From Pelomonas cellulosilytica (GTDB lineage: Bacteria; Pseudomonadota; Gammaproteobacteria; Burkholderiales; Burkholderiaceae_C): DNA of 64,000 bases. The notes below the pieces were generated by a model. It saw only the letters and a list, made by a program, of their open reading frames with translations. It ran no database searches and was not told the DNA's origin. The stretch covers positions 434,001 through 498,000 of the forward strand of contig NZ_JAJTWU010000003.1 of NCBI RefSeq assembly GCF_021353265.1, written 5' to 3'. Below are positions 1-64,000 of this stretch, piece by piece. The position numbers and the translations under genes were made by a program. Each line of letters begins with the position of its first letter. Position 1 is the stretch's first letter.

Positions 1-1511
1 TTCGTGAAGATCAGCGCGACGACCGCAGTGGCGAAGACCTCGAAGAAGCCTTCCACCCACAGGTGCACCAGCCACCAGCGCCAGTACTCGATCATCGAGT
101 AGTGCGTGTGCTGGCCCCAGGCGAGCGAGGTCGCGTAGAAACCGCCGATGCAGGTGGCCGACAAGAAGACCATCGCGATCAGGCCGCGCGTCTCCGACGG
201 CTTCTTCAGCGCCGGCCACAGCGCCCGGCCCAGCAGGAAGACCCAGAACAGCAGGCCCACGAACAGCAGGATCTGCCAGAAGCGTCCCATGCTGGTGAAC
301 TCCAGGCCCTGGTTGCCGAACCAGAAGCTGAAGTCCACGCCACGATGCTGCAGCGTGCCCAGCCAGCCGGTGATCGTCGAGCCAAGTACGACGATGATGA
401 GCGCCCAGAACAGGGCGTCCACGCCCAGCTTCTGCAGCTTGGGCTCGCGGCCCGACAACAGTGGCGCGACATAGAGGCCGGTCGCCAGCCAGGCGGTCGC
501 GATCCAGAACACGCCGATCTGCGTGTGCACCGTGCGGCTGATCGTGTAGGGCAGGATCTGTGCGAGCGGAATGCCGAAGAAGGCCTGTCCCTCGACCGCA
601 TAGTGCGCAGTAATGGCACCCATCGCGATCTGCAGCAGCATCAGGCCGATGACGACGAAGAAATACTTGCGCGTCGCCTTCATCGACGGTGTGGCCTTGG
701 CGCCCAGCAGCGGATCGGCGGCGGGCACCGCGGCCTCGTCCTCATGACCATCACCCTTGTGCAGCCAAAGCATCGCGGCGATGCCGGCGAGCAGCAGCAC
801 GATGCTGGCCATCGACCACATCGCGGCCGACGTGCTCATCGTGTTGCCCACCAGTGGCTCATGCGGCCAGTTGCTGGTGTAGGAAAGGCCCGTCTCGCCC
901 GGGCGGTCCGTCGTCGCAGCCCAGGCCGACCAGAAGAAGAACGCGGTCAGCGCCTGGCGGCGTTCGGCGTCCGGCAGCACGCCGGCCGTCATCGCGTACT
1001 GGTCGCGCAGCTGGTCCAGCTTGGGGTCCGAACCGAACAGGCTGTCGTAGTGCGCTGCGACCTCGCGGATGGCCTGCGCGCGAGTGGCGGACACCTTCAC
1101 GACACCGGTGCTGTCGTCATAGCTGTTGCGCCGCATCTCGGTGCGCACGCCCTGCTCCACCGCCGCGGTGTCGGTGTCGGTCAGCACGCGGCCGCCCTGC
1201 GACTGCTCGGCGGCACGCATCCGGCCTAGCGTGACCGCCTCGCGGTGCAGCCAGTCGGCTGACCAGTCAGGCGCCACGTAGGCGCCATGGCCCCAGACGG
1301 TGCCCAGCTGTTGGCCGCCGGCCGACAGCCAGGCCTGCTGGCCGAGCTGGATCTGCTCGGCGGTGAACAACACGTCGCCGTCGGCCGTGACGACCTGCTT
1401 GGGGATCGGCGGCGCCGACAGGTAGATCTGCCATCCGAGGTAGCCCAGGGCTCCGAACGACAGGACGAAGATGAGGCCCAGCCAACGCCAAAGCCTGCTT
1501 GTGGTCTTCAT
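1..1511 (-). CDS. norB: Quinol-dependent nitric oxide reductase, C-terminus missing
   Basis: This membrane enzyme reduces 2 NO to N2O with electrons from quinol. About 503 N-terminal residues are visible and the gene runs off the left edge; the family is usually about 750 residues. After a first membrane helix (about residues 5-25) comes the long periplasmic N-terminal region typical of single-subunit qNOR (for example GHGAYVAPDWSADWLHREA), then the haem-copper oxidase-like helices with RTVHTQIG, whose His fits a low-spin haem ligand. The ATG at 1511 is preceded by AAGGA at good spacing. It lies 33 bases downstream of the DUF2249 gene and is probably co-transcribed from the Dnr/NsrR-type promoter at 1852-1915. 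The family assignment is firm; the symbol norZ is also used for qNOR. Confidence 0.93.
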   Translation of the reverse strand, partial: MKTTSRLWRWLGLIFVLSFGALGYLGWQIYLSAPPIPKQVVTADGDVLFTAEQIQLGQQAWLSAGGQQLGTVWGHGAYVAPDWSADWLHREAVTLGRMRAAEQSQGGRVLTDTDTAAVEQGVRTEMRRNSYDDSTGVVKVSATRAQAIREVAAHYDSLFGSDPKLDQLRDQYAMTAGVLPDAERRQALTAFFFWSAWAATTDRPGETGLSYTSNWPHEPLVGNTMSTSAAMWSMASIVLLLAGIAAMLWLHKGDGHEDEAAVPAADPLLGAKATPSMKATRKYFFVVIGLMLLQIAMGAITAHYAVEGQAFFGIPLAQILPYTISRTVHTQIGVFWIATAWLATGLYVAPLLSGREPKLQKLGVDALFWALIIVVLGSTITGWLGTLQHRGVDFSFWFGNQGLEFTSMGRFWQILLFVGLLFWVFLLGRALWPALKKPSETRGLIAMVFLSATCIGGFYATSLAWGQHTHYSMIEYWRWWLVHLWVEGFFEVFATAVVALIFT

Positions 1512-1544
1512 GATGGTTCCTTGTGAGGGTGCGACACGCCGCGC

Positions 1545-1832
1545 TCAGGCGCCGCCGCAGCTGCCGCAGCAGCCGCTTTGGCCCGGCGCGGTGGCGAGCT
1601 TGGTGATGCGAACGCTCCAGCTGAGCGGGCCGTTCTCGAGCACATCCCACGAGAAGCGGCCGGGCCACAGCACCGCCAACTGCTCGCGCAGCGGACTCGG
1701 ATCGTGGTCGTTGACGAGTTCCAGCGCCTGGCTGGACGCCAGGCGACGGAACGTGCTGAATACGAGCGGATGCCGCTCACGCGGCGCCAGGTCGCGCAGG
1801 TCGAGCGGGTTTTCCACGGACATCGAATTCAT
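1545..1832 (-). CDS. DUF2249 domain protein with Cys-rich tail
   Basis: A 95-residue soluble protein. The stretch LDLRDLAPRERHPLVFSTF, then ALELVNDHDPSPL and GRFSWDVLENGP, is the DUF2249 signature. The tail ends GCCGSCGGA, giving a CC-x2-C cluster that could bind metal or haem; this is inference. DUF2249 genes often accompany denitrification and NO-detoxification genes, and this one is first in the unit that continues into the nitric oxide reductase. AAGGAG precedes the ATG at 1832. The biochemical role is not established; an accessory role in NO reductase maturation or NO sensing is plausible. Confidence 0.85.
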   Translation of the reverse strand: MNSMSVENPLDLRDLAPRERHPLVFSTFRRLASSQALELVNDHDPSPLREQLAVLWPGRFSWDVLENGPLSWSVRITKLATAPGQSGCCGSCGGA

Positions 1833-1851
1833 CGTGGCTCTCCTTGGTTAA

Positions 1852-1872
1852 ACATGCATTTGCGATGCATGT
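1852..1872 (-). promoter_or_regulatory. NsrR-like palindromic operator
   Basis: Perfect inverted repeat ACATGCAT-N5-ATGCATGT upstream of the DUF2249-norB unit. It resembles NsrR operators (ATGCAT half-sites separated by a short AT-rich spacer). It would overlap the transcription start predicted from the Dnr-type box 28 bases further upstream, as expected for an NO-sensitive repressor. Assignment to NsrR is by motif only. Confidence 0.65.
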
Positions 1873-1899
1873 ATTTTGAAAAGCCTGCCGGCGAGTGGG

Positions 1900-1915
1900 T
1901 TTGACCTGGGTCAAA
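1900..1915 (-). promoter_or_regulatory. Dnr/NNR/FNR-type box (TTGAC-N4-GTCAA)
   Basis: TTTGACCTGGGTCAAA contains an exact TTGAC-N4-GTCAA dyad, the CRP/FNR-family site used by Dnr, NNR and FNR. If it sits at -41.5, transcription on the minus strand starts near 1866, with CAAAAT as a possible -10 element at 1878-1873. That fits NO- or anoxia-dependent activation of DUF2249-norB. It is also only about 70 bases upstream of the divergent TIR gene, so an effect on that operon cannot be excluded. Confidence 0.75.
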
Positions 1916-1983
1916 TGCCGTTGCCGCGCAGGGGCCCGCCCCTAAGATGGCCTCTCCCCAGTCAGACCTGATCCGCATTCCCG

Positions 1984-3234
1984 ATGAGGCGCGTGTTCAT
2001 CAGCCATCGCAACGGCCGTGCCGATGAAATCGCGTTCATCCGGCGCCTGCGCGACGGGCTGGCGGACGACGGCTTTGAAACGCTGGTCGACTTCGAGCGG
2101 CTGGCGTCCGGCGCCGCGCTGCGGCAGGACGTCTACACCTGGCTCGGCATCTGTCATGCGGCGGTCGTGCTGCTGTCCCCGGAGGCCCTCGGCGAAGACA
2201 GCGCCTGGGTGCCGACGGAGTCGTCGATCCTGGCCTGGCGCCGCACGCTGGACCCGAAGTTCCTGCTGATCCCGGTGCTGATGCCCGGCGTCGAGCTGGA
2301 TGACCTGCGCGTGCACCTTCGCTTCCGCGACCTGGGCCTGCACGACCTGCTGTGCATCCCTTTCGAGAACGAGGCCAGCACCCTCGGCAAGATTCGCGCG
2401 GCGCTGCAACCCCTGCAACCCATCGCCCGCACACCGATGGAGGAGCTGGCCGAGCAGATCGAGGTGAAGCTGCAAGGCGTCCGCGACGACTTCCTCGACG
2501 AAGTCACGCGTCTGTGCGGCGCTGCGCAGCACGAGCTCCCCGCCGGCATGCTGCGCAACCGCGTCGCAGCCCTGGCGTTGCTGCAGGCGCCGTTGGCCGA
2601 GACGCTGGCCGCCCTCGAGTACCTCGCTCCCCGCCTCGGCGGCGCGCACGACATCGATCACATCCTCGACCTTGTCGCCCCCAGTTGGGTGGACCTGTGC
2701 GCCGCGCGCTGGCTGGCGCAGTGCGCGCTGGCGCCGGCACCGCGGCCGGCCGTCGTCGTCAACGCGCAGACGCAGTTCGGCGCCGAGATGTTCGTGCGCC
2801 GCGCCTGCTGCCGGCCCCCGCGCACGATGTGGCACCTCGTCAAGGTCACCGCGGTATTCGGCGAGAAGGCGTTCGAGGACCTGGCGATGGAGATCCAGGT
2901 GGCGCTCGAGACCGCATTCGCCAGCGCGTTGCAGTACGCCGACTCGCCCGCCCAGCAGCTGTTGCTGGTGCTCGCCAAGCTGCACAAGCTGGGCCGGGCC
3001 ACCGTCGTCATGCTGCGCCTGAATGTCGGGTTCGAGGAGCTGATCCCGCCGCTGCAGGAGCGCTTCCCCTACCTCACTTTCCTGTTCCTGTCGGGCGACG
3101 AACTGCCCTCGCAGGAGTTCCCGACCAGCCTGCTGCGCCTGGTGGAGCCGTCGCTCGCCCCCGGGCAGGAGCTGGACGCGTTGACCACCTACCAGACCGC
3201 TCGCGCCCTGTTGCGCCCCACCAGCCCTCCGTGA
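1984..3234 (+). CDS. TIR-domain protein, first gene of TIR/MoxR/TssBC cassette
   Basis: A 416-residue soluble protein. Residues 1-130 form a TIR domain: beta-A motif RRVFISHRNGRADEIAFIRR, the DFERL loop at 36-40, HAAVVLLSPEAL, then SAW-VPTE with Trp75 and Glu79 spaced like the Trp and catalytic Glu of NAD-cleaving TIRs (SARM1, plant and bacterial TIRs). NADase activity is therefore plausible but unproven. Residues of about 150-416 match no family I recognise; they look mixed helical and strand-rich (for example TVVMLRLNVGFEEL) and may be the sensing or docking part. The stop lies 7 bases before the MoxR gene, so the genes are probably co-transcribed. No strong ribosome-binding site precedes the ATG at 1984. 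The TIR call is firm; the system function is inferred from context. Confidence 0.85.
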   Translation: MRRVFISHRNGRADEIAFIRRLRDGLADDGFETLVDFERLASGAALRQDVYTWLGICHAAVVLLSPEALGEDSAWVPTESSILAWRRTLDPKFLLIPVLMPGVELDDLRVHLRFRDLGLHDLLCIPFENEASTLGKIRAALQPLQPIARTPMEELAEQIEVKLQGVRDDFLDEVTRLCGAAQHELPAGMLRNRVAALALLQAPLAETLAALEYLAPRLGGAHDIDHILDLVAPSWVDLCAARWLAQCALAPAPRPAVVVNAQTQFGAEMFVRRACCRPPRTMWHLVKVTAVFGEKAFEDLAMEIQVALETAFASALQYADSPAQQLLLVLAKLHKLGRATVVMLRLNVGFEELIPPLQERFPYLTFLFLSGDELPSQEFPTSLLRLVEPSLAPGQELDALTTYQTARALLRPTSPP

Positions 3235-3241
3235 GGCCCGC

Positions 3242-4138
3242 ATGACACCTGGCTACACCCCTCTGTTCTCTCCCGCCACGCCCCAGCCTGCACCACAGGA
3301 CGACACCGCCATCGGCGATCGCTCGGCGCTGGGCACCTACGTCTTCAGCGACGAGATCACCCTGGCCGTCAACGTGGCGCTGGCTACGGGCCGCCCGCTG
3401 CTCGTGCGCGGCACCAGTGGCGCCGGCAAGACCTCTCTGGCGCGGGCGCTGGCGCCGCTGCTGGGCTGTGACTTCCGGGAGACCGTCGTCACAGGCCGCA
3501 CCCAGGCGCAGGACCTGCTGTGGACCGTGGACCTGCTGCGCCGGCTGCAGGACGCCCAGCTCAACCAGCTGTCCACCGACTGGAGCCGCTATGTCGTGCC
3601 GGGGCCGCTGTGGTGGGCCTTCGACGCCGCCAGCGCACGCGCGCAGCAAGGCGTCGCCGAGGGCACGGCGCCCGAGACCGGCGCTGGTGAGCCGCGGCGC
3701 AGCCTGCTGCTGATCGACGAGATCGACAAGGCCGACCCCGACGTGCCCAACAGCCTGCTGCGCCCGCTGGGCGACCTGGCCTTCGACGTGACCGAGACCC
3801 GTCAGCGTGTCGAGGCCCGACGGCCGACACCGGTCATCATCATCACGACCAACGAGGAACGCGACCTGCCGCCAGCCTTCCTGCGCCGCTGCGTCGAACT
3901 GACACTGCCGCGCTTCGACCGGGCGCGCCTGCTGGCCATCGGGCGGGCGCACTTCCCGCAGATGGCCCCAGCCTTGGCCGACGCCGCTGCGGAGCTCGCG
4001 CTGGCCGCCGCCGAACAAGGCGACCGGCGCGATGCCAACCCGGCCGAGTACCTTGATCTGCTGCGCGCCTGTCAGGACCTCGCCGTCACGCCCGCGTCGG
4101 CCGAGTTCAGGCAACTGGCCAACGTCGTGCTGGGCTGA
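3242..4138 (+). CDS. MoxR-like AAA+ ATPase of the TIR/TssBC cassette
   Basis: A 298-residue AAA+ ATPase. Walker A GTSGAGKT is at residues 57-64, Walker B LLLIDEID has Asp159-Glu160, sensor-1 is IIITTNEERDLPP and an arginine-finger segment is FLRRC. This is the MoxR/RavA-type arrangement. MoxR ATPases typically pair with vWA-domain partners and remodel them or their clients; here the next gene, 2 bases downstream, begins with a vWA-like region and ends in sheath domains. By analogy with ClpV, the AAA+ protein that disassembles type VI sheaths, this enzyme might load or remodel the TssBC polymer. That role is inference. Spacing on both sides implies one operon. Confidence 0.88.
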   Translation: MTPGYTPLFSPATPQPAPQDDTAIGDRSALGTYVFSDEITLAVNVALATGRPLLVRGTSGAGKTSLARALAPLLGCDFRETVVTGRTQAQDLLWTVDLLRRLQDAQLNQLSTDWSRYVVPGPLWWAFDAASARAQQGVAEGTAPETGAGEPRRSLLLIDEIDKADPDVPNSLLRPLGDLAFDVTETRQRVEARRPTPVIIITTNEERDLPPAFLRRCVELTLPRFDRARLLAIGRAHFPQMAPALADAAAELALAAAEQGDRRDANPAEYLDLLRACQDLAVTPASAEFRQLANVVLG

Positions 4139-4140
4139 CG

Positions 4141-7100
4141 ATGCGCCAGCCACCGCCTTCCCCGCTCGGCGACTGCCTGCGCGCACTGGCCCGCCTGCAG
4201 CCGCAGCAGGACGCCGGTGCGGCGATGGCGCAGCTGCTTGGCCTGGCGCGCAAGACGTCGGTGGAGACGACGAGCGGTGCCCTTCCTTCGCCCCCTGCGG
4301 CCCTCAAAGACGACGAGGACGAACCCGCCGCCCGCCACGCGGGGGAACACCGGCCGCAGGCTGTGTCGACCGACAACCGCCTGCCGCCCGCACGTGATGC
4401 CGAGCTGGCGCACGAGACCGGCGACCATGCGCCGCCGCCGGCGTGGCTGGGCGAGGTCGAGCCGCTGGACATGCCGCTACGCGTGTCCGATCCGTTCAAC
4501 ACGCCGCGCCCGCCGCTCTTCAGCGCCGGACTGCAACGCGCCATCGTCATGCGCCTGGCCGCGACCTGGCAGGCCAGCGGCGAGCTGGACCTGGACGCCG
4601 TCGTGCGCACCATGGCGGCGGGCTGCCCGCTGCGGCGCGTGCCTCGGCGGCTGGTGGCCACGACGCGCAAGGGCGTGAGGCTGCTGGTCGACGAGGGCGA
4701 GTCCATGCAGCCCTTTCAGCCTGACGTGGCGCAGCTCGTGCGCAGCTTCCGGCGCACGGTCGGCCCGTCGCGCCTGCGCATCGAGACGTTCGCCACCGTC
4801 CCGCAGCGCGGCGTGCGCGTAGGGCTGGACTGGGAGAGCTACCGGCCGGGGCGGCTGGGCATGGCGCTGGTGCTCATCACCGACCTGGCGCTGCCACCCC
4901 AGGCGCTCACCGCCGCACCGCCGGCCGATGGCGAATGGCTCAGCTTCCTCACGCGCGAGCGGCGCGCCGGCACGATGCCGATGGTGGTCGTGCCGCGCGA
5001 TGCCGCAGACCTGCCGGCTCAACTGCGCCGCCACGCCCGCCTCATCCCGTGGGACCGCCGCTCCAGTCCGCGGACGCTGGCCTCATCAAGCGTCTCGCCG
5101 CCAGGCGCGATAGCCAGCGACGCGACGGACGAGACCGCACTGCAGCCCGCCACCCCGCTGAATCCGCTGGCCACGCTCGACGCCGACACGCTGCGCCTGG
5201 CTGCCGCCTGTGCGCTGGCAGTGCGCATCGAGCCGCCGCTGTTGCGCGCGCTGCGGCTGGCGCTGGGCGGCAACGTGGGGATCGAGGCCCGGCTGTGGTT
5301 CTGCCCCGCTGTGCGCGACCGCGCGGCCACGGGCCTCGTGTTCGACGACGACTGCCGCGACCTGCTGCTGCGCCGGCTGCGCACCGAGCCGGCCTTGCTG
5401 GAACTAGCCTGGCAAGTGGTTTCGCAGGCCCACACCGCACTGGCACCTGCGCTGCGTGCCGAGGAGGAAGCGGCCTACCGCTGGCTGCGCGGCGAGGAGC
5501 ATGCAGCGCGCGCCATCCTGCGCAGCATGGTCGCCACCCTCGTGAACCCGGCCCGAGGCAGTGCCTGGCGCTGGGCCACGCAAGCCGCCGCGCGCCTGCC
5601 GAGCGCCCTGCGACAGGCCGAGGAGGCGCAGATGTTCACGATGGGCGCGGCGTTGCGAAGCGGCGAAAGGCAGCTGCTGCGCCATGTCGAGGGTCGGGGC
5701 GGCAACTCTTGGCACTGGCTGCGACCCGCCGCCCGCGAGCTGGAGCTGGCCGTCACGCTGCGCGAAGGCATGATCGAGTTCGCGCCCGTCACGGCGCAGG
5801 CCACGTTGAAGATCCGCGTGCCGGATGCGCCGCTCGTGCTCATCGACATCCGCCCCACCGAAGGCGCCCTCGACACCGCACCCGCCCGCATCAACCCGCG
5901 GCAGCGCAGCCTCGTTCCGGTGGAGGGCGACAGCTTCGAGCTGCAGGTGCTGGGCGGCGAGCGCTACCGGTTGATGGAGCGCCGGCAGGCTTCGAGCCAG
6001 AAGTTCGTGCCACGCAACCGGGCGCCTCGCGTGCACGTCGCCTACGACATCGAGCTGTATGGCAAATTCAAGAAGGTGGAACTGCCTTTCGTCGTGGGCG
6101 TGATGGCGGACCTGTCAGGCCGGCCGGAGCAGTCGTTGCCGCCCGTCGAGGATCGGAAGTTCCTCGAGATCGACGTGGAAAACTTCGACCAGCGCATGCA
6201 GGCGTTTGCACCCCGCCTGGCCTTGCAGGTAGAGAACAGGCTGGAGAACGAAGGCATGCTCGCCTTGGAGCTCCACTTCCGCGGTACCCAGGACTTCCTT
6301 CCCGGCGAGGTCGCGCGGCAGGTGGCCCCGTTGGCGCGCTTACTCGAATCGCGCGAGTGCCTGTCGAACCTGTTGACGTACACCGATGGAAAAGCGGGCG
6401 CCGAGATGCTGCTGACCCAGGTGCTGAATGAACCACGCATCCGGCAGCTGCTGACGGCCGACGAAAACGCCCCACTATCCAGCGTCGCGTTCCACGGCAG
6501 CGACCTGGAGTCCCTGCTGCACAAGGCCTTCAGCCCGAAGACGGACGGCGCAAGAGACACGCTGACGCAGGCATTGCGGCTGCTTGCGCTGGAGGCCCAG
6601 CGCACAGCTGACTGGACCACCAGCGACGTCATTGCCAGTGTCGAGCAGACCATCGCGGCGATCGACCTGAAGCTTACCGATCAACTCAACCCCATCCTTC
6701 ACCACCCCGATTTCCTGGCCCTGGAAGGCGCCTGGCGCGGGCTTTTTCACCTCGTCGCCAACACCGAGACCGGCACAGACCTCAAGATCCGGGTGATGAA
6801 CATCAGCAAGGCCGAGCTGGCCCGCTCGCTGCGGCGCTACCGCGGCGCGGACTGGGACCAGAGCCCGCTGTTCAAGAAGGTCTACGAGGAAGAGTTCGGC
6901 CAGTTCGGCGGCGAGCCGTTCGGCTGCCTCGTGGGCGACTATCACTTCGACCACTCGCCGCGCGACGTGGAGCTGCTGGGCGAGCTGGCGCGCATTGCCG
7001 CCGCGGCGCATGCGCCCTTCATCGCCGGCGCGTCGCCCGGCATTGCGCAGATGCAAAGCTGGCGGGAGCTGGCCGTGCGCCGTGACATGACCAAGGCTTT

Positions 7101-7938
7101 CGAAACGCCCGAGTACGCCGCCTGGCGCTCACTGCGCGAGTCGGACGAAGCCCGCTGCGTCGGATTGGCGATGCCGCGCTTTCTTGCCCGCCTGCCTTAT
7201 GGTTCGCGCTCGAACCCGGTCGAGGAATTCAATTTCGAGGAGGACACCGGCGGGCCGGAAGGCGACGGCTACGTCTGGGCCAATAGCGCCTACGCGATGG
7301 CCGCCAACATCACGCGAGCGTTCAAGGACTATGGTTGGTGCGCCCGCATCCGTGGCGTGGAAAGCGGCGGTGCCGTGGCGAACCTGCTGGTACACACCTT
7401 TCCGGCCGATGATGGCGGCGTGGACATGAAGTGCCCGACGGAAGTCGCCATCACGGACCGCCGCGAAGCCGAATTGGCACGGGTGGGCTTCATGCCGCTG
7501 GTCCATCGCAAGAACTCGGATTTCGCCGCCTTCATCGGTGCTCAGTCGCTGCAGACGGCCCGCGTGTACGACAAAGAGGACGCCACGGTCAATGCGGCGC
7601 TCGCCGCGCGGCTGCCCTATCTCTTCGCATGCTGCCGCTTCTTGCATTACGTGAAGTGCCTGGTGCGCGACAAGATCGGCTCTTTCAAGGAACGGCAGGA
7701 GATGGAGTTCTTCGTGAACCGATGGCTGGCAACCTATGTCGACCCCGACCCGTCGGCTTCGTCGGAAACGGTGAGGGCGCAACGGCCCCTGGCCGAGGCG
7801 CGGATCGAGCTGGAGGAGCAGGAAGACAACCCGGGCTACTACAAGGCCCGAATCTACCTTCGCCCTCATTACCAGCTGGAGGGCTTGACGACTGCGCTGT
7901 GCATGGAGAGCTGGCTGCCTGGTCCAGGGGCCGCATGA
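4141..7938 (+). CDS. vWA-like/TssB/TssC fusion protein (contractile sheath fusion)
   Basis: A 1265-residue multidomain protein. Residues of about 1-110 are Pro/Ala-rich and poorly conserved. Residues of about 110-310 resemble the vWA-like N-terminal domain of MoxR-associated (SAV_2336-type) proteins; the expected MIDAS motif DxSxS is degenerate, Asp184-Glu-Gly-Glu-Ser188. Residues 345-610 are mainly helical and unassigned. From about 625 a complete TssB (VipA) domain begins: AYDIELYGKFKKVELPFVVG, then VMADLSG, and it continues to about 780. A near-complete TssC (VipB) domain follows to the C-terminus, with LNPILHHPDFLALEGAWRGL and FKKVYEEEFGQFGGEPFG. In type VI secretion these are two separate genes whose products form the contractile sheath. 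Here they are one polypeptide, and no baseplate, Hcp, VgrG, TssJLM or ClpV gene is in the window. The TssB and TssC assignments are strong; the N-terminal assignment is moderate. Confidence 0.88.
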   Translation: MRQPPPSPLGDCLRALARLQPQQDAGAAMAQLLGLARKTSVETTSGALPSPPAALKDDEDEPAARHAGEHRPQAVSTDNRLPPARDAELAHETGDHAPPPAWLGEVEPLDMPLRVSDPFNTPRPPLFSAGLQRAIVMRLAATWQASGELDLDAVVRTMAAGCPLRRVPRRLVATTRKGVRLLVDEGESMQPFQPDVAQLVRSFRRTVGPSRLRIETFATVPQRGVRVGLDWESYRPGRLGMALVLITDLALPPQALTAAPPADGEWLSFLTRERRAGTMPMVVVPRDAADLPAQLRRHARLIPWDRRSSPRTLASSSVSPPGAIASDATDETALQPATPLNPLATLDADTLRLAAACALAVRIEPPLLRALRLALGGNVGIEARLWFCPAVRDRAATGLVFDDDCRDLLLRRLRTEPALLELAWQVVSQAHTALAPALRAEEEAAYRWLRGEEHAARAILRSMVATLVNPARGSAWRWATQAAARLPSALRQAEEAQMFTMGAALRSGERQLLRHVEGRGGNSWHWLRPAARELELAVTLREGMIEFAPVTAQATLKIRVPDAPLVLIDIRPTEGALDTAPARINPRQRSLVPVEGDSFELQVLGGERYRLMERRQASSQKFVPRNRAPRVHVAYDIELYGKFKKVELPFVVGVMADLSGRPEQSLPPVEDRKFLEIDVENFDQRMQAFAPRLALQVENRLENEGMLALELHFRGTQDFLPGEVARQVAPLARLLESRECLSNLLTYTDGKAGAEMLLTQVLNEPRIRQLLTADENAPLSSVAFHGSDLESLLHKAFSPKTDGARDTLTQALRLLALEAQRTADWTTSDVIASVEQTIAAIDLKLTDQLNPILHHPDFLALEGAWRGLFHLVANTETGTDLKIRVMNISKAELARSLRRYRGADWDQSPLFKKVYEEEFGQFGGEPFGCLVGDYHFDHSPRDVELLGELARIAAAAHAPFIAGASPGIAQMQSWRELAVRRDMTKAFETPEYAAWRSLRESDEARCVGLAMPRFLARLPYGSRSNPVEEFNFEEDTGGPEGDGYVWANSAYAMAANITRAFKDYGWCARIRGVESGGAVANLLVHTFPADDGGVDMKCPTEVAITDRREAELARVGFMPLVHRKNSDFAAFIGAQSLQTARVYDKEDATVNAALAARLPYLFACCRFLHYVKCLVRDKIGSFKERQEMEFFVNRWLATYVDPDPSASSETVRAQRPLAEARIELEEQEDNPGYYKARIYLRPHYQLEGLTTALCMESWLPGPGAA

Positions 7939-7973
7939 GCCACGACAAGACAACCCAAGGAGAGACGCCATGA
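7935..7973 (+). other. Possible 12-codon bridging ORF between fusion gene and next gene
   Basis: An ATG at 7935 overlaps the stop of the TssBC fusion gene (ATGA). It opens a frame of 12 codons (MSHDKTTQGETP) whose TGA overlaps the ATG of the downstream gene, again as ATGA. The AAGGAG for the downstream gene lies inside it. Two back-to-back ATGA junctions could couple translation across the 31-base gap. There is no evidence the peptide itself matters, and chance is possible. Confidence 0.3.
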
Positions 7974-8446
7974 AACTGCGCGAGTGGCTGGATGCCTGGA
8001 GCCTGAAAGGGCTGAAGATCCATGCGGGCTTCCTGGACGCGGAGTTCGCGCCGAACGACCAGGACGCCGATGCGGCCTGGGAGCTCTACGTGGAGCTGCT
8101 GACACGCGCGACGACGCAGCTGCTGCCGCAGGATGCGGGCGACGAGGCGGCCGCGCTGGAGTCCGTCCACGACCTCTTCGGACTCACGCGCGCCATCCTG
8201 CGAGCGCCGGGCCGCCGGCATGCGACCGGTTTCGCAAAGATCGCCATCGTCGTTCTGAACCAGAAGGTTCGCCCGTTCACTGCCAAGTGGCACAAGCTGC
8301 AGCTGGCCGGCCTGCTCGACAAGCCGGACATGCGCGCCGACTTCCGCAGCGAACTGACCGCGCTGCAGGTCGATCTGCGGCATTACGCCGGGCTGTTGTC
8401 TCAGATGGCCGGCGTGGAAGATCTGACGACACTGCAGTCGTCCTGA
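7970..8446 (+). CDS. Small uncharacterised protein closing the TIR/MoxR/TssBC cassette
   Basis: A 158-residue protein, predicted soluble and mostly helical, with no signal peptide or membrane helix. I do not recognise a named family. Notable segments are IHAGFLDAEF (residues 17-26), the central VLNQKVRPFTAKWH motif and the C-terminal helix ending in MAGVEDLT. AAGGAGAGACGCC in front of the ATG is the best ribosome-binding site in the cassette, so this product may be made in excess of the fusion protein. Its position as the last co-oriented gene before a convergent helicase makes it part of the cassette. Possible roles, as pure inference, are an adaptor or immunity partner of the TIR protein, or a sheath cap. 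Confidence 0.7.
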   Translation: MKLREWLDAWSLKGLKIHAGFLDAEFAPNDQDADAAWELYVELLTRATTQLLPQDAGDEAAALESVHDLFGLTRAILRAPGRRHATGFAKIAIVVLNQKVRPFTAKWHKLQLAGLLDKPDMRADFRSELTALQVDLRHYAGLLSQMAGVEDLTTLQSS

Positions 8447-8504
8447 AGGCTTGCTGCGGCGACCTGCGCGCAGGCATGCAGCGGACCGACAGCCTCCTGA
8501 GCGC

Positions 8505-10781
8505 TCAGCCGCCGGGCGGTTCGTCCGCTGCCAGCGGCGCCAGCAGCAGCTTCAAATCGGCCTCACCGAACTTGGCGAGCGCTCCGCCATCGTCCTGCCC
8601 CAGCAGGCCGTCGGCCAGTGCGCGCTTGCGGGCCTGCAGCTCCAGCATGCGCTCCTCGATGCTGCCCTGCGCGACGAGCTGGTAGACAAACACCGGCTGG
8701 TCCTGCCCGATGCGGTGAGCGCGGGCGCTGGCCTGCGCCTGCACGGCCGGGTTCCACCACGGGTCAACGTGGATGACGGTGTCGGCCGCCGTCAGATTCA
8801 ACCCCACACCGCCGGCTTTCAGACTGGCCAGCAGCACGGGCACCTCTCTGGCCTGGAAGCGCTGCACGATGTCGCCCCGCTGGCCCGCGGGCGTCGCGCC
8901 GGTCAGCCGCAGATGCGGCACGGGCACCTCGGCGGCGATCAGGTCCAGCATCTCCGTAAACTGTGAGAACACCAGCAACCGCCGGCCCTGGGCGACGAAG
9001 TCCGGCAGGTGCTCGCGCAGCCACTCCAGCTTGGCGCGCTCAGTGTGCGGCGCCATGGCCACGCCCTTGACGAGGCGCGGATCGCAGCAGACCTGGCGCA
9101 GCTTCAGCATCGCGTCCAGCACGCTGATGAGACTGGTGGGCGAAAAGCCATCGCGCTGGAGGATGCGGCGCACCATGTGATCTGCCGCGACGCGCACGCT
9201 CTCGTAGAGCTGCTTCTGCTGGCCCACCAGTGTGACGCGCTTGACCAGCTCGGTCAGCGGCGGCAGCTCGGTGGCGACTTCGGTCTTCAGACGGCGAAGG
9301 ATGAAAGGCCGCACGCGCGCTGCGAGCAACCGCGCCCGCGAGCCGTCGCGGTTGACCTCGATGGGCTTGCGCCAGTGCCGCGCAAACGTGCGCGAGTCGC
9401 CCAGGAACCCGGGCATCAACAGGTCGAACATCGACCACAGCTCGCCGAGGTGGTTCTCCAGCGGCGTGCCGGTCAGCGCGAGGTGGTGACGCGCATCGAG
9501 CCGGCGCAGCGCTCGCGCGGCCCGCGCCCGCGCGTTCTTCACGGACTGGGCCTCGTCGAGGATCAGCAGGTGCCAGGGCTGGGCCGACAGCGTGCGCAGG
9601 TCGCGCCAGACGAGGTTGTAGGTGCTGAGCACGATATCGGCACCGGCCAGGTCGACACCCACACGGTCGGCACCGTGCCAGGTCAGCACCGTCAGCCCCG
9701 GCGCGATGCGCGCAGCCTCCTTCTGCCAGTTGAACAGCAGCGAGGTCGGCACGATGATGAGCGCCGGGCGATCCAACCGGCCGGCCTGCTTCTCGGCCCA
9801 GACATGGGCCAGCGCCTGCGCCGTCTTGCCCAGGCCCATGTCGTCGGCCAGGATGCCGGCCAGCTGTTGTTCACGCAGGTACTGCAGCCAGGCCAGGCCG
9901 TGCAGCTGGTAGGGCCGCAGCTGCAGGCCCAGGCCAGGGGGTTGCGCGAGGGCCGGGGGGGCGCCGGCCGCCAGCAGACGCTGCCCCAGGGCCTTGAGCC
10001 CCGCATCACCGTGGATCTGCCAGCGTTCGCGCGACTCGTCCTCGATGTAGCGCAGCCGATCGGCGTCCCACTCATTGAGCTTGATCGGCTTGCCCTTCTC
10101 CAGCTCGGCCGGCTTCAGCAAGTCCAGCAGCGCCAGCATGATGACCTTCAAAGGCGCCGCCTGCGCGTGATAGCGCCGTCCGCCGGGCGCGCGCAGCGAG
10201 ACGATGGCGTCGTCCTCGATGGCGGCGATGGCCCAGGCATCCAGCCAGCGCTTGTCGCGGCGCAGCAGATTGCCCATCAGAGGCGCCAGGTCCAGCCGCT
10301 GACCGTCCACCTCCATGCCCAGGCTGACGAGCCAGGCGCCGGTGCGCCGCTCCAGGCCCAGGCCTTCGACACGGCGGCGCGGTCGCAGGGCGAGCTCGGC
10401 CGTCTCTTCTTCGAGCCCGAGCTGCCAGCCGCTGACGAACTGGCTGTGATGCGCGAAGCCCGGCTCAGTCGTGACCCGCCAGCCCAGTGCCAGCAGCTCG
10501 GGTACCTTGTCGGCATGGAAGTCGCCGAAGAACTCCTCCTGGGGCGTGGTCCAGAGAGATGCGGCCAGGGGCTGCGGGCTGCCACGCCACTGCAACAGGG
10601 CCGGGTCCAGGTGCACCAGGCCGTGCTGCAGCAACGTCTGCTCGGCCGCCAGACCGCCGCCGTCCAGCATCGCCACGGTGACCTGCTCGCCCCGCGGCCC
10701 CAGGGGGCCGCGCGGCCGCAGGCCCAGCAGACCGTCACCACGGGTCAACGTGCGCAGGACGAGCTGGGGGGAAGGCGCCAT
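8505..10781 (-). CDS. SNF2-family DEAD/DEAH-like helicase/translocase
   Basis: A 758-residue ATP-dependent DNA translocase. Motif I DDMGLGKT lies near residue 315, motif II DEAQ near 407, and motif III is LTGTPLENHL. The C-terminal helicase domain has LLVFSQFTEMLDLI, LLASLKAGGVGLNLTAADTV and the SNF2 motif SARAHRIGQDQPVFVYQLV. The N-terminal part (about 250 residues) lacks an obvious SWIM zinc finger, so this is shorter than the roughly 1000-residue SWIM-containing bacterial SNF2 proteins. It is convergent with the TIR/MoxR/TssBC cassette, so it is probably not in its operon, although SNF2 helicases also occur in phage-defence loci. The most likely role is general nucleoprotein remodelling. 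Confidence 0.9.
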   Translation of the reverse strand: MAPSPQLVLRTLTRGDGLLGLRPRGPLGPRGEQVTVAMLDGGGLAAEQTLLQHGLVHLDPALLQWRGSPQPLAASLWTTPQEEFFGDFHADKVPELLALGWRVTTEPGFAHHSQFVSGWQLGLEEETAELALRPRRRVEGLGLERRTGAWLVSLGMEVDGQRLDLAPLMGNLLRRDKRWLDAWAIAAIEDDAIVSLRAPGGRRYHAQAAPLKVIMLALLDLLKPAELEKGKPIKLNEWDADRLRYIEDESRERWQIHGDAGLKALGQRLLAAGAPPALAQPPGLGLQLRPYQLHGLAWLQYLREQQLAGILADDMGLGKTAQALAHVWAEKQAGRLDRPALIIVPTSLLFNWQKEAARIAPGLTVLTWHGADRVGVDLAGADIVLSTYNLVWRDLRTLSAQPWHLLILDEAQSVKNARARAARALRRLDARHHLALTGTPLENHLGELWSMFDLLMPGFLGDSRTFARHWRKPIEVNRDGSRARLLAARVRPFILRRLKTEVATELPPLTELVKRVTLVGQQKQLYESVRVAADHMVRRILQRDGFSPTSLISVLDAMLKLRQVCCDPRLVKGVAMAPHTERAKLEWLREHLPDFVAQGRRLLVFSQFTEMLDLIAAEVPVPHLRLTGATPAGQRGDIVQRFQAREVPVLLASLKAGGVGLNLTAADTVIHVDPWWNPAVQAQASARAHRIGQDQPVFVYQLVAQGSIEERMLELQARKRALADGLLGQDDGGALAKFGEADLKLLLAPLAADEPPGG

Positions 10782-10865
10782 CGCGACAGTCTCGCAGCTC
10801 GGGGCTGCGGTTCAGGCGACCTGTGGGCGGCCCTGGGCCTCCGGCCACCGGTGGCGACAGCCAGC

Positions 10866-12665
10866 TCAGCGTTGCTGCGCGGCCACCCAGCGCCGGATGC
10901 GGCGGTCCAGCACGTCCACCGGCATGGCGCCTTCACCCAGCACCTGGTCATGGAACTCGGCGAGGCGGAACTTCTTGCCCAGGGTCTTCTCGGCGTGCTG
11001 GCGCAGCGCCTGGATGCGTAGGGCCCCCATCTTGTAGCCCAGAGCCTGACCGGGCCAGGCCAGATAGCGGTCGATCTGGTTCACGGCCAGCGCACGGTTT
11101 GCGCCGGTGATCTCCATCCAGTAGGCGATCGCCCGCTCGCGCGGCCAGCCCATGGCATGCAGGCCGGTGTCCACCACCAGGCGTGCCGCACGCACGATCT
11201 CGCCGTTGAGCTGGCCGGCATAGGCGGCCGGATCGTCGTACAGGCCGAGCTCATGGCCCAGAGTCTCGGCGTAAAGCGCCCAGCCTTCCACGTAGGCATT
11301 GCTGCCGGTATGCCGACGGAAGGACGGCAGCGTCATCTCCTGCTGCAGTGCGAGCTGGAAATGGTGGCCGGGCTGGCCCTCGTGCAGCAGCAGCGCGGTC
11401 ATGTCGGGTGTGCTGGCCGCCAGCGGGTCCGGGATGGCGGCCCAGAACACGCCCGGCAGGCTGCCGTCGGCCTTGCCCAGCGTGTAATGGGGTGAGGCGG
11501 TGGCGCGGGTCAGCTCTGGTTCGGCGCGGATCTCCAGCGGTGTGCGTGGCTGGCGGCCGAACAGTCGGGGCAGCTGCGGCTCGACGCGGGCATTGATGGC
11601 CCGGTAGCCCTGCAGCACGTCTTCCTCGGTCTTGAAGGGGCGCCAGCGCGCGTCGGCCTGCAGCCAGGCGAGCAATCCGCCGTCGCGCAGCGGGTCCCCC
11701 TCGAAACCGAGGCGGGGTGCCAGACGCGCAATCTCCTGCTGGATGCGCCCCACCTCGCGCAGGCCGAGCTCATGGATAGCCTGGGGCGTGAGCGTGGTGT
11801 TGGTCTGGTCGCGCACGACCTGGCGGTACCAGTCCTGGCCTCCGGGCAGGCTGCCCAGGCCGGGGCTGGTCCGGCGAGCGGCGGCAGGCATGTAGTCCGC
11901 CTGCGCGAAGGCCTGCAACCTCTGCAGGCCCGGGACCACCTGCTCACGCAGGGTCTGTTCAAAGGCGCGGGCGAGGTCGATGGCGTCCTGCGCAGCCAGG
12001 CCGGACGTGACGCCTGGCTCGAGCAGGCGCAGCGTGGCGCCGAAGGGGTTGCGGGTCAGGTCGGGATCGGCCAACCGCGTGAGCTGCTGCAGGCTGGCCT
12101 CCATGACGGAGGGTGATTGCACGATGCCGCGCGCCAGGCCTTCACGCAGATTCAGTACCGCCTGGTCACACCAGGCCGGCAGCACCCTCAGGCGCTTGAG
12201 GTAGGCCTCGAACTCGGGCCGGGTTCTCAGGGGCTGTGACTCCATCTGCCCGCCCGCGAACATCGCCAGCAGCAGCGGCACCGACGACATGTGCTCCAGC
12301 GGCAGCAGATGGTCGGGGAAGCGGGACAGCGCCAGCTGGTCGCTCAACAGGCGCTCCAGCAGTTCGCGCGTGAGGCGGTCCGACGGCGAGAGATCCGCGA
12401 CCGGGATGCCGTGCAACTCCTTCAAAAAGCCGCGGTAGGCGTCGAAGCGGCGCGCGCGCTCGGCCGGCGCCAGCGACAGCGCGAGCTGGTCGTTGAAGCG
12501 GTAGTCGCCGTTGAACATGGCCAGCAGCGGATCGAAGCGCGCCTGGGCATCCCAGGCCCGGGTCGCCAGGTCGGCCAGGCGTTCGGCGGGCGTGGCGGCC
12601 AGCGCGGGCTGCAGCAGGCCGAGCGCCAGGGTCAGCACGGCCAGGCCATCACGGATCAGCTTCAT
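10866..12665 (-). CDS. Secreted DUF885 family protein, putative metallopeptidase-like
   Basis: A 599-residue protein starting with a signal peptide (MKLIRDGLAVLTLALGLLQP, cleavage near ALA-ATP), so it is likely periplasmic or a secreted protein. The DUF885 signature LLLHEGQPGHHFQLA lies in the C-terminal half and resembles a zinc HExxH-type helix. Further conserved segments are NAYVEGWALYAETLG and YLAWPGQALGYKMG. The length is normal for DUF885. The ATG at 12665 was chosen because an upstream in-frame start would put about 43 unrelated residues before the signal peptide. An ATG two codons upstream is also possible. The substrate is unknown. Confidence 0.88.
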   Translation of the reverse strand: MKLIRDGLAVLTLALGLLQPALAATPAERLADLATRAWDAQARFDPLLAMFNGDYRFNDQLALSLAPAERARRFDAYRGFLKELHGIPVADLSPSDRLTRELLERLLSDQLALSRFPDHLLPLEHMSSVPLLLAMFAGGQMESQPLRTRPEFEAYLKRLRVLPAWCDQAVLNLREGLARGIVQSPSVMEASLQQLTRLADPDLTRNPFGATLRLLEPGVTSGLAAQDAIDLARAFEQTLREQVVPGLQRLQAFAQADYMPAAARRTSPGLGSLPGGQDWYRQVVRDQTNTTLTPQAIHELGLREVGRIQQEIARLAPRLGFEGDPLRDGGLLAWLQADARWRPFKTEEDVLQGYRAINARVEPQLPRLFGRQPRTPLEIRAEPELTRATASPHYTLGKADGSLPGVFWAAIPDPLAASTPDMTALLLHEGQPGHHFQLALQQEMTLPSFRRHTGSNAYVEGWALYAETLGHELGLYDDPAAYAGQLNGEIVRAARLVVDTGLHAMGWPRERAIAYWMEITGANRALAVNQIDRYLAWPGQALGYKMGALRIQALRQHAEKTLGKKFRLAEFHDQVLGEGAMPVDVLDRRIRRWVAAQQR

Positions 12666-12964
12666 AACCATCACGCGAAACAAGTGCAGGCGGCCGGATT
12701 CTGTGGGCCGACCGCGGCGGACGAGACCCGGATGAACCCAAGACGCAGGCTTTGCGTCCTCTGTCGAGAGGATGTCGCCCGGCTTCTCGGCCATACCGGG
12801 CGTGACACAACAGAGGGGCAGGTCGGCATGCGCAGGACTGGTGCGCGGTCGGTGCGGGCATCACGACATGCTCGCAGCCGCGCACGCGCAACTTAACCTT
12901 GGCTTCACGAAGCTGGCTCCCAGCTGCAAGCTTCACGCCGCGGCGCGTTCGAATAATGGCGGCC

Positions 12965-13288
12965 ATGCGCAAGCTCGCCCTGCACCTGCTGCTGCCGCTG
13001 GCCCTGCTTTTCTCGCAGCAGGGCGCGGTGTGGCATGTGCTCGCGCACCTGAGCGCCCCCGCGCAGCAAGCCTCGGCCACCGAGGTGCTGGGCGCCACGG
13101 ACGATGCCGACGAGGTGTGCCCGCACTGCCTGGCCTATGCCCACCTCGCGGTGAGCCTGGGCACGCAGACGGCGCCGCTGCCGCTCGTCACGGCACGCCA
13201 CGAACCGGCCCTCTCGGCGCTGCATGCCGGCCAGCCCGCGCGGCCGCCCGTGGCGCGCGGCCGCGGGCCGCCGACGTTCCTTCTCTGA
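12965..13288 (+). CDS. Small exported Cys-pair protein, DUF2946-like
   Basis: A 107-residue protein with an N-terminal signal or anchor helix (LALHLLLPLALLFSQQGAVW) followed by VCPHCLAYAHLAV with Cys52 and Cys55. This CPxC layout resembles DUF2946-type periplasmic proteins found with TonB-dependent metal receptors. The gene precedes the TonB-dependent receptor by 77 bases on the same strand, which suggests a shared metal-related role; this is inference. The start could also be the ATG at 12956, three codons upstream. The C-terminal third is Arg/Pro-rich and unremarkable. Confidence 0.6.
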   Translation: MRKLALHLLLPLALLFSQQGAVWHVLAHLSAPAQQASATEVLGATDDADEVCPHCLAYAHLAVSLGTQTAPLPLVTARHEPALSALHAGQPARPPVARGRGPPTFLL

Positions 13289-13365
13289 AGCCTGTCCAGT
13301 CCCGTGCTCCCGCGGCGCTCTGCCGCGGGCGGCCGGCTGCATCCCTTCCCGGAAGTCGTCACATC

Positions 13366-15492
13366 ATGCGCAAGTTCCAATCCCGCACCCTGCCCCTCGC
13401 CCTCACCCTCGCCTACCCGCTGATCGCCGCCCACGCCGACCCGGACGCCTCCGTCACCGACACGCTGCCCACCGTGCAGGTGCAGAGCGCCCGCAACCGC
13501 CTCGACGCCGCACGCAACGGCCTCTCGCCCGACACCGGCAGCACCCAGTACAAGTTCAGCCGCGAGGACATCGCCCGCCTGCCGCTGGGTGACGACACGC
13601 CGCTGAACCAGCTGCTGCTGCAGGCCCCCGGCGTCGTGCAGGACTCCTACGGCGCCATCCACGTACGCGGCGACCACGGCAACCTGCAGTACCGCCTCAA
13701 CGGCGTCGTCATCCCCGAGGCCATCAGCGGCTTCGGCCAGGTGCTGGAGACGCGCTACGCCAACAACGTCAGCCTGCTGACCGGTGCGCTGCCGCCGCAG
13801 TACGGTTACCGCACGGCCGGCGTCGTCGACATCCAGACCCGCGACGGCATCGACGACGGCCGCCCGCTGGCCGGCAGCGTCGGCGTGACGCTGGGCTCGC
13901 ACCAGCAGCGCGAGACCGACCTGACGCTGCATGGCAGCCAGGGCGCACTGAGCTACAGCTTCAGCGGATCCTACGAGGGCAATGCGCTGGGCATCGAGAA
14001 CCCCTCTGGCAGCCGCAATGCGCTGCACGACCAGACGCACCAGGGCAAGGCACTGGGCACGCTGTCCTACCTGATCGACCCGGACACCCGCGTGACGGCG
14101 CTGTTCGGCGTCACGAACAACCGCTTCGAGATCCCCGACGTGCCGGGGCAGTCGCCACAGTTCAACCTGGCTGGCGCCGATCCCAAGGATTCCGCCCAGC
14201 TCGACGCCCGCCAGCGCGAACGCAACCGCTTCGCTGTGCTGAGCTACCAGAGCGCGCTCGGCTCGCAGGTGGATTACCAAGTGTCGCTGTTCCACCGCTA
14301 CACCGACGTGCACTACACGCCCGACACAGTGGGCGACCTGCAGTACCTTGGCGTCGCGGCGGACATCCTGCGCCGCAACGAGGCCAACGGCGTGCAGGCC
14401 GACATGAGCTGGCGGCTGGACAGCCAGCACACGCTGCGCACCGGTGTCTTCGGGCAGCGCGAGCGGGCGGTCACGCTGAACAGCGCACAGGTCTTCCCTG
14501 CGGACGACAACGGCAGCCCGACCAGCACGACGCCGCTGCAGATCGTCGACAACTCGGGACTTCGCGGCGGGCTCTGGGGCGCCTACCTACAGGACGAATG
14601 GAAGCCCATGAAGGGCCTGACAGTGAACTACGGTCTGCGCTACGACCATGTGAACACCGTCAGCACCGAAAGCCAGTGGAGCCCGCGCCTGGGCGCCGTG
14701 TGGGACGTGACGCCCTCGCTGCGCGTGCATGCCGGCTACGCGCGCTACTTCACGCCGCCGCCGACGGAGAAGATCGACGGCACCTCGGTGGCCGCCTTCC
14801 AGGGCACCACCAACGCGCTGCCGTCAGACGCCAACACGTCGGTGAAATCCGAACGCTCCAACTACTATGACGCGGGCCTGGCCTTCCAGGTCAGCCCGCG
14901 GCTGACGTTGAGCGCCGATGGCTACTACCGCGACGTGCGCCACTTGCAGGACGAAGGCCAGTTCGGCAACGCGCTGATCTACTCGGCCTTCAACTATGCG
15001 CAGGGCCGCATCTACGGCCTGGACCTGGCGGCCAACTATAAGGACAAGCGCTGGTCTGCCTACGCCAACGTGGGCCTGACGCACGCCCGCGCACGCCAGG
15101 TCGAGACGGGACAGTTCAACTTCGAGCAGGACGAGCTGGACTACATCGCCAGCCACTGGGTGCACCTGGACCACGAGCAGAAGCTCAGCGCGTCGGCCGG
15201 CTTCAACCTGCAGCTGGACGAGGGCTACGCGGTAGGCGCCAGCGCGCTGTTCGGCAGCGGCCTGCGCAACGACTTCGCCAACACCGGCCACCTGCCCGCG
15301 TACACGACGGTGAACGCCGACGTCAGCAAGACCTTCCATGTCGGCGACGCCGGCCCCGTGCAGGCGCGGCTGGCGGTGGTCAACCTGTTCGACCGCCAGT
15401 ACCAGCTGCGCGACGGCTCCGGCATCGGTGTCGGCGCGCCGCAGTTCGGCGAGCGCCGCGGCGTGCAGCTGAGCCTCAGCAAGGACTTCTGA
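13366..15492 (+). CDS. TonB-dependent outer-membrane receptor
   Basis: A 708-residue outer-membrane transporter. A signal peptide (residues 1-24, ending AAHA) is followed by the plug domain with SREDIARLPLGDDTPLNQLL and GVVQDSYGAIHVRGDHGNLQ, then the barrel with alternating aromatic strands. It closes with GVQLSLSKDF, a barrel terminus with the final Phe expected for BAM recognition. The TonB box is probably TLPTVQVQ near residue 38. The substrate cannot be read from sequence; the small CPHC protein upstream hints at a metal ion or metal complex. GGAAG precedes the ATG at 13366. An open frame extends upstream to 12772, but it overlaps the small gene and lacks a signal peptide, so the start at 13366 is preferred. 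Confidence 0.9.
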   Translation: MRKFQSRTLPLALTLAYPLIAAHADPDASVTDTLPTVQVQSARNRLDAARNGLSPDTGSTQYKFSREDIARLPLGDDTPLNQLLLQAPGVVQDSYGAIHVRGDHGNLQYRLNGVVIPEAISGFGQVLETRYANNVSLLTGALPPQYGYRTAGVVDIQTRDGIDDGRPLAGSVGVTLGSHQQRETDLTLHGSQGALSYSFSGSYEGNALGIENPSGSRNALHDQTHQGKALGTLSYLIDPDTRVTALFGVTNNRFEIPDVPGQSPQFNLAGADPKDSAQLDARQRERNRFAVLSYQSALGSQVDYQVSLFHRYTDVHYTPDTVGDLQYLGVAADILRRNEANGVQADMSWRLDSQHTLRTGVFGQRERAVTLNSAQVFPADDNGSPTSTTPLQIVDNSGLRGGLWGAYLQDEWKPMKGLTVNYGLRYDHVNTVSTESQWSPRLGAVWDVTPSLRVHAGYARYFTPPPTEKIDGTSVAAFQGTTNALPSDANTSVKSERSNYYDAGLAFQVSPRLTLSADGYYRDVRHLQDEGQFGNALIYSAFNYAQGRIYGLDLAANYKDKRWSAYANVGLTHARARQVETGQFNFEQDELDYIASHWVHLDHEQKLSASAGFNLQLDEGYAVGASALFGSGLRNDFANTGHLPAYTTVNADVSKTFHVGDAGPVQARLAVVNLFDRQYQLRDGSGIGVGAPQFGERRGVQLSLSKDF

Positions 15493-15507
15493 CGCCCATG
15501 AAACCCT

Positions 15508-15541
15508 CACCCGACAGCGGGCACCGCCCGGCTGTCGGGTG
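15508..15541. terminator. Bidirectional hairpin between convergent genes
   Basis: An 11-base perfect inverted repeat (CACCCGACAGC / GCTGTCGGGTG) with a 12-base loop sits between the TonB receptor stop and the convergent RpiB-like gene stop. It has no clear U-tract, but its position is that of a shared terminator. Confidence 0.6.
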
Positions 15542-15550
15542 GCTGGCTGA

Positions 15551-16192
15551 TCAGGAAGCCAGCACGCCCTTGATGTGGGCGGCGATGGCGTCGTCCTGGC
15601 AGTTCGTGAAGAACAGCTCCTGGAACTTCTCGCCCGACACGGCGGCCTTCAGCAGGTCCTGGTCGACGGCCTTCAGCGTCGTCAGCATGTCCTTGCACGA
15701 CGCGGCCTTCAGGTCCTTCAGGATTCCGCGGTTCTTGGCCATGATGGCGGCGCGCTCCTTCGGGTAGCCGGCGCCGCGCTCGTTCTCCAGCAGCTTGCGG
15801 TAGCAGTCCTGCAGGTTCAGCTCGGCGGCCCAGCCGAAGCCCTTGGCATAGGGCATGGACATGGCGTTGCCGTCGTTGATCTGGCCGAACAGGAAGGCGT
15901 CGGTCGGATCGATGACGAGGCCGCAGAACACGCCCGGCATGCTGTTGCAGGCCAGCATGGAGCCCATGCCCGTGCCGCAGCCGGTGACGACGAAGTCCGC
16001 CGCTTTGCTGTTCAGCAGGATGCCGGCCAGCAGGCCGTTCATGACGTAGGTGAGCGAGGCCTTGTCCTCCGGCGTGTACATGCCGTAGTGGTGGACGCTG
16101 TGGCCCAGCGGCTCGGCGACGGTCTTGAGCGCGTTGTGGACGATCTCGGACTTGGCGGCCTGGCTGTTCTCGATGATGAGGGCGATCTTCAT
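15551..16192 (-). CDS. RpiB/LacA/LacB-family sugar-phosphate isomerase
   Basis: A 213-residue cytoplasmic enzyme. The N-terminus MKIALIIENSQAAKSEIVHN and the motif VVTGCGTGMGSMLACN, followed by GLVIDPTDAF, are characteristic of the RpiB/LacAB fold, which interconverts aldose and ketose phosphates. It is longer than classical RpiB (about 150 residues) because of an extra C-terminal helical part with several Cys. That longer subfamily is annotated only as RpiB/LacA/LacB family, so the substrate (ribose-5-phosphate or another sugar phosphate) is open. The ATG at 16192 directly begins the beta-1 strand. The next gene upstream on this strand is 266 bases away, so a separate promoter is likely. Confidence 0.85.
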   Translation of the reverse strand: MKIALIIENSQAAKSEIVHNALKTVAEPLGHSVHHYGMYTPEDKASLTYVMNGLLAGILLNSKAADFVVTGCGTGMGSMLACNSMPGVFCGLVIDPTDAFLFGQINDGNAMSMPYAKGFGWAAELNLQDCYRKLLENERGAGYPKERAAIMAKNRGILKDLKAASCKDMLTTLKAVDQDLLKAAVSGEKFQELFFTNCQDDAIAAHIKGVLAS

Positions 16193-16458
16193 GGCGGTGG
16201 GCTTTCGGGTCTGGCGGAAGTTGGGCGGGGCGGCACCGCTGGCCGGCTGGGCCGGCGTGTGGGCCGTCATGCCAGGTGCCGGCCCGCGAGCGGGCAAGAC
16301 GGCGTGGTCTGTGTCAGCGACCTGGCCAACCGCGCATCCCTGCAGTGGAATGCTGGCGCGGCTGCCATTGTGCCTGCAGGTGGAACGGCGTTTCATAAAT
16401 GCCATTCAATCCGGGGAGCGATGTGGGCCTTCCAGCCCGCCAACCGGCGCGAAGGCCG

Positions 16459-16896
16459 TCAGTCGCCCTGGCCGCCCAGCGCCTTCAGCCCGCGGCCGGC
16501 CGGCAGCGCGCGCAGGTACTTGAAGGTGCCGGTGGCATGGGCGCACAGCTTGTCATCCGCGCCGAACACCGAACCCTCGCAGAAGGCCATCGTCGTCGAG
16601 CGGTGCAGCAGCCGGCCCACCGCGCGCAGCTCGCCCTCGCCGGGCCGCATGAAGCTGGTCTTCATCTCCACCGTGACGACGCCAGGGCCGAGGTTGGGCT
16701 GGTCACGGTTCACGCTGCGCGCGGCATGGGCCATGGCCACATCCAGCAGCGTCATGACGACGCCGCCGTGCGCAACGCGCCAGGAGTTCAGGTGCTGCTC
16801 GGCAACGGCCAGCCGCAGCTCGGCCTCGCCGTCGCCCAGCGTGTGCAGCGTGAGGCCGAGTTGTTCGACGAAGGGGATGTGGACAGGAAACTGCAT
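16459..16896 (-). CDS. PaaI-type hotdog-fold acyl-CoA thioesterase
   Basis: A 145-residue hotdog thioesterase of the PaaI/YbgC superfamily. RVAHGGVVMTLLDVAMAHAA holds the HGG-x6-D segment used by PaaI-type enzymes, with a hydrophobic helix and then VVTVEMKTSFMRPGEG. It would hydrolyse acyl-CoA thioesters, releasing CoA. It lies 47 bases after the bifunctional beta-oxidation gene on the same strand, so the two probably share a transcript and the thioesterase may relieve CoA sequestration. The ATG at 16896 gives the family's usual length; longer in-frame extensions overlap the upstream gene. Confidence 0.85.
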   Translation of the reverse strand: MQFPVHIPFVEQLGLTLHTLGDGEAELRLAVAEQHLNSWRVAHGGVVMTLLDVAMAHAARSVNRDQPNLGPGVVTVEMKTSFMRPGEGELRAVGRLLHRSTTMAFCEGSVFGADDKLCAHATGTFKYLRALPAGRGLKALGGQGD

Positions 16897-16943
16897 ACGG
16901 CCAGTGTCCCTGAAGCCAGCCGTCGCACCGGCCGCCGGCGTTG

Positions 16944-19037
16944 TCAGGTGAAGCGCCTGCCTTCGGCTGCCAGCCGCGCGAGCAGCGGCGCAGGCGTCCA
17001 GAACGCGGTGTCGTCCAACGGGTTCCGCGCAAACCGCTGCATCGCCTGCACGACGTTGGCCAGGCCCTGCGAGTCCGCGTAGCAAAGCGGCCCGCCGCGC
17101 CACAGCGGAAAGCCGTAGCCGGACAGGTACACCATGTCCACGTCGGACGCCCGCTGGGCGATGCCCTCCTCCAGCAGGTGCGCCGCCTCGTTCACCAGCG
17201 CGAAGACGAGCCGGTGAACGATCTCATCGTCGCCGATGTCGCGCGGCAGCACGCCCAGGGTGGCGCGGTGCGCCTTCAACAGCTCGTCAACGATGGGTGA
17301 CGGCACGGCCTCGCGCTTGCCCGCCGGGTAGTCGTACCAACCGGCGCCCGTTTTCTGGCCGAAGCGGCCCAGCTCGCACAGGCGGTCGGCGCTGGCCGAG
17401 TACTTCAGCTGCGGCTTCTCGATATAGCGGCGCTTTCGGATGGCCCAGCTGATGTCGTTGCCCGCCAGGTCGCTCATGCGGAAGGGCCCCATCGCAAAGC
17501 CGAAGGTCTCCATCGCCCGGTCGACCTGCTGCGGCGAGCAGCCCTCGTCGAGCAGGAAACCCGCCTGGCGCGCGTACTGCTCGATCATGCGGTTGCCGAT
17601 GAAGCCGTCACAGACGCCGGAGACCACCGCCGTCTTCCTGATCTTCTTCGCCAGCGCCATCACGGTGGCCAACACGTCCTTGGCCGTCGCGCGGCCGCGC
17701 ACCACCTCCAGCAGCTTCATGACCTGGGCCGGGCTGAAGAAGTGCAGCCCCACCACATCCTGAGGGCGGCGCGTAAACGACGCGATGCGGTCCACGTCCA
17801 GCGTCGACGTATTGGACGCGAGGATGGCACCCGGCCTGGCGATGGCATCCAGTTGCCTGAACACCGCCTCCTTGACGCCGATGTCCTCGAACACCGCCTC
17901 GATCAGCAGGTCGGCATCGCGCAGGTCGGCGGGCTGCAACGTCGCCGTCAGCAACGCCAGGCGCCGCACGCAGCCGTCGGCGTCTAGCCTGCCCTTGCCG
18001 ACCTGCGCCTCGTAGCTCTGCCGGATGGCGGCCACGCCGCGGTCCAGCGCCTGCGCGTCCGTCTCCAGCAGCGTCACCGACAGGCCGGCGTTGAGGAAGC
18101 TCATCACGATGCCGCGGCCCATCGTGCCGGCGCCGACGACGGCCACCCGGCGGATCTCGCGCCTCGGCGTGTCCTCCGGCACATCTGCGATCTTGGTAGC
18201 GGCACGCTCGGCGAAGAAGGCATGGCGCAGCGCCCGCGACTCCGGCGTCGCCATCAGTGCCGCAAAACCCTCGCGTTCCTGCCGGATGCCGTCATCGAAC
18301 GGCAGCATGACGCTGGCGGCCACCGACTCCAGGCAGCGCAGCGGCGCGGGAAAGTGCTGGGACATGCCGGCCACCCGGGCGCGGGCGGCCGCGAAGAACG
18401 CCTCGGCATCCGGCAGGGTCGCCACCAGGTCACGCACCTTGGGCAGCGGCCGCCGCTCGGCCACCGTCTCGGCGAACTCCACGGCGCCGGCCAGCAGATC
18501 GCCGTCGATGAGGCGGTCGAACAGCCGCTGCCCCGGCACCTCGGCCAGCCGCCGCGCCTCCACCGGCTCGCCGCCGACGATCATGTTCAACGCCGGCTCC
18601 ACGCCCAGCGCCCGCGGCAGCCGCTGCGTGCCGCCCGCGCCGGGCAGCAGGCCCAGCTTCACCTCGGGGAGCGCGACCTGCGTGCCGGGCGCGGCCACGC
18701 GGTAGTGGCAGCCCAGCGCCAGCTCCAGCCCGCCCCCCATGCAGATCGTGTGCACGGCCGCAACGACCGGCTTGCTGCAGCGTTCGACGAGCGTGATGAG
18801 GCTCAGCAGATTGGGTTCGGCCAGTGCCTTGGGCGTGCCGAACTCCTTGATGTCCGCGCCGCCGGAAAAAGCCTTGCCCGCGCCGGTGAGGACGAGCGCC
18901 CGGACGGCCGGGTCACCCTCGGCGCGCTCGACGCCGTCGGCGATGGCCGCCCGCGTGGTGAGCCCCATGCCGTTGACCGGCGGGTTGTCCAGCGTGATGA
19001 CGGCGACGCTGCCGCGGACTTCGTAGTGGGCTGTCAT
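16944..19037 (-). CDS. Bifunctional enoyl-CoA hydratase / 3-hydroxyacyl-CoA dehydrogenase
   Basis: A 697-residue beta-oxidation enzyme in the peroxisomal-like order. The enoyl-CoA hydratase (crotonase) domain comes first (about 1-190, with GAGKAFSGGADIKEF and ICMGGGLELALGCHYRVA). The Rossmann NAD-binding domain follows, with VAVVGAGTMGRGI near residue 295, then the C-terminal 3-hydroxyacyl-CoA dehydrogenase domains (GFIGNRMIEQYARQA, GYGFPLWRGGPL). It hydrates trans-2-enoyl-CoA and oxidises the 3-hydroxy product. No thiolase gene is adjacent. A 14-base palindrome 52 bases upstream is a likely repressor site. Length and motifs are complete. Assignment to fadJ or fadB is not justified from sequence alone, so no symbol is given. 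Confidence 0.92.
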   Translation of the reverse strand: MTAHYEVRGSVAVITLDNPPVNGMGLTTRAAIADGVERAEGDPAVRALVLTGAGKAFSGGADIKEFGTPKALAEPNLLSLITLVERCSKPVVAAVHTICMGGGLELALGCHYRVAAPGTQVALPEVKLGLLPGAGGTQRLPRALGVEPALNMIVGGEPVEARRLAEVPGQRLFDRLIDGDLLAGAVEFAETVAERRPLPKVRDLVATLPDAEAFFAAARARVAGMSQHFPAPLRCLESVAASVMLPFDDGIRQEREGFAALMATPESRALRHAFFAERAATKIADVPEDTPRREIRRVAVVGAGTMGRGIVMSFLNAGLSVTLLETDAQALDRGVAAIRQSYEAQVGKGRLDADGCVRRLALLTATLQPADLRDADLLIEAVFEDIGVKEAVFRQLDAIARPGAILASNTSTLDVDRIASFTRRPQDVVGLHFFSPAQVMKLLEVVRGRATAKDVLATVMALAKKIRKTAVVSGVCDGFIGNRMIEQYARQAGFLLDEGCSPQQVDRAMETFGFAMGPFRMSDLAGNDISWAIRKRRYIEKPQLKYSASADRLCELGRFGQKTGAGWYDYPAGKREAVPSPIVDELLKAHRATLGVLPRDIGDDEIVHRLVFALVNEAAHLLEEGIAQRASDVDMVYLSGYGFPLWRGGPLCYADSQGLANVVQAMQRFARNPLDDTAFWTPAPLLARLAAEGRRFT

Positions 19038-19089
19038 AGGCTCGACCTCGGTGAGCGGGCCGCACCTGCGCCGGCGTCAGCCCAAAAAA

Positions 19090-19103
19090 CGAACGATCGT
19101 TCG
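19090..19103. promoter_or_regulatory. Palindromic operator, probably for a TetR-family regulator
   Basis: CGAACGATCGTTCG is a perfect 14-base palindrome between the beta-oxidation gene (starts at 19037) and the next minus-strand gene. GAAC/GTTC dyads of this kind are typical of TetR-type regulators of fatty acid degradation in proteobacteria. No regulator gene lies in this window, so the assignment rests on motif and position. Confidence 0.6.
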
Positions 19104-19149
19104 ATTCTAGGCAAGCATCGCCCGCGCCCGTCCCACTGCTGCGCGGCGA

Positions 19150-19524
19150 TCAGCGCCCGCTGCGGTCCAGCAGCTCCGTGTCCTTGAAAGCCTTTGGCAC
19201 GTCGGCGGCAGCGGGGTTCAACTTCGCCTCGGCATACAGCCGCGCGGCCTCGGCTGGATCCACCGGCGCCTCGGCGCGTGGCGCCGGCCGCGGCGCGGGC
19301 CGCACGGCCAGGCGCAGTTCATGGTTCTCGCGTTGCAGTTGCTCGATCTGCCGGCGCGCCTGAGTCAGTTGTTGCGCGCCGAGCTGGCGGGCCTGCTCGG
19401 TCGCCTGGTGGCGTTGCGTCTCCTGCCTGATGCGGCCCGAGAGCCACGCATACGCGCCAACGGCCGCCAGCATGCCGCCCGCCAGCAGGCCGCCCAACAG
19501 CGGCCACAGTTGATCGTTGTCCAT
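19150..19524 (-). CDS. Membrane-anchored coiled-coil protein of unknown function
   Basis: A 124-residue protein with one N-terminal membrane helix (LLGGLLAGGMLAAVGAYAWL, about residues 9-28). A Gln/Arg-rich coiled coil follows (about 30-72, with repeated QARQL and QLQRE heptads), then a Pro/Ala-rich linker and a short C-terminal segment. It is a single-pass protein with a cytoplasmic coiled coil; I do not recognise a family. It is divergent from the VanZ-like gene (97 bases apart). The start at 19524 is chosen because it immediately precedes the membrane helix. Confidence 0.65.
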   Translation of the reverse strand: MDNDQLWPLLGGLLAGGMLAAVGAYAWLSGRIRQETQRHQATEQARQLGAQQLTQARRQIEQLQRENHELRLAVRPAPRPAPRAEAPVDPAEAARLYAEAKLNPAAADVPKAFKDTELLDRSGR

Positions 19525-19620
19525 GCGACGCCCCCTCCCCGGGCGTTCTTCAACCTTGTTGTGCGTGCCACTGTAGTGGCAGGCCGTCATCCCCCCGTGA
19601 GCGAATGACGGGCCGCCACA

Positions 19621-20013
19621 ATGCCGGCCACCATGCTTCTCCTGCTCCACCCCCTCTGCACCGCCCCCGGCCGCCGCCCGTTGTGGCGTGCGTTGCTCGC
19701 CCTGCTGCTGCTGGTTATCACCTGGCTGGCGCTGACGCCGGCCCCGCCCAAGGTCGCGGACCTGGGCTGGGACAAGGCCAACCACCTGTCCGCCTTCGCG
19801 GCACTGACCTTCTGCACCGTGTGGGCTTTCTGGCCGCAGCCGCGCCAGTGGCTCTGGGTCGCGCTCGCGATGCTGGCCTACGGCATCGGCATCGAGATCG
19901 CCCAGAGCTTCCTGCCGCCGCGCGAAGCCGACTGGCACGATGTCGTGGCCGACAGCGTCGGCATCGCGCTGGGCCTGCTGACCGCCTGGCCCATTGCCCG
20001 GGTCAGGCGCTGA
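19621..20013 (+). CDS. VanZ-like family membrane protein
   Basis: A 130-residue integral membrane protein with about four helices: residues of about 22-40, 55-70, 78-95 and 105-125. The VanZ-like features are DKANHLSAFAALTF after the first helix and GIGIEIAQSFLPPREADWHDVVADSVG before the last; conserved Asp, His and Glu lie near the membrane. VanZ-like proteins have varied or unknown roles; teicoplanin resistance is known only for VanZ itself, so no resistance function is implied. A second ATG four codons downstream is an alternative start. Confidence 0.8.
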   Translation: MPATMLLLLHPLCTAPGRRPLWRALLALLLLVITWLALTPAPPKVADLGWDKANHLSAFAALTFCTVWAFWPQPRQWLWVALAMLAYGIGIEIAQSFLPPREADWHDVVADSVGIALGLLTAWPIARVRR

Positions 20014-20094
20014 TCGGGCGGTCGGCGTCGTCCTACAGCCTGTGGCGTCGCACTGACATACCGTTGGCAACAGCATGCGCTACGGTTGCCACCC

Positions 20095-21237
20095 ATGCCC
20101 ACCGACCTGCTTCGCGCGACGCGCGCCCACACGCTGGCCCTGGCCGCCCCCCTGTCGGACGAAGACGCGCAGCTGCAGTCCATGCCCGACGCCAGCCCGG
20201 CCAAATGGCATCTGGCACACACGACATGGTTCTTTGAAACCCTCGTGCTGGCGCCGCACTTGCGCGGCTACCGGCTGTTCGACGAGCGCTGGCCGCCGCT
20301 CTTCAACTCCTACTACGAGAGCCTCGGCCCGCGGCACGCGCGGCCTCAGCGCGGGCTGCTGAGCCGGCCATCGCTGGCCGAGGTCAAGGCCTACCGTCAG
20401 CACGTCGATGCCGCGCTGGCCGACCTGCTGCCCACGGCCGATGCCGCCACGCTGGCGCTGATCGAGCTGGGCTGCCACCACGAACAGCAGCACCAGGAGC
20501 TGCTGCTGACCGACATCCTGCACGCCTTCTCGTGCAACCCGCTGCTGCCAGCCTACGAGGCCTCACCGCCCGCGCCCGTGCAGCCCGCGGCGCAGGCGTG
20601 GCTGAGGCACGAAGGTGGCATCGCCGACATCGGCCACGGCGGTCCGGGCTTCGCCTTCGACAACGAAGGCCCACGCCACCCGGCGCTGCTGGCGCCCTTC
20701 GAGATCAGCAACCGCCTCGTCACCTGCGGCGACTTTGCCGACTTCATCGAGGCCGGCGGCTACCGCGAGCCTCTGCTGTGGCTGTCCGACGGCTGGGCGC
20801 TGGTGCAGGCTCAGGGCTGGCAGCGCCCGGCCTACTGGCTGGACGACGGTCGCGTCTTCGGCCTGCATGGCGCCCGGGCCATGGACCCGAACGCGCCTGT
20901 CATGCAGCTCAGCTTCTACGAGGCCTGCGCTTTCGCCGAATGGGCCGGCGCCCGGCTGCCCACCGAGTTCGAGTGGGAAGCGGCATGCGGCTTGCCCGGG
21001 TTCGCGCAGGCTGCCGACCAGGCCTGGCAATGGACGCGCTCCAGCTATGAGCCCTACCCCGGCTTCAAGACGGCGGCCGGCGCGGTCGGCGAGTACAACG
21101 GCAAGTTCATGGTGGGCCAGCAGGTGCTACGCGGCGGCAGCCTAGCGACACCCGCGGGGCACGCACGGCCGAGTTACCGCAATTTCTTCCCGCCGGCGGC
21201 GCGCTGGCAGTTCAGTGGAGTGAGGCTCGCACGATGA
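20095..21237 (+). CDS. egtB: Ergothioneine biosynthesis sulfoxide synthase EgtB
   Basis: A 380-residue non-haem iron enzyme that joins hercynine to a thiol (cysteine or gamma-glutamylcysteine) with O2 to give the sulfoxide intermediate of ergothioneine. The N-terminal DinB-like domain supplies the iron ligands: His42 in WHLAHTTWFFE, and His129 and His133 in HHEQQHQELLLTD. The C-terminal half is the formylglycine-generating-enzyme-like domain (RLPTEFEWEAACG, GGSLATPAGHARPSYRNFFP). The ATG at 20095 is used rather than an upstream TTG. The gene overlaps egtD by 4 bases, so both enzymes are translationally coupled. The related selenoneine enzyme SenA is a less likely alternative because the partner is EgtD. 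Confidence 0.92.
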   Translation: MPTDLLRATRAHTLALAAPLSDEDAQLQSMPDASPAKWHLAHTTWFFETLVLAPHLRGYRLFDERWPPLFNSYYESLGPRHARPQRGLLSRPSLAEVKAYRQHVDAALADLLPTADAATLALIELGCHHEQQHQELLLTDILHAFSCNPLLPAYEASPPAPVQPAAQAWLRHEGGIADIGHGGPGFAFDNEGPRHPALLAPFEISNRLVTCGDFADFIEAGGYREPLLWLSDGWALVQAQGWQRPAYWLDDGRVFGLHGARAMDPNAPVMQLSFYEACAFAEWAGARLPTEFEWEAACGLPGFAQAADQAWQWTRSSYEPYPGFKTAAGAVGEYNGKFMVGQQVLRGGSLATPAGHARPSYRNFFPPAARWQFSGVRLAR

Positions 21238-22205
21238 AACCAGGAATCGAATGGCGCCAGCCGCGGGCTTCGGCCGAGACGCAGCAGTTCGCGGCGGACC
21301 TGCATGCGGCGCTATCGCGCGCACCCAAGTCCATCTCGCCCAAGTACTTCTATGACGAGACCGGTTCCCGGCTGTTCGAGCGCATCTGCGATCTGCCCGA
21401 GTACTACCCGACCCGCACGGAGCTGGCCCTGCTGCGCACGCATGCGGCGGACATGGCGTCGCACTTCGGCCCGCGCGCGCAGCTCGTGGAATATGGCGCC
21501 GGCGCGCTGCTGAAGGTGCGCCTGCTGCTGGATGCGCTGCCACGCGAGTCGGTGCAGTTCGTGCCGGTGGACATCTCCGGCCCCCACCTGCTGGCCGCGT
21601 GCGACGGCCTGGCGGGCGACTATGCCGGCCTGGCGATCCAGCCGCTGGTGGCCGACTTCACTCGCCCGCACACGCTGCCGCAGTGCCCCGCGGGCAGTCG
21701 CCGCATCGGCTTCTTCCCCGGCTCCAGCATCGGCAACTTCACGCCGGCCGAGGCCGACGCCTTCCTGCGCCTGGCTGCGGCTGAGCTTCGGGGCGGCGGC
21801 CTGCTGATCGGCATCGACCTCGTCAAGGACCATGACGTGCTGCATGCGGCCTACAACGACGCCGACGGCGTCACGGCCGCGTTCAACCTCAACTTGCTGG
21901 AGCGCGCCCGCCGCGAGCTGGGTGCCGAGTTCCCGCAAGACGGCTTCGAGCACCTGGCCTTCTACAACCCAGCCTACCGCCGCATCGAGATGCACCTGCG
22001 CGCTACCCGGCCGCTGGACCTGCAGCTGGGCGGCGAGATCTACGGGTTCCACGAAGGCGAGACGCTGCACACCGAGCACTCGCACAAGTACACGATCGCC
22101 GGTTTCCAGGCCATGGCGGCACGCGCCGGCTTCCAGCCCGGCGCGGTATGGACCGATCCGAAGCAGTGGTTCGCGCTGCTGTGGCTGAAGGCATCAAGCA
22201 CCTGA
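21234..22205 (+). CDS. egtD: L-histidine N-alpha-methyltransferase EgtD
   Basis: A 323-residue SAM-dependent enzyme that trimethylates the alpha-amino group of histidine to hercynine, the first step of ergothioneine synthesis. The family N-terminus ISPKYFYDETGSRLFERICD and EYYPTRTELALL is clear. The SAM-binding part has LVEYGAGALLKVRLLLDAL and FFPGSSIGNFTPAEADAFL, and the C-terminal histidine-binding segment has EHSHKYTIAGFQAMAARAGF. It starts inside the egtB stop (ATGA overlap). Together the two genes form the compact two-gene ergothioneine cluster; the final C-S lyase is not in the window. Confidence 0.93.
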   Translation: MKPGIEWRQPRASAETQQFAADLHAALSRAPKSISPKYFYDETGSRLFERICDLPEYYPTRTELALLRTHAADMASHFGPRAQLVEYGAGALLKVRLLLDALPRESVQFVPVDISGPHLLAACDGLAGDYAGLAIQPLVADFTRPHTLPQCPAGSRRIGFFPGSSIGNFTPAEADAFLRLAAAELRGGGLLIGIDLVKDHDVLHAAYNDADGVTAAFNLNLLERARRELGAEFPQDGFEHLAFYNPAYRRIEMHLRATRPLDLQLGGEIYGFHEGETLHTEHSHKYTIAGFQAMAARAGFQPGAVWTDPKQWFALLWLKASST

Positions 22206-22300
22206 GAACAGGCGCTTGAAGCCGGTGTGGGGGACAGCCCGCCGCATCGCGAAGCCGCACCGTGGTGCTGGCGACAATGCCGGGCTGGACCGCCAGCCCC

Positions 22301-22912
22301 ATGACCTTTCCCGCACCCAAAGACGACACGGCCGCCCCCGCTGACGGCCGCCCGCTGACGCAGCTGCTGCAAGCCTGGCAGGCCGGCGACGCCGCGGCAC
22401 TGCAGCGCCTGCTGGGCTGGGTTCAGGCGGAGCTGCTGCGCCTGGCGCAATCGCGCCTGCGCGGCCAGAACAGCGCCACGCTGGGGCCTGAGGACCTGCT
22501 GCAGGAGTCGCTGCTGAAACTGCTCGCCAGCACGCCCGACTGGCAGGACCGTCAACACTTCTTCGCCACCGTATCGCTGGCGATGCGCCAGGTGCTGGTG
22601 GACCACGCCCGCCGTCGCCAGGCCGGCAAGCGTGCCGGCGGCGCGGGCTGGCAGCTGGTGGACGAGACCGTGTCAGGCGCCGGCGAGGAGGCGCAGACCG
22701 CCGACCTGCTGACGCTCGAACGGCTGCTGCAGCAGCTCGAGGCGGAGGACCCGCGGGCGGCGCAGGTGGTGCAGCTGACGTATTTCATCGGGCTGGAGCG
22801 CGAGGAGGTGGCGGCGGTGATGTCGCTATCGGTGGCCACCGTGGACCGCGAGCTGCGCCATGCGCGGGCCTGGCTGTCGGCCGGCCTGGGCCGCGCGACC
22901 ATCGAGGCCTGA
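22301..22912 (+). CDS. ECF-type RNA polymerase sigma factor
   Basis: A 203-residue sigma-70-family factor. Region 2 (about residues 20-95) includes LGPEDLLQESLLKLLAS, and region 4 (about 140-195) ends with FIGLEREEVAAVMSLSVATV, then DRELRHARAWL, the DNA-binding helix-turn-helix. This is the subgroup of ECF factors commonly encoded beside Ser/Thr kinases in proteobacteria and planctomycetes. The kinase gene follows after 5 bases and no anti-sigma gene is visible, so control by phosphorylation or by the kinase's sensor is plausible. The ATG at 22301 gives the usual family start; an upstream ATG adds 13 residues with no conserved feature. Confidence 0.85.
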   Translation: MTFPAPKDDTAAPADGRPLTQLLQAWQAGDAAALQRLLGWVQAELLRLAQSRLRGQNSATLGPEDLLQESLLKLLASTPDWQDRQHFFATVSLAMRQVLVDHARRRQAGKRAGGAGWQLVDETVSGAGEEAQTADLLTLERLLQQLEAEDPRAAQVVQLTYFIGLEREEVAAVMSLSVATVDRELRHARAWLSAGLGRATIEA

Positions 22913-22917
22913 CGCGG

Positions 22918-25269
22918 GTGACCGCTCCCAGCCGTTACGCACGCGGCAAGGCGCTGTTCGACGCCCTCGTCGAGCTGCCCGACGCCGCCACGCAATGGCA
23001 GGCGCTTCAGGCGGCGGACGCCGACGATGCGCTGCGCAACGACGTCTGGGCCCTGCTGCAGGCGCACCGCGAGACGACGCGCATCGGCTCGCCCATCGCC
23101 GCCGTGTCGCACCAGTGGAGCACCACGCCGGAGCCGCTGCAGCCGGGCGACCGTCTCGGTCCATGGCGGCTGTGCAGCGACCTTGGCGAGGGCGGCATGG
23201 GCCGCGTCATGCGGGCCGAACGGGCCGACGGCGCCTATGAACAGCAGGTGGCCGTGAAGCTGCTGCGCAGCCGAGGTGATGCCGGCTCGCTGGCCCATCT
23301 GACGCGCGAACGCCAGATCCTCGCCGGCCTGCGCCATCCGCACATCGCGCGGCTGTTCGACGGCGGCAGCACGCCCGGCGGCCAGCCCTACCTTGTCATG
23401 GAACTGGTGGACGGCGAGCCCATCGACCGCTGGTGCGCGCAGCAGGCCGCGCCGCTGACGACCCGGCTGGCGCTGCTCGACCAGGTCTGTGATGCCGTCG
23501 CCCATGCGCATGCGCGACTGGTCGTGCATTGCGATATCAAACCGTCCAACGTGCTGGTCGACGCGGAGGGTCAGGCGCGCCTGCTGGACTTCGGCATCGC
23601 CCGCCTCACCGACGGCGACACACCGGACGCCCATCCCGCACTGACACCGGCCTACGCCAGCCCCGAACAGCTGGCCGGCGCCGCACCGGGCACGGCCAGC
23701 GACATCTACAGCCTGGGCCGCCTGCTGCAGGTGCTGACACACGGGCACGAGCCACCGGGGCTGCGCGGCCGGGCACTGCAGGCCATCATCCACAAGGCGC
23801 TGGCGGCTGAACCCGGCGAACGCTACGACAGCGTGGGCGTAATGCGGGCGGACCTGCAGCGCCTGCTGCACGACCGCCCCGTGCACGCTTGGCCGGCCGG
23901 CCCCGGACGGCGCGGCTACGTGCTGGCGCTGGCCGCGCGGCGGCAGTGGCCCGCCTGGCTGGCCGCGGCCGGCGCGGTGGCGATGGCGGCGGCCTTCACC
24001 GCAGGGCTGGCGCAACAGCGCGACCGTGCCCGCAGCGCCGAACAGGCAGCACTCCAGCAGCGCGAGCATGCGCGCCGGGAAGCCGAAGCGGCCCAGCAGA
24101 TCAGCCGCTTCGTGATCCGGCTGTTCGAAGGCGCAGACTCCGAGAATGGCGCACTGCGCGCCGCCGACACGCCGGTGCGACTGCTGCTGGACCGCGGCCA
24201 CGCCCAGCTCCAGCGCGAGCTCCAGGACCGGCCCGCCCAGCGCGCCCGGCTGCTGGACGTGCTGGGCACGGTGTACGAGAACATCGGCCAGCTAGATGCC
24301 GCCGCGCGTGCCTATCGTGAAGCCATCGCACTGGAGGCCGCCGCCGGCCCCGAGCGGCGGACACAGGAAGCGGCCCTGCTCTACAAGCTGGCCTTCACCT
24401 TGAACCGCCAGGGCCACTACCAGGCCGCCGCAGCCGCCGCCGAGAGCTGCCTGGCGTTGCGCGAACAGCTCGCCGACACGACGGCCACCGACCTGGCCGA
24501 CGCCCACAACGCGGCCGGCATGACGTTGGGCAATCTCGGGCGCCTGGCGGCCGCTCGCCAGCACCTGGAACGCGCGCTCGCGCTGCGCCGCGCGCAGTTC
24601 GGCGACACGCACACGCAGGTGGCGCAGCTGCACAACAACCTCGCGCTGTGGGCGCTGATGGCCGGCGAGCCGGTGGAGGCCGAGCGGCAGGCGCGCGAAG
24701 CCGTCGCCATCGGCCGCGCCCTGCCCGCGCTGCCGGGCCTGCACCACAGACGCCTGACGGTGCTCGCCCAGGCGCTGATGGCCCTGGACCGGCTCGACGA
24801 GGCCGGGCTGCTGCTGCAGGAAGCAGCCGCAATGGCGCGTGAACGCTACGGCGCCGATGCCACCTACCTGCATCGCGTGCTGCGCGAGACGGGTGAGTTG
24901 CAGGCCCGACGCGGACAGTGGGCCGCCGCCGTGGTCACCTACCGCGAGGCGCTGGCCGCGGCCGAGCAAGGCGGCGACACGGGCAACCCGGTGCACGCCC
25001 TGACGCTCAGCCGCATGGCCGTGGCGCTGGCCGGCATGGGCGACGCACGCGCGGCCGAAGCGGCACACCGCCAGGCGCTGGCCGCGCTGAAGGACGCCGG
25101 CGACCCGCTGGGCGAGGCCGAGGCACAGGCGGCCTATGCGGCCTGGCTGCAGCGCCAGGGCCGGGCCGCCGAAGCCAGGCCGCTACGACAGGCCGCGGCC
25201 GCCACGCGCGAGCGCCTGCTGCCGGCGGGCCACCCGCTCCGGGCCACTAGCCCCTCCAACGCCCCCTGA
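22918..25269 (+). CDS. Transmembrane Ser/Thr protein kinase with TPR repeats
   Basis: A 783-residue protein starting at GTG. The kinase domain spans about residues 80-335: glycine loop GEGGMGRV (from 90), Lys114 in VAVKLL, the catalytic loop HCDIKPSNVLVD (His204-Cys205-Asp206) and the DFG-type LLDFGIARL. The Arg of the usual HRD is Cys, so this is a non-RD kinase. A membrane helix (about 344-367, AWLAAAGAVAMAAAFTAGLA) is followed by an alpha-helical linker and tetratricopeptide-like repeats to about residue 760. It is coupled to the ECF sigma gene upstream and probably transmits an envelope or protein-interaction signal to it. No ligand is evident. Confidence 0.88.
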   Translation: MTAPSRYARGKALFDALVELPDAATQWQALQAADADDALRNDVWALLQAHRETTRIGSPIAAVSHQWSTTPEPLQPGDRLGPWRLCSDLGEGGMGRVMRAERADGAYEQQVAVKLLRSRGDAGSLAHLTRERQILAGLRHPHIARLFDGGSTPGGQPYLVMELVDGEPIDRWCAQQAAPLTTRLALLDQVCDAVAHAHARLVVHCDIKPSNVLVDAEGQARLLDFGIARLTDGDTPDAHPALTPAYASPEQLAGAAPGTASDIYSLGRLLQVLTHGHEPPGLRGRALQAIIHKALAAEPGERYDSVGVMRADLQRLLHDRPVHAWPAGPGRRGYVLALAARRQWPAWLAAAGAVAMAAAFTAGLAQQRDRARSAEQAALQQREHARREAEAAQQISRFVIRLFEGADSENGALRAADTPVRLLLDRGHAQLQRELQDRPAQRARLLDVLGTVYENIGQLDAAARAYREAIALEAAAGPERRTQEAALLYKLAFTLNRQGHYQAAAAAAESCLALREQLADTTATDLADAHNAAGMTLGNLGRLAAARQHLERALALRRAQFGDTHTQVAQLHNNLALWALMAGEPVEAERQAREAVAIGRALPALPGLHHRRLTVLAQALMALDRLDEAGLLLQEAAAMARERYGADATYLHRVLRETGELQARRGQWAAAVVTYREALAAAEQGGDTGNPVHALTLSRMAVALAGMGDARAAEAAHRQALAALKDAGDPLGEAEAQAAYAAWLQRQGRAAEARPLRQAAAATRERLLPAGHPLRATSPSNAP

Positions 25270-25375
25270 TCGCGGGGGACGGTGGGGCGTGGCTGACAGG
25301 CGGCCCCGCTTTCCTGCGTTGAGGCCACCACGGCGGGCTTCGCGGCCCGCGCCACGCCTCACCCGGAGAAGACTG

Positions 25376-27292
25376 ATGAAAGCATTCCAACGCCTGGCGC
25401 TTTGCGCCGCCCTGTCGACCGCCCTGCCTGCGTTTGCGGACCTGATCGATGACCTGAACGGGGACGGAACGACTGCGCCGCCGACGCCGCGCGTGTGGTG
25501 GACGGGCGGCCCCAAGGTATCGGTGGACCAGCCGCGTTTCCGCCTGGACCTGAGCCAGAACTGGAGCTCGGCGCTGGCCATGCCGGACGACGTGGGCTTC
25601 GGTTCCGGCGCCCGAACGACCTCGCTGACCAACGGTGGCAGCTTCGTGGCACGCAGCATGCGCTTCGATGGCTACGAGGCTTACACGCTCGACGGCAATG
25701 CCATCCAGCTGCAGGGCAACCTGTACAACGGCAGCACGGTGCGCCAGATCATCGCGGCCGAGCTGGTGCCCACTGGCGGCAGCTCGCAGTCCTGGGACGG
25801 TGGTGGCGCGGGCATGGACGTGCGGCTTACCTCCCAGGTCGCCGACCGGCTGACGATGATGAACATCAACGCCAACGTCGTCGGCACGTTCAAGCTCAAG
25901 CGCGAAATCATGTCGCCCGACTACGGCCGGGGCGTGGCACTGAACCTGACCTATGGCGGACTCAACACGCCCGGCGGCGCGGCCATCACCGGCGGCTGGG
26001 AGCAGGCTTCCATGCTGCTGGTGCGCAGCACGTGGACGAGCGGCAACACCTTGCAGATCGGCGGCGGAACGAAGAGCGCGCAGGTCGAACTGCAGAAATC
26101 GGCCCGCATCGATGCGCACCAGCTGACGCTGGCCCAGAACGGCCGCCTGACGCTGGACGGCGGCGACCTGAGCTTCGACAGCATGAGCCGCAGCGGCAAC
26201 GGCCTGCTGAACTGGGTGCGCGGCACGGTCGAGGCGCGCGGCGCGCTGGAGCTGGGCGCGCTCGGTCCCACCGTCGCACTCAGCAACGACCGCTTCCTCA
26301 AGGTGGCCGGCACCCTCACGGTGGCCAGCGGCCAGACGCTGACGATGACCGGCAAGAGCCTGCTGACGACGCCCGAACTGCACCTGGCCGGCGGCGTTCT
26401 GCAGGTCAACATGCTGGGCGGCGAGGCCCCGGTGCTCAGCGGCTACGGCCAGTGGCGGGGCAGCGTCACCGGCGCCACCACCATCAACGCCGCCGGCGGA
26501 CGACTGCGCATCGGCGACGAGACGCGAGCCGGTGCGGTGATGCTGTCCGGCCCGATGACGCTCGCCGCCGGCGCCAGCGTGCAGTTGGACAGCCTGGACC
26601 TGGCCCACCTCGGCAGCAGCACGACGCTAGTGGCTGGCAACGTCCTCGCGTCGGCGCATGGCATCGCGCTCGATACCGGGCGCCAGCTGTTCGCGCGCAA
26701 CGGCGGCACGCTGCAGGGCCTGTTCGTCAACGACGGGACGGTGAGCACCCGCCGGCGCCAGGGCGGCAGCAGCGCGGGCGCCGGCCTGCTGACGCTGGTC
26801 GGCGACGTGACAGGTACCGGGCGCTTCGACGGCGCCTTCAGCTTTCTCGACGGGCTGAGCCCGGGCGCCAACCTGGGCACCGGCATGGGCACGCTGGCTT
26901 TCGGCGGCAGCGAGGTCTGGCTGGGCCCGCAGTCCAGCCTGACGCTGGACATCGCCGCCGGCCCGAATGGCTGGACGGGCGACCGGCTCGACGGCATTGG
27001 CCGCCTGCATGCCGGCGGCGAGCTGCACCTGCGCTTCCACGGCGTGGTGCCGCAGGCGGGTCAGAGCTGGCAGGCGTTGAGCTTCAGCCAGCTCGACGGC
27101 AGCTTCAGCCACATCACCCTGGAAGGCCTGGACGGCTGGCAGGTGGACGGCACGCAGTTGCTGGCCAGCGGCCGCATCAGCGTCACGGCCGTGCCCGAGC
27201 CCGCCTCGGTGGCGCTGCTGGCCCTGGGTCTCGCCGTGCTGCCCTGGTGCCGCCGCCGGTCGAGCTCGTGGAATCAGAACGCGGCTCGCTGA
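25376..27292 (+). CDS. PEP-CTERM sorted extracellular protein with repeat-rich body
   Basis: A 638-residue exported protein. A signal peptide (about residues 1-22, ending PAFA) is followed by LIDDLNGDGTT, then a long Gly/Thr/Ser-rich beta-repeat region like passenger or beta-helix proteins. Its last part (LVGDVTGTGRFDGAFSFLDG, LSPGANLGTGMG) is often seen in surface proteins. The C-terminus AVPEPASVALLALGLAVLPW and a following Arg cluster is the PEP-CTERM sorting signal, processed by exosortase in bacteria that secrete exopolysaccharide. No exosortase gene lies in the window. The ATG at 25376 has GGAGAAG before it. A surface or matrix structural role is likely. Confidence 0.82.
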   Translation: MKAFQRLALCAALSTALPAFADLIDDLNGDGTTAPPTPRVWWTGGPKVSVDQPRFRLDLSQNWSSALAMPDDVGFGSGARTTSLTNGGSFVARSMRFDGYEAYTLDGNAIQLQGNLYNGSTVRQIIAAELVPTGGSSQSWDGGGAGMDVRLTSQVADRLTMMNINANVVGTFKLKREIMSPDYGRGVALNLTYGGLNTPGGAAITGGWEQASMLLVRSTWTSGNTLQIGGGTKSAQVELQKSARIDAHQLTLAQNGRLTLDGGDLSFDSMSRSGNGLLNWVRGTVEARGALELGALGPTVALSNDRFLKVAGTLTVASGQTLTMTGKSLLTTPELHLAGGVLQVNMLGGEAPVLSGYGQWRGSVTGATTINAAGGRLRIGDETRAGAVMLSGPMTLAAGASVQLDSLDLAHLGSSTTLVAGNVLASAHGIALDTGRQLFARNGGTLQGLFVNDGTVSTRRRQGGSSAGAGLLTLVGDVTGTGRFDGAFSFLDGLSPGANLGTGMGTLAFGGSEVWLGPQSSLTLDIAAGPNGWTGDRLDGIGRLHAGGELHLRFHGVVPQAGQSWQALSFSQLDGSFSHITLEGLDGWQVDGTQLLASGRISVTAVPEPASVALLALGLAVLPWCRRRSSSWNQNAAR

Positions 27293-27325
27293 ACGGCCCA
27301 GCGCCTGGCGACGCCGGCTGGCGCT

Positions 27326-27892
27326 TCAGTCCCGGCGCACCCGAGCGCAAGCGGGAGTGCGCCGACGCCAGGCGGCGATACCCCCCAGCGCGAGGCTCCC
27401 GGCCAGCAACTGCGCCACGCGACCGGGTTCGGGGACCGGCAACGGTGCGGCGTTGAAGACGACCGGCACCTCGGTCAGTCCCGCGGCTGTGACGGACACC
27501 TCCATGTAGCTGGCAGGCGTCAGGAAATCGGCGAAGTACGGATTGGCGTAGCCACCCGCTGTGGCAAAGCCAAAACCGTTCATCGTCAGCTGCCGCGTGC
27601 TGTCGACGCGGATGAGGTTGTCCACTGCAAAAGGCTCGTTGCCCGGAATGGCGCTCCCCGCGGGATGGAGGGCAACGATGGACTGACCGTTTCTCGTGCC
27701 GGTGAGGGACGTTATCGCATGGAAGCCATTGGCGTCGGCCTGGTCCGCTACGACGAAGCTGCCTTGCGCCGCGACGCCGACGCCGACGCCGACGCCGCTA
27801 TAGCCCCACTGCCAGGTGGTGTCCGCCGACGCTTACTGGGCCATGGAGCACCCCGCCACGCAACCCGCGGCGATCAGAACCTTCAAATCCAT
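27326..27892 (-). pseudogene. PEP-CTERM protein gene interrupted by one in-frame TAA
   Basis: Read from the ATG at 27892, the frame gives the start of a signal peptide (MDLKVLIAAGCVAGCSMAQ), then TAA at 27835-27833. It continues open in the same frame for 168 more codons: ASADTTWQWGYSG at the expected cleavage site, a GV repeat, and finally LPVPEPGRVAQLLAGSLALG with an Arg-rich end, a PEP-CTERM signal. One CAA to TAA change (Gln to stop) explains the break, so this is either a recent nonsense mutation or a sequencing error. An internal GTG at 27625 could start only the C-terminal part without a signal peptide. The gene lies between the other PEP-CTERM gene and the hybrid kinase. Confidence 0.75.
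27773..27796. repeat. Hexanucleotide tandem repeat (GACGCC x4)
   Basis: Four perfect copies of GACGCC. On the minus strand they are GGCGTC, coding Gly-Val repeats in the broken PEP-CTERM gene. The 6-base unit preserves reading frame, so copy-number change would alter length without a frameshift. Confidence 0.75.
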
Positions 27893-27924
27893 CGCGTCCT
27901 CCCACAATTCAAGCTCGCCGGGAT

Positions 27925-30369
27925 TTATCCCGGCGAACCCTCTCCTGGTCGAGCCGCCACGGACATCGTGGCCATCAGCGTGGCCAGAAGCGCGAGGTCG
28001 ACGGGTTTCACGAGGAAATGGTCGAAGCCCGCGCGCCGGGCGCGCTCGCGGTCGCCGGCCTGCCCGTAGCCGGTGACGGCCATCAGCACGGTGCCGGCCG
28101 TGGCGGCATGGCCGCGCAGCTGCTGGGCCACTTCGTAGCCGTCCATGCCGGGCATGCCGATGTCGAGAATGACCACCTGCGGATGCCACCGATTGGCGCG
28201 GTCCAGCACGTGCATTGCGACCGTTTCGATGGCGACGTCATGCCCTTCGCTCTGCAGCAGCAGCGCCAGCATCTGCGCGGCGTCGACGTTGTCGTCGACG
28301 ACGAGGATGCGTTTGCCGGGGCTCATCTGCTCCGCCTGCAGCGGTGGCTCGACGGGCAACACGGAAGCCTGCACCAGCGGCAGCCGGACCGTGAATCGGC
28401 TGCCGTGGCCCGGCCCCGCGCTTTCGCAAGCCACCGTGCCGCCATGCAGTTCGGTCAACCGTTTGACGAGGGCGAGGCCAATGCCCAGGCCGCCCTCGGC
28501 CCGGTCGGCGCCACGCTGGGCCTGCACGAAGAGCTCGAAGATGTGCGGCTGCACCTCCGGCGCGATACCGATGCCGTTGTCGCTGATCCACAGCTCGACG
28601 TGGCTGTCGCCCGTCGTCATGGACAGCGCGATGTCGCCGCCGTCGGGCGTGTACTTGGCCGCGTTGGTCAGCAGGTTGGCGACGATCTGGACCAGCCGCT
28701 TGCGGTCGCCCAGCACGACGGGGTTGTGCGCCGAGAACCGCGATGCCAGCCGGTGGCGGCGCGACTCCATCAGCGGGCGCACCTGCTCGATCGCATCGAA
28801 GGCCACCGCGGCCATCGCCTGCGGCTGCCGGTCGATCTCCACAAGTCCGCGCGTGACGCGCGACACGTCCAGCAGATCGTTCACCAGTGCGGCCATGTGA
28901 CGCACCTGCCGTGCGATGGTGGCGCTCGCCGTCATGACGGCGACGGAGTCGGCACGGCCTGACCGCAACAGCTCGGCCGCGGAGCTGATCGGCGCCAGCG
29001 GATTGCGCAGCTCGTGTGCCAGCATGGCCAGGAACTCGTCCTTGCGCCGGTGCTCCAACTGCAATTGCTCGGCCAGCGCCTGGGCCTCGCGCTGTGCGCG
29101 CACCTGGTCGGTCACCTCGTGGAAGAACACCAGGATGCCGGTCGTGCGCCCCTCCGCGTCGCGTGTGGGCTGGTAGACATAGTTGAAGAACTTCTCTCGC
29201 AGCACGCCCTGCTCATCGACCAGCTGTGCCACCTCGCCGCGCCCGACGTAGGCCTCGCCCGTGCGGTAGACGTCGGCAAGGATCTGCAGGAAGGGCTGGC
29301 CCTGCAGCTCGGGCAGCAACTCCCGCAACGAGCGGCCGATGACGATGCGCCCGCCGACGCTGGCCTGGTACAGCGGGTTGGCCAGCGCGAAGACGAGATC
29401 GGGCCCCTCCAGCAGCGCGATGCCGGCAGGCGCCTGCAGGAACAGGTCCGACAGGGAGGCCTGCTGCCGCTCGACGGCCCGCTGCATGGCCAGCTTCTGC
29501 AGCAGCCCGGCCACCTGGCGCGCGACGCTGCGCTGGAACTCGCGGTACTTATCGTCGAAATGCAGTCGCGGGTTGATGCCCAGCGCCAGCGCGCCGACGA
29601 TGCGGCGCTCCTGCAAGGACGGCAGCGGCAGCACGTGAACACGGGGTTGGTCCAGAAGCACCGACTCCCCGGTGGCACAGGCACGTATGGCAGCACTCCG
29701 TACCTGTTGTAGCTCGGTGTCGTGCCAAAGCCTGCCGATGACGCCCACCAGCGCATCGCATGAGCCCGGCCGTTCGCCGTCGAGAAACAGCGCTGCGCTC
29801 GGCACGTCCTCGCTGGCGGCCTCCAGAACGCGCAGCACGTCGTCAGCGCTCCGTGCGCCATGCCGGTCGGGCGTCAGCTCGGCCAGCACGGCGGTGCGCC
29901 GTTCGCTGAGCACCGCATCGGTCACCTCGAACACCGGCTGCAGGATGCCGGCTATGCGCCCCTCATCGTCACGCAGCGGGCTGAAAGTGAACGTGAAATA
30001 GGCATCCTCCTCGAAGCCGTACCGCGTTACGGAGATCGGCTCCCGCACCACCTCGACGACCTCACCGTGGTCCAGCACGCGGCGCATCCACGGATAGATC
30101 AGCGGGTAGGTGTCGGGCCAGCAGTCGCGGTAGGGTGAACCGAAATACCGCGGATGCCGCGGCCCCATGATGGCCGCATAGCCGTCGTTGTAGATCTGGA
30201 TCTGCTCGTCGCCCCAGAAGATGATCGCCGGCGATGGCATCTCCATCACCATGGCGGCATGACTGCGCAGGCTGGTGGGCCAGTTTTCCATCGGCCCCAG
30301 CGCCGTGCGGCGCCAGTCGGTGCTGCGCAGCAGCGAGGCCGTGGCGCTGCGAAGGACGCGAGCTTTCAT
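27925..30369 (-). CDS. Hybrid sensor histidine kinase / response regulator
   Basis: An 814-residue signalling protein, predicted cytoplasmic. It begins with a PAS domain of the common type [20 protein letters not shown], followed by a GAF-like region (about 170-300) and a second PAS (about 300-420). The HisKA domain has [19 protein letters not shown] with the phospho-His near residue 451. The HATPase domain has [20 protein letters not shown] and [20 protein letters not shown]-terminal receiver follows, with [11 protein letters not shown] and the phospho-Asp near 735 in [20 protein letters not shown] and final VKPVD. There is no output domain and no partner regulator nearby, so phosphotransfer to an unlinked protein is likely. 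The start at 30369 begins the conserved N-terminus; in-frame sequence upstream is Arg/Pro-rich and unlikely to be coding. Confidence 0.9.
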
Positions 30370-30609
30370 GCGGGGAGCGCCGGGGCGCGGGTCCGGACGA
30401 GTGCGGCAGTGTAGGCCGCCCGTGGCCACATCATCCCGTCGCTGAGGCGATCTCCTAACGCCACTGCCAGGTGGCCGCGTAGCCATCTCGCACAGCGAGG
30501 TGTCAGGCCGTACCAAGCGCCGGCGCCGGCAACACTTTGTTCCCAGTCGTGTATCTGAATGGCGAGGACCAGCCGAGCCTCGCTGGCAGTCCTCGCCGGC
30601 ATGACCTAC

Positions 30610-30843
30610 CTACTTCATTGCTTCTTCCGTGATCCGAACATGGGCGTCGGTCACGTGCAACCCATAGGTCTCAATGTCGTCGAGACACTCCTCCACATTG
30701 AGTCCGGGCGCCTTCTCTCCGCGATGTAGGTCAAGCGCTTTGAAGCTGACCCATGGCGCGTATTTTTCAGGAAGATTCGAGGCGTCGGAATTTTCCGTGA
30801 CGCCAAAGATGCGGCCAGAGCCGCGAAAAATGAACAGCTGCAT
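30610..30843 (-). CDS. Small hypothetical protein (77 residues)
   Basis: A 77-residue soluble protein starting MQLFIFRGSGRIFGVTENSD and ending in an acidic segment (NVEECLDDIETYGLHVTDAH). Its base composition is lower in GC than the neighbours. It lies in the small island that also holds a GNAT enzyme and an IS110 remnant, so it may have been acquired. I recognise no family. The start is supported by GGAAT upstream and by consistent coding character from the first residue. Confidence 0.55.
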   Translation of the reverse strand: MQLFIFRGSGRIFGVTENSDASNLPEKYAPWVSFKALDLHRGEKAPGLNVEECLDDIETYGLHVTDAHVRITEEAMK

Positions 30844-31004
30844 TGTGTATTCCGGAAGTTGAAACTTCAGTCACTTGGGCAAACCTCCTTTCATGAAGTA
30901 GCTGGAATTGCGCGCCGGCTGCTAACTTGAGCAAACAGCAACGGCGAGCATCGAACACCGCCCGCACCATCCCGCTTGATGAACGGGGAAGTCCATACGG
31001 AGTT

Positions 31005-31415
31005 TCAGGCCTCGCCCGCGACATTGAGGACACCCGCTTCCGAAGCGCGGAAGCCGCACTCGGCATAGAAGGGCTTGAGGTGCGGCTCGTAGTCCACATG
31101 CACCCACGCGACTCCGCGCAACCTTGCTTGGCGAGTTGCTTGGTTCACCAACTCCTTGCCGATGCCTTGGCGTCGCTGTTCCGGGTGCACGGTGGTATCG
31201 AGGATGAAGGCGTGCGTCTTTCCGTCCCACGCGACGTTGACGAAGCCAATGAGCTTCGTTCTTCGGTAGGCGCAGACATAAGCCATGCTGTAGCTCAGAA
31301 TGGCCTTGAAATCGCGGGGGCGATGACCTGGCCACGAGGCAGTGAACAGCTCGTTCAACTCTAGGTTGTCCACCGGCTCGGAGACCGTGTATTCAATGGA
31401 TGAACCGGGACTCAC
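31005..31415 (-). CDS. GNAT-family N-acetyltransferase
   Basis: A 136-residue acetyltransferase. The acetyl-CoA-binding motif A is DTTVHPEQRRQGIGKELVNQ (Q-R-R-x-G-I-G), followed by VDYEPHLKPFYAECGFRAS, the motif B Tyr/Phe-Tyr-x3-Gly-Phe region. Length and order fit single-domain GNAT enzymes; the acceptor substrate is unknown. The frame begins with GTG at 31415, with no better in-frame ATG nearby. It sits in a short region with a small hypothetical gene and an IS110 fragment, which suggests a recently acquired segment. Confidence 0.85.
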   Translation of the reverse strand: MSPGSSIEYTVSEPVDNLELNELFTASWPGHRPRDFKAILSYSMAYVCAYRRTKLIGFVNVAWDGKTHAFILDTTVHPEQRRQGIGKELVNQATRQARLRGVAWVHVDYEPHLKPFYAECGFRASEAGVLNVAGEA

Positions 31416-31525
31416 GATGCTTCTGCCTCGACCCTGCTATTCGCTTGAGAAACGCTTCATCCGAGCTGCGTCGTGAGTTGGTTCCACAGAAAAGCCAACC
31501 CCAACATCGGTCGAAGTCCACGGCG

Positions 31526-31603
31526 ATTCTGACCGTGGGAGTCGACCTCGCCAAGAACGTTTTTGCGGTTCACGGCTTCAATGAAGTGGGCCGGGCCGAG
31601 TAG
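31526..31603 (+). mobile_element. IS110-family transposase N-terminal remnant
   Basis: The frame translates to ILTVGVDLAKNVFAVHGFNE and ends at a TAG. This is the N-terminus of IS110-type DEDD transposases, with the first catalytic Asp in GVDLAKNVF. Only about 25 residues match. The codons after the stop (VRPAVLR) still look like the family before similarity fades, so this is a decayed, truncated copy. No terminal boundaries are visible. Confidence 0.7.
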
Positions 31604-31709
31604 GTGCGCCCTGCCGTGCTGCGGACGGACAGTGAGTCCGCACGGCGCGGGTGCCGCCGGGCTACTCGGACGTTTCCACGACCACGATCTGCACCGCCCG
31701 TGCTGAGCT

Positions 31710-31733
31710 GGGCGGCGGCGCGGTGCGCCGCCC
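31710..31733. terminator. Hairpin downstream of urtE
   Basis: An 8-base inverted repeat (GGGCGGCG / CGCCGCCC) with an 8-base loop lies 41 bases beyond the urtE stop. There is no U-tract, so this is only a possible terminator for the urt operon. Confidence 0.35.
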
Positions 31734-31773
31734 GCTCACCACGCTGGCGACGGCTGCGCCGGCTACTTGCTGA

Positions 31774-32478
31774 TCAGATCGCCAGCCGCTCCCGCACCCC
31801 GTCCGCCGCCATGTCCTTGCCGCGGCCACACATGACGATCTCGCCGCGCTGCATCAGCAGGTACTGGTCGGCCAGTTCGGCGGCAAAGTCGTAGAACTGC
31901 TCCACGAGCACGACGGACAGTCCCTTGTCGTGCGCGAGGTGTTTGATGACGCGGCCGATGTCCTGGATGACATTGGGCTGGATGCCTTCGGTCGGTTCGT
32001 CCAGCAGCAGCACCTTGGGCCCGGGCGCGAGAGCGCGGGCGATGGCGAGCTGCTGCTGCTGGCCGCCTGAGAGGTCGCCGCCACGGCGGCCGCGCATCTG
32101 GTCGAGCACCGGAAAGAGCTGGAACAGCTCTGGTGGCAGCGGCGTGCTTGCCGGCTGGCTGGCCAGGCCCATCTGCAGGTTCTCCATCACCGTGAGGCGG
32201 CCGAAGATCTCGCGCCCCTGCGGCACGTAACCGAGGCCGGCGCGCACGCGCTGGTGTGAGCGCAGCTTGGTGATGTCGCTGCCCGCTAGCGTGATGCTGC
32301 CGCGGCTGGTGGTCACGACGCCCATCAGGCTCTTCAGCAGCGTCGTCTTGCCGACGCCGTTGCGCCCGAGGATGACCGTGATCTCACCGGGCTGCAGTGC
32401 AAAGCTCAGGCCCCGCAGGATGTGCGAACCGCCGTAGTGCTGGTGAAGGTCGTCGACCTTGAGGATGTCATCGGCCAA
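31774..32478 (-). CDS. urtE: Urea ABC transporter ATP-binding protein UrtE
   Basis: A 234-residue ABC ATPase of the branched-chain-amide (LivF-like) type. Walker A is GRNGVGKT, the signature LSGGQQQQLAIARAL, Walker B KVLLLDEPTEG, and the H-loop region reads VVLVEQFYDFA, where Gln replaces the usual switch His as in LivF/UrtE proteins. It pairs with UrtD to power urea import. The only in-frame start giving the family N-terminus (ILKVDDLHQHYGGSHILRGL) is TTG at 32478, which overlaps the urtD stop by 11 bases with GAGGTG upstream. It is the last gene of urtABCDE. Confidence 0.92.
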   Translation of the reverse strand: MADDILKVDDLHQHYGGSHILRGLSFALQPGEITVILGRNGVGKTTLLKSLMGVVTTSRGSITLAGSDITKLRSHQRVRAGLGYVPQGREIFGRLTVMENLQMGLASQPASTPLPPELFQLFPVLDQMRGRRGGDLSGGQQQQLAIARALAPGPKVLLLDEPTEGIQPNVIQDIGRVIKHLAHDKGLSVVLVEQFYDFAAELADQYLLMQRGEIVMCGRGKDMAADGVRERLAI

Positions 32479-33301
32479 GGTACACCTCGATCACCTTCTC
32501 GTCGGATTGAACTTGCGCCATCGTGCCTTCGGCCAGCGTCTTGCCCTCATGCAGCACCGTCACCGTGCGGTGCGTGCTGGCGAGCGTGGCCACGAAGCTC
32601 ATGTCGTGCTCGACGACGACGAGGCTGTGCTTGCCTTCCAGGCTCAGGAACAGCTCGGCGGTCCGCTCGGTCTCTTCGTCGGTCATGCCGGCGACGGGCT
32701 CGTCGAGCAGCAGCAGCTTGGGGTCCTGCGCCAGCAACATGCCGATCTCCAGCCACTGCTTCTGGCCGTGGCTGAGCAATCCGGCGCCCCGGTCACGCTG
32801 GTCGGCGAGGTGCACCGTCTTCAGCAGTTCGGCCAGCCGATCACGCTGCTCGCCGGTCAGGCTGGCGCGCATCGCGAAACGGGCACGGCGGTCGCCGGCC
32901 AGCGCCAGTTCCAGGTTCTCGGCCACGGTCAGCGCCTCGAAGACCGTGGGCTTCTGGAACTTGCGGCCAATGCCGGCGCGGGCGATCTGCTGCTCGTTCA
33001 TCTGCCGCAGGTCGAGGTTGCTGCCGAAGAAGACGCGGCCGCTGTCGGGCTTGGTCTTGCCGGTTATGCAGTCCATCGTCGTCGTCTTGCCGGCACCGTT
33101 GGGGCCGATGATGCAGCGAAGCTCTCCGACGCCGATCGTGAAGCTCAGGCCGCCCAGCGCCTGGAAGCCGTCGAACGCGACCTTGAGGTCTTCCACGTAC
33201 AGCGCCACGCCCTGGTTGAACACCGGCTCGCCCGAGGTGGCGATGCGCGTGAACGCGCGAGCATGGGCCTCGGCACCCGCTTCTAGCAACTCAGGAGTCA
33301 T
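32468..33301 (-). CDS. urtD: Urea ABC transporter ATP-binding protein UrtD
   Basis: A 277-residue ABC ATPase (LivG-like). After about 35 variable residues, LYVEDLKVAFDGFQALGGLS starts the domain. Walker A is GPNGAGKTTTMD, the signature region LLSHGQKQWLEIGMLLAQ, Walker B KLLLLDEPVAGM, and the H-loop VVVEHDMSFV. The variant signature LSHGQKQWLEIG is characteristic of UrtD. It overlaps urtC by 4 bases (ATGA) and urtE by 11 bases, so the three cytoplasmic and membrane parts are translationally linked. Confidence 0.93.
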   Translation of the reverse strand: MTPELLEAGAEAHARAFTRIATSGEPVFNQGVALYVEDLKVAFDGFQALGGLSFTIGVGELRCIIGPNGAGKTTTMDCITGKTKPDSGRVFFGSNLDLRQMNEQQIARAGIGRKFQKPTVFEALTVAENLELALAGDRRARFAMRASLTGEQRDRLAELLKTVHLADQRDRGAGLLSHGQKQWLEIGMLLAQDPKLLLLDEPVAGMTDEETERTAELFLSLEGKHSLVVVEHDMSFVATLASTHRTVTVLHEGKTLAEGTMAQVQSDEKVIEVYLGR

Positions 33302-34344
33302 TTCTTGAACCTCCGCGCCAGGCCCACCAGGCCGGTCGGCAGGAACAGCGTCACCGCGATGAACAGCGCGCCGAGCACGTACAGCCAGCCCTCGGGCCAC
33401 ACGGCCGTGAAGACCGACTTGGTGCCGTTGACGAAGAACGCGCCGAGCACGGGGCCGATCAGCGTGCCGCGCCCGCCGACCGCCGCCCAGATGGCCATCT
33501 CGATGCTGGCCGCAGGGCTCATCTCGCCGGGGTTGATGATGCCCACCTGCGGCACGTATAGCGCGCCGGCCAGCGCGCACATGACGGCAGAAATGACGTA
33601 GGCGCTGAGCTTGAAGGCCACTGGGTCGTAGCCCAGGAAGCGCACGCGCCCTTCGGCGTCGCGGATGGCCTGCAGGATGCGGCCCCAGCGGCTTTGCGTC
33701 AGGGCGCGAGCCACCAGGTAGCAGCTGATCAGCGCCACGCCGCTGGCGACACACAGGCCCACCTTCATGCCCGGCGTGTTCAGCGGCATACCGGCGATGC
33801 GCTTGAAGTCGGTGAAGCCGTTGTTGCCGCCGAAACCCGTCTCGTTGCGGAAAAACAGCAGCATCGCGGCCACCGTCAGCGCTTGCGTGATGATGGAGAA
33901 ATACACCCCCTGTATGCGCGAGCGGAAGGCGAACCAGCCGAACACCGCGGCAATCAGGCCGGGTACCGCGAGCGCCAGGATGAGCTGGGCGACGAGCGAG
34001 TCGCTGAGCGCCCAGTGCCAGGGCAGCTCCTTCCAGTTCAGGAACACCATGAAGTCCGGCAGGTCCGACTGGTATTGCCCTTCGCGGCCAATCTGGCGCA
34101 TGAGGTACATGCCCATGCCGTAGCCGCCGAGCGCGAAGAACAGCCCGTGGCCCAGCGACAGAATGCCGCCGAAGCCCCAGATCAGGTCCAGCGCCAGCGC
34201 GCAGATGGCAAAGCACAGGAACTTGCCGAGCAGGCCGACGTAGAACTCGCTGAGGTGCAGCGGGTGGCCAGGCGGGAAGACGAGATGCAGCAGCGGCGCG
34301 AGCAGCAGCACCGCGGCCACGGCGATCAACAAGGGCTTCTTCAT
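33298..34344 (-). CDS. urtC: Urea ABC transporter permease UrtC
   Basis: A 348-residue permease of the LivM type with about ten membrane helices, from LLIAVAAVLLLAPLLHLVFP to LYVLGALFIAVTLFLPTGLV. Conserved segments are DLIWGFGGILSLGHGLFFAL near residue 55 and GFGGNNGFTDF in the periplasmic loop; FLGYDPVAFKLSAYVISAVM contains the ATPase-coupling region. It ends in Arg-Lys-Lys. It overlaps urtB (34341-34344) and urtD (33298-33301), each by 4 bases. The ATG at 34344 places the first helix immediately after MKKP. Confidence 0.93.
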   Translation of the reverse strand: MKKPLLIAVAAVLLLAPLLHLVFPPGHPLHLSEFYVGLLGKFLCFAICALALDLIWGFGGILSLGHGLFFALGGYGMGMYLMRQIGREGQYQSDLPDFMVFLNWKELPWHWALSDSLVAQLILALAVPGLIAAVFGWFAFRSRIQGVYFSIITQALTVAAMLLFFRNETGFGGNNGFTDFKRIAGMPLNTPGMKVGLCVASGVALISCYLVARALTQSRWGRILQAIRDAEGRVRFLGYDPVAFKLSAYVISAVMCALAGALYVPQVGIINPGEMSPAASIEMAIWAAVGGRGTLIGPVLGAFFVNGTKSVFTAVWPEGWLYVLGALFIAVTLFLPTGLVGLARRFKK

Positions 34345-35882
34345 TCGACGGACCTGCCCTTCAGTGCGAACAGGCCTTGCGGCTTTTTCTGGATGACGAG
34401 GACAAGCAGCATCAGCAGCGCGATCTTGGCCAGCACGGCGCCCTGCCAGCCTTCCAGCAGCTTGGACAGCACGCCCAGGCCCAGGCCCGCGTAGACCGTG
34501 CCGGCGAGCTGGCCGACGCCGCCCAGCACAACCACCATGAAAGCGTCGACGATGTAGCTCTGGCCGAGATCCGGGCCGACATTGCCGATCTGGCTCAGGG
34601 CACAACCGGCCAGGCCTGCGATGCCCGAGCCCAGCGCGAAGGCCATCGTGTCGACTTGCGCGGTGTTGACACCCACACAGGCCGCCATGCGGCGGTTCTG
34701 CGTGACACCGCGCACCATGAGGCCCAGCCGCGTCTTGGCCAGCAGCGCGCCCATGCCGAGAAGTACCAGCGCTGCGAACGCAAGAATGGCCAGCCGGTTA
34801 TAGGGCAGCGTCAGGTTGGGCAGCAGCGCCCAACCGCCGGACAGCCACGCGGGGTTCTCGACCGCCACGTTCTGCGCGCCGAACAGGCTGCGTACCGCCT
34901 GCATCAGCACGAGCGAAATGCCCCAGGTGGCCAGCAGCGTCTCCAGCGGCCGGCCATAGAGCCAGCGGATAACGCTGCGCTCCATGGCTGCACCGACGAG
35001 CGCAGCGGCAAGAAAGCTGGCCGGCAGTGCGACCCACAGGTAGTAGTCGAAGGCGCCCGGTGCCCAGGCACGGAAGGCCTGCTGCACGCTGTAGGTGGCG
35101 TAGGCGCCGACCATCAGCAGCTCGCCGTGGGCCATGTTGATGACGCCCATCAGGCCGTAGGTGATCGCCAGGCCCAGCGCCACCAGCAGCAGCACCGAGC
35201 CGAGGCTCAGGCCCGAGAACAGCAGCTGCGCGCGCTCGCCCCAGGCCAGGCGCGCGCCGATGGCGTCGATGGCCTGCTGCATGGCCACCTTGGTGGCAGC
35301 GTCACTCTCGCTGCCGAGCTTGTCGAGCAACAGCGCGCGGGTGGCCGGATCGGCACTGCCCGCAAGTTCCAGCGCGGCGGCCTTGCGCTGCGCCGCGTCG
35401 TTGGACGACAGCTTGGCACCGGCCACGAGTGCATTCAGTTGCGCCTTCAGCGCGGCGTCGCTTTCGGCCGCTAGCGCCTTCTCGAACAGCGGCAGCTTGG
35501 ACGCATCGGCATCGTCGCGCAGCGTGGCCAGCGCCTTGGCGCGAACGTCGCGGTCCTTGGACAGCAGGTCCAACCCGGCCAGCGCGCTCTCGACCTCGCG
35601 CCGCATGCGGTTGTTGAGCATCGGCTCTTCGGCATCCGCCGGCGGCGTGGTGCCTTCCGCGATGACGAGCGCCTGACCCGCCTTCAGGCGGACGCGCCCG
35701 TCCTGCAGCGCGCGAAGGAAGGGCCCGAGCGATTCATCGCCCGCCGCCAGCGCCTGCTGCAACGCCGCGACGCGGTCATCGCCCTCGCCCGCCGCGATGC
35801 GGTTGGCCAGCTCGGGGGGCAGGGCCCACGCCGAAACCAGGCCCAGCGCCAGCACGCACCCAACAAATAGTCGTTTGATCAT
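34341..35882 (-). CDS. urtB: Urea ABC transporter permease UrtB
   Basis: A 513-residue permease. Residues 1-20 are a signal or anchor segment, and residues of about 25-215 form the extra Ala-rich helical (HEAT-like) periplasmic domain found in UrtB. The LivH-type membrane part follows, with LGLAITYGLMGVINMAHGEL and LGGVGQLAGTVYAGLGLGVL. The ATG at 35882 is chosen because MIKRLFVGCVLALGLVSAWA is a good export signal. The 128-base gap to urtA contains two hairpins that may reduce read-through, so the binding protein can exceed the membrane components. It overlaps urtC by 4 bases. Confidence 0.92.
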   Translation of the reverse strand: MIKRLFVGCVLALGLVSAWALPPELANRIAAGEGDDRVAALQQALAAGDESLGPFLRALQDGRVRLKAGQALVIAEGTTPPADAEEPMLNNRMRREVESALAGLDLLSKDRDVRAKALATLRDDADASKLPLFEKALAAESDAALKAQLNALVAGAKLSSNDAAQRKAAALELAGSADPATRALLLDKLGSESDAATKVAMQQAIDAIGARLAWGERAQLLFSGLSLGSVLLLVALGLAITYGLMGVINMAHGELLMVGAYATYSVQQAFRAWAPGAFDYYLWVALPASFLAAALVGAAMERSVIRWLYGRPLETLLATWGISLVLMQAVRSLFGAQNVAVENPAWLSGGWALLPNLTLPYNRLAILAFAALVLLGMGALLAKTRLGLMVRGVTQNRRMAACVGVNTAQVDTMAFALGSGIAGLAGCALSQIGNVGPDLGQSYIVDAFMVVVLGGVGQLAGTVYAGLGLGVLSKLLEGWQGAVLAKIALLMLLVLVIQKKPQGLFALKGRSVE

Positions 35883-35943
35883 GAAGATCCAAGCGAACAC
35901 AAACAGCGCCGTGCGCAGCACGCGCGCTCCTCAAGCGGCTGCC

Positions 35944-36004
35944 ATGGATCCGGCTTTGCCGGTCCATCGGCAGCGCCCCCTGGGGGGAGGCGCCTTGGCG
36001 CCTC
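35944..36004. repeat. Paired inverted repeats between urtA and urtB
   Basis: Two hairpins lie in the urtA-urtB gap. One is ATGGA-T-CCGGC-TTT-GCCGG-TCCAT at 35944-35967 and the other GAGGCGCC-TT-GGCGCCTC at 35987-36004. Similar GC-rich dyads are scattered through Burkholderiales genomes as intergenic repeats. Here they could stabilise the urtA message or cause partial termination. Confidence 0.7.
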
Positions 36005-36010
36005 GGGGGC

Positions 36011-37261
36011 TTACTTCGCCGGCTCGTCCTTCTTGCCCTTGTTCTCGGGGATGTACGGACTCCACGGCTGGGCCTTGACCGGGCCCGGCGTCTTCCACAC
36101 CACGTTGAACTGGCCGTCCGCCTTCACTTCGCCGATGAACACCGACTTGTGCAGGTGGTGGTTCTTCTCATCCATCTTGGACGTGATGCCCGACGGTGCC
36201 GTGAAGGTCTGGCCGGCCATCGCGGCGATGACCTTGTCGGTGTCCGTGCTGCCCGCCTTTTTGACGGCCTGCGCCCACATGTTGATGCCGATGTAGGTAG
36301 CTTCCATCGGGTCGTTGGTGAGCGGCTTGTCCTTATGGCCGGCGATGCCCTTGGCCTTGGCGTAGTCGCTCCACTTCTTGATGAAGGCGTCGTTGGCCGG
36401 GTTCTTGATGGACATGAAGTAGTTCCATGCGGCCAGGTGGCCCACCAGCGGCTTGGCATCCACGCCGCGCAGTTCTTCTTCACCCACCGAGAACGCGACG
36501 ACCGGCACGTCGGTCGCCTTCAGGCCTTGGTTGCCCAGTTCCTTATAGAACGGCACGTTGGAATCGCCGTTGATGGTCGACACGACAGCCGTCTTCTTGC
36601 CTTCAGCCGAGAACTTCTTGATCTTGGCAATGATGCTTTGGTAGTCGGAGTGTCCGAACGGGGTGTACTCCTCCATGATGTCCTCGTCCTTGATGCCCTT
36701 GGAGTGCAGGAAGGCGCGCAGGATCTTGTTGGTCGTGCGGGGGTAGACGTAGTCAGTGCCCAGCAGCACGAAGCGCTTGGCGGCACCGCCGTCCTTGCTC
36801 ATCAGGTATTCGACGGCGGGAATGGCCTGCTGATTGGGCGCCGCACCCGTATAGAACACGTTCTTGGACAGCTCTTCACCCTCGTACTGGACGGGGTAGA
36901 ACAGCAGCGAGTTGGTCTGCTCGAAGACCGGCAGCACGCTCTTGCGGCTGACCGACGTCCAGCAGCCAAACACGACGGCAACCTTGTCCTGCGAAATGAG
37001 CTGCTTGGCCTTTTCAGCGAACAACGGCCAGTTGGAGGCCGGGTCCACCACCACGGGCTCCAGCTTCTTGCCGAGCAGGCCACCCTTGGCATTGATCTCG
37101 TCGATGGCCATAAGCACCGTGTCCTTGAGCACGGTCTCGGAGATGGCCATGGTGCCGGACAGCGAGTGCAGCACGCCGACCTTGATGGTGTCGGCGGCAA
37201 AGGCGGCGGGAGCGAACAGGCTGGCAGCGGCGGCCAGGGCAAGTGCGGAACGGCGAAGCAT
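36011..37261 (-). CDS. urtA: Urea ABC transporter substrate-binding protein UrtA
   Basis: A 416-residue periplasmic protein with a signal peptide (about residues 1-22, ending AFA-ADT). It has the type I fold of urea/short-chain amide binders: KVGVLHSLSGTMAISETVLK, GGLLGKKLEPVVVDPASNWP and FGCWTSVSRKSVLPVFE. LLFYPVQYEGEE and FVLLGTDYVYPRTTNKILR are UrtA hallmarks. The C-terminus QPWSPYIPENKGKKDEPAK is typical. It is the first gene of urtABCDE and has a sigma-54 promoter 57-71 bases upstream. Urea uptake usually feeds urease or urea amidolyase; neither is in the window. Confidence 0.95.
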   Translation of the reverse strand: MLRRSALALAAAASLFAPAAFAADTIKVGVLHSLSGTMAISETVLKDTVLMAIDEINAKGGLLGKKLEPVVVDPASNWPLFAEKAKQLISQDKVAVVFGCWTSVSRKSVLPVFEQTNSLLFYPVQYEGEELSKNVFYTGAAPNQQAIPAVEYLMSKDGGAAKRFVLLGTDYVYPRTTNKILRAFLHSKGIKDEDIMEEYTPFGHSDYQSIIAKIKKFSAEGKKTAVVSTINGDSNVPFYKELGNQGLKATDVPVVAFSVGEEELRGVDAKPLVGHLAAWNYFMSIKNPANDAFIKKWSDYAKAKGIAGHKDKPLTNDPMEATYIGINMWAQAVKKAGSTDTDKVIAAMAGQTFTAPSGITSKMDEKNHHLHKSVFIGEVKADGQFNVVWKTPGPVKAQPWSPYIPENKGKKDEPAK

Positions 37262-37316
37262 CGTTGAATCCTCCAGTGTTGGATGTCGAGGGGTCGGAGT
37301 AGCCGTAGGGGCTAAG

Positions 37317-37332
37317 CGCAAGCGCCGTGCCA
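37317..37332 (-). promoter_or_regulatory. Sigma-54 (RpoN) promoter for urtA
   Basis: The minus strand reads TGGCACGGCGCTTGCG, matching the -24/-12 consensus TGGCAC-N5-TTGC at every fixed position. It predicts a transcription start near 37306 and a leader of about 45 bases before the urtA ATG. Sigma-54 control with NtrC is expected for nitrogen-scavenging genes. Confidence 0.8.
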
Positions 37333-37392
37333 GCCCATGACCGATGTCACACCCTTCAGCACCGGCAGATGCGCACACATCTGGCCCATTCA

Positions 37393-37407
37393 GCACCCAT
37401 GTCGTGC
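37393..37407 (-). promoter_or_regulatory. Possible NtrC site upstream of urtA
   Basis: The dyad GCAC-N7-GTGC matches the core of the NtrC consensus (GCACC-N5-GGTGC, two mismatches in the inner positions). It lies about 94 bases upstream of the predicted urtA start, where an enhancer is expected. One clear site is visible; a partial second one (GCAC-N6-ATGC) is at 37359-37372. Confidence 0.5.
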
Positions 37408-37503
37408 GTCAAGCACCAGTGGAGCGCCAAACAGGCCTCCGGCCGCACGGAAACGGCCCAGCACGCCCCGGTTTAGGCGCCTGCTGACCACCGCGTGAGC
37501 ACG

Positions 37504-38733
37504 TCAGACCGCCGCGGTGATGACGCCGTCGCAGGGACCGAAGCCAAGGCGCCGGAAGCCTGGCTTCTCGGCAAACGCCCGCAAGCCAAGCTGGTCACCG
37601 TCGCGCAGGAAGGTGCGCTGCTCGCCGTTCGCCAACGTGACCGGCTGCCTGCCGCCGGCCGTCAGTTCCAGCAGCGATCCGGCCTCTTCCGGCGCCGGGC
37701 CGCTGATGGTGCCGGTGCCCAGCAGGTCGCCCGGCTGCAGGTTGCAGCCGTTGCTAGCGTGGTGCGTCAGCATCTGCGCCAGCGACCAGTACGCATGTCG
37801 CAGGTTGGAGCGCGAGAGGCGGGTCGGCGCCGCCATCGCGGTGGTCTGCAGCCACACTTCCAGCGCGATGTCGTAAGCCGCGCCGGCGCGATGGGTCGGC
37901 GAGTCCAGGTAGGGCAACGGCTGCGGGTCTTCCGGCGGCCGCGTGAACGGCAGGCGGAACGGCTCCAGCGCCTCCATCGTGACGATCCACGGCGAGATCG
38001 TCGTGCCGAAGTTCTTCGCGAGGAACGGGCCCAGCGGCTGGTACTCCCAGGGCTGGATGTCGCGGGCCGACCAGTCGTTGAGCAGCGTCAGGCCGAACGC
38101 ATGGTCGTCGGCCTCGTCGATGGAGAACGGCTGGCCCAGCGCATTGCCGGGGCCGACGAACAGGCCCAGCTCCAACTCGCAGTCGATGCGCGCGCTGGGC
38201 TGGAAGACCGGCCCGTCGGCATCCGGTGGCTTGACCTGGCCGCGCGGCCGGCGGATGGGCGTGCCGCTGACCACGATGGACGAGCTGCGCCCGTGGTAAC
38301 CGATGGGCACCCACTGATAGTTGGGCAGCAACGGGTTGTCGGGGCGAAACAGCCGCCCCACGGCGCGGGCGTGGTGGATGCCGGTGTAGAAGTCGGTGTA
38401 ATCGCCAATGCGGCACGGCAGCGCAAACTCGGCCTGCGCCTGGAGCAGCAACGGGATCTCCGGCGCGCCGGCCTTCAGCGCGTCGAACAGCCGGTGGCGC
38501 AACGCCACGCGTTCGGCACGCGGCCGGCCCATCAGTGCGTTGAGGTCGTCGATGCCCCAGCCGGCGAGGTCCAGGATGCGATCGCCGATGCCGACACCGA
38601 TGCGCCAGGGTGCGAGGCTGCCGCGCTCGCGGAAGCGGCAGAACGGCAGGTTCTGCAGCGGGAAGTCAGTGGCGGGGTCGTTGGCGGCGGCCACCCAGGA
38701 CAGGGCCGCGGGGTCGTGCGTGTGGTCAATCAT
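37504..38733 (-). CDS. fahA: Fumarylacetoacetase
   Basis: A 409-residue enzyme that hydrolyses 4-fumarylacetoacetate to fumarate and acetoacetate, the last step of tyrosine/homogentisate breakdown. Features include YTDFYTGIHHARAVGRLFRP with the catalytic His-containing segment, PIGYHGRSSSIVVSGTPIRR, the metal-site region IDCELELGLFVGPGN, and NDWSARDIQPWEYQPLGPFL. The C-terminus GDQLGLRAFAEKPGFRRLGF is typical. The ATG at 38733 overlaps the hmgA stop (ATGA, 38730-38733). The maleylacetoacetate isomerase gene is not adjacent. Length is normal. Confidence 0.95.
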   Translation of the reverse strand: MIDHTHDPAALSWVAAANDPATDFPLQNLPFCRFRERGSLAPWRIGVGIGDRILDLAGWGIDDLNALMGRPRAERVALRHRLFDALKAGAPEIPLLLQAQAEFALPCRIGDYTDFYTGIHHARAVGRLFRPDNPLLPNYQWVPIGYHGRSSSIVVSGTPIRRPRGQVKPPDADGPVFQPSARIDCELELGLFVGPGNALGQPFSIDEADDHAFGLTLLNDWSARDIQPWEYQPLGPFLAKNFGTTISPWIVTMEALEPFRLPFTRPPEDPQPLPYLDSPTHRAGAAYDIALEVWLQTTAMAAPTRLSRSNLRHAYWSLAQMLTHHASNGCNLQPGDLLGTGTISGPAPEEAGSLLELTAGGRQPVTLANGEQRTFLRDGDQLGLRAFAEKPGFRRLGFGPCDGVITAAV

Positions 38734-40013
38734 GGCTGGAACTGGTCCTTCAGGTCTTGCCAGCAGTCGGCATAACTGGCCTCCAGCGGCGCCTCGCGCA
38801 ATGCCCATGGCGTGGGCTTGAGCGGCCAGCGCGTCTCGAACATGAAGGCCAGCGTCGCGTCGAGCTTGTGGGGCTTCAGCTCGGCATTGCTGGCCTGGCC
38901 GAAGGCCTCGCTGTCGGGGCCATGCGGCACGTAGCTGTTGTGCAGGCTGGCGCCGCCCGGCTTGAAGCCCCCGGGCTTCGCGTCGTACTGGCCCGTCACC
39001 AGGCCCATGAACTCGCTCATCACGTTGCGGTGGTACCAGGGCGGTCGGAACGTGTCCTCGGCCACCATCCAGCGCGGCGGGAAGATGACGAAGTCCACGT
39101 TGGCCCAGCCGGGCGTGTCGCTAGGGCTGGTCAGCACCGTGAAGATGCTCGGGTCGGGGTGGTCGAAGCTGACCGTGTTGATCGTCATGAAGCGCGCCGT
39201 ATCCCAGCGATACGGCGCCAGATTCCCGTGCCAAGCGACGACGTTGAAGGGGCTGTGTTCTTGCGTGGCGCGCCACAGCCGTCCGCCGAAGCGCTTGACG
39301 ATTTCGTACCCGCCGGCTTCCGGCTCATGCCAGGCGACCGGCGCCTCGAAGTCGCGTGGGTTGGCCAGGCCGTTGGAGCCGATGGGCCCCAGCTCCGGCA
39401 GCCGGAAGGCGGCGCCGCAGTTCTCGCAGACATAGCCGCGCGCCAGCGCGTCCAGCGGGTCGACCTTGAACGCCATGCCGCGCGGCAGCAGCACGATGAA
39501 GCCAGGCGCCACCTCCAGCCGGCCCAGCTCGGTCGTCACGAGCAGCCGCCCTTGCTGGGGCACGATCAGCATCTCCGCATCGGCATTGACGAGCGCGCGG
39601 CGGCCCATCGCGCGGGTGGCGACATAGGCCAGCGCGCCCATGCCTTGCACGCCAGGCTCGCCATTGACGGCGTAGCTGCGCAGGCCGTCGATGAAATCGC
39701 CGCCGCCGTCCACCGGCAGCGGGGCCCAGCGCAGCGGCTCGGGCGGCGCGGCCTCGCCCTCGGCGGCGCCGCTCTTCCAGCCGCCGTGCGGCAACGGCGC
39801 ATAACGGCCCACGACGACGGCGGGCCGGCGGCGGTACATCCAGGTGCGACGGTTGTCGGCCCGCGGCGCCGTGAAGGCGCTGCCGGACAGCAGTTCGGCA
39901 TACAGGCCCAGCGGCGCCCGCTGCGGGCTGTTGCGGCCGATGGGCAGCGCGCCCGGCTCGGCCTCGCTGCTGTGTTGATTGCCAAAGCCGGTCAGGTAAG
40001 TCAAAACGGTCAT
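38730..40013 (-). CDS. hmgA: Homogentisate 1,2-dioxygenase
   Basis: A 427-residue non-haem Fe(II) dioxygenase that opens the ring of homogentisate to maleylacetoacetate. The N-terminus YLTGFGNQHSSEAEPGALPI is diagnostic. The metal centre lies near VIFPPRWMVAEDTFRPPWYH and RNVMSEFMG, with the His and Glu ligands of the family. GGASLHNSYVPHGPDSEAFG holds another conserved His. Complete length. It is first in the hmgA-fahA unit; no regulator gene is adjacent, and the 160-base region to the divergent LpxO-like gene should hold its promoter. Confidence 0.96.
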   Translation of the reverse strand: MTVLTYLTGFGNQHSSEAEPGALPIGRNSPQRAPLGLYAELLSGSAFTAPRADNRRTWMYRRRPAVVVGRYAPLPHGGWKSGAAEGEAAPPEPLRWAPLPVDGGGDFIDGLRSYAVNGEPGVQGMGALAYVATRAMGRRALVNADAEMLIVPQQGRLLVTTELGRLEVAPGFIVLLPRGMAFKVDPLDALARGYVCENCGAAFRLPELGPIGSNGLANPRDFEAPVAWHEPEAGGYEIVKRFGGRLWRATQEHSPFNVVAWHGNLAPYRWDTARFMTINTVSFDHPDPSIFTVLTSPSDTPGWANVDFVIFPPRWMVAEDTFRPPWYHRNVMSEFMGLVTGQYDAKPGGFKPGGASLHNSYVPHGPDSEAFGQASNAELKPHKLDATLAFMFETRWPLKPTPWALREAPLEASYADCWQDLKDQFQP

Positions 40014-40174
40014 GGTGTCCGGTCAGCCATCGCGGCTCGACCCGAAGCGGTGAACCCGGCAATTTAGCGCGCGGCGGCGGTACTTCGGCCGGGGGCTTGC
40101 AGGTGTTGACGCAGCCGGCCACGGCACGCCGATTGCCGCGTTTGGGCTGCTCGTCACCTCCATCCCACACCGCC

Positions 40175-40882
40175 GTGGACTACCACTCTCCCAAACGCGC
40201 CGTGAATCACCTGCTGCTGCGCTACGCCGGCCAGCAGCAGCGGCCGGTGTTCTTCGACATCGACGTCGTCTACCCGTCGCTGCGCGCGCTGGAGCGCGCT
40301 TATGCGCTGATCCGCGCCGAGTGCGATGCGCTGCTGGCCGAGCGGGTCGACATGCCGCGCTACCACGACGTGAACCGACCCGCCACGGCCATCTCCGCGA
40401 CGACCCCGGGGGATTGGAAGGTGTTCATGCTGGAGCTGCTGGGGCACCGTCCCGGGACCAACCGCGCACTCTGCCCGGCCACCTGCGCGGCGCTGGCCGA
40501 GGTGCCTGGCGTACTGCAGGCGTTCTTCTCCGTGCTGGACCCGGGCAAGTCCATCCCGGCGCACGACGGCCCCTACTTGGGCTATCTGCGCTATCACCTC
40601 GGCGTGCGCGTGCCGCGCCGCAACCCACCCATCATCCGCGTGGCCGGGCAGCGCTACGAATGGAAGGAAGGCGAAGGCGTGCTGTTCGACGACTCCTGGC
40701 CGCACGAGGTCATCAACGAGGCCAGCGAGCCGCGCGTCGTGCTGATCGTCGACGTACCCCGCCCGCTGCCGCTGCTGCCGCGGCTCGTCAACCACTTCGT
40801 GCTGTGGGGTCTGGCGGCGCCGCTGTACGGCAAGAAAGTGGTCCAGAAGGCCGACCGCCATGGCGGCGACCTGCTGGCGTGA
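40175..40882 (+). CDS. Aspartyl/asparaginyl beta-hydroxylase family, LpxO-like
   Basis: A 235-residue Fe(II)/2-oxoglutarate-dependent hydroxylase. The jelly-roll core has FFSVLDPGKSIPAHDGPYLG with a metal His, LRYHLGVRVPRRNPP, and WKEGEGVLFDDSWPHEVINE with the second metal His; RVVLIVDVPRPLP supplies the Arg for 2-oxoglutarate. Best known relatives are LpxO, which 2-hydroxylates the secondary acyl chain of lipid A at the inner membrane; a C-terminal hydrophobic stretch (residues of about 205-222) agrees with membrane association. The start is uncertain: GTG at 40175 is preferred to a TTG at 40097 because the conserved part begins soon after it. Confidence 0.82.
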   Translation: MDYHSPKRAVNHLLLRYAGQQQRPVFFDIDVVYPSLRALERAYALIRAECDALLAERVDMPRYHDVNRPATAISATTPGDWKVFMLELLGHRPGTNRALCPATCAALAEVPGVLQAFFSVLDPGKSIPAHDGPYLGYLRYHLGVRVPRRNPPIIRVAGQRYEWKEGEGVLFDDSWPHEVINEASEPRVVLIVDVPRPLPLLPRLVNHFVLWGLAAPLYGKKVVQKADRHGGDLLA

Positions 40883-40911
40883 CGCGGGCCGGCCCCTCGG
40901 GCCGGCCCGCG
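40883..40911. terminator. Bidirectional terminator hairpin
   Basis: A 13-base perfect stem (CGCGGGCCGGCCC / GGGCCGGCCCGCG) with a 3-base loop lies in the 35-base gap between two convergent genes. It has no U-tract, but position and stability point to a shared terminator. Confidence 0.65.
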
Positions 40912-40917
40912 AGCCGC

Positions 40918-41655
40918 TCAGGCGGCGTAGCGCGACGCGAGGCGGTTCATGTTGCTCATCGAGAGGCGGTGCATCTCGATCAGCGCCGTGAGGCCGTTGC
41001 GGTGCAGTTGCAGCACCTTGTCATCGGCCAGCTCGGCGTACTTCTTCTCGTCCAGAGCGAGGAAGCCTTCGACGTCGATCTTCTCGCCGCCGGGCAGCGT
41101 GGCCTCGAAGCGCATGTCCTGCAGCAGGTCCAGCTCGACGAGCAGGTTGCAGATCAGCCGCGTGCGCTCGGACTCCTGCTCGAAGTTCTCGAGGAAGGTG
41201 CGCGCGTTCAGCAGGAACTCGGTCGGCTCGCCGTCCTTGAACAGCGCCTCGCCGCTGGCGTCGTTGAAGCCGCTCCACTTGGCGTCGTAGCAGACGGCCA
41301 GGCTGTCTTCGCGGCTGCCGTCGATGCGGGCCATCGCGAAGGGGTAGCGGCGGATGTAGGCCGGCACGTAGTTGCCGGTCCACTTGTCGCCGTCGACGAA
41401 CAGGTTGGAGCCCGGCTTCAGGCCCAGCACGGCCAGCGGCGCGATGGGCGCCTTGCCGTCGGGGCCCGGCTGGCCGGCGCGCACGAAGACGACGGGATAT
41501 TCCTTGCAGGCATCACCGAACTCGACCGCGGTCAGGAAGACCGAGTTCTGGTCCGCCACCTGGCCGACGACGGCCTTGTTGACGTCCAGCTTCAGGTTCT
41601 TGTGGACTTCACGGTCCAGCGGCTGCAGTTCGCCGTACATCGGGGGGTTGCTCAT
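40918..41655 (-). CDS. SapC family protein
   Basis: A 245-residue protein of the proteobacterial SapC family (not the peptide permease SapC). The start PPMYGELQPLDREVHKNLKL, then SVFLTAVEFGDACKEYPVVF and WTGNYVPAYIRRYPFAM, are family landmarks. No signal peptide is present. The role is not known; relatives occur near exopolysaccharide or S-layer genes in some bacteria. Its ATG overlaps the stop of the upstream CNNM-type transporter gene by 4 bases, so both are translated from one transcript. Confidence 0.85.
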   Translation of the reverse strand: MSNPPMYGELQPLDREVHKNLKLDVNKAVVGQVADQNSVFLTAVEFGDACKEYPVVFVRAGQPGPDGKAPIAPLAVLGLKPGSNLFVDGDKWTGNYVPAYIRRYPFAMARIDGSREDSLAVCYDAKWSGFNDASGEALFKDGEPTEFLLNARTFLENFEQESERTRLICNLLVELDLLQDMRFEATLPGGEKIDVEGFLALDEKKYAELADDKVLQLHRNGLTALIEMHRLSMSNMNRLASRYAA

Positions 41656-42959
41656 GTGTTTCTCTCTTCAGGTTCCTCGGCCAGCCGACTGACCAGCACT
41701 TTATCCACACGCTTGCCATCGAGGTCGACGACCTCGAATCTCCAAACGTCCCACTCCACCACGTCGGTCGTGCGCGGCAAGCGCCCCAGCAGCAGCATGA
41801 TCATGCCGGCCAGGGTGTTGTAGCGCCCACGATCCTCCTCGGGCAGTTCCTTCAGGCCCAGGCGGTCCTTCAGCTCGGGCACGGGGATCAGGCCGTCGAT
41901 CAGCCAGCTCCCGTCCTCGCGCTGCACCGCCCAGGCATCGCCGTCGCTCGGGGCATTGAACTCCCCGGCGATGGCTTCCAGCACGTCGCGCACGGCGATG
42001 ACGCCCTGCACCTCGCCGTACTCGTCGACGACGAAGACCAGCGGCGCATCCGACACGCGGAAATGTTCCAGCAGCTCCATGCCCGACAGCGTCTCGGGCA
42101 CGAACAGCGGCGCCTCCAGGCCCACGGTCAGGTCCAGCGGCTGGCCTTCGAGCATGCGCGCCAGCAACGTCGGCGCGTTGGCCACGCCCAGTACATCGTT
42201 CAGGCCGCCGCGGCAGACCGGATAGCGGCTGAACCCATGCTCGCGCAGCACGGCCAGCACCTGGGCGGGCGTCGCGTCGGCATCCAGCCAGGCGATCTCG
42301 GCGCGCGGGATCATCATCGAGCCGATCTGGCGCTCGTCCAGGCGGAACACGTTGCGCACCATCTGGTGCTCGTGCTGCTCGATGACGCCAGCGTCCAGGC
42401 CTTCCTCCAGGCTCGCGGCGATCTCTTCTTCCGTCACGCCGCGCGAGCCCTTGTTGCGAAGGCCCAGCAGGCCCAGCGTCGCCTCGGTCATGAAGCTCAG
42501 CGCCTTCACAAGCGGCCGTGCCGCGATGGAGATGAAGTTCATCGACGGCGCCACCAGTCGCGCCACCGTCTCGGGGTAGATCTGGCCGACGCGCTTGGGC
42601 ACCAGCTCGCCGAAGACGATGGTCAGCAGCGTGATGATGACGACCACCAGCGCCGTGGCAGCGATGTCCGTGGCATGCGGGTTCAAATGGAAGGTCTCGG
42701 TCAGCCACTTCGACAGCGGGCCCGAGAACGCAGCGTCACCGACGATGCCGTTCAGCACGCCGATGCCGGTGATGCCGATCTGCACCGTGGACAGGAACTT
42801 GGTGGGGTTGTCGTGCAGGTCCATCGCGGCCTGCGCGCCGCCCTCGCCGCTTTCCACCATTACCTGTAGCCGCGCCTTGCGGCTTGCGGTCAGGGCCATC
42901 TCCGACATTGCGAACAGGCCGTTGATCAGAATGAGGAAGAGAACGAGAGCGGTGTCCAT
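41652..42959 (-). CDS. CNNM/HlyC-CorC family transporter with CBS domains
   Basis: A 435-residue membrane protein. An N-terminal CNNM (DUF21) domain has four helices, with LILINGLFAMSEMALTASRK at the start and VVIITLLTIVFGELVPKRVG near residue 105. Two CBS domains follow (about 215-330, including SMMIPRAEIAWLD and PLVFVVDEYGEVQGVIAVRD), then a C-terminal CorC/HlyC domain. The family takes part in Mg2+/Co2+ or polyamine efflux; CBS domains usually sense adenine nucleotides. It is sometimes mis-labelled haemolysin. It is the first gene of the pair with SapC (4-base overlap). Confidence 0.9.
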   Translation of the reverse strand: MDTALVLFLILINGLFAMSEMALTASRKARLQVMVESGEGGAQAAMDLHDNPTKFLSTVQIGITGIGVLNGIVGDAAFSGPLSKWLTETFHLNPHATDIAATALVVVIITLLTIVFGELVPKRVGQIYPETVARLVAPSMNFISIAARPLVKALSFMTEATLGLLGLRNKGSRGVTEEEIAASLEEGLDAGVIEQHEHQMVRNVFRLDERQIGSMMIPRAEIAWLDADATPAQVLAVLREHGFSRYPVCRGGLNDVLGVANAPTLLARMLEGQPLDLTVGLEAPLFVPETLSGMELLEHFRVSDAPLVFVVDEYGEVQGVIAVRDVLEAIAGEFNAPSDGDAWAVQREDGSWLIDGLIPVPELKDRLGLKELPEEDRGRYNTLAGMIMLLLGRLPRTTDVVEWDVWRFEVVDLDGKRVDKVLVSRLAEEPEERNT

Positions 42960-43044
42960 CTAGGGCGCCGGGCCGGCAGACTGCGGTGGCGCGGGGGTTG
43001 AAAACGAAGCCCGGGAGACTAGCAGATGGGCATGACGGCGCCCA

Positions 43045-44262
43045 TCACGGATTCCCGAAGCGTGGCTGCGGCGCCAGCAGGGTCTCGCACCGATCGGCCA
43101 CGACGCGGATGGTGGCGTGCTGGTCGTAGCCGGCGTACTTCTCAGCGAAACGCTCGGCGTTCTGCTTTAACGACGGGTCGGCCAGCGCCCGCTTGACGAG
43201 GCGCTGGAACTGGCCAGACGCCGCCTCCGGGATGCTGACCGCCAGGCCCAGCGCCTCGACGCCGCGGGCGAACATCGTCTGCTCCAGCTGCTGCGGGAAC
43301 AGCAGCACCGGCCGCCCCGCCAGCAGCATGGCCGCGACGGTGCTGATGCCCGCGTGCAGCACGGCCACGTCGCAGCTGCGGCGCACCTGCTCGATGTCCA
43401 GGGGCTGGCGCGAGATGGCCAGGTTGTCGCTGGAGAACGTCTCCACCAGCCGCTTGGAGACGCCCGGGATGTGCACCAGCACGCTCGCGTCCAGCTGGCG
43501 CAGCACGGTCAACAGCGCCTCCAGGCCGCCGTAGTCCGGCTTCAGGTAGGCAAAGATCTTCAGCGCGCCCCGCGCCGGCCAGCGCACCTCCTCGCCGCGG
43601 CCAAGCGCAAACATCGGGCCGACGAAATCGCCGCCGTTTCGATGGGGATAGTGGTCCAACTCGGGCAGCGTCGCGAAGACGTCGATGCTGCCGGACAGGA
43701 TGTCGCGCATGCCGGCCACGGGCGGTGCGCCCAGCTCGTACAGCACCTGATTGGCCACGTGCAGCACCTGCTTCTCGGAGTCCATCAGGCGCGCGGCAGG
43801 CGCCTTGTCCTTCTGCCACCAGCGCAACGGCGGCAGGGGCGTCGTGTCCGGCGGCACCTGGAAGCCGTTCGCGAGGTTGAGCTGCGGCAGGCCCAGGCCA
43901 CGGCTGGCGAGCACCGCAGTGGGCGCGTAGTCGAAGACGAGCGCATCCACGCTCAGGGCGGTCAGCAGGTTGCGCCAGGCGCGGCAGATGCTCAGCAGCG
44001 CCGGCACGTCCAGGAAGCCGAAACCCATCAGCAGCTCGGCGAGGCTCAGCGGGTCTGGCAGCTTCATGACACGGCCGATCCATAACGGCGCCTGGTACCA
44101 CTTGAAGCCATGCGGGCCGAGCAGCCGCTCAGCCTCCACCAGCTCGCGGATGATGAAGACGACCTCATGGCCGCGCCGCTGCAGCTCCCGGGCGACGGGA
44201 ATCATGCGCCCCAGGTGGCCGTAAGCGCCGCCGAGTTCCCAGATGAATGCGTAGCGAGCCAT
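43045..44262 (-). CDS. GT1-type glycosyltransferase
   Basis: A 405-residue enzyme with the GT-B fold of UDP-glycosyltransferases. The N-terminal Rossmann part starts YAFIWELGGAYGHLGRMIPV and RELQRRGHEVVFIIRE. The donor-binding signature is CDVAVLHAGISTVAAMLLAG and RPVLLFPQQLEQTMFARGVE, with the conserved His-x-Gly and the Gln of the terminal motif. Acceptor and sugar are unknown; lipid or secondary-metabolite glycosylation is possible. The ATG at 44262 starts the first strand; upstream in-frame sequence is non-conserved. It is separated from the CNNM gene by 85 bases on the same strand. Confidence 0.85.
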   Translation of the reverse strand: MARYAFIWELGGAYGHLGRMIPVARELQRRGHEVVFIIRELVEAERLLGPHGFKWYQAPLWIGRVMKLPDPLSLAELLMGFGFLDVPALLSICRAWRNLLTALSVDALVFDYAPTAVLASRGLGLPQLNLANGFQVPPDTTPLPPLRWWQKDKAPAARLMDSEKQVLHVANQVLYELGAPPVAGMRDILSGSIDVFATLPELDHYPHRNGGDFVGPMFALGRGEEVRWPARGALKIFAYLKPDYGGLEALLTVLRQLDASVLVHIPGVSKRLVETFSSDNLAISRQPLDIEQVRRSCDVAVLHAGISTVAAMLLAGRPVLLFPQQLEQTMFARGVEALGLAVSIPEAASGQFQRLVKRALADPSLKQNAERFAEKYAGYDQHATIRVVADRCETLLAPQPRFGNP

Positions 44263-44289
44263 GGCGCGCGAGTCTAGGGGTGGGAAGCA

Positions 44290-44313
44290 AAGCGGCACCC
44301 GCAGGTGCCGCTT
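44290..44313 (-). terminator. Rho-independent terminator for the PEP-CTERM gene
   Basis: A 10-base perfect stem (AAGCGGCACC / GGTGCCGCTT) with a 4-base loop. On the minus strand it is followed by TTTGCTTCC. It lies 18 bases beyond the stop of the PEP-CTERM gene starting at 45318. Confidence 0.75.
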
Positions 44314-44331
44314 CTCAGGGATGGGGCTGGA

Positions 44332-45318
44332 TCAACCCGCCGAACCGCCGTTTCGTCGGCGTCGGCTCAGCCACCAGCCGCCGCCGGCCGCCGCCAGCAG
44401 CCCAAGGCTGCCCGGCTCCGGCAGGTCCACCGCCGTTGCGGTCACCAGGAAGTCGGCCGTGTTGACCGGCGTGCCACCGTCGAACGGGTCGCCGGAACGG
44501 GCGATGGCGCTGAAGTCGGCGCACTCGTAGGTGGGCAGCGGGTTGCCATTGCCACCATCACCGCCGTAACCGCCATAGCCCTCGTAGCCACCATAGCCGC
44601 CATAGCCACCACCGCAGGTATGGACGTTGCCACGGCCGCTGACGATGGACACGATGTCGTAGTCGATCAGGATCGTTTCACCGATACCCACCAGGCCCAT
44701 GTTGACCGTGAACGGGCCGCCGGCGCCGTAAACACTGCTGTCGGTGGCCGACGCGCAATTGGCCCAGTTGCCCAGCACGCCGATGTCGGACTCCGAGCAG
44801 GTGACGCCGGAGGTGGTCTGGACGATCGTCGTGTCGCCCTGGCTGACGACCGAGCCATTGCGGCGGATCTGCAGCCGCGTATTGGCCGAGCCGGTGCCGT
44901 CGCCGGACAAGCCGACGTTGCCGCTGTCCACATTGAAGGAGAAGTTCAGCAGTTGGACGCTGCCCGTCGTGTTCGTGTAGGAGCCGCTGTAAAGGGCACT
45001 CGTGCGGGCATAGAAGTCCAGACCCTGGCCCGAAGCGCGTGCACCGAAGTACGAGGAGCCATTGGTGTCCCCATAGGTGTGGAAGAACACGCCGGAGCCC
45101 GCTTCATCCTTGGAGAAGTAGAAATCGGCACCGCCCCCGGGCAGCGGCGTCGTCGATCCCTCGGGGATGGCGTCGGCCGGCGCATTGCCATTGAGCGCAT
45201 AGGTGGCCGTCAGCGTGATGGTGGGATCGGCAGACGCGGTGGCACACAGGCCGCCGCAGGCCGCGGCCACGAGCAGGCTCAGCAGCCTGGCGCGGGGAGC
45301 GGGGATGTCGTCGTACAT
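44332..45318 (-). CDS. PEP-CTERM sorted protein with Gly-Tyr repeats
   Basis: A 328-residue exported protein. It has a signal peptide (about residues 10-31, LLSLLVAAACGGLCATASA) and a beta-rich, Ser/Thr/Asn-rich body with Cys pairs near GVTCSESDIGVLGNWANCAS. A low-complexity Gly-Tyr stretch follows (about 233-252, GGYGGYGGYEGYGGYGG), then DLPEPGSLGLLAAAGGGWWL and an Arg cluster, the PEP-CTERM signal. The Gly-Tyr segment resembles adhesive or structural low-complexity regions. A surface or matrix role is probable. The start at 45318 is set by the signal peptide. Confidence 0.78.
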   Translation of the reverse strand: MYDDIPAPRARLLSLLVAAACGGLCATASADPTITLTATYALNGNAPADAIPEGSTTPLPGGGADFYFSKDEAGSGVFFHTYGDTNGSSYFGARASGQGLDFYARTSALYSGSYTNTTGSVQLLNFSFNVDSGNVGLSGDGTGSANTRLQIRRNGSVVSQGDTTIVQTTSGVTCSESDIGVLGNWANCASATDSSVYGAGGPFTVNMGLVGIGETILIDYDIVSIVSGRGNVHTCGGGYGGYGGYEGYGGYGGDGGNGNPLPTYECADFSAIARSGDPFDGGTPVNTADFLVTATAVDLPEPGSLGLLAAAGGGWWLSRRRRNGGSAG

Positions 45319-45536
45319 GAAAAAGCTCCAGAAACCAGATTGGGGCAGATCCGGGCCGGGCAGTCCGGCGCGGGCACCGATCGGGTGCAATTTCCAAGCC
45401 AGCGGTAATTTCTCTTCGGGGACAACGACTTGCCAATCACTTCTCCAAAAACGTCACGCTTCTGTCAAGAAAGCCGACATCCCTAGAACGCAGAGCGACT
45501 CAGGGCACGAGTCCCGCTCCCGTAGCATGCCGCGCG

Positions 45537-46361
45537 ATGAACTACCTCATCGGCGACCTCCAGGGCTGCTGCGACGCATTCGAGCGTCTGTTGACCCGGA
45601 TCGACTTCTCGCCCTCGCGCGACCGGCTGTGGCTGCTGGGCGACCTCGTCAACCGCGGCCCGGCCTCGCTGGCAACGCTGCGCCGGCTGCAGGCGCTGGG
45701 CGGTGCTGCGACCTGCCTCCTCGGCAACCACGACCTCCACCTGCTGGCGGTCGCCCACGGCGTGCGCCCGGCACACCGCAACGATACGGTCGCGCCCATC
45801 CTCGCTGCCCCCGACCGGGACGCCCTGCTCGACTGGCTGCGCCAGCAGCGCCTGGCCGTCTTCGATCAGGGCTGGCTGATGGTGCACGCCGGCGTCGTGC
45901 CGGCCTGGAGCCGCGACGACACGCTCGCGCTGGCCGCCGAAGTAGAAGCCGTGCTCCGCGGGCCCGACCTCGCGAGCTTCCTGCATGTGATGTACGGCAA
46001 TGAGCCGGCCCGCTGGTCGCCGCACCTCGTCGGCAACGACAGGCTGCGGTTCACCGTCAACACGCTGACGCGGCTGCGCTTGTGCACGGCGGACGGCAAG
46101 ATCGACTTCAAGACCAAGGAAGGTGTCGGCGCCGCGCCCGCCGGCTACCTACCGTGGTTCGAGGTGCCGGGTCGCCGCACGGCCGACACGCCCATCGCGT
46201 TCGGTCACTGGTCCACGCTCGGCCTGCTGGACCGGCCGACGCTGCTGGGCCTCGACACAGGCTGCATTTGGGGCGGAAGGTTGACGGCCGCGCGCGTCGA
46301 CGGCACGGACCGCGAGATCATTCAGGTGGAATGCGAGCAGGCGCAGAAGCCGGGCTCGTAG
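45537..46361 (+). CDS. apaH: Symmetrical bis(5'-nucleosyl)-tetraphosphatase
   Basis: A 274-residue cytoplasmic metallophosphatase that splits Ap4A symmetrically into two ADP. The calcineurin-type motifs are GDLQGC (residues 6-11), GDLVNRGPASL, LLGNHDLHLLAVAHG and WLMVHAGVVPAWS, with C-terminal FGHWSTLGLL. These match ApaH throughout and the length is exact. The gene stands alone between a divergent PEP-CTERM gene and tRNA-Ser. ApaH also removes Np4 caps from RNA in E. coli. Confidence 0.95.
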   Translation: MNYLIGDLQGCCDAFERLLTRIDFSPSRDRLWLLGDLVNRGPASLATLRRLQALGGAATCLLGNHDLHLLAVAHGVRPAHRNDTVAPILAAPDRDALLDWLRQQRLAVFDQGWLMVHAGVVPAWSRDDTLALAAEVEAVLRGPDLASFLHVMYGNEPARWSPHLVGNDRLRFTVNTLTRLRLCTADGKIDFKTKEGVGAAPAGYLPWFEVPGRRTADTPIAFGHWSTLGLLDRPTLLGLDTGCIWGGRLTAARVDGTDREIIQVECEQAQKPGS

Positions 46362-46376
46362 AATGCCCAATCTTCG

Positions 46377-46466
46377 GGAAGCTTGGGGGAGTGGTTTAAC
46401 CCAACGGTCTTGAAAACCGTCGGCCGGTCAAACGGCCCGTGAGTTCGAATCTCACAGCTTCCGCCA
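46377..46466 (+). tRNA. tRNA-Ser (UGA anticodon)
   Basis: A 90-base class II tRNA with encoded CCA end. The acceptor stem GGAAGCT pairs with AGCTTCC, and the anticodon stem-loop ACGGT-CTTGAAA-ACCGT gives anticodon TGA at 46411-46413. The long variable arm (GGCCG / CGGCC) is typical of serine tRNAs, and the T arm is GTGAG-TTCGAAT-CTCAC. It reads UCA codons (and, with wobble, UCG). Confidence 0.95.
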
Positions 46467-47340
46467 TCCAGGTAAACGACCAAGAAGAAAACCAGGCCGG
46501 ACAACGGCTTACCGCCGCAAACTGCGACAGTCGACTGTGACGCTTTGACCGTCTTCAACGCATGAAGACAAACAGTGCAAAGCCTCTCGGGTGCCGTCGG
46601 CCGCGAAGGACCGGGCACCGGCAACCTGTACCTTCGTCCCGCTGGACCTCCACGCCGCCTATGGGGACCGCGGGGGCTTCGGAATCGGTCTCGGCAGGTG
46701 CAGGCTGGGCAACCGCCAAGAGTCGAGGTCCTTCGAGTCAAGTACGAACAGGACTTCGCCCGCGAGAGGGCCGAGCTGTTCAACGGCAGGTGGCACACGT
46801 CCGCGACGGGCGCAGCCTCGACACCTGCCGCTGACACCACCCAACGACAAGCACGCAGTGTTGATGGCTTGCCCCGAGCATTTCCCGCCGTTACTGCGAT
46901 TGCTCAGCGGAGCCGCATTGCTGGCAAGTTGCATTGCGCATGCTGCTGGCTTTTGCGCGGTCGAATCCGCGCGGAAAGAGGGGACGGGGTCGCCGTTCAA
47001 CGCACCCCCGGCGCCTCACTATGGGTAGATGTCGAGCCAGGGGGAAATACCTGTGGAAAGCTGGGCAACTGACACAGTGGCCGCCCTCCCGCGAAGGCAG
47101 CAGCTCACCTGCACAGTCGGCGCTCCGACTAGAGCCCGGCCAGGTCGTGACCTACGACTTCGGCTCTCACCACAGTGGTTGCGCCTTGACTGTCGTGCAC
47201 GAAAACGCAAAGCTGGGCGTCAAGATGCACTCATGGACCTACAGCACGTTGGTGGCGACTGAATGATTCGTGAGAAGCGCTAGAGAGGTCAGGCCCAGGA
47301 GATAGCGCTAAGGTCCACGCTAGAGACTCCATGCGAATGC
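46467..47340. other. Gene-poor 870-base stretch with a possible decayed exported protein
   Basis: No intact conserved gene is visible. On the plus strand an ATG at 46864 gives a plausible signal peptide (FPPLLRLLSGAALLASCIAH, then AAGFCAVES), but that frame stops at 47028. Another frame ending at 47266 has a protein-like tail (LEPGQVVTYDFGSHHSGCAL). A frameshifted small secreted protein would explain both, but this is weak. The rest looks non-coding. Confidence 0.3.
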
Positions 47341-50300
47341 TCACCCATACCGGCCGTTCCCAACGCGTCGGTGTGGTGAAGGTGTCAGTGGCTTCACCCT
47401 CCGCATGCGCATGCGAAACCACACCAGCACGTCGTCAACATAGGTGAAGACGACCGGCACGACCAGCAGGCTCAGAACCGTCGACGTCAGCAGCCCGCCG
47501 ATGACGACGATGGCCATGGGCTGGCGGAAGCTCGGCTCCGCGCCCACCCCCAGCGCGTTGGGCAGCATGCCGGCGCCCATCGCGATCGTGGTCATGACGA
47601 TGGGGCGGGCGCGCTTGTGGCAGGCATCGATGATGGCTTCCAGCCGCTCCATGCCATGCTCGCGCCGAGCGACGATGGCGTACTCCACCAGCAGGATGGA
47701 GTTCTTGGTCACGATGCCCATCAGCATCAGCACACCGATGACCACTGGCATGGAGAAGGCCTGACTGGTCATCCACAACGCCAGCAGCGCGCCGCCCAGG
47801 GCCAGCGGCAATGCGCACAGTATCGTGGCCGGCTGCAGGAAATCGTGGAAGAGCAGCACCAGCACAGCATAGATACAGAAGATGCCGATCGCCATGGCGA
47901 CGCCGAAGCTGGTGAACAGCTCCGACATGCGCTGCAGTTCGCCCTGGTCGACGTAGCGCACGCCAGTGGGCAGGGTGCGCAGCGCGGGCAGCGCCATCGC
48001 CTCGCGCTGCACTTCGCCGATGGCGCGGCCGTTCAGCTCCACGCTGAGCGTGACATTGCGCGAGCGGTCGATGCGGTCGATCTGCGACGGGCCGCTTCCC
48101 ATCGCGAGGTCTGCCACCGAGGCCAGGCCGACCGAGCCGTTCGTGCCCGGCACGCGCAGTTGCCCGATGGCGTCCAGGTCCTGGCGCACGCGTTCGTCAA
48201 GGCGCACGCGAATGGCGATCTGGCGCTGTGGCAGGTTCAGCTTGGGCAGAGCCTGCGAATAGTCGCCATACGTCGCGAAGCGCACCGCATCGGCCAGCGC
48301 CTCGGAGGTGACGCCCAAGGCCGCGGCCTTGGCGCTGTCGGGGCGGATCTGTATCTCGGGCCGCTGCAGCGCGGCGCTCGAGGTGACGTTGCCGATGCCT
48401 TTGAGCGTGCGCAGCTGTGTCTCGGCCCGCGCAGCGGCCAGCATGAGCGCCTGCGGGTCGTCGCTTGCCAACGTCAGCTGCAGGGACTCGCCACTGCCGC
48501 CGCCGCCTACCGAGATGCGCGCGCCGGGTAAGGTCCGCAGCAAGCTGCGCATCCTGGCCTCGACCTGGGACTGCTTGACGTCGCGGTCGCCGCGGGCGAC
48601 CAGGTCCACCGTCAGCGTCGCGCTGGTCAGGTCGGCCGCGCTGGCGCCGCCCATGCCGACGCCGGTCGAAGCGGTGCCCGCAGAGACGAAGACGCTATGC
48701 ACCTCAGGCAGCTGCTTGAGCAGCTCGGCGGCACGACTAGCGGCGGCAGCGGTCACATCCAGTGTCGTGCCGGGCGCTAGCTTCAGACTGACGCTGCTCT
48801 GCGCCTTGTCCTGGGCCGGCAGGAAGGCGGTGGGGATGAAAGGCGTGACTGACACAGCCACGACGAGGAACAGCGCCGCCAGTGCCACTGTGGTCTTGCG
48901 GCGGCCAAGAGAGGTACGCGCCCAGCCCAGGTAGCGCGTCATCAGCGGGCCATCGGTGGAGATCTCGTGATGGCCGGGCGTCGTGGGCTTGAGCAGATAG
49001 GCCGCCATCATGGGCGTCAGCAGCCGCGCCACCAGTAGCGAAGCCAGCACGGCCACCGAAGCTGTCACGCCGAACTGCCGGAAGAACTTGCCCGGTATTC
49101 CGCCCATGAAGGCGGTCGGCAGGAACACGGCAACCAGCGTGAAGGTTGTCGCGATGACGGCTAGGCCAATCTCGTCGGCCGCCTCCATGGCGGCCTGCAA
49201 GGGCGTCTTGCCCATCAGCAAGTGGCGCTCGATGTTTTCGATCTCGACGATGGCATCGTCCACCAGCACGCCCACCACCAGCGACAAGGACAGCAGCGTC
49301 ACCGTGTTGAGCGAATAGCCCAGCAGCCACATGGCCAGGAAGGCCGGCGCGATTGACAGCGGCAAGGCCGCCGCCGACACCAGCGTGGCGCGCCAGTCGC
49401 GCAGGAACCACCAGACGACGATGACTGCCAGCACCGCGCCCTCGATGAGCAGGTGCATGGAGCCGCGGTAGTTCTCCTCGATGGGCTCGACGGTGTTGGA
49501 CGCCTCCTCGATATTGACGTTGGGATGGGCCACGGCGAAGGCCTTGACGGCGGCGCGCACGTCACTGGCCACGCCGGTGTCGGAGAAGCCGCGCGAGCGC
49601 GTGAGTTGGAAGCCGATGACCCGCTTGCCGTCGCGCAAAGCGATGGTGGAGCGTTCGGCATGGCCGTCGCTGACGCGGCCGATCTGGTCCAGGCGCACAT
49701 AGCGGCCGTCAGCCAGCGGCACAGCGATGGCGGCAACCTCTTCGGGCCGCCCGACCGTGGCGAGGGTGCGCACCGACTGCCGCTGGCCGCCGAGTTCGCC
49801 CTGGCCACCGGAGCTCTCCTTCTGCACGGCCTTGAGCCGCGCCGACACGTCCGACGGCGTTACGCCCAGGCCGGCCATCAGCGTGGGCTGCAGCTCCACG
49901 TGCACCTCGCGGTCCACGCCGCCCACGCGCGCGACCGACGCGACGCCCTTGACCGCCAGCATGGCCTTGGCCACGTCGTTGTCGACGAACCAGGACAGGT
50001 CCCGCTCGTCGAGCTGGCTGGACTCGATGGTGTAGGTCAGCAGGGCGGAGCCAGCAGCCGTCAACTTGGACACCGTCGGCGAGGCCATGCTGACAGGCAG
50101 TTCAGACTTAGCACTGTCGACGGCGTTGCGCACCTCGTTGAGCGCTTCCTCGGCGTTCTTGTCGATGTCGAAGCTGACGCTCATGCTGACGGCGCCATCG
50201 GTGATGGTCGTCGTCACATGATCCAGCTTGGAAAGCGAGGCCAGCTTGTCCTCGATCTTGCGCGCGACCTCGGTCTCCAGTTGCGACGGCGCGGCGCCTT

Positions 50301-50454
50301 CCAGCGCGGCGTTGATGCGGATGGTCGGCAGGTCCATGTCCGGGAAGTCCTGGACCTGCAACTTGCCGAAGCCGATCAGGCCGATGACCGTCAACAGGAT
50401 GAACAGCAGGATGGACGGGACGGGGTTACGGATGGACCAGGCGGAGACATTCAT
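47341..50454 (-). CDS. RND efflux pump inner-membrane transporter (HAE1 type)
   Basis: A 1037-residue proton-driven efflux transporter. The N-terminus SAWSIRNPVPSILLFILLTV, the first large periplasmic loop, and TM4 with VGVLVDDAIVEIENIERHLL, which carries the adjacent Asp pair of the proton relay, are clear. The second half has the repeated layout, ending GIVTKNSILLVEYAIVARRE and MTTIAMGAGMLPNALG. It exports toxic compounds through the adaptor and outer-membrane factor encoded just upstream. The start at 50454 has GGGGGAC before it; an ATG four codons upstream overlaps the adaptor stop. The divergent two-component system likely controls it. Confidence 0.93.
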   Translation of the reverse strand: MNVSAWSIRNPVPSILLFILLTVIGLIGFGKLQVQDFPDMDLPTIRINAALEGAAPSQLETEVARKIEDKLASLSKLDHVTTTITDGAVSMSVSFDIDKNAEEALNEVRNAVDSAKSELPVSMASPTVSKLTAAGSALLTYTIESSQLDERDLSWFVDNDVAKAMLAVKGVASVARVGGVDREVHVELQPTLMAGLGVTPSDVSARLKAVQKESSGGQGELGGQRQSVRTLATVGRPEEVAAIAVPLADGRYVRLDQIGRVSDGHAERSTIALRDGKRVIGFQLTRSRGFSDTGVASDVRAAVKAFAVAHPNVNIEEASNTVEPIEENYRGSMHLLIEGAVLAVIVVWWFLRDWRATLVSAAALPLSIAPAFLAMWLLGYSLNTVTLLSLSLVVGVLVDDAIVEIENIERHLLMGKTPLQAAMEAADEIGLAVIATTFTLVAVFLPTAFMGGIPGKFFRQFGVTASVAVLASLLVARLLTPMMAAYLLKPTTPGHHEISTDGPLMTRYLGWARTSLGRRKTTVALAALFLVVAVSVTPFIPTAFLPAQDKAQSSVSLKLAPGTTLDVTAAAASRAAELLKQLPEVHSVFVSAGTASTGVGMGGASAADLTSATLTVDLVARGDRDVKQSQVEARMRSLLRTLPGARISVGGGGSGESLQLTLASDDPQALMLAAARAETQLRTLKGIGNVTSSAALQRPEIQIRPDSAKAAALGVTSEALADAVRFATYGDYSQALPKLNLPQRQIAIRVRLDERVRQDLDAIGQLRVPGTNGSVGLASVADLAMGSGPSQIDRIDRSRNVTLSVELNGRAIGEVQREAMALPALRTLPTGVRYVDQGELQRMSELFTSFGVAMAIGIFCIYAVLVLLFHDFLQPATILCALPLALGGALLALWMTSQAFSMPVVIGVLMLMGIVTKNSILLVEYAIVARREHGMERLEAIIDACHKRARPIVMTTIAMGAGMLPNALGVGAEPSFRQPMAIVVIGGLLTSTVLSLLVVPVVFTYVDDVLVWFRMRMRRVKPLTPSPHRRVGNGRYG

Positions 50455-50465
50455 ACCGTCCCCCA

Positions 50466-51584
50466 TCAGCGCGAAACAGCCGAGGCTGCCGAAGCAGCCA
50501 CCACCGTCACCCGGGCGCCATCCGAGAGGAACGCACCACCGCTTGCGACGACAAGTGCATTGGCCGGCACGCCAGCAAGCACCTCAACGCGCTGCTGCTG
50601 GCGCCGGCCCACGGTCACGACGACGCTGCGAACCTTGCCGTTGGCATCCACCAGATAGGCGTAGTCGCGACCGTCGCGCGCGACCAGGGCACTCTGCGGC
50701 AGCGTCAGTGCCGGCCTGACCGGCAGCTCGAATACGCCATCGGCAAACATGCCAACGCGCGCGACGCTGTCGGTCGGCAAGCCGACGTAGACCAGGGCCC
50801 GGCCCGTGTTGGTGCTGAGCACCGGCCCGACCAGGCGTACCCGGCCTTCCACGGTCTGACCGGTGGGGAGTGACACGTTGGCGCGCTGGCCTTCCTTGAT
50901 GACGGCGAGCTGGCGAGCGTCGACCTCGGCCCGCCATTCGACGCGGCTCTGCCGCACCAGCCGGAACAGCTCGGTGCCGGCGTTGACGACGTTGCCCAGC
51001 ACGCCCGTGCGAGACGACACCAGGCCGTCATCCGGGGCGGTGATGCGCGACTGGCGCAGCTTCAGCTGTGTGGCGGCCAGGTCCGCCTTGGCAGACGCCA
51101 GGCTGGCGCGCGACGTGGCCTCGGTGATGCGGTACTGCTCGATGGCTTGGGCCGACAGGCCGCCCGCGCTCTCGACCTGCTTGGCGCGCTGCACGTTGGA
51201 GACCGCCTGGTCCAGGCTGGCCTGGGCTTGCGCCACCAGCGCCTGCTGCTTGCTTAGGTCGTTCTGCAAGCTCTCGTCGGCCAGGCGAGCCAGCAACTGG
51301 CCACGCTTTACGCGCGCACCCACGTCCACCAGCAGCTCGGCGATGCGCAGTCCGCCGGTTTCGGGGCTTACGACGACTTCCTGCCAAGCTGCCAGCGCGC
51401 CGTTGGCCTGCACGGTTTGTGGCCATGACTGGCTGGTGGGAGACACGACTTCCACCGTCAGCACGCTGGGCGCGGTGGCTGCGCTGGCCGGGCCATCGGG
51501 GCCGTCCTGCTTGGGCTTGCATGCCGACAAAAGCAACAGGGAAAGGGTGGCAGCGCCGATGGCGCGCAGGCAGGGCCGGTTCAA
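50466..51584 (-). CDS. RND efflux periplasmic adaptor (membrane fusion lipoprotein)
   Basis: A 372-residue lipoprotein adaptor. The lipobox LLSAC places the lipidated Cys at 22. The family layout follows: barrel-sandwich segment (AELLVDVGARVKRGQLLARL), alpha-hairpin of about 100-180 with heptad character, second lipoyl half (RITAPDDGLVSSRTGVLGNV) and the beta-barrel. It links the inner-membrane pump to the outer-membrane factor. Its start overlaps the outer-membrane factor stop by 4 bases and its stop nearly touches the pump start, so the three genes form one operon. Confidence 0.92.
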   Translation of the reverse strand: MNRPCLRAIGAATLSLLLLSACKPKQDGPDGPASAATAPSVLTVEVVSPTSQSWPQTVQANGALAAWQEVVVSPETGGLRIAELLVDVGARVKRGQLLARLADESLQNDLSKQQALVAQAQASLDQAVSNVQRAKQVESAGGLSAQAIEQYRITEATSRASLASAKADLAATQLKLRQSRITAPDDGLVSSRTGVLGNVVNAGTELFRLVRQSRVEWRAEVDARQLAVIKEGQRANVSLPTGQTVEGRVRLVGPVLSTNTGRALVYVGLPTDSVARVGMFADGVFELPVRPALTLPQSALVARDGRDYAYLVDANGKVRSVVVTVGRRQQQRVEVLAGVPANALVVASGGAFLSDGARVTVVAASAASAVSR

Positions 51585-53041
51585 GGCGTTGCTCCTTGGG
51601 GATTCTTCGAGGTGTTAAGGCCGGCAGCAGCGGCATCGAACGGGCGCGTGATGGGGGAACCAGCCGTCCAGCCGCCTCCCAGGGCCTTGTAGAGGGCGAT
51701 CCAGTAGCTGACCTGGCTTTGTCTCAAGGTCAGGTCCTGCACCTCGGCTGACAGCGCCGAGCGACGCGCCTCTTCGAGGGGCAGCAAACTTGCCGTGCCC
51801 GCCCGCCAATTGGCCTCTGTGGCGTTGAAGTAGCGCCGGTACTCCTCGGTCGAGCGTTGGGCTTCAGTGGCAAGCTGGCATGTGCTGTCGAGATTGACCA
51901 GGGCTTCCTCGACTTCGCGCACGGCAGCTCGCACGCCTTGGCGGTAGCCGGCCAGCGCGCCGGCGTAGCTGGCTTTGGCGCTGTCGACGGCGGTGCGGCC
52001 CCGGCCGCCGTCGAAGATTGGCAGCGACAACTGCGGTCCAAACGACCACGCCGTGTAGCTGGTACCCGAAACCGTGTTGCGGCTGATCGAGCCGCCAAGT
52101 GACAGGCTGGGATAGAGGTCTGCCCGTGCTGCGCCGATCTCCGCGCTGCTGGCGGCGAGTTCGCGCTCCAGCGAAGCAAGGTCAGGTCGCTGTCGCAGCA
52201 CGTTGGCCGGCACGCTGTCCACGTTCAGAGCCGCGGGCTGCGGCAGATCTCGGCTGCCCGTCATGGCGGACAGCAACGCAGGCTCGTCCTGGCCAGTCAG
52301 ATAGACCAGGGACTTCAGCAAGAGCGCGCAGTCGGCACGCTGGCGCACCGCGGTGGATCGCGCACTCGAGAGGCTGGCGCGTGCCAGCGCCCCTTCGGCC
52401 GGCGCGGTGAAGCCCGCCTTGACCATGGACGCGGTGGTGGCCTCCGTCGCGCTGACCGATGTCAGCTCGCGCTCATAGACTTCGGCCAGCAGGCCGCAGG
52501 CGCGATATCGCACATAGGTGTCTGCCACCTCGGCGGCCAGAGACACCCTGGCATCGTGCCAGTCCGCCTCGCGTGCCTCAACGCGGGCGCTGGCCGCCTC
52601 GGCATTCCGGCGCACGCGACCGAACAGGTCGATCTCCCAGGATGCATCCAGGCCGGCACTCTTCACCGTCGTGGTGGCCGCCTGGCTGCCGGCCTGCTGC
52701 CGGCTGCGTGCAGCACTTCCAGAGGCGTTGACAGTGGGCAACGCGCCTGCGTTCGTGCTGGTCAGCGCGGCCCGTGCCTGCTCAATGCGGACCCAGGCCT
52801 GGCTCAGCGACGGGCTGTCCGCCTCGGCCCAGTCAACCAGCCGGGTCAGCGCCGGGTCGTTGAACTGGGCCCACCAGTCATGCAGTGCCCCTCCCTGCCC
52901 GCCGTGCGGCAGTGGGGACCGCCAGGCCGTCGTGAGCAACTGGGCCGGGCCGGAATAGGTGGGCCCGACGGCGCAACCGGCCAGCGCTGCCAGTGCGGCG
53001 CTCACGGCGATCAGGGAGCGGAAGGTAGATGGTTTGAGCAT
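51581..53041 (-). CDS. Outer-membrane efflux lipoprotein, NodT family
   Basis: A 486-residue outer-membrane factor of the TolC/OprM/NodT family. The lipobox LAGC gives lipid attachment at Cys23. Two homologous halves carry long Ala-rich helices and strand motifs, such as DWWAQFNDPALTRLVDWAEA near residue 55 and PDLASLERELAASSAEIGAA, then RADLYPSLSLGGS. It forms the trimeric exit duct for the RND pump. It is the first gene of the efflux operon. The phased GGGTTA repeats lie 35-75 bases upstream, between it and the divergent response regulator. Confidence 0.92.
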   Translation of the reverse strand: MLKPSTFRSLIAVSAALAALAGCAVGPTYSGPAQLLTTAWRSPLPHGGQGGALHDWWAQFNDPALTRLVDWAEADSPSLSQAWVRIEQARAALTSTNAGALPTVNASGSAARSRQQAGSQAATTTVKSAGLDASWEIDLFGRVRRNAEAASARVEAREADWHDARVSLAAEVADTYVRYRACGLLAEVYERELTSVSATEATTASMVKAGFTAPAEGALARASLSSARSTAVRQRADCALLLKSLVYLTGQDEPALLSAMTGSRDLPQPAALNVDSVPANVLRQRPDLASLERELAASSAEIGAARADLYPSLSLGGSISRNTVSGTSYTAWSFGPQLSLPIFDGGRGRTAVDSAKASYAGALAGYRQGVRAAVREVEEALVNLDSTCQLATEAQRSTEEYRRYFNATEANWRAGTASLLPLEEARRSALSAEVQDLTLRQSQVSYWIALYKALGGGWTAGSPITRPFDAAAAGLNTSKNPQGATP

Positions 53042-53075
53042 GGCGATCCTGCAGTCCTCATGCTAGGAAGGCCGC

Positions 53076-53111
53076 CGGTTAAACGCCCCCCGGCTGGGTT
53101 AAGGTGGGTAA
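53076..53111. promoter_or_regulatory. Helically phased GGGTTA repeats between efflux operon and regulator
   Basis: Three direct hexamers on the plus strand, CGGTTA (53076), GGGTTA (53096) and GGGTAA (53106), are spaced 20 and 10 bases. The spacing puts them on one face of the helix, as for tandem sites of OmpR/CpxR-type regulators. The divergent gene downstream encodes such a regulator. The same hexamer recurs at 54922-54957. Confidence 0.6.
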
Positions 53112-53165
53112 AACCGCCTGCCCGCAAGTGGCATGTCGCCAGGCCGGGCCGGATACTTTCTGGCA

Positions 53166-53870
53166 ATGAACAAGGTCCTGCTCGTTGACGACGACGTCGA
53201 CCTCACCGCCATGCTGTCGCAGTACTTGGCGCGCGAGGGTTTCGAGGCGTATGCCGTGCACGACGGCGAAGCCGGTGCGGCCGAGGCCTTGAGCCAGCCC
53301 TACAGCATCATCATCCTGGACATCATGATGCCGCGGCTGTCGGGCATAGAGGCGCTGCGCCGCATCCGCGCCCGCAGCCAGGTGCCCGTGCTGATGCTGA
53401 CCGCTCGCGGCGACAACATCGACCGAATCGTCGGCCTGGACATGGGCGCCGACGACTATGTGCCCAAGCCCTGCACGCCGGGCGAACTGGTGGCGCGCAT
53501 CCGCGCCATCCTGCGCCGCACGGAGGGGCGTGAGCCGATCGCCTCGGCCGCACCACGCGAGGCGTCCAAGCTGCTGCAGGCCGGGCCGTTGACACTATCG
53601 CCAGGCAGCCGCCGCGCCACCTGGCAGGGTCAGCCGCTGGAGCTGACCGGCACCGAGTTCTCGCTGCTGGAAGTGCTGACTCGGCACGCTGGCCAGCTCG
53701 TCAGCAAACAGGACATCTCCGTGCAGGCCTTCGGCCAGCCACTGGCGCGCTTTGACCGCCGAATCGACGTGCACATCAGCAGCATCCGCCAGAAGCTCGG
53801 CCTGCGCGACGACGGGCAGTCTTGGATACAGAGCGTGCGCGGTCGCGGCTATCAGCTGCTGAAGGACTGA
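53166..53870 (+). CDS. OmpR-family response regulator (CpxR-like)
   Basis: A 234-residue response regulator. The receiver domain has the acidic pocket VLLVDDDVD (Asp8-Asp10), the phospho-acceptor Asp52 in IIILDIMMPRLSG, and the conserved Lys in DDYVPKPCTPGELV. The C-terminal winged helix has LTGTEFSLLEVLTRHAGQLV and DVHISSIRQKLG, then a GRGYQL end. It should be phosphorylated by the kinase encoded 2 bases downstream and probably activates the divergent RND operon. The start at 53166 gives MNKVLLVDDD; in-frame sequence upstream is not conserved. Confidence 0.92.
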   Translation: MNKVLLVDDDVDLTAMLSQYLAREGFEAYAVHDGEAGAAEALSQPYSIIILDIMMPRLSGIEALRRIRARSQVPVLMLTARGDNIDRIVGLDMGADDYVPKPCTPGELVARIRAILRRTEGREPIASAAPREASKLLQAGPLTLSPGSRRATWQGQPLELTGTEFSLLEVLTRHAGQLVSKQDISVQAFGQPLARFDRRIDVHISSIRQKLGLRDDGQSWIQSVRGRGYQLLKD

Positions 53871-53872
53871 CC

Positions 53873-54934
53873 ATGGCGGCAGCGCGCCGGGCCGGCCGCC
53901 TGTTCTGGAAATTCTTCCTCTCGCAATGGGTCGGCATGATGCTGACGCTGGTCGTCTTGACGACCTATTTCCACTTGACGGGCCGCAAGCCGCCTCCCGC
54001 CGCCGAGGGCATGCTGTTCGGCGTGATCCCGCTGGTACCGTTGGCGGCCGGCCTGTGCACCATGCTGCTGACCAGCCTGGGCCTGGCTTGGTATCTGTCG
54101 CGCCCCATCCGCCACCTCAGCTGGGCCCTGCACCAGGTCGCCGAAGGCCATCTGCACACGCGAGTGCAGGACCGCATGGGGCGGCGCAATGACGAGATTG
54201 TCGACCTCGCCGGCGACTTCGACCGCATGGCACGGCAGTTGCAACAGCTGACCGAATCGCGGCAGCAGCTGTTGCATGACATCTCGCACGAGCTGCGTTC
54301 GCCGCTGGCACGGCTGCAGGTCGCCATCGGTTTGCTGAAGCAGGACCCAGCCAGCTTCGAGTCGATGCTCGACCGCATCGAGCGCGAAAGCCAGCGCCTG
54401 GACGGCCTCATCGAGGAACTGCTGACCTGGCACCGCCTGGAGGCCGGCGCAGCCGTGCCGCCGGCCAGTCGCGTCGACGTCATCGAGCTGCTGCACGCAA
54501 TTGCCGACGATGCGCAGTTCGAAGCGCAGGCGCGGCGGCAGTCGGTGCGCATCGAGGCCCCAGGCGAGTTCGTGGCCTTGGTGCATGGCGAGCTGCTCTA
54601 CCGCGCTTACGAGAACGTCATACGCAATGCCATCAAGTTCAACAAAGTGCTGGGCGAGGTGGTCATTACCGCGCAGGTGGATGTCGAAAGGGACGAGTTG
54701 ATCTGCACGGTGGCGGACCAGGGCTCAGGCGTGCCGGCGGAGTTGCTGGACACCATCTTCGAGCCTTTCGCCCGCGTGGCGGGGTCGGAGAACGTGCAAG
54801 GCGTCGGCCTCGGGCTGGCGATTGCCAAGCGCGCCATAGCGCTGCACGGAGGGCGCATCCATGCCGAACCCAGGCCGGGCGGCGGCCTAACGATGCTGCT
54901 GGCATTGCCTCGGTCACATCTTTACCCAATCTAA
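53873..54934 (+). CDS. Sensor histidine kinase, partner of the OmpR-type regulator
   Basis: A 353-residue inner-membrane kinase with two helices: residues of about 15-33 and about 48-74. The short periplasmic loop between them (RKPPPAAEG) is much smaller than in CpxA, so sensing may be in the membrane. A HAMP segment (about 75-125) is followed by the phospho-His motif LLHDISHELRSPLARLQVAI, then HATPase boxes VIRNAIKFN, DQGSGVPAELLDTIFEPF and GVGLGLAIAKRAIALHGGRI. It starts 2 bases after the regulator stop. The end of the gene overlaps a second cluster of TAACCC hexamers. Confidence 0.92.
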   Translation: MAAARRAGRLFWKFFLSQWVGMMLTLVVLTTYFHLTGRKPPPAAEGMLFGVIPLVPLAAGLCTMLLTSLGLAWYLSRPIRHLSWALHQVAEGHLHTRVQDRMGRRNDEIVDLAGDFDRMARQLQQLTESRQQLLHDISHELRSPLARLQVAIGLLKQDPASFESMLDRIERESQRLDGLIEELLTWHRLEAGAAVPPASRVDVIELLHAIADDAQFEAQARRQSVRIEAPGEFVALVHGELLYRAYENVIRNAIKFNKVLGEVVITAQVDVERDELICTVADQGSGVPAELLDTIFEPFARVAGSENVQGVGLGLAIAKRAIALHGGRIHAEPRPGGGLTMLLALPRSHLYPI

Positions 54935-54957
54935 CCCTGGCATAACCCAGCTAACGC
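54922..54957 (-). promoter_or_regulatory. Second cluster of phased GGGTTA repeats
   Basis: TTACCC (54922), TAACCC (54932), TAACCC (54943) and TAACGC (54952) on the plus strand are GGGTAA/GGGTTA hexamers on the minus strand, spaced 10, 11 and 9 bases. They overlap the kinase stop codon and lie 49-84 bases upstream of the small membrane gene at 55006. Like the cluster at 53076-53111, they suggest autoregulation or control of the downstream pair by the same regulator. Confidence 0.6.
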
Positions 54958-55005
54958 GCCCCCTTCCTAGCATCGACGCTTCGCCAGCCGTTCCAACGAA
55001 GCGCC

Positions 55006-55206
55006 ATGTCCAAGCCCACCCACCCGCCCCATGCCTTCTGGCGGGCTTGGCTCCTGCTCAGTGCCTGCATATTCCTGCGCATCCTGCTCTGCCTGTGCTT
55101 GGGCTGGGCGCTGTTTGCCTGCCTCCTGCCCGTGCTCGCGCCACCGCCACCGGCGCTGTCCTCCCGCAACAATCTTGATCTCGCCACCTTGAGGCAGGAC
55201 AAGTGA
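55006..55206 (+). CDS. Small single-pass membrane protein
   Basis: A 66-residue protein with one strongly hydrophobic segment (about residues 13-46, WLLLSACIFLRILLCLCLGW) and a short tail (SSRNNLDLATLRQDK). It has five Cys in the membrane region. I recognise no family. Its stop overlaps the GTG start of the next gene (GTGA), so both are translated together. It lies downstream of the phased repeat cluster at 54922-54957 and is probably part of the regulon of the adjacent two-component system. Confidence 0.6.
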   Translation: MSKPTHPPHAFWRAWLLLSACIFLRILLCLCLGWALFACLLPVLAPPPPALSSRNNLDLATLRQDK

Positions 55207-55862
55207 TCAGGGTTATGGCATTTGCCACCGGGCCGGCGGGGCCGCGGTGGCCCCGCCGGCGCGTGCTGGCCGCGACTGCCGTGCTCGGGACGCATCTGCT
55301 GCTGCTCTGGGTGCTGTGGCACCTCAAGCAGCCGGCGCGGCCTCACGGCAAGGCTAGCGTGTCGATTCCGATCCGCTTCGTCCCCGATCGCCAGGCACGG
55401 GTCCGACCCGCGGACGAGCAGGTGGCGGCGACGCGGGCGCGCGTACGCACGCCTCCTGTTCAAACGCCGGTGGTCATCCCACCCGTCGAGCCTGGCGTTG
55501 AGGCTGTTGCTCCGTCGGTTAGCGAGGCAACTTCTTCGACGGGGGCAATCGGCCAAAGCGGACCTTTGGCCGGAACACCGGGCAACTCAGCTTCCGCGCC
55601 GGGTGCGTTGACCTTGAAACCGAGCCGGGAAGTCATGCTCGGCTCGCTGTCCAACCCCGCAACCACCGATCCACGCAGCAATACGCCCAAGCCGACCTTT
55701 GAGGAGCGCATTGCGATGGGGCTCGACCCCGAGTTGTGCGTCAAGGTCGAGCGCCTGCCGAACGGTGAGATCCGCCGTCGCATGGGAAAAATGGTGAACG
55801 CTCAGTCGGCCATTCAGAACACTCATGGCACGGGGCCGCATGGCATCAAGGTGTGCCAGTAG
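55203..55862 (+). CDS. TonB-like single-pass protein of unknown function
   Basis: A 219-residue protein: a short basic N-terminus, one membrane helix (about residues 22-40, LAATAVLGTHLLLLWVLWHL), a Pro/Val-rich periplasmic linker (VQTPVVIPPVEPGVEAVAPS) and a small C-terminal domain with two Cys (ELCVKVERLPNGEIRRRMG, final IKVCQ). The shape recalls TonB, but the conserved TonB C-terminal fold is not evident. It overlaps the small membrane gene by 4 bases (GTGA); an ATG at 55215 is an alternative start. The setting suggests an envelope role linked to the two-component system. Confidence 0.6.
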   Translation: MIRVMAFATGPAGPRWPRRRVLAATAVLGTHLLLLWVLWHLKQPARPHGKASVSIPIRFVPDRQARVRPADEQVAATRARVRTPPVQTPVVIPPVEPGVEAVAPSVSEATSSTGAIGQSGPLAGTPGNSASAPGALTLKPSREVMLGSLSNPATTDPRSNTPKPTFEERIAMGLDPELCVKVERLPNGEIRRRMGKMVNAQSAIQNTHGTGPHGIKVCQ

Positions 55863-55941
55863 GGGGTGGCTCGAGTGCTGGAAGGCCTGAGCAGCAGGAA
55901 GTACCCATGGGCCAAAACACGCCTTATGCCCGCCCCACCTC

Positions 55942-55971
55942 CTCAAAACGATGCCCAGATCGTTCTGAGGC
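55942..55971. terminator. Hairpin after the TonB-like gene
   Basis: CCTCAAAACGAT and ATCGTTCTGAGG form a 12-base stem with one mismatch and a 6-base loop. No U-tract follows, so termination is possible but unproven. Confidence 0.4.
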
Positions 55972-56196
55972 CTGACGGCCTTGCGGTTGACCAAGTGCAA
56001 CCAGGATCATGACCTAACGACGACGTGCAATGTGACCGTTCAATGCCGACGCGGACGAGCCGACGAAATAGACTAGAAGTGCGGCAAGGCGAGCGCGAAG
56101 GGCAATCAGTTCCCGCAGCCCCGTTGCAGTCAATCATTCACGTCACAGATCTCCAAACCTCCGCGAAGATCGACAAACGTCAATCCATCTATCAAG

Positions 56197-56227
56197 ACGC
56201 CGCCGCATTCAACCGCTGCGGCGTTTT
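56197..56227 (+). terminator. Rho-independent-type terminator
   Basis: ACGCCGC and GCGGCGT form the stem, extended inward to about 9 of 10 pairs, followed by TTTTGCTT on the plus strand. It is the only strong terminator-like element between the TonB-like gene and the lipid kinase gene. Confidence 0.6.
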
Positions 56228-56529
56228 GCTTGTGGACGTTGACGAAACTCAGCCAAGGCCATGGCTGATCATTTCGCACGGTCACCTCCGCGATCGGCGG
56301 CTTGCGCAGTGGTGGCTCGCGGAGGTCGGCGAAGCCACCGGTTGGGGCACGAACGCGTGCGGCCACGCGGCAAATCCCGTGACGCCCACGTTAGCGTTGA
56401 CGACCGGCCGGATCTGTTTGAAACCCGCTGAGTGCCTCACTTATCCGCCTCTTCCGCTCGACTCTCACAGCGTTCGCCGCCAAGGTCTGGCACGCGGATT
56501 GCCCTAGGCGCGCAGCTCCTGACCACCCC

Positions 56530-57513
56530 ATGCCTATCTCACCGCCCCTCTTCGTCGTGTTCAATCGAGCGTCCGGCCACAGTGACCGCGATGAACTCGG
56601 CCCGGCCGTCGAAGCCGCCTGCGCGGCGGCTGGTCGGCGCTGCGAACTGTTGCCTGTGAACCATCCGCGGGATCTCGCCGCCAAGGCAGGCGACGCGGTG
56701 CGACGAGCCCGGGACACGCAAGGCATCGTCGTGGCCGCCGGGGGTGACGGCACGATCAACGCCGTTGCACAGGCGGTGCTGGGCAGCGGCTGCACCTTCG
56801 GCGTGCTGCCGCGCGGCACGTTCAACTACTTCGGACGCACACACGGCATCCCAGCGGACCTGGACGGCGCGTTGCGGGTGTTGCTGCAAGAGCAGCCGGT
56901 CCCCGTCCATGTGGGCCTGCTGAATGAGCGGGTCTTCCTCGTCAACGCCAGCCTGGGCCTGTATCCGCAACTGCTGGAGGACCGCGAGGCCTGGAAGCAG
57001 CAGTTCGGCCGCAGCCGCCTCGTGGCGCTATTCGCCGGCCTGAAGACCCTCCTGCGCGGCCATCGCAGCTTGCGGCTGTCCATCGAGCTCGCCGGCGCCC
57101 TGCAGCAGGTGCGCACGCCCACACTGTTCGTCGGCAACAACGCACTGCAGATGGAACAGGTCGGCTTGCCGCAGGCCCGGGCGATCGACGACGGTCAACT
57201 CGCAGGCGTCATGCTGCGCCCGGTCGGGCGCTGGTCGTTGCTCGCGCTACTGGCTCGCGGTGCCTTCGGTCAGCTGGGCGAGGCCGACCAGGTGCAGAGC
57301 TTCGCGTTCGAACGCCTGACGGTGACCGCACGCGCCTTCGGCGCCCGGCGCCTCAAGGTCGCGACGGACGGCGAGGTGCTGTGGATGCCGCTACCGCTGC
57401 GCTTTGCTGTGGCGCCGCAGCCGCTGATGCTGATCCGGCCGACCGGCATGGCACCAGAGCGCCGCGAGGTGCAGGCTGCCGCAGCGGGTGATATGGAGGC
57501 CGACGCGGCATGA
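56530..57513 (+). CDS. Diacylglycerol kinase-family lipid kinase (YegS-like)
   Basis: A 327-residue enzyme with the DAGK catalytic fold: FVVFNRASGHSDRDELG at the start, the nucleotide-binding GIVVAAGGDGTINAVAQAVL near residue 67, and FGVLPRGTFNYFGRTHGIP. The C-terminal lobe has PTLFVGNNALQMEQ and the family's ATDGEVLW motif. It probably phosphorylates a membrane lipid such as diacylglycerol or phosphatidylglycerol. The metallophosphoesterase gene follows immediately on the same strand, a common pairing in Burkholderiales. Length is normal. Confidence 0.87.
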   Translation: MPISPPLFVVFNRASGHSDRDELGPAVEAACAAAGRRCELLPVNHPRDLAAKAGDAVRRARDTQGIVVAAGGDGTINAVAQAVLGSGCTFGVLPRGTFNYFGRTHGIPADLDGALRVLLQEQPVPVHVGLLNERVFLVNASLGLYPQLLEDREAWKQQFGRSRLVALFAGLKTLLRGHRSLRLSIELAGALQQVRTPTLFVGNNALQMEQVGLPQARAIDDGQLAGVMLRPVGRWSLLALLARGAFGQLGEADQVQSFAFERLTVTARAFGARRLKVATDGEVLWMPLPLRFAVAPQPLMLIRPTGMAPERREVQAAAAGDMEADAA

Positions 57514-57523
57514 CGACACACCT

Positions 57524-58348
57524 GTGGAGCACTTCACATTGAGCCAGGTGCTGCACGTCTCCGATCCGCATTTCGGCACCGAAAGGCCGTTGGCGATGGC
57601 CGCGCTGGAACAGTTGTGCCGCACGCTGAAGCCAGACCTGCTGCTGGTCACGGGGGACATCACCCAACGAGCGCGCCGCGAAGAGTTCGCCGCCGCGCGC
57701 GCCTTCTTCGACCGGCTAGCGGTGCCGCGGCTGCTGCTGCCCGGCAACCATGACATCCCGCTCTTCGACGTGCTGTCGCGCGTCCTGCGCCCCTACGGCC
57801 GCTACCTCGAGGCCTTCGGCCCGGCACTGGAGGGCGAGTTCGAGCGGGAGGATCTGCTCGTCGTCACGCTGAAGACGACGCGGCGCTACCGCCACACGCA
57901 GGGCGAGATATCCGCCAGCCAGATCGAGCGGGCGGCGGCCCGCATGGCGCAGGCGCGTCCTGGCCAGCTGCGCCTCGTCGCCGTCCACCAGCCGGTAGCA
58001 GCCGTGACGCCGGACGATGTCGACAACCTGCTGCGCGGCCGCGCACGCGCGGTGCAGCGCTGGGCCGAAGTCGGCGTGGATGCCGTGCTGGGCGGCCACA
58101 TCCACCTGCCCTACGTACTGCCGCTGCGTCAGCGCTGGCCTGCGCTGAGTCGCGAGGTGTGGGCCGTGCAGGCCGGCACGGCGCTGAGCCACCGGCTGCG
58201 CGGCGGCATCAACAACTCCGTGAACGTCATCCGCACCGGCGTGTCCGACCCCGCCGTCGTCGAGCGCTGGGACCTGAACGACGCATCGGGGCAGTTCGAG
58301 CGTGTCGCCGTGACGCCGATCGGCGGCGACGTGGCCGCTCAGGGTTGA
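57524..58348 (+). CDS. Calcineurin-like metallophosphoesterase
   Basis: A 274-residue phosphohydrolase with the metal motifs in order: HVSDPHFG, VTGDITQRARREEF, LPGNHDIPLFD, LVAVHQP and LGGHIHLPYVLPL. These give the usual two-metal site. The substrate is unknown; cyclic nucleotide and lipid-linked phosphate hydrolysis both occur in the family. Its position 10 bases after the lipid kinase suggests joint action on envelope lipids, which is inference. GTG at 57524 is the preferred start; a GTG at 57488 overlapping the kinase gene is possible. Its end overlaps the convergent lipoprotein gene by 10 bases. Confidence 0.85.
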   Translation: MEHFTLSQVLHVSDPHFGTERPLAMAALEQLCRTLKPDLLLVTGDITQRARREEFAAARAFFDRLAVPRLLLPGNHDIPLFDVLSRVLRPYGRYLEAFGPALEGEFEREDLLVVTLKTTRRYRHTQGEISASQIERAAARMAQARPGQLRLVAVHQPVAAVTPDDVDNLLRGRARAVQRWAEVGVDAVLGGHIHLPYVLPLRQRWPALSREVWAVQAGTALSHRLRGGINNSVNVIRTGVSDPAVVERWDLNDASGQFERVAVTPIGGDVAAQG

Positions 58349-60249
58349 CCGGTGTAGCGCGTGTGGAAGCGCCGGCCCTGCGAGTCCATGGCCTGCAGCC
58401 ACAGCTCGGACTTGACGTCAGCGGACGGCGCAAAAGCAGTGGCGAGGGTGGCCGTCGTCCTGGGCGGTAGCGGCGCCGGGGTGTCGAGCACTGCAGGAGC
58501 GCCGCCTGCCGTCGGCGTGAAGACGCGGCTGATGCCGACGAGGCGCAGGTCCGGGTTGGCCGTGGCCCAGGCGGACCAGTTGATCACGTAGGTGCCACCC
58601 TGCAGGTCCAGCGCACGCAGCGGCTGGCTCGTGCTCAGTCCGTCGACCGCTGGGAAACGGGCAGCAGCGGGGTCCGCGAGCACGTCGGCGCGCAGGTAGG
58701 CATTGCGGGTCTCGGCGGTGCCGGCGACCGTGTAGCTTGCGGTGTACTTGGCAGCGCGTGTGCTGTCGGCGCCGCCGACCCAGCCGATGGCCGGGCGCAG
58801 CAGCGCGACGTCGGCGACACCGCCGGCGGGCGTGACGTCGGTGGCGCCCGCGGTGGATGACACGCACAGCTGCGACCGGTTGCAGTATCCGAACGGGATG
58901 CTGAAGCCCCCCGGCAGCTGCACGACAGCCGACGTCAGCAACTGCGTCGGCGGGTTCACGCCGGCCGGGTCCAGCGTCTGCGCCTGCACCTCGATCTGCA
59001 GGCCGATGACAGGGTTGGGCGACAGGCCGGTGTCGGCCGTGCCGTCGGCGGTCTTCGCGGCGAAGGCCAGCGGCAGCACGCTAAACGAAAGCTTCTTGCC
59101 ATTGCCGGCGAGGTTCCACTTGTTGGTCGTCGTGGCGGCCTTGTTGAAGCGGATCGCGTCGCTGAACACGTCGATGACCGCGCCCGTCGAATCGCTGACG
59201 ATCGCGCCGACCAGCACGCGGGCGCAATCGCTGGCAGCCGGCGCGTCGTCGGCGCAGCCCAGCAACTGGAAGCGGCCGAGCTGGCGGTTGCCCGTCGTGT
59301 AGGCCGCCAGGATGGCGGCCACATCGGTCTTGGCGCGGCCGTCGTGCTTGTCGTAGCCCGCCAGCAGCGCATGGCCGGCGATGGTCGTCGCGTCCTTGCC
59401 CTGCGCGATGAGCTGGTTCAGCGCCGCGCCCAGCTCGTCCACCGACGGCAGGTTGGCCAGCAGCTTGGTCGCGCTGGTGGCGGCCTTCAGCGTGGACGTG
59501 ATGGCGTTGGCCGGCGTAGCGCCGCTCGTCTTCAGCAGCTCGGCCTGCGCCGTGGGCAGCTCGACGACGACCTCCGCCGTCGGCGCGGCCAGGAACTTGT
59601 TGGCGACCTGCAGCAACGGCACGTTGCGCGCGGAGCGGGCGAGGTCCACACGCACGCTCTCGATGAGCAGGTCGTGCGGGCCTTTGTTGGCAGCAAAGGA
59701 GGCATCGGCCATCAGGTCCAGCGACGCGATCTTCAGGTCCGTCATCTGCGTCTTGACCAGCGTCTTCAAGAAGTCGCTGGCCGCAGGCACGGCGCCGGCC
59801 ATCTGCGAGAGCTGGCTGCCACTCGTGGCGGCTGCGGCGAACACCGGCGCCGGCTCCGTGCCCAACGCGAGCGCGACGACCGCGTTCGTCAGCGGGGTGA
59901 CATGGCCCACCATCGCCGGGCCGATCGACGGCACCGTGGAATGCAGCACCTGCGGGTTGCCGCCGGCATCCATGCCGCGGACCTGGATGAACAGCGGCGC
60001 GGCAGGGTTGGCGGTGGCTAGCGTGATGCTGTAGCTGCCGTCGGCCGCGTGCGTCGTGGCGCTGCCCACGACCTTGCCCTGGCCGTCGACGACGCTGACC
60101 TGCGCATTGACCAGCGGCGCGCCAGTGGCGGCCACACCGCGCAGCATCAGCGGTGCGCTGCCCGACGAATCGCCGCTACTGCTGCCGCCCCCGCCACCGC
60201 AGGCGGCAAGCAGCAGGGCGACGATGAAGGCGAGGAAGCGGTACGGCAT
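58339..60249 (-). CDS. Large lipoprotein of unknown function
   Basis: A 636-residue lipoprotein. The lipobox LLAAC gives Cys17, followed by GGGGGSSSGDSSG as a flexible linker. Residues 35-95 resemble a carboxypeptidase-regulatory-like beta-sandwich (LMLRGVAATGAPLVNAQVSV). The remaining region is Ala/Thr-rich with mixed helices and strands and a few Cys (LLGCADDAPAASDCARV, YCNRSQLCVSS). I recognise no enzyme motif. An outer-membrane or periplasm-facing structural or binding role is likely. It stands alone on the minus strand, convergent with the metallophosphoesterase gene. Confidence 0.75.
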   Translation of the reverse strand: MPYRFLAFIVALLLAACGGGGGSSSGDSSGSAPLMLRGVAATGAPLVNAQVSVVDGQGKVVGSATTHAADGSYSITLATANPAAPLFIQVRGMDAGGNPQVLHSTVPSIGPAMVGHVTPLTNAVVALALGTEPAPVFAAAATSGSQLSQMAGAVPAASDFLKTLVKTQMTDLKIASLDLMADASFAANKGPHDLLIESVRVDLARSARNVPLLQVANKFLAAPTAEVVVELPTAQAELLKTSGATPANAITSTLKAATSATKLLANLPSVDELGAALNQLIAQGKDATTIAGHALLAGYDKHDGRAKTDVAAILAAYTTGNRQLGRFQLLGCADDAPAASDCARVLVGAIVSDSTGAVIDVFSDAIRFNKAATTTNKWNLAGNGKKLSFSVLPLAFAAKTADGTADTGLSPNPVIGLQIEVQAQTLDPAGVNPPTQLLTSAVVQLPGGFSIPFGYCNRSQLCVSSTAGATDVTPAGGVADVALLRPAIGWVGGADSTRAAKYTASYTVAGTAETRNAYLRADVLADPAAARFPAVDGLSTSQPLRALDLQGGTYVINWSAWATANPDLRLVGISRVFTPTAGGAPAVLDTPAPLPPRTTATLATAFAPSADVKSELWLQAMDSQGRRFHTRYTGQP

Positions 60250-60325
60250 GGCGCAGGCGGAAGACGGTTCTTGCGCCAGTGTGCCGCCGCGGCCGCACCC
60301 GCGGTGGGCCGGAAAGCGGGCGGAT

Positions 60326-61894
60326 TCAGCGGCTGATCTTCACCCAGCTGAGCTCCACGAAGTTGTCGGCCCGGTGCACCACCGTGACGTTGCTGCGCGC
60401 CGCCCACGGGATGACCTGGCGGTGCAGCGGGATCAGGTTGACCTGCTCGCGCAGCTCGGTCAGCGCGCCGCGGATTTGCTGCTCGCGCGCTTTCGGGTCC
60501 CGCTCGATGCTGCTCTGCGCGGCCAGCGCATCGGCCTTGTCGTTGCGGAAGTTGCCGTAGTTGTAGTCGCCCACCCCCTTGGCGCCGCGGTTGCGCAGCA
60601 GCGGTGTCAGGATGGTCTCGGCATCCGTCACGGCGCCACCCCAGCCATACATGAAGAGGCTGGTATCCAGCTTCTCCAGCTTGGGGAAGTACAGCACGCG
60701 CGGCATCGCGTTGACCTTGACCTTGATCTTCAGTTGCGCCCACATCGCGGCCAGCGCGGCGCAGATCTGCTCGTCGTTGATGTAGCGGTTGTTGGGGCAG
60801 TCCAGCGTCACCTCGAAGCCATTGGCGTAGCCGGCGTCTGCCATGGCCTTGCGCGCGGCGGCCAGGTCGTATGGCAGCCGTGTCTGCAGGGCCGGGTCGT
60901 CGAACGACGCCGAGCTGGACGGCGTGAGGCCGCCGGTGGGCACGGCCAAGCCGCTCATTAGCTTGGTCTTCAGCGCCTCGATGTCGATGGCCTGGTAGAG
61001 CGCGCGGCGCACCCGGACGTCCTTGAATGGGTTCTTGCCGCCGGGCACACTGCCGTACAGCAGCTTGTCACGCGCCTGGTCCATGCCGATGAAGACGAGC
61101 CGATTCTCCGGTCCGTCGACGATCTTCACGCCCGGCGTGCTGCGCAGCCGCGTCACGTCGCGCGGCGCCGGGTCGTGCAGGAAGTCGATCTCGCCGGAGA
61201 CGAGAGCGGCCAGCCGCGTGGCATCGCTGGCGATAGGCGTATGCACGACCTCCTGCACATTGCCGTCGAACTTGCCCCACCAGTTCGGATTGCGCTGCAG
61301 CACCGTCTTTATGCCCGGCTGGCGGCTCACCAGCATGAAGGGCCCCGTGCCATTGGCGTGCGTGCCGGCGAAGCTCTCTTCCTTGTTCTTGAAGTCCAGC
61401 GGCTTCGTGACGCGGTTCGTCTCGCACCACTTGCGGCTCATGATCCACAGCTGGTCGATGTGCTGCAGGAAGATGGGGTTGAACACCGCCAGCTGGAACT
61501 CCACCGTCAGGTCGTCCACGCGCCTGGGCGTGCCGACGGCATTGGCGTAGACGGCCGTCTGCGAGGTCGGCTCCTTGGCGCGCTGGATCGAGAAGACAAC
61601 GTCGTCGGCCGTCAGGGGCGTACCGTCGTGAAACCTGACGCCGCTGCGCAGCTTGAAGCGCCAGATCAGCGGGCCAGTCTGCGTCCATTGTTCGGCCAGG
61701 CCCGGCACCAGCCCGAGCTTGGCATCGCGCTGCGTCAGCCGCTCGTAGATCTGGCTGTTGATGTTGTTCGTCAGCGTCTCGTTCTGCGAGTGCGGGTCCA
61801 TCGTCTGGGCGTCGCCCTGGCTGGCCCATCGCAGCGTCTGTGCCGACACCCCCACGGCCACGCCCAACAGGGCCACGCCAATCCACCGTTTCAT
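60326..61894 (-). CDS. ABC transporter substrate-binding protein, family 5 (peptide/nickel type)
   Basis: A 522-residue periplasmic binding protein. After a signal peptide (about residues 1-19, ending VSA) comes the family-5 pattern: LRWASQGDAQTMDPHSQNET, LAEQWTQTGPLIWRFKLRSG, VRFHDGTPLTADDVVFSIQR and NGTGPFMLVSRQPG. It would bind peptides or similar solutes. No permease or ATPase gene is beside it, so it must use a transporter encoded elsewhere. GGAGATCGGCA before the ATG at 61894 is a good ribosome-binding site. Confidence 0.9.
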   Translation of the reverse strand: MKRWIGVALLGVAVGVSAQTLRWASQGDAQTMDPHSQNETLTNNINSQIYERLTQRDAKLGLVPGLAEQWTQTGPLIWRFKLRSGVRFHDGTPLTADDVVFSIQRAKEPTSQTAVYANAVGTPRRVDDLTVEFQLAVFNPIFLQHIDQLWIMSRKWCETNRVTKPLDFKNKEESFAGTHANGTGPFMLVSRQPGIKTVLQRNPNWWGKFDGNVQEVVHTPIASDATRLAALVSGEIDFLHDPAPRDVTRLRSTPGVKIVDGPENRLVFIGMDQARDKLLYGSVPGGKNPFKDVRVRRALYQAIDIEALKTKLMSGLAVPTGGLTPSSSASFDDPALQTRLPYDLAAARKAMADAGYANGFEVTLDCPNNRYINDEQICAALAAMWAQLKIKVKVNAMPRVLYFPKLEKLDTSLFMYGWGGAVTDAETILTPLLRNRGAKGVGDYNYGNFRNDKADALAAQSSIERDPKAREQQIRGALTELREQVNLIPLHRQVIPWAARSNVTVVHRADNFVELSWVKISR

Positions 61895-61954
61895 TGCCGA
61901 TCTCCGGATCACGTTCATTGAACGTGAGTTTAGGAGGGGCCCTATTTCACGGTG

Positions 61955-63217
61955 TCAGCGCTTGGAATTGGGGTTCCAGAGTTCCTCGAGGTGGGTGAAG
62001 CCCCAGTTCTCCGGCGGCTCGCGGCCGACGATGCGATCGGACGTGCCGGCGGCCAGGTCGACGACCTGCACCGGAATGGGCAGGTTGGACTTCGTCGAAT
62101 AGAACACCTTCACCCGCGGCGACACAAGCGAGCCGCCGTTCTGGTCGACGACAACGGCCAGCCGGCCCGACTGCAGCCGCACGAGCGTGCCGGTCGGGTA
62201 GATGCCGACGCTCTTCACGAAGGCCTGGAAGACGACGGGATCGAAGTGGCCCTTCCACTGCGACATGCGCTGCAACGAGCCGGCCGGGTCCCAGGCGTTC
62301 TTGTAGGGCCGGGTGGACGTGATCGCGTCGTACACGTCGCAGACGGCGCCCATGCGGGCGACGAGGCTGATGCCCTCGCCCGCCAGCTTGTGCGGGTAGC
62401 CGCTGCCGTCCATCTTCTCGTGGTGATGCAGGCAGACGTCCAGCGCCACGTCGGGCACGTTGGTGCCGGTCTTCAGCATCTCCCAGCCTCGCTCGGGGTG
62501 TGTGCGCATGACGGCGAACTCGTCGTCGGTCAGCGCGCCCGGCTTGTTCAGCACCTCCAGCGGCATCATCATCTTGCCCACGTCGTGCAGCAGACCGGCC
62601 AGGCCGGCCTCGCGGACCTGGGCGTCGGACAGCCCAAGATGCCGTCCCAGCGCCACCATCAGGCCGCAGACGGCCACGGAGTGAAGGTAGGTGTAGTCGT
62701 CCTTGTCCTTAAGACGGGCCAGGCTGACGAAGGCCGAGGGGTTGCGCGCCAGCGACGACGTGACCTCGTCGACGATGGGCAGGCAGGCCTCGCTGTCGAT
62801 GGCCTTGCCCAGCCGTGCTTCGCCAAACAGCTTGATAACGGCGACCTTGGAACGGTTCAGCAGCTGGCTGGCACGGTCCAGCTCGGCTTCCATCGTCACG
62901 CGGGCTTCGGGCACCGCCGGCGCCGGCGCCGGTGCTGGCAAAGGCGCAGGCGGCCTGGCTTCGGGCATGCGCGGGAGCTCCGCCGGCGCGGGCGCCCGTG
63001 CGGGGCTGGGCTTGTCTGCCTCGCCCGTCGCCACGTCACAGCCCTTGCTGATGTCGATCCAGACTGCGGGCACGCCGCTGGCCTTTAGCGCCGCAAGATC
63101 GGCCGCATCAGTCAGCACAAACTTGGTCTTCCAGAACGGATGGGAAAGCCACGCGCCCTCCATCGCCTGGAGAAACATGCCCAACCTGACATCAGCAGTC
63201 GGAATCTTTTTCAACAT
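61955..63217 (-). CDS. HD-GYP domain cyclic-di-GMP phosphodiesterase with DUF3391
   Basis: A 420-residue protein. Residues 1-60 are the DUF3391 domain (MLKKIPTADVRLGMFLQAME and SHPFWKTKFVLTDAADL). A Pro/Ala-rich linker (about 70-105) is followed by the HD-GYP domain with the HD pair in LAGLLHDVGKMMMPLEVLNK, then HHHEKMDGSGYPHKLAGEGI containing the GYP motif, and ARMGAVCDVYDAITSTRPYK. It should hydrolyse cyclic-di-GMP. There is no receiver domain, so control may come from DUF3391. The start at 63217 begins the conserved DUF3391 sequence. Confidence 0.92.
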   Translation of the reverse strand: MLKKIPTADVRLGMFLQAMEGAWLSHPFWKTKFVLTDAADLAALKASGVPAVWIDISKGCDVATGEADKPSPARAPAPAELPRMPEARPPAPLPAPAPAPAVPEARVTMEAELDRASQLLNRSKVAVIKLFGEARLGKAIDSEACLPIVDEVTSSLARNPSAFVSLARLKDKDDYTYLHSVAVCGLMVALGRHLGLSDAQVREAGLAGLLHDVGKMMMPLEVLNKPGALTDDEFAVMRTHPERGWEMLKTGTNVPDVALDVCLHHHEKMDGSGYPHKLAGEGISLVARMGAVCDVYDAITSTRPYKNAWDPAGSLQRMSQWKGHFDPVVFQAFVKSVGIYPTGTLVRLQSGRLAVVVDQNGGSLVSPRVKVFYSTKSNLPIPVQVVDLAAGTSDRIVGREPPENWGFTHLEELWNPNSKR

Positions 63218-63302
63218 GACGGCAAAGCCCCTGTAACTCAGAGTATCGGGGGCCGGCTGCCGGGTCTCTGTGCAGCTCTGCACGGTTTCTCACGGCATGT
63301 CG

Positions 63303-63332
63303 AAAAGAAAAAGCCGCCTCGATGGGCGGCCT
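63303..63332 (-). terminator. Rho-independent terminator after the cytochrome c gene
   Basis: On the minus strand GCCGCC-CATCGA-GGCGGC is followed by TTTTTCTTTT, a textbook terminator. It lies 24 bases beyond the cytochrome c stop. Confidence 0.88.
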
Positions 63333-63353
63333 TCGCAGAGCGCTCCCGGCGCG

Positions 63354-63998
63354 TCAGCGAAACTTGCTCTGGGGCACCGTGGCCAGCTCCGTGGGCAGCG
63401 TGGCGATGTAGCTGGCGATGACCTTGAGTTCGGCGTTGCTGAACTGCTTGACCTGGCCGGCCATGATGGCGTTGCCGCGACCGACCGTGTGGCTGTTCTC
63501 GGTCTTGTACGCCTTCAGCGCGACGGCGAGGTAGTCGCCGTGCTGGCCGGCGAGCTTGGGATAGCTCGGGTCGATGGGCTTGCTGAAGTTGGCGCCATGG
63601 CAGGACACGCAGGCGCCCTTCTTGACCAGCTCGGCCACGTTGGCCGGTGCGTCGGGAATGGTTTCGGGCACGGCAGGCAGCTTGGCCTGCTGCTCGTAGT
63701 AGGCAGCGATGTTGGCCATGTCCGCGTCACTGAGCGAGCCGGCGATGCCCTGCATGGTCGGGTGCTTACGCTCCCCCTTGGCATAGGCCTGCAGCGCCGC
63801 GACGATGTACTTGGCATTCTGCCCCGCGATCATGGGCACCTTGTGCACCTCGGGGAAGCTGGCCTGGTATCCCGGGATGCCGTGGCAGCCGATACACATC
63901 GCGATCTTCTTCTCGCCCGCCTTCACATCCTGCGCCTGGGCAGCGAAGGCACCGAGGGCAGCGACCAGGGCAAGCGAAATCCGCAGCAGTCTTTTCAT
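63354..63998 (-). CDS. Dihaem cytochrome c (c4 type)
   Basis: A 214-residue periplasmic electron carrier. A signal peptide (about residues 1-22, ending AQA) precedes two class I cytochrome c domains. Haem sites are C35-x2-C38-H39 (CIGCH) and C130-x2-C133-H134 (CVSCH); Met residues such as MQGIAGSLSDADMANIAAYY and IMAGQVKQFSNAEL can supply the sixth ligands. Two similar halves are typical of cytochrome c4, which passes electrons to terminal oxidases or reductases. It could serve the respiratory chain generally; a link to the qNOR at the other end of the window is not implied because qNOR uses quinol. Complete at both ends. Confidence 0.92.
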   Translation of the reverse strand: MKRLLRISLALVAALGAFAAQAQDVKAGEKKIAMCIGCHGIPGYQASFPEVHKVPMIAGQNAKYIVAALQAYAKGERKHPTMQGIAGSLSDADMANIAAYYEQQAKLPAVPETIPDAPANVAELVKKGACVSCHGANFSKPIDPSYPKLAGQHGDYLAVALKAYKTENSHTVGRGNAIMAGQVKQFSNAELKVIASYIATLPTELATVPQSKFR

Positions 63999-64000
63999 GT

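Follow-up and report, generated by a model that had tools for sequence, protein, structure and literature searches.

A candidate TIR-MoxR conflict cassette from Pelomonas cellulosilytica with a type VI sheath protomer as its C-terminal module

A "ternary" layout of MoxR conflict systems has been described around diversity-generating retroelements, with a lectin protein proposed as the sensor (PMC10907252, section 13). In the clade 5A/DGR 9 type of that work, the MoxR gene lies immediately upstream of its target, the target has a long N-terminal extension without predicted domains and ends in a C-lectin/FGE domain, and an effector gene of the TIR, trypsin, or caspase class is adjacent. The locus analyzed here, which lies in a window of 64,000 nucleotides (the whole stretch of DNA studied), shares the position of the MoxR gene (2 bases from its target), the long extension, which is likened by its missing Pfam domains and not by homology, and the adjacent effector gene, here of the TIR class, but its target carries TssB-TssC instead of the C-lectin/FGE domain.

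The main text of Kaur et al. 2020 (PMC7159879) describes MoxR-vWA ternary systems with VMAP, iSTAND, FtsH, and beta-propeller components, includes superstructure-forming domains among the variable modules, and contains neither the word "sheath" nor the word "T6SS." As far as that text goes, our locus has in common with these systems a MoxR protein with a putative vWA-type partner, a highly variable C-terminal module, and TIR among the effectors; it differs in that its vWA part is weakly detectable and in that Pfam gave no VMAP, iSTAND, FtsH, or beta-propeller match in the four cassette proteins at an E value of ≤0.1. Both papers already describe such a framework, in which MoxR is combined with a vWA-type partner, a TIR protein, and a variable C-terminal module, so that only the sheath module looks undescribed; the statement in the first-pass annotation of this DNA that no described system is known to combine these parts seems to hold for that module alone.

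The TssB-TssC pair of the type VI secretion system (T6SS) sheath (PDB 5N8N; PMC5807055) resembles our locus in having near full-length TssB and TssC, which here, unlike in the sheath, are parts of one polypeptide chain with a 67-kDa N-terminal half (NT) in a genome without TssK or a second TssB. Thoeris and other TIR defense systems share a TIR protein with a catalytic-type glutamate, but the matches of our TIR protein to Thoeris models are weak, and the trigger module here is MoxR-NT-sheath.

Layout of the cassette and its TIR and MoxR proteins

Genes for a TIR protein, a MoxR AAA+ ATPase, an NT-TssB-TssC fusion, and a small protein lie head to tail, all on the plus strand, with gaps of 7, 2, and 31 bases in the open reading frame (ORF) analysis (Table 1). 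This four-gene order and its domains, as first annotated, were borne out by ORFs, Pfam, and NCBIfam and by recurrence, as the order TIR-MoxR-NT-TssB-TssC was found again in a second genus, with 26 to 58% identity depending on the part; the layout is therefore not due to chance. All 15 genus-mates compared lack the cassette beside the same SNF2 gene.

Table 1. Coordinates within the window of the cassette, its domains, and the bordering gene
Feature	Position	Strand	Basis
TIR protein, 416 aa	1984..3234	+	ORF; Pfam; motif alignment; C-terminal similarity
MoxR-type AAA+ ATPase, 298 aa	3242..4138	+	ORF; Pfam; identity to relatives
NT-TssB-TssC fusion, 1265 aa	4141..7938	+	ORF; Pfam; NCBIfam
NT module, fusion residues 1-619	4141..5997	+	Relatives; alignment; Pfam
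TssB (VipA) domain, fusion residues 620-774	5998..6462	+	Pfam; NCBIfam; invariants
TssC (VipB) domain, fusion residues 787-1258	6499..7914	+	Pfam; NCBIfam; invariants
Small protein, 158 aa, predicted four-helix bundle	7970..8446	+	Homologue search; model
SNF2-type helicase gene, border of variable stretch, outside system	8505..10781	-	Neighborhood comparison

The TIR protein matches Pfam TIR_2 (E, 4.7e-9), with a TIR domain at approximately residues 4 to 108. Alignment identified a catalytic-type W75-x3-E79 motif, and the same W-x3-E motif is conserved in three related TIR proteins (L187, L181, and L059), in agreement with the earlier singling out of Glu79. The C-terminal region of the window TIR protein (residues 150 to 416) recurs in its counterparts at two related MoxR loci, L187 (26%; E, 3.8e-7) and L181 (24%; E, 2.6e-5). 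Using PADLOC, we obtained only weak ThsB matches (E, 0.019 and 0.071) and no ThsA match among the four cassette proteins, and the match to the NCBIfam ThcB4 model was weak as well (19.1 bits versus a cutoff of 220). The MoxR protein matches Pfam AAA_5 (E, 6.1e-12) and bpMoxR (E, 3.6e-6; 26.6 bits versus a cutoff of 27), is 42 to 44% identical to the MoxR proteins of L187, L181, and L059, and carries Walker A (GTSGAGKT) and Walker B (LLLIDEID) motifs read by eye in the translation.

The NT module and its MoxR-linked relatives

NT comprises 620 residues, the first half of which (approximately 125 to 310) is putatively vWA-like with a degenerate metal site, followed by a second half at approximately 340 to 615; at L187 and L181, the two halves are encoded by two overlapping ORFs. 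The vWA-like region named in the first-pass annotation is weakly supported. Pfam finds nothing in residues 1 to 622 of the window protein at an E value of ≤3, and one NT relative matches VWA_CoxE at an E value of 0.0052, below the family cutoff. In the NT alignment, an aspartate closes each of two predicted strands in every row that has a residue at the position (15/15 and 16/16), while the DxSxS motif is not kept.

All nine other readable NT loci (L091, L092, and L181 to L187), which represent eight genomes, L184 and L185 coming from one, have a MoxR gene directly upstream of NT; L054, where the locus ends within NT, stands outside this count. The gene preceding MoxR encodes a TIR protein at four loci (L092, L181, L182, and L187), a Trypsin_2 protein at two (L186 under the cutoff), a metallophosphoesterase at L183, an alpha/beta-hydrolase at L091, and a protein without a Pfam family at L185, giving a TIR or Trypsin_2 effector gene (one under the cutoff) in 6/9 NT relatives. 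The C terminus of most of the NT proteins found is an FGE/C-lectin domain, in the position that TssB-TssC takes in the window: NT is joined to FGE at L091, L092, L181, L182 (truncated where the locus ends), L183, L186, and L054 and in P0131, and in P0011 it is joined to STAND parts and to parts with a weak resemblance to caspases. An additional short lectin-only gene is present at L092, L184, and L186.

NT occurs in at least 4 of 399 genomes of the order and at least 7 of 369 of the class, our own genome being counted in both; these are lower bounds, because at most three candidates per genome were scored in the searches, which used A2, an alignment of five of the eight NT sequences then available. 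Further matches, outside the loci read, fell in G366, G957, and G985:C549. Among the matches listed for the 138 TssB-positive genomes of the family, six weak or long-frame matches were searched again, and none of the five that were read had NT, TIR, or MoxR.

The sheath half and its relation to type VI secretion

Pfam assigns T6SS_VipA to residues 625 to 773 of the fusion (E, 1.8e-46), VipB to residues 836 to 1138 (E, 1.4e-126), and VipB_2 to residues 1148 to 1257 (E, 2.9e-37), and the NCBIfam TssB and TssC models match nearly full length (620 to 774 and 787 to 1258), both above the cutoff. A phmmer comparison of the sheath part with TssC1 of the 5N8N sheath (PMC5807055) gave 689.8 bits (E, 3.1e-206). 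The N-terminal helix region and the C-terminal strand of TssC are both there, 28 of the 32 positions invariant across 30 free TssB proteins and 109 of the 118 invariant across 30 free TssC proteins are kept, and TssC is 65.5 to 67.7% identical to its ten best free relatives, which keeps the sheath half near the sheaths of functional T6SSs. Such fusions are rare: eight are known (that of the window, one in the second genus, and six more as proteins), all with near-complete TssB and TssC, no stops, and most sheath invariants kept. In the tree, the fusion TssBC sequences lie on long branches and thus evolve faster than free TssBC.

The first-pass annotation had allowed that fusion homologues might always lie inside complete type VI clusters and that TIR and MoxR genes might not accompany them elsewhere. 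The fusion is the sole TssB match in its own genome (G000, listed as 100% complete), and TssK gave no match there or in the second-genus fusion genome (G005); it was found in all three sheath-bearing comparison genomes (G027, G046, and G071). TIR and MoxR genes are present at both readable fusion loci, which account for two of the eight known fusions. The small protein is absent at L187.

The fusion might instead have no part in conflict and be a degenerating or borrowed T6SS component, either a remnant of tssB-tssC that became attached to an unrelated gene or a regulator of type VI secretion. The long branches would fit this reading, and TssB-TssC fusions do exist within true T6SS clusters, as at L192, where a single TssB-TssC ORF lies beside Hcp, TssF, and TssG. 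These clusters (L192 and L188) share the single polypeptide with our locus but lack NT, and their TssC is 40 to 47% identical to that of the window, compared with 67.7% for the best free TssC. Together with the near-complete sheath domains of all eight fusions and the lack of TssK in both genomes, this disfavors a degenerating or borrowed T6SS part, which we consider very improbable.

A second alternative, which follows the model of the first-pass annotation, is a polymer scaffold: NT-TssB-TssC forms an open protofilament or ring that MoxR, in a ClpV-like role, builds or dismantles, and the polymer clusters TIR while the sheath binds nothing foreign. PMC5807055 provides precedents, namely, TssB1C1 tubes purified from Escherichia coli expressing both proteins, sheaths purified also with an N-terminal His6 tag on TssB1, and targeting of the TssC N terminus by the AAA+ protein ClpV. 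The window TssC retains its N-terminal region and most invariants, and the superstructure-forming modules in the main text of Kaur et al. (PMC7159879) point the same way. By our computation, however, the lumen of a closed sheath offers approximately 24 kDa per protomer, whereas the 67-kDa NT would sit on every protomer at the TssB N terminus, in the inner sheath layer; a tube-like assembly is therefore doubtful, and steric crowding looks hard to avoid when all protomers of a closed sheath carry NT. Moreover, there is no sign of contact between TIR and the sheath, and what the relatives have in the corresponding slot is a domain of the lectin type rather than any known polymer. We regard the scaffold as possible but doubtful.

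In a third scenario, a guard or decoy, the sheath half would serve as bait for a protein by which a phage or plasmid attacks or exploits sheath proteins, and TIR would fire once this bait is lost or modified. The close identity of TssC to free relatives in a host without detected TssK or a second TssB is bait-like. On the other hand, a host without T6SS has little to guard, the long branches speak against a sheath half that follows T6SS sheaths closely, and we know of no phage or plasmid attacker of sheath proteins. This arrangement seems unlikely.

Proposed mechanism and the small protein

A conflict- or defense-type system, as first annotated, with its sheath part outside a complete T6SS, is the best reading of these data. 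With confidence about evenly divided, we propose that the cassette is a TIR-effector MoxR conflict system in which the exchangeable C-terminal module is a sheath protomer and not FGE/C-lectin. The cassette is probably an immune or conflict system, and we infer that it protects against phage. By analogy, the NT half would bind the MoxR hexamer in the manner of vWA-type partners, and the sheath half, in the lectin's place, would meet the trigger or assemble in its presence, thereby sensing or polymerizing. MoxR would pass this change on at the expense of ATP, the TIR protein would then be released or clustered and cleave NAD+ through Glu79, and the four-helix-bundle protein may work as a partner of TIR, either tuning its output or conveying it.

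More tentatively, and with more doubt than belief, we suggest that bacteria without T6SS recruited an intact sheath protomer, possibly more than once, as an exchangeable recognition or assembly switch of TIR immunity. The entry of NT-TssB-TssC into a sheath-like assembly, either an open polymer of its own or a contractile phage tail under construction, would trigger NAD+ destruction. If so, a contractile-sheath protomer would work outside any injection machine as one module of an immune switch, and the fusion would offer a defined, expressible protein for studies on the role of exchangeable C-terminal modules in MoxR conflict systems. As the sheath pair is structurally known, the question of sensor or scaffold is directly testable.

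Several observations sit less easily with the conflict-system reading: the weak vWA identity of NT, the lack of a Pfam match to a VMAP, iSTAND, or FtsH third component, the small lumen that a closed sheath would leave for NT, the rarity of the fusion, the weak PADLOC matches, the locus L187 without the small protein, and the long branches of the fusion TssBC.

The small protein, modeled as a four-helix bundle, matched no Pfam, NCBIfam, or PADLOC model, and its 2,796 homologues are spread over several phyla and often adjoin TIR genes; at L042, its relative adjoins a ThsB-type TIR gene. With a home-made, crude gene caller and TIR profile, we examined 80 of 106 confirmed loci and, after dropping L055, saw no TIR within four genes at 21 of 79. 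Within the bacterial family, the small protein was matched in 5 of 299 genomes, one match (G004; E, 3e-4) being probably false. Judged by these relatives, the small protein forms a family of its own that extends beyond this system, and such a conserved family, with members in several phyla and often near TIR genes, is a gain in its own right.

Domain content and MoxR gene layout

Re-reading the window's ORFs returned the four genes as given in the first-pass annotation, all on the + strand and separated by gaps of 7, 2 and 31 bases.

Genes of the cassette in the window
Gene	Coordinates	Strand	Basis
TIR	1984-3234	+	read from window ORFs
MoxR	3242-4138	+	read from window ORFs
NT-TssB-TssC fusion	4141-7938	+	read from window ORFs
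Small protein	7970-8446	+	read from window ORFs

Pfam and NCBIfam matched TIR_2, AAA_5, TssB and TssC in the cassette, and the two sheath domains previously read in the fusion are each nearly full length (TssB, residues 620-774; TssC, 787-1258). Among solved structures, this sheath half best matched the P. aeruginosa TssB1C1 sheath (5n8n TssC, 689.8 bits; HsiB1, 4uqz, 170.3 bits). The fusion's N-terminal 620 residues, hereafter NT, matched no family in Pfam or NCBIfam, and PADLOC returned weak TIR and AAA matches on the cassette and nothing else.

Relatives of NT were collected by profile searches with an NT alignment and from small-protein loci. NT is fused to an FGE/C-lectin domain in the protein P0131 and at loci L091, L092, L181, L182, L183, L186 and L054; L182 is cut by the locus end, with an FGE Pfam score of 19.3 bits against a cut-off of 23.3. 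At L184 the FGE ORF comes next after the NT ORF, and at L185 FGE was not recognised. MoxR lies directly upstream of NT in 9/9 loci (L091, L092 and L181-L187; eight genomes), a count that leaves out L054, whose locus ends too early. The gene preceding MoxR at these nine encodes TIR in four cases, Trypsin_2 in two (one under cut-off), and otherwise a metallophosphoesterase, an alpha/beta-hydrolase or a protein without family.

In gene order and described architecture, this layout matches the MoxR systems of PMC10907252. As described there, a MoxR gene lies immediately upstream of a target whose N-terminal extension, without predicted domain, replaces vWA; the target ends in a lectin, a second short lectin gene is often present, TIR or trypsin genes occur, and it is the lectin protein that the authors suggest acts as sensor. 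The C terminus sets the window apart, being a lectin there but TssB-TssC in the window fusion. We are fairly confident that the cassette is a member of this MoxR conflict family. Wider MoxR-vWA systems with variable modules are described by Kaur et al. 2020 (PMC7159879); "sheath" and "T6SS" are absent from its main text. The cassette had been put forward as an undescribed system; the MoxR conflict framework is already known, whereas the sheath module inside it is the part not found in the searchable literature (open-licence full texts).

Support for the earlier description of NT as vWA-like is weak. Two predicted strands each end in a conserved Asp (15/15 and 16/16 alignment rows) and one relative has a VWA_CoxE match (E 0.0052, under cut-off), but the alignment does not keep DxSxS and the window NT matches no family. 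NT may be a worn vWA.

Further fusions and genomic surroundings

A search with fusion residues 100-620 against 5.8 billion proteins (8,000 candidates scored) yielded six further NT-TssB-TssC proteins, P0005-P0010, with NT identities of 47-71%; P0008 (1,049 aa, on a 3.2-kb contig) lacks the NT start. The same search returned an NT protein with a STAND match and weak caspase-like matches (P0011). No NT relatives were found in viral contigs. The eighth fusion, L187, came from the genome sample (G005, a different genus of the same family) and has the order TIR, MoxR, NT ORF, NT-TssB-TssC ORF, with a four-base overlap between the two NT-bearing ORFs (7284-7287). At L181 NT is likewise two ORFs that overlap by four bases (2400-2403), and the split falls at about the same place in these two lineages, which suggests that the window's NT is a fusion of two modules that can exist apart. 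Identities between L187 and the window are 43% for the TIR domain, 26% for the TIR C-terminal region, 42% for MoxR, 31-32% for NT, 51% for TssB and 58% for TssC. The proposed co-occurrence of TIR and MoxR with the fusion is borne out at both fusions readable with their surroundings (the window and L187, two of the eight known). No small protein was found at L187. Since the fusion P0005 and the small protein P0013 share the name Rubrivivax and both lie on a contig of 20,501 bases, their genes are probably neighbours.

The SNF2 helicase gene bordering the cassette (8505-10781) occurs in 19/20 sampled genus genomes, the window's own included. On its far side, window genes at 16944-19037 recur in 8/8 fetched relatives and those at 15551-16405 in 7/8; the two genes between (10866-15492) were found in 0/8. 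On the cassette side, 15 genus-mates carry no cassette genes over up to about 12 kb (shorter stretches at L115, L121 and L126), and one window left-flank gene is shared, in L123 only, 11 kb away. Because the cassette side differs in these genus-mates while far-side genes recur, the place is variable, as expected for acquired conflict genes. Left of the cassette lie a NorB-type nitric oxide reductase gene (3-1511, Pfam) and a small ORF (1545-1832), which we take to be DUF2249.

The small protein

Of 2,962 candidates in one search, 2,796 were homologues of the small protein, and names among the 120 matches listed cover Planctomycetes, Chloroflexi and Pseudomonadota as well as a Promethearchaeota MAG. 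The family is conserved across several phyla; its 158-aa member in the window has no match in Pfam, NCBIfam or PADLOC. At 80 loci from genome contigs (L007-L086, of 106 confirmed), tblastn at 1e-4 found MoxR and TIR at L059 (small protein-TIR-MoxR, the contig ending inside MoxR), NT at L054, and TssB/TssC at none. With this near absence of the other parts, the small protein is not specific to the four-gene system of the first-pass annotation. By a home-made TIR profile, a TIR gene lies at most four genes away in 58/79 loci and is absent within that distance in 21/79; TIR accounts for 58/154 adjacent genes, 14/136 at two genes' distance, 3/123 at three and 8/569 beyond. Pfam neighbours include ThsB_TIR and TIR_2 at L042 and TIR_2-nSTAND1-FGE at L013. 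Because TIR genes cluster nearby and the remaining cassette parts hardly ever occur at these loci, the small protein looks, from gene neighbourhoods, like a TIR companion picked up by the window cassette. Its AlphaFold model is a four-helix bundle (mean pLDDT 85.4), with nothing distinctive among structural matches. At L017, a 957-aa patatin-like protein (7080-9953) with an N terminus similar to the small protein is encoded directly upstream of a small-protein gene.

Context, conservation and possible role of the sheath half

The window's genome (6.35 Mb, listed 100% complete) has one TssB match, which is the fusion, one TssC match and zero TssK matches. On these three searched parts, the window sheath domains are not inside a complete type VI cluster, and the possibility that such fusions always lie inside complete clusters, raised earlier, does not hold here. 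G005, the L187 genome, has one TssC match, and no TssK was found in it. TssK is present in 3/3 comparison genomes chosen for their sheath genes (G027, G046, G071); across the family, TssC occurs in 43/150 sampled genomes and TssB in 138/399.

Across 30 free sheath pairs from the family, 32 TssB and 118 TssC positions are invariant; of these the window fusion keeps 28 and 109, and the other seven fusions 26-30 and 80-109. The window TssC shares 65.5-67.7% identity with its ten best free counterparts and 48-67% with the TssC of other fusions, whereas the window NT is 71% identical to that of P0005. In a tree of 39 pairs (8 fusions, L188 and the 30 free pairs), the fusions have long branches and are placed close to the larger free clade. 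The branch that separates them from the other pairs is unsupported (17/84), so the sheath tree gives no verdict on a single origin. In the tree built from NT, seven fusions cluster at 97, with L187 outside.

Because TssB-TssC occupies the same position in the protein as the relatives' lectin, it may play the lectin's role. TssB-TssC would meet a trigger or, in its presence, assemble, as proposed for the lectin in relatives; NT would relay this change to MoxR, which would then act on the TIR protein, and the TIR protein would cleave NAD+. By this analogy, we give an even chance to the sheath half being the sensor-or-assembly part of the system. That the trigger is a phage sheath or tail seems unlikely. 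The main rivals to the sensor-or-assembly reading are that the sheath half is a guard or decoy, which we consider improbable, and that it is a pure scaffold, which is possible but rather doubtful.

Sheath geometry bears on what such a protein could build. According to PMC5807055, the N-terminal strand of TssB contributes to the inner-layer handshake of the P. aeruginosa sheath; E. coli producing TssB1 and TssC1 yielded purified tubes, and sheaths were also obtained with TssB1 carrying an N-terminal His6 tag. The TssB C terminus and the TssC N terminus, towards the outer edge, are among the stretches left untraced, so a peptide link between the two looks easy. NT, at 67 kDa, is attached at the TssB N terminus, and by our own calculation, assuming contracted H1 geometry and NT pointing inward, the lumen offers ~24 kDa per protomer (110 A channel, 20.2 A rise, 6.5 protomers per turn). 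Given this disparity, a closed tube in which every protomer carries NT is unlikely, which leaves open protofilaments, rings or a sparse presence within another sheath.

Five phage-labelled records (H3-H7) in a phage collection contain TssB-TssC sequence and are possibly bacterial or misbinned contigs. A type VI lineage from the same taxonomic order as the window (L188, L192-L202) encodes TssB and TssC together in one ORF of about 630-950 aa, with TssC 40-47% identical to window TssC; at L192 this ORF is followed by Hcp, TssF and TssG.
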